NCBI GenBank assembly: GCA_903870815.1
Contig: CAIQEI010000086.1
Coordinates: 1-34,577 of the forward strand
Origin: an uncultured Verrucomicrobia subdivision 3 bacterium
Lineage (GTDB): Bacteria; Verrucomicrobiota; Verrucomicrobiia; Limisphaerales; UBA11358
Direction: 5' to 3'
DNA length: 34,577 nt
The position numbers were made by a program, and so were the translations under genes. Positions 1 to 34,577 of this stretch are shown piece by piece (position 1 is the first letter of the stretch; every line of letters begins with the position of its first letter). The notes under the pieces were generated by a model. The model was given only the letters and a program-made list of their open reading frames with translations. It made no database searches and had not been told where the DNA came from.

Positions 1-138
1 ATTTCCGGGGAATCCCTGACCGCCTTCATTTCTGGAACTTGAATTTTCGAGTCAACCGAAGCAACCGCCGCAGGTATTTCTCGCGACGTTGTCCGCTGGT
101 GTGCGTTTGCCCTGTGCGGCTTGTCTTGGCTTGGAGGT

Positions 139-167
139 AAAAATGCCCTAGCCAGTGAAGCTAGGGC
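139..167 (-). terminator. Rho-independent terminator of the integrase gene
   Basis: A perfect 8-bp stem (GCCCTAGC at 145-152, GCTAGGGC at 160-167) with a 7-nt loop is followed on the minus strand by ATTTTT (plus 139-144). It lies about 27 bp past the integrase stop codon, in the orientation needed to end leftward transcription. Seen directly; activity is inferred. Confidence 0.7.
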
Positions 168-170
168 TGC

Positions 171-190
171 GGGGTGGGGGTGGGGGCGGG
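171..190 (+). other. Four-run G tract, potential G-quadruplex
   Basis: The plus strand has G4-T-G5-T-G5-C-G3, four G runs separated by single bases, which fits the classical intramolecular quadruplex pattern. It sits between the integrase stop codon and its terminator. The G-rich strand is the template strand for the integrase transcript, so the mRNA would be C-rich here. Function unknown. Confidence 0.45.
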
Positions 191-193
191 ATT

Positions 194-1534
194 TTAATTC
201 GTTGCGGTTGCCAGTATCGCCAGCGCAGCAGCTTTTTTATCCCGCCAATTTTCCACCGTTATGCTGGCGATGATCTCGCGGAGCATTTCATTACGGGCGG
301 AAATGCCAGCCGGTAAAGCCGTGTCGCCGTTCAATGACGGCAAAAGCCCGATGGCATTTTGTGAAGCCGATTCGCTGACGTGCGTATAATGCCGCGTCAG
401 ACTCACGGAATGATGCCCCACAAGTCCCTCGATCACGGCCAGCGGTGCGCCCGCTTCCCGAGCCATGCTGACGAAGGTATGACGCAACGAATGAAAGCCG
501 ACGACTACCCGCGCCCGTGCGCCAACTTCTCGCGCCTCGGTGGTTTTGATACCGCAATTCTCAAAATGCTTTAGAATTTTCTGCGTCAACTTTCCTCGCG
601 CCCGCTTGTATATGGTTGCCCAATCCGGAAGGACATAAACGGCGTCTCGCTCGTTGACGGGAATGTCGGCCAACATGGCGCCCAGCATCGGATGAATCGG
701 AATAGTGATGGCTTGCGGCATACGACGAGCGGTTTTATTTGGCACACGTCGGATTTGATGCCGTTTCAAGTCCACTTCGCCCCATTTCAACGTCGCTACG
801 TCGCCAAGCCTCATGCCGGTGTAAAGGCCGATGGCAAATGCCAGCTTCATGCCACCGGTCGCCGCGTCACAAACCTTTTTCAATTCCTCGACGGTCAATT
901 CGCGTCGAGAAAGAATGATGCCGGCTTTGGACTTGGCTTTTTTCCAGACGTTTTCCTTGTCCTTCTATCGCGCTTCCGTCTTTAACACGCGGAAAAAATA
1001 TCGCAAAAAATGCAAGTGGGCGTTGAAGGTTCGCGGCGCGACCTTGCCGTGATTCAAGCTTTGTAAATACTCATTGGCGATCTCGCTGGTGATGTCGCGG
1101 AGCAAAGCGGCTTCCGGGTGTTCGCGTTGCGCCCAGGTCTCGAACCGCGACCAGCATGATTCATACGAAACCAGCGTTGACTTGCCGCAATCGTGCCGCT
1201 CCGTTGACCGCAGGAAAGCCGCCCAAGCTTGCGCCACGGCCAGCGGCGGGTTTTGCTCGTCCTTCAAACGATCAATCTCGGTTTGTTTGTCGTCAATGGC
1301 GTGTTGAATTGAGCGCAGAGAAGCGACTTCGTTTTGTTTGCTGACAATATCCATGAGCCGCGCCTTTGCTTTTTCGGCTTCCGGCTTCGTTGTGATGGCC
1401 GCGCCGTTTTCGTCGCGCAACGCCCGGCAGATGGCTTTGGTCTTGCCGTCCGTGCCTTTGACGCGCCAAAAGGCGTAATAATTTATTCCGCGCACGAGCA
1501 ACGAACCGGGCGATCTGGTGTTTTTAGTTTTCAT
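194..1534 (-). pseudogene. Tyrosine recombinase (phage-type integrase) interrupted by one in-frame TAG
   Basis: The gene would encode a site-specific recombinase of about 446 residues that integrates or excises a mobile element. The N-terminal part (ATG at 1534) has an arm-type N-terminus and a SAM-like core-binding domain ending in RYFFRVLKTEAR. A TAG (965-967) follows. The same frame then continues 22 codons to a TTG at 898 and on through the complete catalytic domain to TAA at 194-196. Counting from that TTG, the catalytic set is intact: R30 (TGMRLGD), K55, H136/R139 (HSLRH), H162 (GHHS) and Y171 (RHYTH). One C-to-T change (CAG to TAG) explains the break, so decay looks recent. Translation restarting at the TTG, suppression, or a sequencing error are alternatives. 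No other phage gene or flanking att repeat is visible in the window. Confidence 0.85.
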
Positions 1535-1570
1535 GGTTTGTTCTTTCGTTTATGTTCTCTTGCAAAGCCA

Positions 1571-1599
1571 AGTATGGCGTCACGGCGAGAAAACGTCAA
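1571..1599 (-). promoter_or_regulatory. Sigma-70-type promoter of the integrase gene
   Basis: Reading leftward, TTGACG (1599-1594) is followed after exactly 17 bp by CATACT (1576-1571), about 37 bp before the integrase ATG. The -35 box matches 5 of 6 consensus bases and the -10 box 4 of 6. Pattern match only. Confidence 0.45.
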
Positions 1600-1651
1600 T
1601 CAAAATGCAATCAAACATTGAAAAAAGCCAGCAATTAAGCCTTTTGGCTCA

Positions 1652-2275
1652 ATGATTATGTCAGAAACAGGTGCCACGCCGGATGCCAGCACTCCGACCG
1701 GGATGCTGGAGGGGGATCTGGTGCGCCGGGCGCAGCGCGGCGACCTCGATGCCTACGACGAACTGGTGAAGCGTTATCAGGAGCGGATTTACGCGACGCT
1801 TTATCACATGACCTCCAACCACGAGGATGCCAACGACCTCGCGCAGGACTCGTTCATCAAGGCGTTTCAGGCGTTGAAATCGTTCCGGGGAGGCTCCAGT
1901 TTTTACACCTGGCTCTATCGCATCGCCGTCAACAAGACCATCAATTTCCTCAAGCAGCGCCGGAACAAGCATCATTTCAGCCTGAACGACCTTGATTTCA
2001 ACACCGAGCACAATCCCGATCTGGTGGCGCTGATTTCGGACAAGACGCCGCTGCGGGAAGCCGGCCTCGCAGAGCTGCAAAAAAAATTGAACGAAGCCCT
2101 GATGAAGCTGTCAGAACCTCACAGAATGGTAGTGGTGTTGCATGACGTGCAGGGGCTGTCGCACGAGGAAATTGCGGAAATATTGGATTGCAACATCGGC
2201 ACGGTGCGGTCGCGGCTTTATTATGCGCGGCAGCAACTGCAGGGCTACTTGGCCGAATACGCGAAATCAACATGA
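1652..2275 (+). CDS. ECF-type RNA polymerase sigma factor (RpoE-like)
   Basis: Directs RNA polymerase to a regulon-specific promoter set. About 207 residues, normal for ECF sigma factors. Region 2 spans roughly residues 25-97 (ANDLAQDSFIKAFQ, then the FYTWLYRIAVNK stretch that contacts the -10 element). Region 4 spans roughly 148-200 with a helix-turn-helix (GLSHEEIAEIL, IGTVRSRLYYAR). Region 3 is absent, as expected for group 4. ATG at 1652 is used; ATG at 1658, two codons on, is equally possible. The stop codon overlaps the ATG of the next gene (ATGA), so the two are probably translationally coupled, the usual layout of an ECF sigma factor and its anti-sigma factor. Confidence 0.93.
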   Translation: MIMSETGATPDASTPTGMLEGDLVRRAQRGDLDAYDELVKRYQERIYATLYHMTSNHEDANDLAQDSFIKAFQALKSFRGGSSFYTWLYRIAVNKTINFLKQRRNKHHFSLNDLDFNTEHNPDLVALISDKTPLREAGLAELQKKLNEALMKLSEPHRMVVVLHDVQGLSHEEIAEILDCNIGTVRSRLYYARQQLQGYLAEYAKST

Positions 2276-2784
2276 ATCAGACTGAACAAAATTTTGAAGA
2301 TGTGAAACGGCTGCTGAAGCTCAAGCGGCACGAGGTTCCGCCGCCCGGCTATTTCAATCATTTTTCCGGCGACGTTATTTCGCGCATCCGGTCCGGTGAG
2401 GCCGGCGGCAAACAGACCTACCTCGAACGGCTCCAGATCGAAGCGCCGTGGGTGGTGAACTTGCTCCGTATTTTTGAGACCCGGCCCGGTTTGGTCGGGG
2501 CTTTTGCCACCAGTCTTTGCCTCTTGCTGGTTTTGGTCGTGTTTTTTTCTGAACGTTCCGACGTCGCCTCTCAAAATCTCATCACCGCTTCCGGTCTGGC
2601 GGCCACCCCGGCCGGTTCCGCGGCTACCATGAACGCGCCGGTGTTGGTTGCGGCCACCGATTCATCTGGCATCGTTGCTAGCACCAATCCGGTGACCAGC
2701 CTGCAGCCGGTGGCCACATTGTTCGGCCAGCCCGCATCCGGCTCCTTGTTCCAGCCGGTGGGTTTCGCGCCCGCCGGTCATTAA
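2272..2784 (+). CDS. Single-pass membrane protein, candidate anti-sigma factor
   Basis: 170 residues starting at the ATG that overlaps the sigma factor stop. About 75 N-terminal cytoplasmic residues contain a PPPGYFNHFSGDVISRI stretch. One transmembrane helix follows (about residues 83-103, GLVGAFATSLCLLLVLVVFF), then a tail rich in Ala, Ser, Thr and Pro outside the membrane. The topology and coupling fit an anti-sigma factor that holds the sigma factor at the membrane. I see no H-x3-C-x2-C zinc anti-sigma motif, so it would be an atypical or lineage-specific class. The role is inferred from context. Confidence 0.7.
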   Translation: MNQTEQNFEDVKRLLKLKRHEVPPPGYFNHFSGDVISRIRSGEAGGKQTYLERLQIEAPWVVNLLRIFETRPGLVGAFATSLCLLLVLVVFFSERSDVASQNLITASGLAATPAGSAATMNAPVLVAATDSSGIVASTNPVTSLQPVATLFGQPASGSLFQPVGFAPAGH

Positions 2785-2804
2785 GCCAAAATATTTCCTC
2801 TTTT

Positions 2805-2843
2805 GCGCGGTGTGCGCTTGAATCGCCACCGCGCTTTTCATTT
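2805..2843 (+). terminator. Rho-independent terminator of the sigma/anti-sigma operon
   Basis: GCGCGGTG (2805-2812) pairs perfectly with CACCGCGC (2827-2834) across a 14-nt loop and is followed by TTTTCATTT. It lies 20 bp after the stop codon of the membrane protein and just before the ParA gene, separating the two units. Confidence 0.65.
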
Positions 2844-2852
2844 AATGCGGCA

Positions 2853-3629
2853 GTGCCAACCCGAGTTATCGCCGTAGCCAACCAGAAAGGTGGCGTGGGA
2901 AAGACCACCACCGCCGTGAATCTCGCCGCCTGCCTCGCGGCGGCTGGCAAATCCGTCCTGCTCTTCGATCTGGATCCGCAGGCCAATGCCACCAGCGGTG
3001 TCGGCTTGGAAAAAATCGAGGGTGCCAGTGCCTATCGCGTTTTGCTCGGCGAAGGCGCCTTGCTTGACAAAATTAAATCCACGGCTTACGAAAGGCTTTC
3101 CGTCATTCCCAGCGAGGTGGATTTGTGCGCCGCCGACCTCGAACTGTCCCGGCTGGAAAATTATTTGCAGCGGCTCGCCCTGGCGCTCCAGCCGGTCATC
3201 GCCGGCGGACAATTTGAGGTGGTGCTGGTCGACTGCCCGCCGTCGCTGGGGATTCTCACGCTTAACGCCTTTGCCGCCTGCGACGGCATTCTCGTACCGC
3301 TGCAATGCGAGTATTACGCGCTCGAAGGCATCTCGATGATGAACCGTGTGCTCGGCCAGCTCCGTGCCGCCGGCGTCAACCCCCGCCTGGACATTTTTGG
3401 CGTGGTGATGACGATGTTTGACGGTCGCACAAAGTTGTGCAATGAAGTCGTCGGCGAAGTCCGCAATCAGCTCGGCGCAAAAGTGTTTGAGACCGTCATT
3501 CCCCGCACGACGAAGCTGGCCGAGGCGCCCAGCTTCGGCCAGCCAATCATCCAATACGACAAATACAGCGCCGGCTCAGCTGCTTATGAATTATTGGCGC
3601 AGGAGTTTTTGGCGCGACTGGAATCTTGA
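2853..3629 (+). CDS. parA: ParA/Soj-family ATPase
   Basis: A deviant-Walker P-loop ATPase, typically acting with a ParB protein in chromosome or plasmid segregation. 258 residues, normal for Soj. Walker A is K12-GGVGKTT; the DLDPQAN and VDCPPSLG switch motifs and the EYYALEGI stretch are all present. GTG at 2853 is the only sensible start, placing VIAVANQKGG at the N-terminus. No parB follows (the next gene is gcvT), and I found no parS-like palindrome nearby. It may be the chromosomal ParA with parB elsewhere, or an orphan ParA that positions another cargo. Confidence 0.9.
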   Translation: MPTRVIAVANQKGGVGKTTTAVNLAACLAAAGKSVLLFDLDPQANATSGVGLEKIEGASAYRVLLGEGALLDKIKSTAYERLSVIPSEVDLCAADLELSRLENYLQRLALALQPVIAGGQFEVVLVDCPPSLGILTLNAFAACDGILVPLQCEYYALEGISMMNRVLGQLRAAGVNPRLDIFGVVMTMFDGRTKLCNEVVGEVRNQLGAKVFETVIPRTTKLAEAPSFGQPIIQYDKYSAGSAAYELLAQEFLARLES

Positions 3630-3718
3630 TTGCTCCAACCCAGAGTTGCTCCGGCCTGATCCAGTTTGTTTTGTCTTTTATCCGGCTTTGATAAAGTGTT
3701 TCCTATGGGCACAAACTT

Positions 3719-4858
3719 ATGTTGAAACGCACTGCGCTCATTGCCGCGCATCAGCAGAGCGGCGCCCGACTCATCGATTTTGGCGGCTGGGAAATGCCGG
3801 TGCAATATACCAGCATCACCGACGAACACCTCGCCGTTCGCAACGCCGCCGGGATCTTCGACATCTCGCACATGGGCGAAGTCACGGTCAGTGGCGCAGG
3901 CGCGGCGGAATTTCTGAATCGTACGCTTACCAATGACCTACGGAAGCTTGCCTCCGGCCAGGGCCAGTACACCCTGATGTGCAATGAACGCGGCGGTGTC
4001 ATTGATGACCTTTACGCCTATCGTTTGTCTGCGGACGTCTACCTGCTCATCATCAACGCCTCGCGGATCGAGCCCGATGTAGCGTGGTTGCAGGCGCAGG
4101 CGGCGAAATTTTCCGGAGGCGAACTAAATCTCACCGACGCCTCCCACCATTATGCCGCCATCGCCGTGCAGGGGCCGAAGGTGAAAGAGTTCATCAATCA
4201 ATGCGTTCCCGGTGCGTCCGCCTCGGTTTTCAAGGTGGAAGCCGTCACCGGATTGAAGAAAAACCAGATTGCCGGGTTTCATCTTGAGCATCACAACGTC
4301 CTTGCGGCCCGCACTGGCTACACCGGCGAGGACGGTTTTGAGATTCTCGGCCCGGATTCCGCCATCCAGCATTTGTGGGATAAAATACTTACCGTTGGTG
4401 CGCCGTTCGGGGTCAGACCCTGCGGACTTGGTGCGCGCGACACGCTGCGCACCGAAGTTTGCTATCCGCTTTACGGGCATGAATTGGATGAGCAGACCAC
4501 GCCTATTGAAGCGGGGCTTGGATTTTTTGTCGCGCTGGACAAGGGCGAGTTCACCGGTCGCGCCGTGCTTGCGGACCAGAAGGCAAATGGCGTGAAGAAA
4601 AAACTGGTTGCGTTCAAGATGACCGACAAATCCGCGCCGCCACGCCCGCACTATCCGATTTGGGCAGACGGTAGGGGTGTCGGGATTGTCACCAGCGGCA
4701 CGCAAAGCCCGTCGCTCAATGTCGGCATCGGCTTGGGATATGTCCCGCCGGAATGGGCCAAAGTAGACACGAAAATCGAGATCGAGATCCGCGGTAAACG
4801 CTGCGCTGCCGTGGTGGTGGCCAAGCCGATCTACAAAGCCAACCCTTCCTCGGCCTGA
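3719..4858 (+). CDS. gcvT: Aminomethyltransferase, glycine cleavage T protein
   Basis: Transfers the one-carbon unit from the aminomethyl-lipoyl arm of GcvH to tetrahydrofolate, releasing ammonia. 379 residues, normal for the family. Start ATG 3719. Hallmarks: N-terminal DFGGWEMPVQY, IFDISHMGEV, ARTGYTGEDGFEI, GLGARDTLRTE, and the C-terminal barrel domain (VGIVTSGTQSPSL, IGLGYVP). Its partner gcvH is over 13 kb downstream, beyond the complex I operon, and gcvP is not in the window. No glycine riboswitch is recognisable in the 89 bp upstream. Confidence 0.96.
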   Translation: MLKRTALIAAHQQSGARLIDFGGWEMPVQYTSITDEHLAVRNAAGIFDISHMGEVTVSGAGAAEFLNRTLTNDLRKLASGQGQYTLMCNERGGVIDDLYAYRLSADVYLLIINASRIEPDVAWLQAQAAKFSGGELNLTDASHHYAAIAVQGPKVKEFINQCVPGASASVFKVEAVTGLKKNQIAGFHLEHHNVLAARTGYTGEDGFEILGPDSAIQHLWDKILTVGAPFGVRPCGLGARDTLRTEVCYPLYGHELDEQTTPIEAGLGFFVALDKGEFTGRAVLADQKANGVKKKLVAFKMTDKSAPPRPHYPIWADGRGVGIVTSGTQSPSLNVGIGLGYVPPEWAKVDTKIEIEIRGKRCAAVVVAKPIYKANPSSA

Positions 4859-5272
4859 CTTGCCCAAGTCGCGCATGTAATTAATCCAGTAGCCTTCTCA
4901 AGTCGGGAAACAATATTTATTGAAAATATCCCTTGTCGAAACCTTTCCATCTAATAGACTTTTCCCGCTGGTGGGTTCGTCATTTTAGCATTCCCAGCAA
5001 CCGTTCTTTGACATGTCCGGTCTGATCTAAATGCCGGCGGGTTCCATTCGGTTGGGTCCCTTAGCTGCCGTTCGGGGTAATTTTTCGCACCGGTTTCCCG
5101 TGCCTGGCTCGGCCTGCAGTTGGTTGCTCCTCCGCATCCCGAAATAAAGGTGGCGGACTATGCCCTCGTCGCCAAAAGCAGTTTCTCAAATTTATATTTT
5201 GGTCACGTTTGGTCATATTCGCCAGTCAAGGTAATCCCAAGATGAACTCCAAACCTTAGTCATTTTTTTTGA

Positions 5273-5318
5273 AACTTTACCTTCCAAAAACTTTTTTTGG
5301 TAAAGAAAAGGTAAAGTT
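5273..5318. repeat. Nested inverted repeat around AACTTTACCT / AGGTAAAGTT
   Basis: A perfect 10-bp inverted repeat (5273-5282 and 5309-5318) encloses a second perfect hairpin, CCAAAAA (5284-5290) and TTTTTGG (5294-5300). The right arm overlaps the first copy of the 20-bp direct repeat. It could form a cruciform or bind a dimeric protein. Confidence 0.6.
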
Positions 5319-5380
5319 CCAGATGCTCTATCAAGCACTTACAAAAGTTGGCCCGCAACCTGGTAAAGAAAAGGTAAAGT
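5298..5380 (+). repeat. Exact 20-bp direct repeat containing paired GGTAAAG boxes
   Basis: TGGTAAAGAAAAGGTAAAGT occurs at 5298-5317 and again, without mismatch, at 5361-5380. Each copy contains two GGTAAAG boxes 11 bp apart, giving four boxes at 5299, 5310, 5362 and 5373. The inverse, CTTTACC, is at 5275. About one helical turn between boxes puts them on the same DNA face, as in iterons or multi-site operators. Confidence 0.7.
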
Positions 5381-5623
5381 CCGAGGCCACACCTAGTCTG
5401 GGCTTTGAATCGCGTCGCCGCCGAACTGGAAGTCGTACGTAGGACACGGATTGGGTCAATTTGGCTCAGTTTTGTGTCTGAATCGCTGGTTATTCGAAAA
5501 TCTCATTTTCTTGGGAACGGGGTGGGTCTGGTTTGGGTCCGGTCGCTTCATTTGTGTCCACCTCAGCCAAGCTGATCCGGAAAAAAGCGATGCCAGATTC
5601 AAAAATTTTAAATTAAGGTGGGT

Positions 5624-5650
5624 TAAAGTAGCATAAAGTAGCATAAAGTG
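5624..5650 (+). repeat. 10-bp tandem repeat (TAAAGTAGCA)
   Basis: TAAAGTAGCA occurs at 5624-5633 and 5634-5643, followed by a partial third copy TAAAGTG at 5644-5650. It shares the AAAG core with the upstream GGTAAAG boxes. It lies about 270 bp before nuoA. Confidence 0.7.
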
Positions 5651-5746
5651 GCTTCAATTGAGGCCAAACATTTAGCCTGCGAAAAAACAGCCGTTTTTTG
5701 GTATAGAAAAGTCCCAATTTTTCCGGGGACGGAATTACTCCCTCGC

Positions 5747-5774
5747 ACTTGCCACCTGCCACCTGCCGCTCGCC
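5747..5774 (+). repeat. 7-bp tandem repeat (ACCTGCC)
   Basis: Four consecutive heptamers read ACTTGCC, ACCTGCC, ACCTGCC and GCTCGCC. It is one of several short degenerate intergenic arrays in this window. Confidence 0.6.
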
Positions 5775-5922
5775 AAGCCCGTTCCGCTTCCACTTGACTC
5801 CCACCGCCTGCCCCTTCATTTACCAACAGCTTACTGGCACTGGCTTGTCTTCTTTTGTTTAGTAAATGGCAATTTCTGCAAAGCCGGACTGATCGCAATT
5901 GATCAAAATGGGGAGGTTGACG

Positions 5923-6300
5923 ATGGAACCGAATCAAAATCCTTATCTGGTCTTGGTTTTGCTAATGGTGGCGGCCGTGGGCTTTGCGCTGACACCGCTC
6001 GCGGCGGCGTGGGCGTGGGCTCATTTCTTCTCGCCCCGGAAACCGGGCCAGGACAAGAATGACACTTACGAATGCGGCCTTGCCTCCAAGGGTGACGCTT
6101 GGATTCATTTCCGTTCGGAATACTACCTATACGGCATCATTTTCCTGGTGTTCGACGTGGAGACGATTTTTCTGCTGCCGTTTGCCGTTTCCTTCACCGG
6201 CCTGACAGTCGGCGCGTTCGTGGCGATGATTATTTTTCTGGTCCTGCTGGTGGAAGGCTTGGTCTGGGCCTGGCGGAAAGGATTTTTGACCTGGCGCTGA
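5923..6300 (+). CDS. nuoA: NADH-quinone oxidoreductase subunit A (NuoA)
   Basis: Membrane subunit at the junction of the quinone site and the membrane arm of complex I. 125 residues with three transmembrane helices (about residues 8-35, 63-88, 91-115). Hallmarks: [35 protein letters not shown] with the conserved acidic pair in helix 2. ATG 5923 is preferred because GGGAGG (5911-5916) sits 6 nt before it; an in-frame ATG at 5908 and TTG at 5899 lack that spacing. First gene of the 12-gene nuo operon; 17 bp separate it from nuoB. Confidence 0.96.
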
Positions 6301-6317
6301 CGCCGGAAAGGATTGCC

Positions 6318-6932
6318 ATGATTGACGAAGGCCTGAAAAGTGAATTGCAGAAGCAGGGGGTCTATGTGACGTCGTTGCAGGAGTTGTATAATTGGGGCCG
6401 CGCGAACTCCGTGTGGCCGCTGACGTTCGGGCTCGCCTGCTGCGCCATTGAGATGATGGCGGCGTCAATGTCCCGCTTCGATCTCGCGCGGTTTGGCGCG
6501 GAAGTCTTCCGGCCGTCGCCGCGCCAGGCGGATTTGATGATCGTGGCCGGCACCGTCACCAAAAAAATGGCCCCGCTGGTCGTGCGCCTGTACAACCAAA
6601 TGCCGGAGCCGAAATACGTCATCGCCATGGGCGCGTGCGCGATTTCCGGAGGGCCGTTCAAGCAGGGCTACAACGTTCTCAAGGGCATTGACCGTTATCT
6701 GCCGGTGGATGTGGCGATTCCCGGCTGCCCGCCGCGCCCGGAGGCGCTGATTCACGCGATCATGACGTTGCAGGAAAAAATCCGGAACCAGGATCTCACT
6801 GGCCCGAATCGCCCGCGCCATTTAAACGCCGAAGTTGACGGCGAATATCCGGTGCCGGCATACGGTGAACACGATTTGGAGCCCCCGAAAAATCCCGAAG
6901 TCTGGCAGCCGCCGATAATGACTAGAAAATAA
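6318..6932 (+). CDS. nuoB: NADH-quinone oxidoreductase subunit B (NuoB)
   Basis: Peripheral subunit that carries cluster N2, the last Fe-S centre before quinone. 204 residues. The N2 ligands are present: the adjacent pair C41-C42 in [11 protein letters not shown]107 in MGACAISGG and C137 in [12 protein letters not shown] 6318 is chosen over upstream frame extension because it gives the usual N-terminus and has AAAGGA upstream. The C-terminal 30 residues after NRPRHLN are hydrophilic and proline-rich. A 62-bp gap with a strong hairpin separates it from nuoC, unlike the tight spacing at many of the other junctions. Confidence 0.97.
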
Positions 6933-6938
6933 ATATAA

Positions 6939-6985
6939 GGAATCCAGGAAACCATGAGGAAGAAATTCATGGTTTCAAGGGTTCC
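6939..6985 (+). promoter_or_regulatory. Long hairpin in the nuoB-nuoC spacer
   Basis: GAAACCATGA (6948-6957) pairs perfectly with TCATGGTTTC (6967-6976) over a 9-nt loop. An outer stem, GGAATCC (6939-6945) with GGGTTCC (6979-6985), adds 7 pairs with one G-U. The nuoC ATG follows 9 nt later, and the only Shine-Dalgarno-like run (AAGGG, 6977-6981) lies inside the 3' arm. The structure could slow nuoC translation, protect mRNA ends, or simply be a dispersed repeat. Confidence 0.6.
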
Positions 6986-6994
6986 TGATAAAAA

Positions 6995-7642
6995 ATGGAA
7001 ACGCTCGAACAAATCAAAGCACGTATCGAAGCCGCATTGCCGTCTGCTAAGATTGATATCGTCGCGAACGAATGTCCGGCTGGTGAGCGTTCATTGCTTG
7101 TGGATGCGGCAAATGGTTTCCTGATCGCGAAATTTCTCCGCGACGACGCGCAGTTGAAGCTGGATTATTGCTCAAATGTCACCGGCGTTGACTGGCCGGA
7201 CAAGGAACTCACCGAAAAAACCAGGGTGAAGCAAGTCGTGGACGGCGTGGAAAAGGAAGTCGAAGAAGTCAATAAGACCATCCGCCCCGGCTATCTCGAG
7301 GTGGTTTATCATCTCTATTCCATGGCGCTGAAGCATGGGCCGGTCGTGCTGCGGTTGCGCACGGAAAATCGCGCGGACCAGACGCATTTGCCATCACTGA
7401 CGCCGCTTTGGCGCGGCGCGGAATTTCAGGAGCGCGAGGTTTATGATTTATATGGCGTGATTTTTGACGGTCACCCCGATTTACGCCGCATTTTGATGTG
7501 GGACGAATTTGTCGGCTTCCCGATGCGCCGCGATTACATCGCGCCGGACGATTTTGAATACGAGCCAACGCCCCACGATGAAGTTTTGGTGGAGGCGAAA
7601 AAACATTATCCGGTTGAGCCGAAAGCGGAGGTGAAAGTGTGA
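6995..7642 (+). CDS. nuoC: NADH-quinone oxidoreductase subunit C (NuoC)
   Basis: 30-kDa peripheral subunit that packs against NuoD near the quinone site; it has no cofactor. 215 residues. The family signature is clear: WRGAEFQEREVYDLYGVIFDGHPDLRRIL followed by GFPMRRDY. Residues about 70-95 hold a charged insertion (KTRVKQVVDGVEKEVEEVNK) between the DWPDKEL strand and the YLEVVYHLYS strand, longer than in E. coli-type proteins as I recall. The gene is separate from nuoD, not fused, and its stop overlaps the nuoD start (GTGA). Confidence 0.96.
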   Translation: METLEQIKARIEAALPSAKIDIVANECPAGERSLLVDAANGFLIAKFLRDDAQLKLDYCSNVTGVDWPDKELTEKTRVKQVVDGVEKEVEEVNKTIRPGYLEVVYHLYSMALKHGPVVLRLRTENRADQTHLPSLTPLWRGAEFQEREVYDLYGVIFDGHPDLRRILMWDEFVGFPMRRDYIAPDDFEYEPTPHDEVLVEAKKHYPVEPKAEVKV

Positions 7643-8811
7643 GCGCAATTGCCGCCATCCCGCCGAAAAGTTACGAAGTGAAGCCGAAGCTCGACGAGAG
7701 CGGCACGCCCATTGGTGAGCTGCTGGAAATCTCAATGGGGCCGCATCACCCATCCACGCATGGCGTGTTCCGCATGGACGTCGTGCTGGACGGCGAAACG
7801 GTGGTGAAACTCAAGCCGGTGTTTGGCTATCTGCACCGTAACCACGAGAAAATCGGCGAGAACATTTCGTATCTCGCTTCGATGCCTTACACCGACCGGC
7901 TGGATTATTTCTGTTCGATGACGAACAATTGGGCTTACGCGCTCACGGTCGAGAAGCTTGCCGGCTTGGCGGTTCCGGAACGCGCTGAATATATCCGCGT
8001 CATCATGGCCGAACTCACGCGCCTACAGAATCACACGTGTTTGATCGGTTTTTTTGTGCAGGACATGGGCGCGCTCGGCACGCCGATGATGTATGCCTTT
8101 CGCGAACGGGAAAAGATCCTCGACCTCTTCGAGTCCGTCAGCGGCGCGCGGATGATGTGCAATTACATGCGTTTTGGCGGTGTCCGCGTGGACGTCAATG
8201 ATGAGTGGATTGCGCAGACGAAAACGGTGGTCAGCAACTACAGCAAGTTTCTCGATGAGTTCGGCACCTTTCTTACCGAAAACGAAATCGTCCTCGCGCG
8301 TTCGCAATTCGTCGGCGTATTGCCGAAAGAACTCGCGATCAATGCGTCCATTACCGGTCCGATGCTCCGCGCCGCTGGGGTGAACTACGACCTCCGCAAG
8401 GTGGACAAATACGGGATTTATAGCCGGTTCAATTTCCAAGTGCCGGTCGGCGAGCACGGCGACATTTACGACCGTTACATGGTGCGTGTATTGGAGATGC
8501 GCGAGAGCATCAAAATATTGGAGCAGGCGTTGCGCGACATTCCGGCTGGACCGGTCATGGACCCGAAATCGAAGCTGCGCGGTTTTCGCCCGAAGCCCGG
8601 CGAAGTATACGGTCGCGTCGAAGGCCCGAAAGGCGAACTCGGATTTTATCTCATCAGCGACGGTTCGCCAAATCCGTATCGCTACCGCGTGCGCCCGCCA
8701 AGTTTCGTCAATCTGACCATTTTGGAAGACATGTGCCTCGGTCACCGAATTTCCGACGCCGTGGTTATTCTCGGCAGCGTGGACATTGTGCTTGGTGAGG
8801 TGGACCGATGA
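7639..8811 (+). CDS. nuoD: NADH-quinone oxidoreductase subunit D (NuoD)
   Basis: 49-kDa subunit, related to the [NiFe]-hydrogenase large subunit, forming most of the quinone cavity. 390 residues. Motifs: ISMGPHHPSTHGVFR (the HPSTHG quinone-site loop), GYLHRNHEKIGE, YTDRLDY, RFGGVRVDV, and the C-terminal CLGHRISDAVVILGSVDIVLGEVDR. The start is GTG 7639, overlapping the nuoC stop by 4 nt and preceded by GGAGG (7626-7630). The next gene is nuoI after 22 bp; nuoE, nuoF and nuoG, often found here, are missing. Confidence 0.97.
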   Translation: MSAIAAIPPKSYEVKPKLDESGTPIGELLEISMGPHHPSTHGVFRMDVVLDGETVVKLKPVFGYLHRNHEKIGENISYLASMPYTDRLDYFCSMTNNWAYALTVEKLAGLAVPERAEYIRVIMAELTRLQNHTCLIGFFVQDMGALGTPMMYAFREREKILDLFESVSGARMMCNYMRFGGVRVDVNDEWIAQTKTVVSNYSKFLDEFGTFLTENEIVLARSQFVGVLPKELAINASITGPMLRAAGVNYDLRKVDKYGIYSRFNFQVPVGEHGDIYDRYMVRVLEMRESIKILEQALRDIPAGPVMDPKSKLRGFRPKPGEVYGRVEGPKGELGFYLISDGSPNPYRYRVRPPSFVNLTILEDMCLGHRISDAVVILGSVDIVLGEVDR

Positions 8812-8833
8812 AAACCGATTTGAGGGTGCAACC

Positions 8834-9493
8834 ATGTTAGGCGAGCAAATCATCAAAGGCATGGCGGTGACCGCCAGGAATTTCTTCGGGAGCTACGTCT
8901 CCAAGGAACGCCTGACTACCGTGCAATATCCCGAAGAGCACCTGGCGCAAAAAGAAAACACCCGGCAATTTCCTTTCCTCGTTTATGACGGCGACGATTG
9001 GGAAAAAGGCCTGCGCTGCGTGGCTTGCCAGATTTGCGAGAAGGAATGTCCACCCAAGTGCATTTACATCGTCAAGAGCAAGGACAAGAAGCCCGATTAC
9101 AAGGGTCAGCCGCAGATTTATCCGCTCACGTTCGACATTGATATCTCCGTCTGCATGAGCTGCCAGATTTGCGTCGAGGTCTGCCCGTTTGAGTCCATCA
9201 AGATGGACACCAAGTTTGAATTGAGCACCGACGACCGCTTCGGCGGGTTGCTGCTGACTAAGGATAAACTGGCCAAGTCCAACACTTATTACCAGAAGAT
9301 GCATCCGCAGGATGCTGCTGAATCGGATGCGGTCATTGCCGGCGAAAAAGCCAAAGCCGAGGCCAAAGCCAAAGCCGCCGCTGAAGCAAAATTAAAAGCA
9401 GATGCCGAAGCGAAGGCGAAAGCTGCAGCAGCAGCAGCCACGGTCCCAATCGCGGCACCGGCGCCAACGCCTCCCCCGCCGCCGGCAAAATAA
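8834..9493 (+). CDS. nuoI: NADH-quinone oxidoreductase subunit I (NuoI) with an Ala/Lys/Pro tail
   Basis: Ferredoxin-like subunit holding two [4Fe-4S] clusters (N6a and N6b) that feed N2 in NuoB. 219 residues. Cluster ligands are C62, C65, C68, C72 (CVACQICEKEC) and C107, C110, C113, C117 (CMSCQICVEVC), with the cross-ligation spacing of the family. ATG 8834 is preferred, with GAGGGT upstream. After the usual GGLLLTKDKL end, about 50 extra residues form an Ala/Lys/Glu-rich stretch, likely helical, ending in PTPPPPPAK. Such a tail is not part of canonical NuoI. nuoI precedes nuoH here, the reverse of the common order. Confidence 0.96.
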   Translation: MLGEQIIKGMAVTARNFFGSYVSKERLTTVQYPEEHLAQKENTRQFPFLVYDGDDWEKGLRCVACQICEKECPPKCIYIVKSKDKKPDYKGQPQIYPLTFDIDISVCMSCQICVEVCPFESIKMDTKFELSTDDRFGGLLLTKDKLAKSNTYYQKMHPQDAAESDAVIAGEKAKAEAKAKAAAEAKLKADAEAKAKAAAAAATVPIAAPAPTPPPPPAK

Positions 9494-9511
9494 CTTTTAA
9501 GAACGAAACAA

Positions 9512-10708
9512 ATGTTCGACAAACTTGATCAAATCTTTGTGACCGCCCTGCACTGGTTGGTGAGCTTTGTGCCGGAAGCGTGGCGTTCACTGGCGTCGTC
9601 CTTGATTTGCATCGCTTTTATTTTGTCGGTTTTTCCCGCCGTGTTTTCCGTCACCACCATTTTCGAGCGCAAAGGCATCGGCCGCATCCAGAACCGCTAT
9701 GGCCCCAACCGGGTCGGCATTCCGTTCACGAAAATCCGTCTCGCCGGTTTTGGCCAGTTCATTCCTGACGGCGTGAAAATGCTCACGAAGGAAGACATCG
9801 TGCCGCGGGCGGCGGACAAAATTGTCCACTTCCTCGCGCCGGTAGTGATGCTGATTCCCGTGCTGCTGGCTTACGCGGTGCTGCCATTCGGCAGAAACAT
9901 GACCGTCACCGACTACGATGCTGGCCTGCTCTTTTTCTTCGCCGTCGGCGGCGCGGTGGAACTTTCCGTTTTCATGGCCGGCTGGTCGAGCCGTAACAAA
10001 TATTCGCTGCTCGGCGCAATGCGGGCCATCGCCCAGATGGTCAGCTACGAAATCCCGCTCATCCTTTCTGCCGTGACGGTGGTGATGGTCGTCGGCTCGC
10101 TGAACCTGAACGCCATCATTGCCCATCAAAACCAATATACTTTTGGCATCGCACACTGGTTTGTGTTCACACCGTGGGGCCTGGTTGGGTTCATTTTGTT
10201 CTTCATTGCCTCACTCGCCGAATCCAACCGCACGCCGTTCGATTTGCCCGAAGCCGAATCCGAAATCATCGCCGGCTATTTTACGGAATACTCCGGCTTC
10301 AAGTTCGCGCTGTTTTTCCTCGGTGAATACCTCGGCATGTTCGCCATCATCGGCCTCGGTATCACGCTCTTTCTTGGCGGCTGGACGTCGCCGGTGTCCT
10401 TCCTGACGTGGATTCCGTCGTATGTCTGGTTTTTCACGAAGCTGATGGCGATTGTGTTCGTCTTCATTTGGATTCGCGCCACGTTGCCCCGTTTGCGGAT
10501 GGATCAACTGATGAACTTCGCCTGGAAATTCATGCTGCCGCTCGCGCTTATCAACATCCTCGTCGCCGGCCTCTGGCATTACATGGCCGCCGACTGGCAG
10601 CGGTGGTTGGTTTGCTCCACGATTATTTTCGGCGCGTATGTCATTCTCGGTCGCGGCCTGATGCACAACCAAAAACTCGGCAAACGCATTTATCGCTACG
10701 CGGAATGA
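9512..10708 (+). CDS. nuoH: NADH-quinone oxidoreductase subunit H (NuoH)
   Basis: Membrane subunit that completes the quinone chamber and links it to the proton channels; usually eight helices. 398 residues. Motifs: ERKGIGRIQNRYGPNRVG, GQFIPDGVKMLTKED, AQMVSYEIPL, SLAESNRTPFDLPEAESEIIAGYFTEYSG (the conserved acidic loop), and WIRATLPRLRMDQLM. The extra loop around residues 200-215 (IIAHQNQYTFGIAHW) is seen in several non-proteobacterial homologues. A 103-bp spacer with repeats follows before nuoJ. Confidence 0.97.
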   Translation: MFDKLDQIFVTALHWLVSFVPEAWRSLASSLICIAFILSVFPAVFSVTTIFERKGIGRIQNRYGPNRVGIPFTKIRLAGFGQFIPDGVKMLTKEDIVPRAADKIVHFLAPVVMLIPVLLAYAVLPFGRNMTVTDYDAGLLFFFAVGGAVELSVFMAGWSSRNKYSLLGAMRAIAQMVSYEIPLILSAVTVVMVVGSLNLNAIIAHQNQYTFGIAHWFVFTPWGLVGFILFFIASLAESNRTPFDLPEAESEIIAGYFTEYSGFKFALFFLGEYLGMFAIIGLGITLFLGGWTSPVSFLTWIPSYVWFFTKLMAIVFVFIWIRATLPRLRMDQLMNFAWKFMLPLALINILVAGLWHYMAADWQRWLVCSTIIFGAYVILGRGLMHNQKLGKRIYRYAE

Positions 10709-10727
10709 AAAACGAAACTTGCCAAAT

Positions 10728-10811
10728 GGTTGAATGGTTGCGTCGTAGAAAACTCTCCGGGCCGTATGCCGCTTTGCCGATTCAACGTTTCAACTTTTCA
10801 ACCTTTTAACG
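10728..10811 (+). repeat. 8-bp tandem array and inverted repeat in the nuoH-nuoJ spacer
   Basis: Octamers TTCAACGT, TTCAACTT, TTCAACCT and TTTAACGA run in phase from 10781 up to and into the nuoJ start codon. GGTTGAA (10728-10734) is the exact inverse of TTCAACC (10797-10803), so the spacer can fold on itself. nuoJ has no Shine-Dalgarno sequence; the array occupies that position. Confidence 0.6.
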
Positions 10812-11330
10812 ATGTCTATATTTTTCATCCTCACCGCCATCGTGACGCTGTTCGCCGCCGCGTCCGCGATGAGCTTGCGCAATCTCGTGCATTGCGCGTT
10901 GGCGCTGGCGGTCTCTTTCACCGGCATTGCGGCGCTTTATCTACAGCTCGACGCGCAGTTCGTCGGGTTCGCGGAGATTTTGGTTTATGTCGGCGCCATC
11001 GCCATCCTTATCGTATTTGCGATTTTGCTGACGCGCAGCGGCGAAGCCCCCGAAAACAGTGTGCTGACCTCCGGCTGGATGGCCGGTATCGCTATTTCCG
11101 CCATGGTTTTCACCCTGCTGGGCTGGGCGGTGCTTAACAGTTCGGCGATTCCAAAAGAAAATCCGCCCGCGCCTGTGGCGACCGTCAAAAATGTCGGTGA
11201 TGCGTTAATGACGAAATTTGTTTTACCGCTCGAAATCATTGGTCTGGTGCTGACCGCCGCGATGATCGGTGCGGTCATTATCGCTTTGAAAGAGTCATCA
11301 AAAAGCGAAACTGCCGGGAGGGAATCATGA
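10812..11330 (+). CDS. nuoJ: NADH-quinone oxidoreductase subunit J (NuoJ)
   Basis: Five-helix membrane subunit between the quinone module and the antiporter-like subunits. 172 residues, normal length. The conserved third helix EILVYVGAIAILIVFAILLTR with its pi-bulge region is present, as is the N-terminal LRNLVHCALALAVSFTGIAALYLQL segment. The C-terminus is hydrophilic (KESSKSETAGRES). The stop overlaps the nuoK ATG (ATGA). Confidence 0.95.
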   Translation: MSIFFILTAIVTLFAAASAMSLRNLVHCALALAVSFTGIAALYLQLDAQFVGFAEILVYVGAIAILIVFAILLTRSGEAPENSVLTSGWMAGIAISAMVFTLLGWAVLNSSAIPKENPPAPVATVKNVGDALMTKFVLPLEIIGLVLTAAMIGAVIIALKESSKSETAGRES

Positions 11331-11638
11331 CTGCGCTCCAAGGTTGTCTTTTAATTTCCGCGCTGCTGTTCGCCATCGGCTTCGCCGGCGCGGTCACGCG
11401 GCGGCACGCCATTCTCGTGCTCATCGGCATTGAGCTGATGCTCAACGCGGCCAACCTCAATTTCATCGCGTTTTGGCGCTTCGGCCCGCACCCCGAGGCG
11501 CTGACCGGATTTATGTTCGTGCTTTTCTCCATGGCGCTCGCCGGCGCGGAAGCCGCCGTCGGCCTTGCGCTCGTCATCGCGATTTACCGCCACAAAAAAA
11601 CCTCCAATTTGGATGAAGTAAAGGAGCTGAAGGGATGA
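11327..11638 (+). CDS. nuoK: NADH-quinone oxidoreductase subunit K (NuoK)
   Basis: Three-helix membrane subunit related to MrpC, contributing two conserved glutamates to the proton path. 103 residues. The first glutamate is in GIELMLNAANLNF and the second in AGAEAAVGLALVIAIYR. Both junctions overlap by 4 nt (with nuoJ upstream and nuoL downstream), so J-K-L are likely tightly coupled in translation. Confidence 0.96.
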   Translation: MTALQGCLLISALLFAIGFAGAVTRRHAILVLIGIELMLNAANLNFIAFWRFGPHPEALTGFMFVLFSMALAGAEAAVGLALVIAIYRHKKTSNLDEVKELKG

Positions 11639-13740
11639 TCTGGATTGTCAAAAATCTCTGGCTGATTCCGGCGCTGCCTCTATTTGCCGCCGGGATTATC
11701 GCCGTCAACAAACAGCCGGCGCGCAAGCTTGCGGCCACGCTCGCCATCGGCTCGTTGGCTGTCGGATTCCTGCTTTCGCTCTGCGCGTTTAGCGCCACGC
11801 TTGGCCACCATGGCGAGGGCGTGTTTCGCGAAGTCTTTAGCTTTCCGTGGATCCAATTCGGCGGGCAATGGATGGACCTTGGCTGGGTGCTCGACCCCCT
11901 GACCGCCATCATGCTCGTGATGGTGACGTTCGTCGGCATGTTGATTTTCATCTTCAGCGTCGGCTACATGGCGCACGACGAGAATTTCATGCGGTTCTTT
12001 TGCTTCCTCGCGCTGTTCGCGGCGGGAATGCTCGGCGTCGTCATTGCCAACAATTTGTTTCTTTTTTTCGTATCGTGGGAAATCGTCGGCCTGACCAGCT
12101 ATCTGCTCATCGGTTTTTGGTATCACAAACCGAGCGCGGCGGCGGCGGCGAAGAAAGCCTTCATCACCACGCGCATTGGCGATCTTGGCCTGCTGCTTGG
12201 CATGGTCTGGCTCTACGCGCAAACCGGCACGTTGAATTTTTATGATGGCGGTCACGGCTGCATGGAAAGCACGCAACTCGTGAAAATGGCTACCCAAGTC
12301 ACTATCGGCGGCTTTGCTGTTTCTACTGTGGTTGGCTTTTTAATTTTTCTTGGTGCGGTCGGTAAATCAGGTCAATTCCCATTGCATGTCTGGTTGCCGG
12401 ACGCGATGGAAGGCCCGACGCCGGTTTCCGCCTTGATCCACGCGGCAACGATGGTTGCCGCCGGCGTATTCCTCGTTGCCCGTGTGTATCCCCTGATGGC
12501 GCAATCACCTTTATTGCATGGAACAATGTGGCTTGATACAACACCAATGCTCATTATTGTAACTTGGGTTGGTGCCATCACCGCGATTTTCGGAGCGAGC
12601 ATCGCCGTCGCGCAGAACGACATCAAGCGGATCCTCGCTTACTCCACCGTTTCGCAGCTCGGTTACATGATGATGGGTCTCGGCGTCGGTGGCGTGGCGG
12701 TCGGCATGTTCCATCTCATTACGCACGCATTTTTCAAGGCGCTGCTGTTCCTCGGCTCCGGCTCGGTCATCCACGGCTGCCATGAGGAGCAGGACGTCCG
12801 CAAAATGGGCGGGCTGAAAAAATATATGCCGGTCACGTTCGCGGTCTATGCCGTCGGCATGTTGGCGCTTGCGGGTTTCCCATTGTTCTTCTCCGGTTTC
12901 TGGAGCAAGGACGAAATTCTCCATTCCGCGCACAACTGGCCGGTGTCGCACATTCCATTTTTGCTGGGTTGCACCGGCGCGCTGTTCACGGCGTTCTACA
13001 TGACGCGGCAGGTTGCGCTGGTTTTCTTCGGCAACTACCGTGGTCATCAGCAAGCAGGCACCCCCTCCGCGCACGCTCATTCCCATGCCTCCGAATCCAG
13101 CCACGATCCGCACGAAAGCCCCGCCGTTATGACCGTTCCGCTCGTCATCCTCGCGGGGTTTGCCATTTTATTGGGCTTCGTCGGTACGCCCGCCTGGCCG
13201 TGGTTTGACGGCTACCTTACCGGCGAGGAATTTAAATTTGATTTAAGCAAGCTCACCGAACCCGGCACGCTTGGTCTGATGATTGCGTCGGCGGCGATTG
13301 TTTTCACCGGCCTCGGCCTCGGCTGGTTCCTCTACGGCAAACGCCCCCGCAAAACGGTGGCGGAAAAGGATGTTTTGGAAGCCGCGCAGCCGTTTTTCTA
13401 TAAAGTGCTCGAAAACAAGTATTTCATTGATGAAATCTACGAAGGGACCGTCATCCGGTTCAACGCCTTCGCCGCGTGGCTGTGCGATTTTGCCGATCGA
13501 TGGATTTTTGGTGGCGCTGTCATGCTCGTCAAATACATCACCGTCGGCCTGGCCTGGCTCTACCGGTTGACGGATGAATATTTCGTCAACCTCGGCTTTG
13601 ATACCGGCTGCGAAGCGCTGCGCGAAAGCGGCGGCGGACTTTCCAAACTGCAAACCGGCCGCGTGCAAACTTATCTCCGCGTCATCGGCGTCGCGCTGGT
13701 GGCGTTGATCATTTTCCTGATTTGGGGGCGCAAAGCATGA
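11635..13740 (+). CDS. nuoL: NADH-quinone oxidoreductase subunit L (NuoL), distal pump with long lateral helix
   Basis: Antiporter-like proton pump at the tip of the membrane arm. 701 residues, about 90 more than the E. coli protein as I recall it. Pump residues are intact: TM5 Glu in VSWEIVG, TM7 Lys in GAVGKSGQFPLHVWLPDAMEG, the KRILAYSTVSQLGY region and FWSKDEI near TM12. A His-rich loop (AHAHSHASESSHDPHE) precedes TM13. The C-terminal lateral-helix region, from D599 to L681 before the last helix, is about 83 residues, clearly longer than in standard NuoL. A longer lateral helix is what would be needed to span a fourth pump, matching the two nuoM genes next door. Confidence 0.96.
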   Translation: MIWIVKNLWLIPALPLFAAGIIAVNKQPARKLAATLAIGSLAVGFLLSLCAFSATLGHHGEGVFREVFSFPWIQFGGQWMDLGWVLDPLTAIMLVMVTFVGMLIFIFSVGYMAHDENFMRFFCFLALFAAGMLGVVIANNLFLFFVSWEIVGLTSYLLIGFWYHKPSAAAAAKKAFITTRIGDLGLLLGMVWLYAQTGTLNFYDGGHGCMESTQLVKMATQVTIGGFAVSTVVGFLIFLGAVGKSGQFPLHVWLPDAMEGPTPVSALIHAATMVAAGVFLVARVYPLMAQSPLLHGTMWLDTTPMLIIVTWVGAITAIFGASIAVAQNDIKRILAYSTVSQLGYMMMGLGVGGVAVGMFHLITHAFFKALLFLGSGSVIHGCHEEQDVRKMGGLKKYMPVTFAVYAVGMLALAGFPLFFSGFWSKDEILHSAHNWPVSHIPFLLGCTGALFTAFYMTRQVALVFFGNYRGHQQAGTPSAHAHSHASESSHDPHESPAVMTVPLVILAGFAILLGFVGTPAWPWFDGYLTGEEFKFDLSKLTEPGTLGLMIASAAIVFTGLGLGWFLYGKRPRKTVAEKDVLEAAQPFFYKVLENKYFIDEIYEGTVIRFNAFAAWLCDFADRWIFGGAVMLVKYITVGLAWLYRLTDEYFVNLGFDTGCEALRESGGGLSKLQTGRVQTYLRVIGVALVALIIFLIWGRKA

Positions 13741-15272
13741 ATCACTGGTTAACCATTCTTACGCTCGTCCCCTTCATCGGCGGCATTGTCATCGCCGGTC
13801 TTGGCGCGGACCGAAAAAATCTCGTTTGCGGCCTGGCGCTGGCGACCAGCTTGGTCGGACTTGGCGGCGCGCTTTGCCTGTGGCTGCATTTCGACACCAG
13901 TCAAGGCGGAATTCAATTTTCTGAACAGTTTGACTGGGTCCCGTCGCTCGGCATCCAATATTTCCTCGGCGTGGATGGCCTCGGCCTGCTCATGGTTTTG
14001 CTCACGGCGATTGTCACGCCGCTGGCGATTCTTGCCTCATGGCGCATGGACGACCGTCCGCACGTTTATCACGCGCTCATTTTGTGGTTGCAAGCCGGTT
14101 TGTTCGGCACGTTCACTGCGTTGAACTTTTTCCACTGGTTCCTGTTCTGGGAACTCGGCCTGATCCCCGCGTTTTTCCTGATCAAACTCTGGGGCGGCCC
14201 CAAGCGCGGTCCGGCGGCGACCCAGTTTTTTGTCTACACCATGGTCGGCAGCGTGGCCTTGCTATTGAGCTTTCTTGCGATCCGTCTGGCGACCGGCAGT
14301 TTCGATTTCATTGAGCTCGCTGGCCTGGCCAAAAGCGGCGTGCTCACGACCAAACTGCAGGCGGCCTTTGGCTGGAAGAATATCGGCCTGATTGTGTTCT
14401 TTGGCGCGTTTCTCGGCTTCGCGGTGAAAGTGCCGCTGATCCCGTTCCACACCTGGCTGCCGGCCGCGTATTCCGAAGCGCCCAGCCCGGTCACGATGCT
14501 GCTCACCGGCGTTATGTCCAAAATGGGCGTTTATGGTTTCCTGCGGATTCTGCTGCCGATTTTCCCCGACCAAATCCGGCAGGTGTTGACGCTGCTGCTC
14601 TGGCTTGCTGTGGCGACCATCGTGCTTTCCGCCTGCGCCGCGTTCGCGCAGCGTGACCTCAAGCGCATCATCGCCTATTCGTCCATCAACCATCTTGGCT
14701 ACTGTCTGCTGGCGCTGTTCGCCGCGACGGCCGTCGCGACCGGCGTGAATAATTCTGATTTGCAAAAAGCCGCTGCGCTGGATGGTGCGCTGCTGCAAAT
14801 GTTCAACCATGGCCTCACGGCCTCCGCGCTGTTCCTCTTCGTCGCGCTCTTGGAAAGACGCTCCGGCGGCCTGCGCGGACTCGATGATTTTGGCGGCCTC
14901 CGCAAAATTATTCCCGTGTTCACCGGCCTGATGGGCATTTCGATTTTTTCCTCGCTCGGTTTGCCGGGCTTGAATGGCTTCGTCGGGGAATTCCTGATTT
15001 TCAAGGGCGTGTTCCCGCTGGCGCCGTGGGCGGCGGCGATCTCGACCATCGGCCTGCTCGTCACCGCAATTTTTCTGCTGACGCTAATCCAGCGCGTCTT
15101 CTGCGGTCCGCTGAACGCACGCTGGGCGAAAATGCCCGACCTCACGACCGCTGAACGTTTTCTGGTGCTGCCGGGTATTGCGCTGATGTTTGTGCTGGGC
15201 ATCTGGCCCCAGTTTATTTTGGGCGCGGTGGATGCCACGGTAATGAAACTCGTGCAGCAATTAAACTTTTGA
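13737..15272 (+). CDS. nuoM: NADH-quinone oxidoreductase subunit M, first copy (NuoM1)
   Basis: Antiporter-like proton pump of complex I. 511 residues from ATG 13737, which overlaps the nuoL stop (ATGA). All expected pump residues are present: E139 in FWELGLIPAF, K231 in FAVKVPLIPFHTWLP, K262 in MSKMGVYGF, the LKRIIAYSSINHLGY stretch and E418 in GFVGEFLIF. It is only distantly similar to the second copy, so the pair is not a recent duplication. An 84-bp spacer with a heptamer array separates the two. Confidence 0.96.
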   Translation: MNHWLTILTLVPFIGGIVIAGLGADRKNLVCGLALATSLVGLGGALCLWLHFDTSQGGIQFSEQFDWVPSLGIQYFLGVDGLGLLMVLLTAIVTPLAILASWRMDDRPHVYHALILWLQAGLFGTFTALNFFHWFLFWELGLIPAFFLIKLWGGPKRGPAATQFFVYTMVGSVALLLSFLAIRLATGSFDFIELAGLAKSGVLTTKLQAAFGWKNIGLIVFFGAFLGFAVKVPLIPFHTWLPAAYSEAPSPVTMLLTGVMSKMGVYGFLRILLPIFPDQIRQVLTLLLWLAVATIVLSACAAFAQRDLKRIIAYSSINHLGYCLLALFAATAVATGVNNSDLQKAAALDGALLQMFNHGLTASALFLFVALLERRSGGLRGLDDFGGLRKIIPVFTGLMGISIFSSLGLPGLNGFVGEFLIFKGVFPLAPWAAAISTIGLLVTAIFLLTLIQRVFCGPLNARWAKMPDLTTAERFLVLPGIALMFVLGIWPQFILGAVDATVMKLVQQLNF

Positions 15273-15310
15273 TCACTGATGAACACGAATAAACCCAGAT
15301 TGGATTCCGG

Positions 15311-15352
15311 GAAATCGGAAATCGGAAATAGGAAATAGGAAATAGGAAATTT
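15311..15352 (+). repeat. 7-bp tandem array (GAAATCG/GAAATAG) before the second nuoM
   Basis: Six heptamers in phase: GAAATCG twice, GAAATAG three times, then GAAATTT. The last units supply an AGGA run about 10 nt before the nuoM2 ATG at 15357, so the array doubles as the ribosome binding region. Copy-number change would shift the spacing by 7 bp. Confidence 0.75.
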
Positions 15353-15356
15353 GACC

Positions 15357-16862
15357 ATGCTGGCCTGGACCATTTACATAACGTTTTTCGGGGTGCTGGT
15401 GCTGATGCTCCTGCCGCGCGACCAGCAGCGCGCCGCCCGCATCGTCGCCTTGCTCACGGCCATCGCCGGTTGCGTGGTGGCCTTTGTCGGTGCCATCCAG
15501 CAGGCCAATCCCGGCGAGGTTGCCACGATTGTCAAAGCCCCTTGGATTCCCAGTATCGGCGCGAATTACTATCTCGCCGCTGACGGCATCAGCTTGGTGC
15601 TGGTCGTCCTGACCGGTCTCGCCGCCGTCAGCGGAATCTTGTTTTCGTGGAACATTGAGAAGCGGACGAAGGAGTTTTTCGCCTTCTACCTCGCGCTCAT
15701 CGGCGGGGTGTATGGCGTGTTTCTGAGCTTCGATGTACTGCTGCTGTTCGTGTTTTACGAACTTACGATCATCCCGAAATATTTTCTTATCGCGCGCTGG
15801 GGTAGTACGCGCAAGGAATATGGCGCGATGAAGCTGGCGCTGTATTCCTTCGTCGGCAGCCACCTGGTGCTCATCGGTTTGATTGCGGCGTGGGTCGTGG
15901 CCAAAGGCCAGCTTGGCCACGCCTCTCTGGATTTGTTGGAATTATCCAAAGTGGCATTCCCCATCGCCTTTCAACACTGGGTGTTTCCACTGGTGTTCGT
16001 TGGCTTTGCGATTCTTGCGGGCATGTGGCCGTTTCACACGTGGGCGCCAACCGGCCACGTCGCCGCGCCAACCGCCGGTTCCATGTTGCTTGCCGGCGTG
16101 GTGATGAAGCTCGGCGCTTACGGGTGTCTGCGCGTGGCGATGGTGATGTTTCCCGAAGGCGTGCGGATGTGGCAGGGGGAAATCGCCTGTCTCGCCGTCG
16201 CCGGCATTGTGTATGGCGCGGGCGTGGCGCTGGTGCAGCGCGACTTCAAATTCGTCATCGGCTATTCCAGCGTGAGTCATATGGGCTTCGTGCTGCTCGG
16301 CCTCGCGACGCTCAACACCATCGGCCTGGACGGCGCGGTGCTGCAAATGTTCTCGCACGGCATCATCGCCGGCCTGCTGTTCGGCGTGGTCGGCCGCATG
16401 GTCTATGACCGTACGCATACTCGCGATTTCAACGATCTCGAAACCATGCAGCTGGGAAAACTCCTGCCGTTCGCGGGCGTGACGTTTGTCATCGCCGGCA
16501 TTGCTTCGATGGGTTTGCCTGGCTTCAGCGGCTTCGTCGCCGAATTTCAAGTGCTGATGGGTGCCTGGACCGTCTTCCCGAAGCTGACGATCCTCTCCGG
16601 CCTCGGTATTCTCATCGGTGTGGCTTACACGCTGCGCGCCATCCAAAAAGGGTTTTACTCCGACGCGCCGCCGAAGCCGGTTGACCACGCTCATCCGTTG
16701 AACCCCATTTCCATCCCGGAGCGTTTCGGCGCGGTGATGCTAATCGGCGCATCGCTGGTCGTCGGACTTTTCCCCGGCTTGCTGATGAACTGGATTGAAC
16801 CCTGTTTTAACTCTCCGCTCTCAATGTTTGCCCGCTTGCTGGTGAAAGGAGGTTCACAATGA
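15357..16862 (+). CDS. nuoM: NADH-quinone oxidoreductase subunit M, second copy (NuoM2), divergent
   Basis: Second NuoM-type antiporter-like subunit, 501 residues from ATG 15357 (a TTG at 15351 is an unlikely start). It keeps E135 in FYELTIIPKYFLI, K251 in MKLGAYG, the YSSVSHMGFVLLG stretch and E396 in GFVAEFQVL. The TM7 lysine (K234 in E. coli NuoM, in FAVK-P) is replaced by L220: the local sequence is GFAILAGMWPFHTWAP. A lysine appears instead at 141, six residues after E135. The LPDAH loop is also changed to APTGH. Either this copy pumps by a rewired path or it is a structural spacer. The stop overlaps nuoN (ATGA). Confidence 0.94.
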   Translation: MLAWTIYITFFGVLVLMLLPRDQQRAARIVALLTAIAGCVVAFVGAIQQANPGEVATIVKAPWIPSIGANYYLAADGISLVLVVLTGLAAVSGILFSWNIEKRTKEFFAFYLALIGGVYGVFLSFDVLLLFVFYELTIIPKYFLIARWGSTRKEYGAMKLALYSFVGSHLVLIGLIAAWVVAKGQLGHASLDLLELSKVAFPIAFQHWVFPLVFVGFAILAGMWPFHTWAPTGHVAAPTAGSMLLAGVVMKLGAYGCLRVAMVMFPEGVRMWQGEIACLAVAGIVYGAGVALVQRDFKFVIGYSSVSHMGFVLLGLATLNTIGLDGAVLQMFSHGIIAGLLFGVVGRMVYDRTHTRDFNDLETMQLGKLLPFAGVTFVIAGIASMGLPGFSGFVAEFQVLMGAWTVFPKLTILSGLGILIGVAYTLRAIQKGFYSDAPPKPVDHAHPLNPISIPERFGAVMLIGASLVVGLFPGLLMNWIEPCFNSPLSMFARLLVKGGSQ

Positions 16863-18325
16863 ACACCGTGAACTATCTGGAAATCTTAAGGCTCGCCGCG
16901 CCGGAAACCATCGTGACGGTGACGGTGCTGATCGTGCTCGGTGCGGATGTGACCGTGATGCGCGGGAAATCTATCGCCGCCCGTTTCAACGTCGGCGCGC
17001 TGCTTTCCATTCTCGGCTGTATCTTCGCCGCGCTGCTGGCCTTCACGCGCCACACCGAAGCGAACCTGTTCAACGGTCTGATGGTCGTCGATCCCTCGTC
17101 CGACTTTGTGAAGGTCGCCATCCTTGCCCTGACGGTTTTCACCATCCTGATTTCCACCTCCGCCAGGTTCACGGACCATGTCGGCGAATATCTTTCGCTG
17201 ATTCTGCTCGGCACCATCGGCCTGATGTTCCTGGTCAGCACCGAGGATTTGCTGATGGTTTTCATTGCTCTGGAATTTGCCAGTCTGGCGCTCTACATCC
17301 TCACCGCCTTCAACAAGCACAATGAGAAGTCCGCCGAGGCGGCGCTGAAATACTTTTTGTTCGGCGGCATGTCGGCGGCGTTTCTGCTGTTCGGTTTCAG
17401 TTTGCTCTATGGTATTTCCGGCTCTACCAATCTGCGCGAAATCGCCGTCGGCATCGCCGGCAAGGGATTTGATCCGCTGCTGCTCGTCGCGTTGGTGACC
17501 ACCATCATCGGCTTTGGCTTTAAAGTCGCTGCGGTGCCGTTCCACTTGTGGGCACCCGACGCTTACGAAGGCGCGCCCACGCCGAGTGCGGCGTTTATCG
17601 GGTCCGGTTCCAAAGTCGCGAGTTTCTACGTTCTCGCCAAGATTTTCACGCTCGGCTTCGTTGGCGCGGAAGGCAGCGCTGTGTGGCACGGATACCTTTC
17701 CGGCTGGACGCCGGTGTTCGCCATTGTCGCCGCGCTTTCGATGGTGCTGGGCAATCTCACCGCCATCGTGCAATCCAGCGTCAAACGCCTGCTGGCCTAC
17801 TCCGCCATTGCACACGCCGGCTACATGCTTCTCGGTGTGTTGTCCAACACGCCGGCCAGCGCGAGCGCGATGATGTTTTATGTCATTACCTACGCGTTGA
17901 CGACGATTGGCGCCTTTGGTGTGGTGATGGTCGTGGAGGAAGCCACCGGTGGCGACGCAATCAAGAACTTCGCCGGCCTGAGCCGGCGCGCGCCGGGATT
18001 GTCCCTGTGCCTGCTGATTTTTCTGCTCTCCCTGGGCGGCATTCCGCCGCTCGCGGGGTTCATTGGTAAATTTTTCCTGTTTAGTGCTGCTGTTAGTGCC
18101 GGTGCCAACCTCGGCCTGCTGTGGCTGGTCATTCTAGCTATCGCCATGAGCGCGGTTTCGTTCTACTACTACCTGCGGGTGCTCAAGGCGGCATATGTGG
18201 AGGACGCTCCCGGGGAAGCGCCGGCCATCAAAGTGCCGCTGTTGACGTTTCTGGCGCTGGTGTTGCTGGCACTGCTGGTAATCCTGTTCGGCTGTGTGCC
18301 GGGTCTGCTGACGCAGTTTCTCTAG
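16859..18325 (+). CDS. nuoN: NADH-quinone oxidoreductase subunit N (NuoN)
   Basis: Antiporter-like pump nearest NuoK and NuoJ. 488 residues, normal length. Pump residues: Glu in FIALEFASLALYIL (TM5), Lys in GFGFKVAAVPFHLWAPDAYEG (TM7), SGSKVASFY (TM8), VKRLLAYSAIAHAGYMLLG, and Lys in GFIGKFFLF at TM12, where NuoN normally has Lys in place of Glu. A near-perfect Shine-Dalgarno AAAGGAGG (16845-16852) lies inside the end of nuoM2. Last gene of the operon; a hairpin-forming repeat without a T tract follows at 18345. Confidence 0.96.
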   Translation: MNTVNYLEILRLAAPETIVTVTVLIVLGADVTVMRGKSIAARFNVGALLSILGCIFAALLAFTRHTEANLFNGLMVVDPSSDFVKVAILALTVFTILISTSARFTDHVGEYLSLILLGTIGLMFLVSTEDLLMVFIALEFASLALYILTAFNKHNEKSAEAALKYFLFGGMSAAFLLFGFSLLYGISGSTNLREIAVGIAGKGFDPLLLVALVTTIIGFGFKVAAVPFHLWAPDAYEGAPTPSAAFIGSGSKVASFYVLAKIFTLGFVGAEGSAVWHGYLSGWTPVFAIVAALSMVLGNLTAIVQSSVKRLLAYSAIAHAGYMLLGVLSNTPASASAMMFYVITYALTTIGAFGVVMVVEEATGGDAIKNFAGLSRRAPGLSLCLLIFLLSLGGIPPLAGFIGKFFLFSAAVSAGANLGLLWLVILAIAMSAVSFYYYLRVLKAAYVEDAPGEAPAIKVPLLTFLALVLLALLVILFGCVPGLLTQFL

Positions 18326-18344
18326 CCACGGACTACAAGGATGC

Positions 18345-18396
18345 ACACGGATTGATCCACGTTTCTGCATCCGTGTAAATCTGTGTAATCCGTGTC
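18345..18396 (+). repeat. ATCCGTGT array and hairpin after nuoN
   Basis: ATCCGTGTAA, ATCTGTGTA and ATCCGTGTC run in tandem at 18369-18396. ACACGGAT (18345-18352) is the exact inverse of ATCCGTGT (18369-18376), forming an 8-bp stem with a 16-nt loop. No T run follows, so it is a poor intrinsic terminator but could protect the 3' end of the nuo mRNA. A related array lies at 33420-33449. Confidence 0.65.
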
Positions 18397-18448
18397 AAAA
18401 AATGGGTTTGTGAATCGGCCCAATCCGCGTAACCTTTCCGCACAATTT

Positions 18449-18832
18449 ATGAGCAACATTCCTTCCGACCTGAAATACGCCAAATCGCACGAATGGGTCC
18501 GCGTCAGCGGCGACATCGCCACCGTGGGCATCACCGACCACGCGCAGGCCGAGCTGACGGACATCGTGTTTGTGGAACTGCCTACCGTGGGGCGCCAGGT
18601 CAAGGCCGGCGAACCCTGCGCCGTGGTGGAATCCGTCAAGACCGCCAGCGACATCTATTCGCCCGTCAGCGGCGAAATCACCGCCGTCAATTCCGCCGCG
18701 GTGGACAATCCCGCGCTGGTGAACACCGCACCCGACAGCGACGGCTGGTTTTACAAAGTCAAATTGAGCAACGCAGCGGAACTAAATGCACTGCTCTCGC
18801 CGGACGATTACAAGAAGCAGATTGGCGTATAG
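18449..18832 (+). CDS. gcvH: Glycine cleavage system H protein
   Basis: Small lipoyl carrier that shuttles the aminomethyl group between GcvP, GcvT and the L protein. 127 residues. The lipoylated lysine is K64 in [14 protein letters not shown]. The N-terminal [12 protein letters not shown] and the [12 protein letters not shown]-terminal strand are typical. ATG 18449 gives the normal N-terminus; the frame is open further upstream through repeat sequence without a good start. LipA, which would make its cofactor, is encoded 2 kb downstream; its partner gcvT lies before the nuo operon. Confidence 0.96.
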
Positions 18833-18837
18833 AATTG

Positions 18838-19173
18838 ATGAAACCGGTGCGGCTTCCAATTTCACTATGTCACGCAAATTGCCCAAAGTGTGGTTTGCCG
18901 ACAGAATTCAAAATGTTTGAACCGGGCGGGCCGGGTGGTGATTTCTCTACATATTATGGAAAGCAAACAGGGACTTTTTACAGACTTGATTTGGGGAAAG
19001 TTCATTATCAAGGCAAGTCGCTATCCGAACTTTTATCCGCAGCCGTCCAACTGGAGGGTGACTTGTTAAAAGTGCCAGATGAAATAAAATGCAAGTTGTG
19101 CGGCAATGTCTTAAATCCGGCTTCCTCAATACCAATCGATGGAGAGGAAGTTGTGAATGCCTTTGAACTTTAG
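18838..19173 (+). CDS. Small zinc-ribbon-like protein of unknown function
   Basis: 111 residues, not recognised. It has two knuckles, CPKCG near residue 15 and CKLCG near residue 88, about 70 residues apart, which together could bind one zinc. Between them lies a mixed hydrophilic segment (GGDFSTYYGKQTGTFYRLDLGKVHYQGKS) and a probable helix (LSELLSAAVQLEGDLLKVP). The gene starts 5 bp after gcvH. It is visibly more AT-rich, with different codon use from the nuo and gcv genes, which suggests acquisition from elsewhere. The frame is intact and coding-like, but expression is unproven. Confidence 0.65.
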   Translation: MKPVRLPISLCHANCPKCGLPTEFKMFEPGGPGGDFSTYYGKQTGTFYRLDLGKVHYQGKSLSELLSAAVQLEGDLLKVPDEIKCKLCGNVLNPASSIPIDGEEVVNAFEL

Positions 19174-19248
19174 ATGTAAATCCGTCTCTTCAATCAATCC
19201 TGTTGCCCGTGGTGTCACAAGGCGCAGCACTGGCTATGTGAGCGCGGC
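19174..19248 (+). pseudogene. Decayed 5' fragment of a glutaredoxin-like gene
   Basis: These 75 bases align without gaps to the first 75 bases of the intact glutaredoxin gene at 20392. Translated, the fragment gives M, stop (TAA in place of AAA), IRLF, four changed residues, CPWC, then KA, WL and RG at matching positions: 14 of 24 residues after the stop are identical. The match ends just before a dispersed repeat at 19258, which probably replaced the rest. It begins directly after the stop codon of the zinc-ribbon gene. The remnant shows that a glutaredoxin copy once lay next to gcvH. Confidence 0.7.
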
Positions 19249-19257
19249 CTTTTATTT

Positions 19258-19325
19258 GTAGGGGACGACGTGAGGAGTCTCTAACTTTTCTTCTTCATTT
19301 TGAGTCTCGTCATCTCGACTCCTAC
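19258..19325. repeat. Imperfect 24-bp inverted repeat, dispersed-repeat-like
   Basis: The arm at 19258-19281 (GTAGGGGACGACG...) matches the reverse complement of 19302-19325 at 18 of 24 positions, across a 20-nt T/C-rich loop. It ends 10 bp from the stop codon of the leftward ferredoxin-NADP reductase gene, so it could act as that gene's 3' hairpin. Confidence 0.5.
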
Positions 19326-19335
19326 AAGGCGAAAT

Positions 19336-20154
19336 TCACCAGTATTCTTCGACGTGGATGTTGCCGGGATTTTTGCTGTCGCCGCGCTTGAAACCTTTTT
19401 TCTCCAGCATCTCGGTCACGACCTTGATCATTTCCGGATTGCCGCAGAGGAAGACATCGGCGTGTTCCGGGTCGAGCTTCACGCCGGCGTCCTTGTCCAG
19501 CGCGTCCTGTTCCAGGATAGCCTGGATGCGCCCGATGCGCCCGAGGAAATGCTGATCCTGATCCGGCCGCGTGATGCTGGGGATATAGGTGAAGTTCGGG
19601 CGCAGGCGGGCGAGGGTTTCGAGTTCGCCGCGATAGCCGAGATCCCAACTGTAACGCGCGCCGTGCAGGACGACGAACTTGCGTTTCGTCTCGGTCGTCA
19701 GAATGGTGCGCAGCATGGAAACGTAGGGCGCTAGGCCGGTGCCGGTGGCGATGAGCACAGCGGTCTTGCCGGCTGGCGTGCGATCGAGCGTGAAGACGCC
19801 ACTGGCTTTCGGTCCGAGAAAAACCTTACTGCCGTGTTTCAAAGCAAACAGGCGCGGCGTGAGTCCGCCGCTGGTGATGAGCGTGATGTAAAACTCGACA
19901 TAGCGGCGCTCCACGCTGGCGGAGGCAATGCTGTAGGCGCGGCGGATCATCTTGTCGGCATCGGGCGAGGGCGTTTCGGTTTCCGCTCCCGCCACGCGTG
20001 GGGCGGATCCGGGCAGACCGAGCACGGCGAATTGGCCGGGCTTGAACTCAAACAGCTTGCCCTCGGGCCGCACGCGGAGCACGATCAGTTCCGGATGAAT
20101 TTGCTCGCGTCCGATGACGCTGGCGTTGCAGGAGATGGCGGTTTCGGTGCTCAT
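19336..20154 (-). CDS. fpr: Ferredoxin/flavodoxin-NADP+ reductase
   Basis: FAD enzyme that exchanges electrons between NADP(H) and ferredoxin or flavodoxin. 272 residues, the size of bacterial Fpr. FAD-binding RAYSIAS is at about residues 71-77, the NADP motif IATGTGLAPYVSML follows near 134, then FLCGNPEMI, and the protein ends in VEEYW with the terminal aromatic residue typical of this subclass. Divergent from the glutaredoxin-lipA pair across a 240-bp intergenic region. With no NuoEFG in the window, it could exchange electrons with the same ferredoxin pool as complex I; this is speculation. Confidence 0.93.
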   Translation of the reverse strand: MSTETAISCNASVIGREQIHPELIVLRVRPEGKLFEFKPGQFAVLGLPGSAPRVAGAETETPSPDADKMIRRAYSIASASVERRYVEFYITLITSGGLTPRLFALKHGSKVFLGPKASGVFTLDRTPAGKTAVLIATGTGLAPYVSMLRTILTTETKRKFVVLHGARYSWDLGYRGELETLARLRPNFTYIPSITRPDQDQHFLGRIGRIQAILEQDALDKDAGVKLDPEHADVFLCGNPEMIKVVTEMLEKKGFKRGDSKNPGNIHVEEYW

Positions 20155-20213
20155 GGTGAATGATTCAAGGCCTGAACATCAGGCGTTTCCGGTCGATTCT
20201 GGCTGGCGTGGTG

Positions 20214-20228
20214 TGATGCATGGCATCA
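20214..20228. promoter_or_regulatory. 15-bp dyad in the fpr / glutaredoxin divergent region
   Basis: TGATGC-ATG-GCATCA is a perfect 6-bp inverted repeat with a 3-bp centre, about 60 bp upstream of fpr. The size fits an operator for a dimeric repressor or activator. No regulator gene is adjacent. Confidence 0.35.
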
Positions 20229-20355
20229 TTTATTGTCCAGAAATTATAGGGATGCTGCGCTGGATATCAATGCCGGTCTTGTCCAAGGCTAGTCCTGTTT
20301 TGGCGTGGTCAAACGCAGCGGACGGGCACATTTTATTTTTAACGGCCGGGCAAAT

Positions 20356-20364
20356 TGGTATAGT
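20356..20364 (+). promoter_or_regulatory. Extended -10 element before the glutaredoxin gene
   Basis: TGGTATAGT combines a TG-type extension with TATAGT (5 of 6 consensus). No clear -35 box is seen at 17 bp. Initiation about 7 bp downstream would give a roughly 20-nt leader to ATG 20392 and favours that start over the in-frame ATG at 20374. Confidence 0.3.
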
Positions 20365-20391
20365 CCCGGCGCAATGGACCGTCAAACAAAC

Positions 20392-20649
20392 ATGAAAATC
20401 CGCCTCTTCATCAAACCGTATTGCCCGTGGTGCCTCAAGGCTGTCGCGTGGCTTGATGCGCGCGGCATCAAATACGAGACCCTGAACGTGATTGTCGACA
20501 GCCAGGCGCTCACGGAAATGGTCAACCTGTCCGGACAGCGGCTCGCGCCGGTGATTGCGGTGGGCGATAAAATTCTCGCCGACTTCGGCCCGGAAGAGCT
20601 GGAAAAGTTTTGGAAACAATTTGAAGCCCCAGAAAAACCGCTGAAATGA
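20392..20649 (+). CDS. Glutaredoxin-like protein (CPWC)
   Basis: 85-residue thioredoxin-fold protein reducing disulfides or glutathione mixed disulfides, or handling Fe-S clusters. The active site is C11-PW-C14 in KPYCPWCLKA, in place of the classical CPYC. The cis-proline loop is in LAPVIAVGDK, and the acidic C-terminal helix FGPEELEKFWKQF is normal. ATG 20392 aligns with the remnant at 19174 and the family N-terminus; ATG 20374 is possible. The stop overlaps the lipA ATG (ATGA). Coupling to lipA, whose product loses an auxiliary cluster during catalysis, is suggestive of a supporting role. Confidence 0.9.
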   Translation: MKIRLFIKPYCPWCLKAVAWLDARGIKYETLNVIVDSQALTEMVNLSGQRLAPVIAVGDKILADFGPEELEKFWKQFEAPEKPLK

Positions 20650-21530
20650 CGACGACCGAATTGAAACCCCGCCTGCGCCTGCCCGATTGGCTGCGCATCA
20701 AGCTGCCCACGTCGGACAGCTTCGCGCAGACGCGCAACCTGCTCGGCGAACTCAAGCTGCATACTGTCTGCGAAAGCGCGAAATGCCCGAACCATTGGGA
20801 GTGCTGGGAAAAAGGCACGGCCACGTTCATGATTTCCGGCGACCGCTGCACACGGGCCTGCGGCTTTTGCGCCGTGTCCACCGCCAAGCCGCTGCCGCTC
20901 GAAGCCGACGAGCCGATGCGCGTGGCTGAGGCCACCCGCCGGATGAAGTTGAAACACGTCGTTATCACGGCCGTGGCGCGCGACGATATGGCCGACGGCG
21001 GCGCGGAACATTTTCGCCGGACGATCGAGGAAGTCCGTAAACTGAACCCCGGCATTGTCATTGAAGTGCTGGTGCCGGATTTTCAGGACAGCGACGACTC
21101 CATTGCCGCCGTGCTGACGGCGAATCCGCAAATCTTCAATCACAATCTGGAAACTGTCCGCCGCCTGACGCCGGAAGTCCGCCATCGTGCGACCTACGAC
21201 CGGTCGTTGAGCGTGCTGAAAAAGGTCAAGGAAGCGCGGGGGAATACGATCTACACCAAATCCGGCCTGATGCTCGGCCTCGGCGAACGCGAGGACGAAG
21301 TGCTGATAGCCTTGACGGATTTGCGCGCCGCCGGTTGTGACATTCTCACCCTCGGCCAGTATCTGCAACCGACGCTGAAGCATTTGCCGATGGTGGAATT
21401 TGTGTCGCCCGGGAAATTCGCGGAATACAAAGTGCGCGCCGGGAAAATGGGTTTCGTTCACGTCGCCAGCGGCCCGCTGGTGCGCAGTTCGTACCATGCG
21501 GACGAGTTCAACGCCCCCTCAGGGGAATGA
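20646..21530 (+). CDS. lipA: Lipoyl synthase
   Basis: Radical SAM enzyme that inserts two sulfur atoms into octanoyl groups on GcvH and E2 proteins. 294 residues. The auxiliary cluster ligands are C42, C47 and C53 (CESAKCPNHWEC). The radical SAM ligands are C68, C72 and C75 (CTRACGFC). GLMLGLGEREDEV and TLGQYLQPTLKHLP are typical, and the C-terminal RSSYHAD serine region that ligates the auxiliary cluster is present. It sits between gcvH and the 2-oxoacid dehydrogenase genes, whose products need lipoate. No lipB or lplA is visible. Its 3' end overlaps the convergent GNAT-like gene by 12 bp. Confidence 0.97.
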   Translation: MTTTELKPRLRLPDWLRIKLPTSDSFAQTRNLLGELKLHTVCESAKCPNHWECWEKGTATFMISGDRCTRACGFCAVSTAKPLPLEADEPMRVAEATRRMKLKHVVITAVARDDMADGGAEHFRRTIEEVRKLNPGIVIEVLVPDFQDSDDSIAAVLTANPQIFNHNLETVRRLTPEVRHRATYDRSLSVLKKVKEARGNTIYTKSGLMLGLGEREDEVLIALTDLRAAGCDILTLGQYLQPTLKHLPMVEFVSPGKFAEYKVRAGKMGFVHVASGPLVRSSYHADEFNAPSGE

Positions 21531-22127
21531 CGGTCGGTGCCGGAGTAAATAAACGGCGATGGCGACGCAGATAAAAAAAATCGCAAACCCGGTGATGGTG
21601 ATGGCCAGCTTTAGCTGGCGGGCGCGTTCCGCTGCCTGCGCGGCCTGTTTTTTTCCGGCGTCCGTGAAACCGATCGAATGACTTTGCAGCGCGGCGTTGA
21701 TCGTATCCTCGTTTTTCAATTCCAGCGTGAGCCAGCGGCCTTCAAAATCTTTCCATTCGTCCGGCAGCCGTGCCAGGGTTTCTGCGTCCGCCGGTTGAAA
21801 GCCCCAGCGCCTCCAGTACGGCGAAGTCTCCTGCGTCCAGATCCGGAAAACGCCGTGGTTGGCGGCGAGTTTTTGGCTGCGTTCCAAAAATAGCTCGCGC
21901 GCGGCGTCGGCGACGGAATAATCCAGGTAGTCTTCGCTGTGCAGTCTCAAATGTTGGCGGATGATCTGCATCCCGATGGCCCCGGCAAAGGTTTCGCCGG
22001 ACCCGGCCACTTGGAATTCCGTGAGGCGGATTTCAAGTTCGTCCGCCGGCAGTTTCGCGGCGAGCCAGAGCGACCGGAGCGCCGGCAGGTCGTCTACATT
22101 GGCGCGGCGGATTCCCGGTGGTGGCAT
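21519..22127 (-). CDS. GNAT-like acetyltransferase domain with a C-terminal membrane anchor
   Basis: 202 residues from ATG 22127; a TTG at 22145 would add six. The N-terminal 120 residues resemble a GNAT N-acetyltransferase: IRRANVDDLPALRSLW, a central GAIGMQIIRQHLRLHSE strand, a helix DAARELFLERSQKLAANHG, then VFRIWTQETSPYWRRWGFQPAD. The canonical acetyl-CoA loop (Q/R-x-x-G-x-G/A) is not obvious. After a helical linker (GKKQAAQAAERARQLK) one transmembrane helix (about residues 175-197, LAITITGFAIFFICVAIAVYLL) ends the protein, so the domain would face the cytoplasm. The substrate is unknown and the family call is tentative. Confidence 0.7.
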   Translation of the reverse strand: MPPPGIRRANVDDLPALRSLWLAAKLPADELEIRLTEFQVAGSGETFAGAIGMQIIRQHLRLHSEDYLDYSVADAARELFLERSQKLAANHGVFRIWTQETSPYWRRWGFQPADAETLARLPDEWKDFEGRWLTLELKNEDTINAALQSHSIGFTDAGKKQAAQAAERARQLKLAITITGFAIFFICVAIAVYLLRHRPSFP

Positions 22128-22219
22128 GGGCTGATTCTGGATCAAATTTTACGGGCGTGAAGAAAAATTTGCATTTTCGTCCGGCTGTGTAATTTTACGC
22201 GGTCAATAAAGACATAATC

Positions 22220-22864
22220 ATGAGCCAAACCAAACAACTTCTCGACGCCCTGCAGTGGCGTTACGCCACCAAAGTATTTGACGCGAACAAAAAAATCCCG
22301 GGCGAGGTTTGGACCGCGCTGGAGAAGACGCTGGTCCTGACGCCGTCGAGTTACGGTTTGCAGCCTTATCATTTCCTTGTGGTGCAGGACGCCGCCATGC
22401 GCGCGGCGCTGCTCCCCCATACTTGGGGTCAGAAACAAATCGTGGACTGCTCGCATTTCGTCGTGTTCACGGCGCGTACCGAGATGAAGGCGGCGGATGT
22501 GGATAAGCTGATCCAGCGCACGGTCGAAATCCGCAAGTTGCCGGCGGATGCGCTCAATGCCTATCGCGGTATGATGCTGGGCGACGTGGTGAATGGGCCG
22601 CGCGGAAAAGCCGCGCATGAATGGGCTGCGCGCCAATGCTACATTGCGCTGGGCGGCCTCATGACCGCCGCCGCCGTCCTGGGCGTGGATGCGTGCCCGA
22701 TGGAAGGTCTCGTCCCGGCGGAATATGACAAACTTTTGAAGCTCGATGGGAGCGGCTACCAGACGGTGGTGGCCTGCGCGCTCGGCTATCGTGCCGCCGG
22801 CGATAAATACGCGAGTCTGGCCAAGATCCGTTATGAGCCGGCGGAACTGGTGAAAGTGGTTTAA
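22220..22864 (+). CDS. Nitroreductase-family NAD(P)H oxidoreductase
   Basis: FMN-dependent oxidoreductase of the NfsB/FRP superfamily. 214 residues. Family features: N-terminal LQWRYATKVFD (FMN phosphate contact), TPSSYGLQPYHFLVV, and C-terminal GVDACPMEGLVPAEYDKLL with ALGYRAAGDKYASLAKIR. These match the NAD(P)H-dependent nitroreductase/dihydropteridine reductase group. The physiological substrate cannot be told from sequence. Monocistronic, convergent with the E2 gene and apart from it by 73 bp. Confidence 0.92.
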   Translation: MSQTKQLLDALQWRYATKVFDANKKIPGEVWTALEKTLVLTPSSYGLQPYHFLVVQDAAMRAALLPHTWGQKQIVDCSHFVVFTARTEMKAADVDKLIQRTVEIRKLPADALNAYRGMMLGDVVNGPRGKAAHEWAARQCYIALGGLMTAAAVLGVDACPMEGLVPAEYDKLLKLDGSGYQTVVACALGYRAAGDKYASLAKIRYEPAELVKVV

Positions 22865-22937
22865 TTATTCGAGCGGTAAAACCCGAATTCACACCAGGGA
22901 AATCCTGGAGGGATATAAATTCACGGTTCCGCGCCGC

Positions 22938-24131
22938 TTACAATTTTTCCGGTTGCCGCATCAAGTCGCTGATGCGCAGCAGCAGCCGGCCCGCCGCGCC
23001 CCCGTCCAGCACGCGATGGTCGAAGCTCAGGGTGAGGTAGGCTTCCATCACGGGCACGAATTGCCCCTTCGCCTCATCCCAATGCGGCATCCGCCGGCCG
23101 GCGCCGAGACCCAGCACTAGCGTTTGTTCGGGCAGGGGAATGGGCGTGGCCCAGATGAGTCCAAACGTGCCGAAGTTTGTCACCGTGGCCACTGAGCCGC
23201 CGGTGGCGTCCGCCGGCAGTTTTCTTTGCCGGGCGAGTTCGACCAGTTCGTTGTAGCGCAAAACGAGTTCCTTCAACGGCTTTTTATCCGCCCCGCGCAG
23301 AACGGGCACCAGCACGCCGTCTTCGGCTTCCACGGCGAAACCCACGTCAATCGCCGAGGGATGGACGATGTTGGTGCCCACCAAACGGCCGGCGACGGCG
23401 CTGTTTTCCGCCAGCGCCACCGCCAGCGCGCGCAATGCGTAAAGGGCCGGACCCGGTTTGGGTTCGCAGGTTTTTCGGTGGATCAGAACGGCGTCGAGTT
23501 GCACGGGTAAACCAACAGTGGCCAGCGGGCGGGTCCAGCTCCGGCGCATCGCATCGGCCACCGCCACGCGCATGGAGGATGCCTTGGTCAGCTTCTGCTG
23601 CTCCAGATTCGCCATGAACCTTTCAAAATCCTCCACGGTCACGCGGCCGGCCGCGCCGCTGCCGGCGATGCCCGCGAGGTCGGCGGCGCTCAAACCGAGT
23701 TCCTGCATCCGCGCCTTTAGCCGGGGCGACATGTAGCTGGCGCCGCTGGCGTTGGCGGGCACGGGCAGGCCGCGCACGGTCGGTTCCACGCGCGAACCGG
23801 TGCCGCTGCGCGGTTTATTGGTGATGGTTTCGGTGTCACCGGCCTTTGTCGGTGCCGGAGCGTCGAGGCCAAAACGGGCGGCCTCTTCCTTGGAAGCTTC
23901 GATTTTTCCCAGCACATCGCCGACGGCATAACTTTCGTTGAGCTGGGCGGAAAAACTTTCAATCCGGCCGCCGCACGGGGCGGTTACGGTCATGGTGGCC
24001 TTGTTCGTTTCAACCTCGATCAAGTCCTGTCCGCCCTCCACCTGGTCGCCGGGTTTCACTAGAAAATTGATGATGGCCGCCTCGGCGATGGATTCGCCAA
24101 GTTGGGGCATGATGATGGGAATCTGCGGCAT
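22938..24131 (-). CDS. Dihydrolipoamide acyltransferase (E2) of a 2-oxoacid dehydrogenase complex
   Basis: Core of the complex; transfers the acyl group from its lipoyl arm to CoA. 397 residues. One lipoyl domain (about 1-80) has the lipoylated lysine K44 in VETNKATM. A linker follows, then the peripheral subunit-binding domain (about 133-173, YMSPRLKARMQELGL to GRVTVEDFERF). The catalytic domain ends with the active-site SFDHRVLDGG. Third gene of the leftward E1 alpha-E1 beta-E2 operon, only 4 bp after E1 beta. Whether the substrate is pyruvate, branched-chain acids or acetoin is unclear. E3 is not in the window. Confidence 0.94.
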   Translation of the reverse strand: MPQIPIIMPQLGESIAEAAIINFLVKPGDQVEGGQDLIEVETNKATMTVTAPCGGRIESFSAQLNESYAVGDVLGKIEASKEEAARFGLDAPAPTKAGDTETITNKPRSGTGSRVEPTVRGLPVPANASGASYMSPRLKARMQELGLSAADLAGIAGSGAAGRVTVEDFERFMANLEQQKLTKASSMRVAVADAMRRSWTRPLATVGLPVQLDAVLIHRKTCEPKPGPALYALRALAVALAENSAVAGRLVGTNIVHPSAIDVGFAVEAEDGVLVPVLRGADKKPLKELVLRYNELVELARQRKLPADATGGSVATVTNFGTFGLIWATPIPLPEQTLVLGLGAGRRMPHWDEAKGQFVPVMEAYLTLSFDHRVLDGGAAGRLLLRISDLMRQPEKL

Positions 24132-24135
24132 AAAA

Positions 24136-25101
24136 TTAAAAGCGGATGAGTTTGCGGGCCGCCGCCGCCACGCTGCGGGCGGTTGGGCGATGCGCGGCCC
24201 AGAGGTTCGGATGATACGGCACGGGCGTGTCCTTGGCGTTCAACCGCTGCGGCGGCGCGTCGAGCAGGCCGTAGCTTTCCGCGGCGACGCGCGCGATGAC
24301 TTCCGCCGTCACGCCGCCCCACGGCCACGCTTCGCCGACGCAGAGTAGCCGGCCGGTGCGCGCGACGCTGGCTACGACGGTGTCGGTGTCGAGCGGTTTG
24401 ATGGAACGCAAATCCACGACTTCCACCTGCCAGCCTTCGGTGGCGAGCTCGTCCGCCGCCGCGAGCGCTTCATGCACCATGGCGCTGTATGTCACTATGG
24501 TCAGGTCGCGGCCTTCGCGGGCGATGCGCGCTTTGCCGATCGGCAGCGCTTCGCTCGGCAATTTTTCAGCCTTGAGATGGTAGTAGAGAAATTTGTGTTC
24601 GCAGAATATGACCGGGTCGTCGATCGCCACGGCGGAGAGCAGCATGGAATAGGCATCCTCCACCGTCGCCGGCGTCATCACGACGAGGCCGGGATAATGC
24701 GCATAAATCGCCTCCAGACACTGGCTGTGAAATGGCCCGCTGCCCGAGGTGCCCCCGAACGGCAGGCGGACGGTGATCGGGCAGGGGACATTCGTGCGCC
24801 AGAAAAGTGTGGAGGCCTGGTTGACGATCTGGTTGAAGGCGACGGTGGAAAAATCCGCGAACTGCATTTCGATGATCGGCCGCATGCCCTCGATGGCGGT
24901 GCCGACGGCGAGGCCGATCATGGCGTCCTCGCTGATGGGGGAGTCGAGCACGCGGCCGGGAAATTCCTTCTGCAGATTTTTCGTGGCCTTGAACGCGCCG
25001 CCGAACGCGCCGACATCTTGGCCGTAGATGAACACGCGCGGATCATCCCGCAGCGCGTGGGCCTGCGCTTCGCGGATGGCTTCGAGATAGGTGATGCTCA
25101 T
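24136..25101 (-). CDS. 2-oxoacid dehydrogenase E1 component, beta subunit
   Basis: Forms the thiamine-diphosphate-dependent decarboxylase with the alpha subunit. 321 residues, normal length. Motifs: YGQDVGAFGGAFKAT, the SPISEDAMIGLAVGTAIEGMRPI helix with the conserved glutamate, GGTSGSGPFHSQ, PATVEDAYSMLLSAV, DDPVIFCEHKFLY, and VVDLRSIKPLDTDTV. The EHKFLYY stretch is commonest in branched-chain and acetoin-type enzymes. Follows E1 alpha by 94 bp and precedes E2 by 4 bp. Confidence 0.94.
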   Translation of the reverse strand: MSITYLEAIREAQAHALRDDPRVFIYGQDVGAFGGAFKATKNLQKEFPGRVLDSPISEDAMIGLAVGTAIEGMRPIIEMQFADFSTVAFNQIVNQASTLFWRTNVPCPITVRLPFGGTSGSGPFHSQCLEAIYAHYPGLVVMTPATVEDAYSMLLSAVAIDDPVIFCEHKFLYYHLKAEKLPSEALPIGKARIAREGRDLTIVTYSAMVHEALAAADELATEGWQVEVVDLRSIKPLDTDTVVASVARTGRLLCVGEAWPWGGVTAEVIARVAAESYGLLDAPPQRLNAKDTPVPYHPNLWAAHRPTARSVAAAARKLIRF

Positions 25102-25195
25102 TGGGGAAAGCCGGCCTGAAAATTGAAGCCTGGAGAAACCCGTCCGGCTGACCGCGCGGTTGGGCTTGCTGCATCCTGCCTGGCAATGTCTCCGT

Positions 25196-26209
25196 TCATG
25201 ATTCGCGCAGTTCGTTTAAATGTTCGGAGGATAGGGCGCTCCATTTTTCCTCATACGGATCGGGCGCGGGCTCACGCTGCGCCTGCGCGACGGCTTCCTC
25301 GATTTCGCGGATGGCCTCGCTGCGCCAGACCGCGAACTGCGCGGGGTCGGCGAGTTTGTTTTTCTGCAACCAATCCTCGGCCACTTTCAGGCAGTCGCGC
25401 CCCATTGGAGAATTTTTTTGTTCGGGCAAAATGTAGCCGGCATCGTCGTGCTCCCCGTGGCCGCAAAGGCGGAGCAGGCTGGCGACCACGAGTTGTGGAC
25501 CGTGGCCGGCGCGGGCGCGGGCCACGGCGGATCCCACGGTTTCGAGGCAGTCAGAAAAATCCGTGCCATCCAAAGCATGCGCTTCCACGCCATATCCGGT
25601 GGCCTTGTTCGCCAGATCGGCGCAGGCGAACTGGCTGCTGGTTGGCGTGGAATAGGCAAATTGGTTGTTGGCCACGATGAGAACTAGGGGAAGCTTTTCG
25701 ACGGCGGCCTGGTTGAGCGATTCGTGAAACGCGCCGGTCGAGGTTGCGCCTTCGCCGAGGCACGCCGCGCCGACGATGCCAGTGATGCCTTTCATGCGGC
25801 GGGCAAACAGGATTCCATTCACAACCGAAACCATCGCCCCCAGGTGACTGATCATCGGCAGATAGCCTTCCTGCGGGCGACCGCGATGTACGTTCCCGTC
25901 CCGCCCGCGCATGGGGCCCAGGGCGGAGCCCAGATAGGTGCGGACGGCGTCAATGATCGGTTCGCCAAAGGCCAACCGGCCGGCGGCGTCGCGGATGAGC
26001 GGGGCAAAGACATCAGATTTTTTGAGGGAGATGCCAATGGCGGCGCTCAAGGCTTCCTGGCCGCGCCCGAGAAACACGCCGCCGTGAATTTTGCCGGCGC
26101 GATAAAGCGCGGCAAATTTTTCATCCAACAGCCGCGCCCGCAGCATATAGCGGTAGGCGGCCAGTTGCGTCTCGACTACGGTGCGAGACCCGGAGACTGT
26201 GTGCAACAT
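25196..26209 (-). CDS. 2-oxoacid dehydrogenase E1 component, alpha subunit
   Basis: Decarboxylates a 2-oxoacid using thiamine diphosphate and passes the acyl group to the E2 lipoyl arm. 337 residues. The ThDP motif is GEG (LGEGATSTGAFHESLN) ending at NN (VANNQFAYSTPTSSQ). GEG in place of GDG is usual in the branched-chain group. The phosphorylation-loop region GHGEHDDAGY is present without serine. First gene of the leftward operon, divergent from the hybrid kinase gene; a 12-bp perfect palindrome lies in the shared upstream region. Substrate unresolved between branched-chain acids, pyruvate and acetoin. Confidence 0.94.
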   Translation of the reverse strand: MLHTVSGSRTVVETQLAAYRYMLRARLLDEKFAALYRAGKIHGGVFLGRGQEALSAAIGISLKKSDVFAPLIRDAAGRLAFGEPIIDAVRTYLGSALGPMRGRDGNVHRGRPQEGYLPMISHLGAMVSVVNGILFARRMKGITGIVGAACLGEGATSTGAFHESLNQAAVEKLPLVLIVANNQFAYSTPTSSQFACADLANKATGYGVEAHALDGTDFSDCLETVGSAVARARAGHGPQLVVASLLRLCGHGEHDDAGYILPEQKNSPMGRDCLKVAEDWLQKNKLADPAQFAVWRSEAIREIEEAVAQAQREPAPDPYEEKWSALSSEHLNELRES

Positions 26210-26250
26210 GGCGGGAGTTTATCGCTGCCGGCGCAAGCCAGCAATAAAAC

Positions 26251-26262
26251 TTTCCGCGGAAA
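26251..26262. promoter_or_regulatory. Perfect 12-bp palindrome between E1 alpha and the hybrid kinase
   Basis: TTTCCGCGGAAA reads the same on both strands, 42 bp upstream of E1 alpha and about 72 bp upstream of the kinase. The spacing fits an operator shared by two divergent promoters. No matching regulator is recognised. Confidence 0.35.
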
Positions 26263-26333
26263 AATAAAATTCATCTGGCTGGCGGCGCGGAAATCTGTTA
26301 AATCCGCTCGGGATACCAGCATCTTTTGTGGTA

Positions 26334-28787
26334 ATGAATCGGATGAACTCAAACAAATATAACGCGTTGCTGCTTAGTTCCGACCACCGGCTGGCCGAAA
26401 CGCTTTTGCTGGTGGTCCGGTTGGAGGGCGGTACGCTGGGGTCCGTCGTCCAGTGCGCGGACGCGGTGAAATATCTGCAGACCCATCCGCCGGATTTTGT
26501 TTTTTTGGATCTGAAGACCATTGAGTCCGAAAGCCTGAACCTTTTGCGGCACCTGAAGCATCATCCGTTGCCGTTGCCGGTATTCACCATCGGTTTCGGG
26601 GTGGCCAGCGAAACGGCGGCACCGCTGCGGGCGTTTGACCTGGGATTGAATGAATTCATCCAGTTGCCGGCCGAAAACGGCCTGTTGCGGGCACGGTTGG
26701 CCGGGTCGCTGCAACTCAAGCGGCGGCTGGAAGAATTGACGCGGCGGCACCAGGAACTTACCGACGACTGCCGGAAGGCGGAGGCGAATTCGCGCGCCAA
26801 ATCTGATTTTCTTGCGACGATGAGCCATGAAATCCGTACGCCGATGAACGGGGTCATCGCCATGACGGGTTTGCTGATGGAGACGTCCCTGACGGCGGAT
26901 CAGCGCGGTTATTTGGAGACCATTTACAACAGCAGTGAATCGTTGTTGAGCATCATCAATGACATTCTTGATTTTTCAAAAATCGAGGCGGGCAAGATGG
27001 AGTTGGAGCAGCGCGAATTTGACCTGCGCGGCTGCATTGAGGAGTCGCTGGATTTGCTGGCGCCGCGCGCGCTGGATAAGCAACTGGACCTGGCCTATGA
27101 GGCGATGGATGCGATCCCCGCGCAAGTCGAGGGTGATGCGCAGCGGTTGCGCCAGGTGCTGGTTAACCTGGTGGGCAACGCGCTGAAATTCACGGAGCGC
27201 GGGGGGGTGGTGGTCAGCGTGGAAACGCTTGCGCCGCCGGCCACCGAGGCGGAAAACCCGAGGCTGTTGCGCCTGCATTTCGCCGTTCGCGACACGGGCA
27301 TCGGCATCCAGCCGGACCGTTTGGCGCGTTTGTTCCGGCCCTTTTCGCAGGCGGATGTTTCCACCTCGCGCAAATACGGTGGCACCGGCTTGGGCTTGGT
27401 CATCAGCCGCCGCCTGGTGGAGTTGATGGGTGGCCGCATGTGGGCGGAAAGCGTGCCGGGCGAAGGTTCGACGTTTCACTTTACCGCGGGTTTGGCGGTG
27501 CGGGAGGGTTCGGCCCCGCCGGCGCATGCGAAACGGCAGTTGTCGCTGGCCGGGTTGAAAATCTTGATCTTGGAGGATAATCCGACGGTGCGGAACCTGT
27601 ATTATGAACAGTGCCGTCGCTGGGGGATGCAGCCGCAGGCGGTGGAAAATTCCGCGCAGGCTTTAGCCTTGTTCCGCCAGGGCCTGAGCTTTGACCTGGC
27701 GCTGGTGGATGCCACGCTGCCCGGACCAGACGGTGCCGCGGTGGCGGCGGAGATGCAAAAGTTCCCGGCGGCGGCGATGATGCCGGTCGTGTTGCTGGCG
27801 TCGCTCGGGAAAAAGGACGGCGGCGCCAATGAGGCGCGGCTGATGTTTTCCCACACGGTCAACAAGCCGGTCCGGCCGGCGCAATTGTGTGCGGTGCTCG
27901 AGCGTGCTTTGCTAAGCCCGCGCGTGCCGGTAGGGCCGGCGGAACCACCCTCAGCCGGGGTGCTGCTGGCGACGCAGTTGCCGTTGCGGATCCTGGTGGT
28001 GGATGACAACGTCATAAACCAGAAAGTTGCGGTGCGTCTTCTGCAGCAGCTTGGTTACCAGCCGACCGTGGCTGGCGATGGTCGCAAAGCGGTGGCGGCC
28101 CTCGAGCAGCAGCCCTTCGACTTGGTGTTCATGGACGTGATGATGCCGGAAATGGACGGCTTGGAGGCCACGCGATTTATCCGCAAGCGCCAGATGGGCG
28201 GCGGCCATAAAAATTTCCAGTCGCGCATCATCATTTGCGCGATGACCGCATCTGCGATTGTCGGCGATCGCGATAAGTGCATCGCCGCCGGGATGGATGA
28301 CTATCTGTCCAAGCCCGTCCGGCCCAAGGAGGTCCGTGACATCATTGAAAAGTGGGGTGGGAAAATTGCCTTGGATTCCAGTGCGCTCCGCGAACCCGTC
28401 CCGCCGGAGGTGCCGGCGGACGCGCCGGTGGATCTGGTGCGTTTGAATGACTTGACCGACGGCAATCTGGACAATCTGCGTGAGCTGGTGGTGATGTATT
28501 TTACGCAGACCCAAAAACAATTTGTCCAGTTGCGCGAGGCCATTCGCGATGGCAAAGCCGACGCGGTCCGCCGTGTGGCGCACAGCTGCGCCGGCGCCAG
28601 CGCGACCATGGGGGTGACGCAATTGGTGCCGTATCTGCGGGAGTTGGAAAAGCTGGGCGCTTCAGCAACATTGACGGAGGCGGGGCGGATTTGTGATGAT
28701 GCCGCCGGTGAATTTGAGCGTGTCCGGGAATTTTTGAAAACCCAACCCGAGCTCGCCCCGGTCATTGCCAGTCTCAAACCAGAATGA
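26334..28787 (+). CDS. Hybrid sensor histidine kinase (REC-like, HisKA, HATPase, REC, REC, Hpt)
   Basis: Cytoplasmic phosphorelay kinase of about 817 residues, with no transmembrane helix and no PAS or GAF domain. In order: a receiver-like domain (about 5-120, D59 in FVFLDLK, poor acidic pair); a coiled-coil linker; HisKA with H165 in MSHEIRTPMNG; HATPase with NALKFT, DTGIGI and GGTGLGLVIS; a divergent REC (D459 in LVDATLPG); a canonical REC (D601 in FMDVMMPEMDG, K in LSKPVRP); and a C-terminal Hpt with H750 in AHSCAGASA, where the usual lysine of H-x-x-K-G is alanine. The signal may enter through the first domain. ATG 26334 or 26343 may be the start. The stop overlaps the next gene (ATGA). 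Confidence 0.94.
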   Translation: MNRMNSNKYNALLLSSDHRLAETLLLVVRLEGGTLGSVVQCADAVKYLQTHPPDFVFLDLKTIESESLNLLRHLKHHPLPLPVFTIGFGVASETAAPLRAFDLGLNEFIQLPAENGLLRARLAGSLQLKRRLEELTRRHQELTDDCRKAEANSRAKSDFLATMSHEIRTPMNGVIAMTGLLMETSLTADQRGYLETIYNSSESLLSIINDILDFSKIEAGKMELEQREFDLRGCIEESLDLLAPRALDKQLDLAYEAMDAIPAQVEGDAQRLRQVLVNLVGNALKFTERGGVVVSVETLAPPATEAENPRLLRLHFAVRDTGIGIQPDRLARLFRPFSQADVSTSRKYGGTGLGLVISRRLVELMGGRMWAESVPGEGSTFHFTAGLAVREGSAPPAHAKRQLSLAGLKILILEDNPTVRNLYYEQCRRWGMQPQAVENSAQALALFRQGLSFDLALVDATLPGPDGAAVAAEMQKFPAAAMMPVVLLASLGKKDGGANEARLMFSHTVNKPVRPAQLCAVLERALLSPRVPVGPAEPPSAGVLLATQLPLRILVVDDNVINQKVAVRLLQQLGYQPTVAGDGRKAVAALEQQPFDLVFMDVMMPEMDGLEATRFIRKRQMGGGHKNFQSRIIICAMTASAIVGDRDKCIAAGMDDYLSKPVRPKEVRDIIEKWGGKIALDSSALREPVPPEVPADAPVDLVRLNDLTDGNLDNLRELVVMYFTQTQKQFVQLREAIRDGKADAVRRVAHSCAGASATMGVTQLVPYLRELEKLGASATLTEAGRICDDAAGEFERVREFLKTQPELAPVIASLKPE

Positions 28788-29977
28788 AAAAAATCCTAAT
28801 CATCGAGGACGACCAGATTGTGGCCAATGTCTACCGCAATAAGCTGGCGGTCGAGGGCTATCAGGCCGAAATCGCCCCTGACGGCGAGGCGGGTTTGAAG
28901 GTGATGCGCATCTTTCAGCCGCAGCTCATCATTCTCGACCTGATGCTGCCGACGATTTCCGGCGTGGAGGTCATCAAGGAAATCCGCAAAGAGCCGGATT
29001 TTGCCAAGACCCCGATCATTGTTTTTTCCAACACCTACCTGACCAATCTCATTCAGGATGCGTGGCGCGCCGGTGCCAACAAATGCCTTTCCAAGTCCAG
29101 TTGCTCGCCGAAAGATTTCATTGATGTGGTCCGGCACACCATTGGCGACAGCGGTGCAATCCCGCAGGCGAATCCATCCGTCGTCAGTCCTCCTTCGGGC
29201 AAATCGGCCGGCCCGACTTCGGAAAATGACGCTGAATTCCAGGCGGATCTCCGCAAAACTTTCATCGAAAGCCTCCCGACCACGCTCTACTCGTTGCGGA
29301 TGGGTTTGCAGGGCCTGATCAAGGCGGAAAACGAAATGACCCGGCTCCGGCACGTTTATGACCTGTATCGCCGTGTTCACGCGTTGAACGGCAACGCCGG
29401 CCTCGCCGGATTGGTGCAGATCGCCCATATGGCCTCCGCCTTTCAAGCCTTGCTCAAGGAAATTTACGAGAAGCCGAAAAATATCAACGCCTCCACCACT
29501 CGCACGGTCGCCGCCGCCGTGGATTTTCTGGGCTTCCTTTTTGAGCGGGGCACGCTGCCGGAGCGGCAGGAGATTCCCGTCTCAAAAATCCTCGTCGTGG
29601 ATGACGAAGCCATCTCCCGCCGCGCCATCGTCTACGCTCTGGAAAAGGCCCGGCTCAAATCCGTCAATGTGGAGGATCCGGAACAGGCCCTTCAGTTGCT
29701 GACGGCGAACGACTTCGACCTCGTTTTTCTCGATGTGGACATGCCCGGCATGACCGGCTACGAACTCTGCACCAAGCTGCGCGCCCTGCCGCAACACAAA
29801 CGAACCTCCGTGGTTTTCGTCACCAGCCTCAACGACTTCGACAACCGCACCAACTCCACTATGGCTGGCTGCAATGATTTCATCGCCAAGCCGTTTTTGT
29901 TCATCGAGCTTACGGTCAAGGCGCTGATCTACGTCATGCGCTCCCGGTTAACGGCCCACCGTCAGGTTATCGGCTGA
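28784..29977 (+). CDS. REC-Hpt-REC phosphorelay protein
   Basis: 397 residues without a DNA-binding or enzymatic output domain. First REC about 1-120: DD pair in IIEDDQ, D52 in IILDLMLPTISG, lysine in CLSKSSC. A Ser/Pro-rich linker leads to an Hpt-like helical domain (about 150-245) with H199 in RRVHALNGNAGLAG; asparagine replaces the usual lysine after the histidine. Second REC about 264-390: VDDE, D317 in LDVDMPGMTG, lysine in FIAKPF. Coupled to the hybrid kinase by a 4-bp overlap, so it probably exchanges phosphate with it. The final output is unknown and must be another protein. Confidence 0.93.
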   Translation: MKKILIIEDDQIVANVYRNKLAVEGYQAEIAPDGEAGLKVMRIFQPQLIILDLMLPTISGVEVIKEIRKEPDFAKTPIIVFSNTYLTNLIQDAWRAGANKCLSKSSCSPKDFIDVVRHTIGDSGAIPQANPSVVSPPSGKSAGPTSENDAEFQADLRKTFIESLPTTLYSLRMGLQGLIKAENEMTRLRHVYDLYRRVHALNGNAGLAGLVQIAHMASAFQALLKEIYEKPKNINASTTRTVAAAVDFLGFLFERGTLPERQEIPVSKILVVDDEAISRRAIVYALEKARLKSVNVEDPEQALQLLTANDFDLVFLDVDMPGMTGYELCTKLRALPQHKRTSVVFVTSLNDFDNRTNSTMAGCNDFIAKPFLFIELTVKALIYVMRSRLTAHRQVIG

Positions 29978-29984
29978 CCGCGCG

Positions 29985-30620
29985 ATGCTTGAAGGCGAAT
30001 TCATTCCGGCCACCGCCGCGAACTCCCCTCGGCTGTTCGTGGTGTTGCACGGCCTTGGCGATTCTCCCGCCGGCTGGCGCTGGCTGCCCGGTGCGCTCAG
30101 TTTGCCTTGGTTGAATTATCTCCTGGTCAGCGCCCCCGATGAATATTACGGCGGCCGGTCGTGGTTTGATTATCCGGGCGAAATCGCGCCCGGCATCCAT
30201 CGCAGCCGCCAGCTTCTGGTTGAATTGCTGGATGACTTGCGCGCCAAAAACTTTCCCGCCGATCAGATAACGCTGGGAGGCTTTTCGCAGGGTTGCCTCA
30301 TGTCCGTCGAAGCGGGCCTGCGCTACCCGCACCGGCTGGCCGGTATCGTCGGCATCAGCGGCTGGGTTTTTGAGATTGAGCATCTGATCCGCGACCTCAC
30401 TCCCGTCGCCCGCTCGCAGCGACTGCTCATCACGCACGGCCTTTACGATCCGCTGCTGCCGTTCGCCGAAGCCCAAAAACAGGTCCGACAACTGCAAGCC
30501 GCCGGACTGGATGTTGCCTGGCACGAGTTTCCCAAGGAACACACCATCCACGGCGTGGCGGAAATTGACGTCGTCCGCGAATTTGTGCGGGCCGGCTATG
30601 AGGGAAAAAAGGAAGTATGA
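29985..30620 (+). CDS. Alpha/beta hydrolase, carboxylesterase/phospholipase family
   Basis: Serine hydrolase of the small carboxylesterase type, 211 residues. The catalytic triad is visible: S101 in GGFSQGC, Asp in HGLYDPLLPF and His in KEHTIHG. The oxyanion region is VVLHGLGDSPAGW. No signal peptide, so cytoplasmic. It starts 7 bp after the REC-Hpt-REC gene and may be co-transcribed, though a functional link is not evident. The last codons, GAA GTA TGA, lie in an inverted repeat shared with the convergent small gene. Confidence 0.92.
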   Translation: MLEGEFIPATAANSPRLFVVLHGLGDSPAGWRWLPGALSLPWLNYLLVSAPDEYYGGRSWFDYPGEIAPGIHRSRQLLVELLDDLRAKNFPADQITLGGFSQGCLMSVEAGLRYPHRLAGIVGISGWVFEIEHLIRDLTPVARSQRLLITHGLYDPLLPFAEAQKQVRQLQAAGLDVAWHEFPKEHTIHGVAEIDVVREFVRAGYEGKKEV

Positions 30621-30694
30621 ATGATGAATTTTGAAGCTCCCCGCGCGCCGCGCTGGCTTCACTTCGTCATTGAACTTTCTGCCTTCATACTTCC
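30611..30694. repeat. Inverted repeat covering the stop codons of two convergent genes
   Basis: GGAAGTATGAA at 30611-30621 is repeated in inverse at 30684-30694. Each arm contains the terminal GAA GTA TGA of its gene: the esterase on the plus strand and the small protein on the minus strand. The 62-nt loop contains a further GC-palindromic core (GCGCGCCGCGC). A bidirectional 3' structure is plausible, but there is no strong T tract. Confidence 0.6.
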
Positions 30695-30891
30695 AGGCTG
30701 CGGTTTGCGCCCGGCATCCAGATTTGCTCCGGGCGCGCTGGCCCTTCATTTTTCCAGTCCACGGCGTTTTCCACAGCTTGGCGCATTTTTGTAAACCACC
30801 ACTGGGCCCGTGTCACGTGCGTGCGCGGCCGGCCGAAAATGCGGCTCTGCCTATCGTTGAATCCGAGTTCGAGTTGTTCGTTGGTTGTCAT
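30685..30891 (-). CDS. Small conserved hypothetical protein (68 residues)
   Basis: MTTNEQLELGF..., with a central RAQWWFTKMRQAVENAVDW helix and a PARPEQIWMPG tail. It is hydrophilic, without signal peptide or membrane helix. I recall similar short proteins with the EQLELG start and an ARWWF-helix in Verrucomicrobiota genomes, but no function is known to me. It is preceded by an AT-rich leader and followed by the inverted repeat at its stop codon. The call as a real gene rests on protein-like composition and that recollection. Confidence 0.65.
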   Translation of the reverse strand: MTTNEQLELGFNDRQSRIFGRPRTHVTRAQWWFTKMRQAVENAVDWKNEGPARPEQIWMPGANRSLEV

Positions 30892-30935
30892 AATTTTTTT
30901 GTTTTAATTACGACACCACTATCTCAGGCAGGGTA

Positions 30936-30950
30936 GGACAAACGCTGTCC
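30936..30950. promoter_or_regulatory. 15-bp dyad upstream of the small protein gene
   Basis: GGACA-AACGC-TGTCC is a perfect 5-bp inverted repeat with a 5-bp centre, about 45 bp before the ATG of the 68-residue protein. The surrounding 110-bp interval (30892-31005) is AT-rich. Possible operator or small hairpin; weak evidence. Confidence 0.25.
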
Positions 30951-31005
30951 AAGCCGGAAGATTTTGAAAATTACTTTTTGGTCTAGATAACGAAGAATAT
31001 TTAGG

Positions 31006-31374
31006 TCAGCGCAGTTCAATCACATCGCCCAATTCGAGCGGGATATCCGTGCCGTCAAGCAACACCTTCGCATCCAGAGTTGCGCTTTCCCCCTGGCGCG
31101 TGATGATGATTTGTTTGGGCTCGTCCGGCCCGGTGTAATTGGCCGTGGCAATCGCCTGGGCCAGGGTCAAACCCGCCACCCAAGGGATCGTTGGGTTCTT
31201 CACCGCGCCGTCGATGATCACGCCCTGCGCCTGTGCCGCCGCCATCGCCTGCCGCTGTAACGCGGCATTTTGGCCCGTTAGAAAGGCGTTCTGCTGCTTC
31301 AGCTGCGCCGTGGATTTCGACGCGCAGCCCGTTGCGGCCAGCCCTAGCAACAGAATGGCGGACAGAGTCTTCAT
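31006..31374 (-). CDS. Putative lipoprotein with an SLBB-like (beta-grasp) domain
   Basis: 122 residues. A signal peptide with lipobox (LLLGLAATGC, lipidated C17) is followed by a short coiled-coil-like stretch (LKQQNAFLTGQNAALQRQAM). The C-terminal part (about 60-122) resembles an SLBB fold: IPWVAGLTLAQAIATANYTGP, KQIIITRQGESATLDAKVLLDG, and the closing ELGDVIELR. SLBB domains occur in polysaccharide export proteins (Wza type), but the Poly_export domain is absent here. Likely outer-membrane or periplasm-facing. It lies 42 bp after panB on the same strand, perhaps in one transcript, without an obvious link to pantothenate. Confidence 0.8.
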   Translation of the reverse strand: MKTLSAILLLGLAATGCASKSTAQLKQQNAFLTGQNAALQRQAMAAAQAQGVIIDGAVKNPTIPWVAGLTLAQAIATANYTGPDEPKQIIITRQGESATLDAKVLLDGTDIPLELGDVIELR

Positions 31375-31416
31375 CGGTCAATTCAACACCGGCGGTGCGA
31401 AAATGGTTCGGAGAAA

Positions 31417-32193
31417 TTATTGTTGCGGCGATTTTATGGAGTTTCTCCATAGCGCCACCGCCAACTTGATTTCCGCCGCGCAGTTGGCTTTGGGCTTAAC
31501 GAACCGCGGGGTGAACCACGGGAAACCGCCCGTCAAGTCGTGCGTTACCAGGATCTGCCCGTCACAATCCGGACCGCTTCCGATGCCGATGGTCGGGATC
31601 GGAATACATTGTGAAAGCTCCTTCGCGATCGGCGGCGTCACGAGTTCCAGCACGATGGCGAATGCCCCCGCATTGGCCAATGCGCTCGCGTCGGCGATCA
31701 GTTTTTGGTGCTCCGCTTCCTGTTTGCCTTTGATGTGATAGCCGCCTTCTTCCAGGACGTGCTGCGGCAGCATGCCCAGGTGACCGCAAAATGGAATTCC
31801 CGCCGCGAGGATGGCCTGGATCTGCGGTAGAATTTCCCGGCCGCCTTCCGCCTTCACAAATTCCGCGCCGGCCGCTATGAGGCGTTTGGCATTGGCTACG
31901 GCGGTTGCCACGGTTTCGTAACTGTGATACGGCAGATCCGCGCCAAGCAGCGCACCCGGTTTGGCGCGGGCGGCCGCGCGGACGTGATGCTCCATTTCCG
32001 GCATCGTGACGTGCGTCGTGTCGGGATAACCGAGCACCACCATGCCGAGCGAATCGCCGACGAGGAGCAGGGGAATGCCCGCCTCGTCGAGCAGCTTGGC
32101 CATCGGATAATCATACGCCGTAAGCGCGGCGATTTTCTCGCCGCGACTTTTCATCGCGCGTACTTCGGCAACGGTGATTTTTAAAGAATTCAT
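31417..32193 (-). CDS. panB: 3-methyl-2-oxobutanoate hydroxymethyltransferase
   Basis: First committed step of pantothenate (CoA) synthesis: adds a hydroxymethyl group from methylene-tetrahydrofolate to 2-oxoisovalerate. 258 residues, a TIM-barrel decamer in the family. Motifs: IAALTAYDYPMAKLLDEAGIP, LLVGDSLGMVVLGYPDTTHVTMPEM (metal and ketoacid site), FVKAEGG, IPFCGHLGMLPQ and PTIGIGSGPDCDGQILVTHDLTG. panC and panD are not in the window. Upstream gene hldA ends 69 bp earlier. Confidence 0.96.
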   Translation of the reverse strand: MNSLKITVAEVRAMKSRGEKIAALTAYDYPMAKLLDEAGIPLLLVGDSLGMVVLGYPDTTHVTMPEMEHHVRAAARAKPGALLGADLPYHSYETVATAVANAKRLIAAGAEFVKAEGGREILPQIQAILAAGIPFCGHLGMLPQHVLEEGGYHIKGKQEAEHQKLIADASALANAGAFAIVLELVTPPIAKELSQCIPIPTIGIGSGPDCDGQILVTHDLTGGFPWFTPRFVKPKANCAAEIKLAVALWRNSIKSPQQ

Positions 32194-32262
32194 TGCTGCT
32201 CCAGATGCGCACCGGTTAAACCAGATGGGGAATCACAGAAATAACCTGTGTTTCATCTGCGC

Positions 32263-33279
32263 CTATTTGTGGCCAAAACTTTTTATCAGCTCCTCCGGTG
32301 TGGTCGTCGCCGTGCCAACTTTCCCGACGACAATGCCGGCGGCGTGGTTGGAGAGAATGGCGGCTTCAATCGGCGATGCGCCCGCCGCAATCGCCAGCGT
32401 AAAGCTTGCGATGACCGTGTCGCCCGCGCCGGAAACATCGAACACCTCCTGCGCCACCGTCGGGATGTGGAACGGCTTCTGCCCGCGCTGGCACAGGAGC
32501 ATTCCCAGTTCGCCGAGCGTGATGAGCAGCAGCGCCGGACGCAGTTCCTCCAGCAGCCGTTCCGCGACGAGCATCAGGTTTTTGTCCGCGAATGGATTCT
32601 CGTTCTTGGTTTCGTCCGGCAAATCCGCCAGTTCAAACGCCTCCTTGCGGTTCGGCGTGATGAGCGAGAGGTGGTTCAAGTTCAGGTGGTGCACCGGCTT
32701 CGGGTCGAGGCTCAACCACACGCCGCCCGCGTGGCAAAGCGATTTGATTTCGTCCAGCAACGGCTGCGTGACCACCCCTTTGCCGTAGTCGCCCACGATG
32801 ACGGCGTCGGCCTGGGGGAGTTTCAATTTCAATTCCGCAATCAGGGTGCCGTTAAGCTTTCCGTCCAGGCCGTCGCGCGTCTCGCGGTCAATCCGCACGA
32901 CCTGCTGCTGGTGCGCGACGATGCGCGTCTTGATGCTGGTGTGCCGCGCGGAACTTTTCACCAGGCCGTCGCAGCCGATGCGCTGCGTGCCCAGCAGATT
33001 CAGCAGCTTGCGCCCGGCGTCGTCGTTGCCGATGGCGCCAAAAAGTTCCGTCGGCGTGGCCAGTGAAACCAGGTTGCGCGCGACGTTGGCCGCGCCGCCG
33101 GGCATGAAGCTCTCGCGCTGGAATTCCACCACCGGCACCGGCGCCTCGGGCGAGATGCGCGATACGCCGCCCCAGATGAACTGGTCCAGCATCACGTCGC
33201 CGACGACGAGCACGCGGGTCTTTTGCGCGGCGGCCAGAATCTGCCGGGCGCGTGCTGCGGATAGTTTGTTTGCACTCAT
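32263..33279 (-). CDS. D-glycero-beta-D-manno-heptose-7-phosphate kinase (RfaE1/HldE kinase domain)
   Basis: Ribokinase-family (PfkB) sugar kinase that phosphorylates heptose 7-phosphate at C1 for the ADP-heptose of LPS core. 338 residues from ATG 33279 (MSANKLSAARARQIL). Motifs: VLVVGDVMLDQFIWGGVSRISPEAPVPVV, MPGGAANVARNL, KTRIVAHQQQVVRIDRE, and DVSGAGDTVIASF with the catalytic aspartate. The HldE nucleotidyltransferase domain is absent, so a separate rfaE2-type protein is expected elsewhere. The last codons (GHK-stop) are formed by a dispersed-repeat sequence, so the C-terminus may have been remodelled. Confidence 0.93.
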   Translation of the reverse strand: MSANKLSAARARQILAAAQKTRVLVVGDVMLDQFIWGGVSRISPEAPVPVVEFQRESFMPGGAANVARNLVSLATPTELFGAIGNDDAGRKLLNLLGTQRIGCDGLVKSSARHTSIKTRIVAHQQQVVRIDRETRDGLDGKLNGTLIAELKLKLPQADAVIVGDYGKGVVTQPLLDEIKSLCHAGGVWLSLDPKPVHHLNLNHLSLITPNRKEAFELADLPDETKNENPFADKNLMLVAERLLEELRPALLLITLGELGMLLCQRGQKPFHIPTVAQEVFDVSGAGDTVIASFTLAIAAGASPIEAAILSNHAAGIVVGKVGTATTTPEELIKSFGHK

Positions 33280-33339
33280 ATTTTTTAAACCCCGGGTGGG
33301 CACGGATAAGCCCGGATTGGAAAAATACCGTGGCGCCGA

Positions 33340-33449
33340 GAACGCGGAGAAAGGCAGCGCAAGAAACCTCCGCGCCTATTTGCGGCATCTGCGCCTTTGC
33401 TTTTCTGTGTTTGGTTTTTATCCGTGGCCATCTGTGTGCATCCGTGGTT
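33340..33449. repeat. Dispersed-repeat cluster between thiG and the heptose kinase gene
   Basis: Three in-phase decamers, ATCCGTGGCC, ATCTGTGTGC and ATCCGTGGTT (33420-33449), belong to the same family as the array after nuoN. Just before them is GCGCCTATTTGCGGC (33373-33387), close to GCGCCTATTTGTGGC at 32259-32273 that forms the end of the kinase gene. The whole 150-bp spacer is made of such material. Confidence 0.6.
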
Positions 33450-33453
33450 GATT

Positions 33454-34236
33454 TCAGTTTAGAAATGCCGTCAGCGGACTCGTCGCGCTCGCCGTTGCGC
33501 TCTGCGCGCCGAGGCCGATTTCAAACGCCGCGCGTCCCGCCTCCACCGCCTGCTTGAACGCGATGCCCATGCGGTTTGGATCGTTCGCCACGGCGATGGC
33601 GGTGTTCACCAGCACGGCGTCCGCGCCCATTTCCATCGCCTCCGCCGCCTGGCTCGGCGCGCCCAACCCCGCATCTACGACCACCGGCACGGTGGCTTGT
33701 TCAATGATGATGCGGATCTGGTCGCGCGTCTGGATGCCGCGATTCGAGCCGATGGGCGAACCCAGCGGCATCACCGTCGCGCAACCGGCATCCTGCAGCC
33801 GTTTCGCGAGCACCGGATCGGCGTTGATATAGGGCAGCACGGTGAATCCTTCCTTCACCAGAATTTCCGCCGCCTTGAACGTTTCAATCGGGTCGGGCAG
33901 CAGGTAGCGCGCGTCGGGATGGATTTCGAGCTTCACCCATTTCGGCAGACCCGCGGCGACCGCGAGGCGCGCGAGGCGGACGGCTTCCTCGGCGTTCATC
34001 GCCCCGCTGGTGTTGGGCAGGAGCAGATATTTCTTCGGGTCAATGAATTCGAGGATGTTTGCGAACGGGTCCTTCTTGCCGCTCAAGTCCGCGCGGCGCA
34101 GGGCGACGGTGACCATTTCCGTGCCGCTCGCGGCGAGCGCATCGCGCATGGCTTCCGGCGAGGGAAATTTTCCCGTGCCGAGAATCAGCCGCGAACGAAA
34201 CTCGCGCCCGGCAATGACCAAAGGTTTGAACGACAT
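33454..34236 (-). CDS. thiG: Thiazole synthase
   Basis: Forms the thiazole phosphate ring of thiamine from deoxyxylulose phosphate, dehydroglycine and ThiS thiocarboxylate. 260 residues. The Schiff-base lysine is K102 in [12 protein letters not shown]. The other motifs are [46 protein letters not shown] and [32 protein letters not shown]. ThiS, ThiF and ThiH are not in the window, and no TPP riboswitch is seen in the 148 bp upstream. Thiamine diphosphate is the cofactor of the nearby E1 enzyme, but nothing shows co-regulation. Confidence 0.96.
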
Positions 34237-34243
34237 TCAGGAC

Positions 34244-34271
34244 AATTTAGGAAATTGCCACGAATTGTCGA
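34244..34271 (-). promoter_or_regulatory. Possible thiG promoter overlapping an inverted repeat
   Basis: Leftward TCGACA (34271-34266) and TAAATT (34249-34244) are 16 bp apart. The pair overlaps a perfect 7-bp inverted repeat, GACAATT (34241-34247) and AATTGTC (34263-34269). The -10 box ends only 7 bp before ATG 34236, so the transcript would be nearly leaderless. Confidence 0.3.
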
Positions 34272-34353
34272 GGCGGGAAGGAAGAATGCAGGCAAGTCGA
34301 ATGGCGTCTGGTTGGTTTACTTACAATTTCACTGACAAAGGCCGGTCATGCGT

Positions 34354-34379
34354 GAAGAAAACCCTTTAAAATAGGGCTT
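34354..34379 (-). terminator. Terminator-like hairpin after tRNA-Asn
   Basis: On the minus strand AAGCCCT (34379-34373) pairs with AGGGTTT (34365-34359) with one G-U across a 7-nt loop, followed by TCTTC. It starts 5 bp after the tRNA CCA end, the expected position for a tRNA terminator, although the stem is short and the T tract weak. Confidence 0.4.
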
Positions 34380-34384
34380 AAATA

Positions 34385-34459
34385 TGGCTCCAGAGGTAGG
34401 ACTCGAACCTACAACCACACGGTTAACAGCCGCGTGCTCTACCATTGAGCTACTCTGGA
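34385..34459 (-). tRNA. tRNA-Asn (GTT)
   Basis: Full cloverleaf: acceptor TCCAGAG/CTCTGGA, D arm GCTC...GAGC, anticodon stem CGCGG/CCGTG with loop CTGTTAA (anticodon GTT), T arm GTAGG-TTCGAGT-CCTAC, discriminator G, and an encoded CCA (plus strand TGG at 34385-34387). No integrated element is evident at its 3' end. Confidence 0.96.
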
Positions 34460-34511
34460 ACGCAAGGGACGAATAATTTACCAGCCGCCGCGCGTTCGTC
34501 AAACCGATTCG

Positions 34512-34577
34512 TCAGCCATTTTGGCAGTGCGGGCAGAAAAAGGTGCTGCGCGCGGCCTGCACGATGCGTCGGATTGG
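34512..34577 (-). CDS. mutM: Formamidopyrimidine-DNA glycosylase-type C-terminus (partial)
   Basis: Only the last 21 codons and the TGA lie in the window: PIRRIVQAARSTFFCPHCQNG. This is the second half of the C-terminal zinc finger of the MutM/Nei family (I-R-R-x3-A-R-S-T-x2-C-x2-C), which binds damaged DNA for base excision repair. The RST-x2-C pattern favours MutM over Nei, but a fragment this short cannot settle it. The gene starts beyond the right edge and runs leftward. Confidence 0.8.
   Translation of the reverse strand, partial: PIRRIVQAARSTFFCPHCQNG

Follow-up and report, generated by a model that had tools for sequence, protein, structure and literature searches.

The window analysed here, a stretch of 34,577 nucleotides from an uncultured Verrucomicrobia subdivision 3 bacterium, carries on its plus strand a complex I cassette whose genes run nuoA B C D I H J K L M1 M2 N, an arrangement that is common to relatives too. 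The genes nuoA, B, C, D, I, H, J and K (5899..11638) are followed by nuoL (11635..13740; 701 amino acids), by two genes of the NuoM type, nuoM1 (13737..15272; 511 amino acids) and nuoM2 (15357..16862; 501 amino acids, with its ATG at 15357), and finally by nuoN (16859..18325). The window cassette contains no nuoE, F or G; a separate locus of the genome holds E, F and G with a complex of their own. The literature recognises 2M complex I by a lengthened NuoL, a second NuoM and the lack of NuoE/F (PMC6606698, PMC9040806), and on its gene content the window cassette is of this type. About 25 extra residues lengthen the lateral helix of its NuoL (the insert lies near 13460-13545), compared with the gain of 26 given for 2M complex I in PMC9040806. 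The NuoL stretch equivalent to E. coli residues 541-592 measures 81-82 residues in 14 of 14 2M complexes and 55-56 in 77 of 77 single-M complexes, against 52 in E. coli itself. Chadwick et al. (2018) reportedly described a 2M complex I of the Nitrospira type, with which, going by PMC6606698 and PMC9040806, the window cassette shares its two NuoM genes, a similar lengthening of the NuoL lateral helix and the absence of NuoEFG.

Several neighbouring genes deserve mention. Approximately 1 kb past nuoN lies a ferredoxin-NADP+ reductase-like gene on the minus strand (19336-20154; best NCBIfam score 123.9 bits, below the cut-off of 390), which is of interest because the 2M complex lacks the NADH module. 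Genes at 3719-4858 (+), 18392-18832 (+), 20646-21530 (+) and 22938-26209 (-) make up a lipoate-dependent neighbourhood around the nuo cassette: glycine cleavage T and H protein-like genes stand on either side of it, and past it come a lipoyl synthase, confirmed by NCBIfam, and, on the opposite strand, pyruvate dehydrogenase E1- and E2-like genes. At the start of the window, a tyrosine-recombinase-like gene (194-1534, -) occupies one reading frame with a single in-frame stop at around codon 190, and its downstream half matches XerA and integron integrase models.

NuoM2 scores 432.7 bits against the NCBIfam model TIGR01972 (NDH_I_M; curated cut-off 263.8), which places it in the NuoM family; the corresponding scores are 480.4 for NuoM1, 413.2 for the NuoM of the other complex in the same genome, and 440.7 for a NuoM from a single-M cassette (P0003). 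Its alignment with the NuoM of E. coli K-12 (from NC_000913.3), the reference for position numbers throughout, is free of gaps across the motif, and sets E135, K141, L220, K251 and E396 against E. coli E144, M150, K234, K265 and E407, respectively. Textbook NuoM features retained by this antiporter-like subunit are the TM5 glutamate (Glu135, 15759..15761), the central TM8 lysine (Lys251, 16107..16109) and a TM12 residue that is glutamate and not lysine (Glu396, 16542..16544). The TM7 lysine that forms an ion pair with the TM5 glutamate is absent: its place is taken by Leu220, encoded by CTT at 16014..16016, while NuoM1 keeps a lysine (K231, codon 14427-14429) at the matching site. A further lysine, Lys141 (AAA, 15777..15779), lies in TM5 six residues past Glu135, and is specific to the NuoM2 of 2M cassettes. 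These readings all agree with a first-pass annotation of the locus, which had also suggested that the extra subunit might be a non-pumping spacer, or might use a shifted lysine. An AlphaFold2 model of NuoM2 built from 38 sequences (mean pLDDT 94.7) has L220 as the final residue of a helix spanning 203-220, with the TM7 break (221-228) directly after it, and Foldseek TM-scores of the fold against the NuoMs of E. coli (3rko chain C) and Paracoccus were 0.92-0.93.

The other antiporter-like subunits are conventional in this regard. NuoM1 has lysine at position 234 in 49 of 49 sequences, and bears two basic residues that are specific to 2M complexes and missing from other NuoMs: one late in TM5 at E. 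coli position 155 (Lys in 43 and Arg in 6 of the 49; here K150, codon 14184-14186), and one at 412, after the TM12 glutamate (Lys or Arg in 46 of 49). The TM5 Glu, TM7 Lys and TM12 Lys of NuoN (E133, K217 and K395) are kept in all 53 2M cassettes and in all 125 single-M cassettes compared, and NuoL retains E144, R175, D178, K229, K342, K399 and D400 in 91 of 91. As aligned, NuoM is the only one of the compared antiporter-like subunits to have lost the TM7 lysine.

To place Leu220 in context, the sampling of second NuoM genes took in the same genus, 16 more families within the order and another three within the class. Across the resulting 41 NuoM2 orthologs, position 234 is Leu in 40 and Met in one, never Lys, and position 150 is Lys in every case; the compared motif windows hold no substitute lysine in TM7. 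Glutamate occupies position 144 in every NuoM2 that carries Lys150, and three rows with Asp144 that BLAST had labelled as M2 are single-M proteins with Met150, and fall outside the 41. The Leu220/Lys141 pattern is, by these alignments, strongly conserved over a deep clade and no local accident. Sequencing error or misalignment at Leu220 was considered and rejected, given the agreement of 41/41 orthologs and the gap-free motif. The residues K265, K312, H322, H348 and E407 (in NuoM2's own numbering K251, N-side K298, H308, H334 and E396) are likewise invariant across all 41. In one genome NuoM1 (519044-520498, -) and NuoM2 (555338-556762, +) are separated by approximately 35 kb instead of being adjacent, and the residue pattern of this NuoM2 is unchanged.

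Loss of the TM7 lysine extends well beyond two-NuoM complexes. A further 126 lysine-less NuoMs were aligned, all with Leu or Ile at 234, and most of these are the sole NuoM of their own cassette, in many phyla. The TM7 lysine is therefore not, on present alignments, a defining mark of the NuoM family as a whole, and its loss is not tied to the extra pump, as the first-pass annotation had supposed. When one genome of each species was scanned, with a single-M relative as the starting point, 80 loci with one NuoM each were returned, and the lysine was absent in 80/80, with GFGVLGALFPFHTWSPD and similar motifs in its place. According to their record titles, these loci include Bacteroides, Phocaeicola, Prevotella, Alistipes, Dysgonomonas and Rhodopirellula, as well as Myxococcales, Bdellovibrionales, Desulfobulbaceae, Zixibacteriota and Hydrogenedentes, and more lysine-less NuoMs came from additional searches that covered the phyla to which the Rhodopirellula, Myxococcales, Desulfobulbaceae and Hydrogenedentes loci belong. 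As these searches were seeded with lysine-less queries, they display the breadth of the trait and not its frequency or prevalence; a DNA motif count in Bacteroidota gave 5/247, with a motif overly strict for an estimate of prevalence. The single-M proteins of Bacteroidota, Planctomycetes, Myxococcales and others resemble NuoM2 in having Leu or Ile at the TM7 site, and in keeping the TM8 lysine, the TM12 glutamate and the histidines. Unlike 2M complexes, they have NuoL of normal length (in the 77 measured) and position 150 is nearly always Met: among the 126 it is Met in 120, Thr in five and Val in one, and Lys in none. In relatives there are also cassettes that pair two NuoL-like genes with a lysine-bearing NuoM and resemble the rhizobial 'green' complex I.

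The same genome supplies its own example. A second complex I on contig C48 has the genes B C D E F G H I J K L M N in order (nuoA is unannotated in the stretch read), and its sole NuoM also has Leu at 234, within the motif GFGILVSLWPFHSW. Two adjacent TM8 lysines (VLKKFG) are present in this protein, in which K234 is missing and K312 is replaced by Asn; the extra TM8 lysine, at 264, occurs in 5 of the 12 NuoMs nearest to it, the C48 protein included. As the C48 complex combines NuoEFG with a lysine-less NuoM, loss of the lysine does not track the electron donor. This bears on the proposal that another ion is moved by NuoM2 and the lysine-less proteins related to it, or that they work mainly in reverse, from quinol to ferredoxin, with the gate tuned otherwise. 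Such a role would suit the absence of NuoEFG from the 2M cassette, the nearby ferredoxin-NADP+ reductase-like gene, and the reverse electron transport proposed for 2M complexes (PMC6606698), but a lysine-less NuoM in a complex that bears NuoEFG speaks against it, and we regard it as very improbable.

A maximum-likelihood tree, built from 80 NuoMs, was used to examine the order of the changes. A single branch (SH-aLRT 100) splits the lysine-bearing from the lysine-less proteins, indicating one change at K234, and within the lysine-less part the NuoMs with Lys150 all lie on one side of a further branch (SH-aLRT 99), again indicating one change. The tree shows that loss of K234 predates the split of NuoM2 from other lysine-less NuoMs, and that NuoM2 inherited it from a wide lineage. 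NuoM1 falls in a group of its own that bears the lysine, and NuoM2 is therefore no recent copy of it. The gain of K141 is, as far as sequences can tell, a later and separate change, confined to the NuoM2 of two-NuoM complexes; since K150 arose once, a single event is all that ties it to the 2M arm. In trees of H, K, J, D, B and NuoN the 2M complexes occupy a branch of their own, with unstable deep neighbours, so that these trees favour neither NuoM1 nor NuoM2 as the later arrival in the complex.

This ordering weighs upon the shifted-lysine idea, by which K141 in TM5 would replace the lost TM7 lysine as the partner of Glu135 or as a proton station. The invariance of K141 in NuoM2, and its position on the same helix as Glu135, count in favour of such a replacement. 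Against it, the clade of loss is much wider than the clade of gain, the two substitutions being separate changes on the tree, and the other lysine-less NuoMs overwhelmingly have Met150 and never a lysine there. Further, a residue six places along an ideal helix is turned some 240 degrees from Glu135, and the C48 NuoM of the same genome has a second TM8 lysine instead. We therefore judge replacement unlikely. An acidic partner for K141 was sought, but neither NuoM2 nor 2M NuoN has gained an Asp or Glu in at least 85-90% of its sequences.

Published work on NuoM and its counterpart Nqo13 has the proton wire made up of the lysine in TM8, a histidine and the glutamate in TM12, and puts the ion pair to one side of it, about 14 A away, as a gate (PMC11496545); an N-side lysine also belongs to the wire, and the gate is the pair of TM5 Glu and TM7 Lys (PMC11496545, PMC13324432). 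Were NuoM2 a mere spacer, lengthening the arm or relaying a signal while moving no proton, its wire residues would be expected to drift under relaxed constraint. Instead, the central wire (K265, H322, H348 and E407) and the N-side K312 do not vary among the 41 orthologs, which makes a non-pumping spacer quite improbable. Two further observations count against it: the cassettes of its close relatives have no other NuoM, and the lateral helix of NuoL is lengthened, as expected for a real fourth pump. In its favour, NuoM1 remains as one NuoM with the full residue set, and mutagenesis found K234 of E. coli NuoM to be essential, according to PMC5061711, which cites that work.

On balance, we lean towards a reading in which NuoM2 is a working antiporter-like subunit of the 2M complex that conducts without the E144-K234 gating pair, and in which K141 serves an interface specific to 2M complexes; this rests on sequence comparison. 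Protons would pass along the conserved wire, from the N-side K298 through the central K251 and H308/H334 to E396. With the Glu-Lys gating ion pair beside the wire gone, Glu135 may be set by its neighbours, or may stay protonated. The positive charge of K141 would then serve a contact between subunits that is peculiar to the two-NuoM arm. Two NuoMs in series create one new contact, in which a NuoM follows the Glu407 of another NuoM, and an additional positive charge in TM5 would fit this setting. The role proposed for K141 can be likened to that of Arg175 in E. coli NuoL, which sits between NuoM E407 and NuoL E144 and bridges them (PMC13324432).

A broader form of this reading is also conceivable, though we hold it more tentatively, as something a little short of probable: that a widespread natural lineage of complex I pumps protons through a NuoM without the TM7 lysine or the gating pair, so that the Lys-Glu pair, regarded as the minimum for any antiporter-like subunit, is dispensable in NuoM, and that the TM5 lysine of 2M complexes was added for NuoM-NuoM or NuoM-NuoN contact. 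To our knowledge, pumping has been measured in none of the lysine-less NuoM complexes found here. PMC5061711 cites Euro et al. (2008) for the finding that E. coli loses quinone reductase activity when K234 is replaced. The 'domino' model requires the TM7 lysine of NuoM as a proton station, and counts the TM7 and TM5 sites as part of the required minimum (PMC10212512). Both points speak against function without the lysine.

The coupling in complex I between quinone reduction and proton pumping at a distance of some 200 A is still a matter of dispute. The TM7 lysine of NuoM is a necessary proton station in the domino model, while the 'wave' model takes the Lys-Glu pair as a gate. The lysine-less branch of NuoM thus constitutes a natural test of the pump mechanism, and complexes whose only NuoM lacks the lysine, among them complexes from cultured Bacteroides, Phocaeicola and Rhodopirellula, are ready tests of both models.

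Among known systems, E. coli NuoM shares with NuoM2 its fold together with E144, K265, K312, H322, H348 and E407, and differs in having K234 paired with E144, and Met at 150. In the open-access literature that was searched, which lacks most subscription papers, loss of the TM7 lysine is described for E. coli HycC alone and for no complex I, so the loss may have been noticed elsewhere. Unlike NuoM2, HycC is a subunit of formate hydrogenlyase, a hydrogenase complex, and not of complex I, and the single substitutions introduced into it were all without effect (PMC5061711). Like NuoM2, it has Leu (L208) at the site of NuoM K234, and keeps the TM5 glutamate and the TM8 lysine (PMC5061711).
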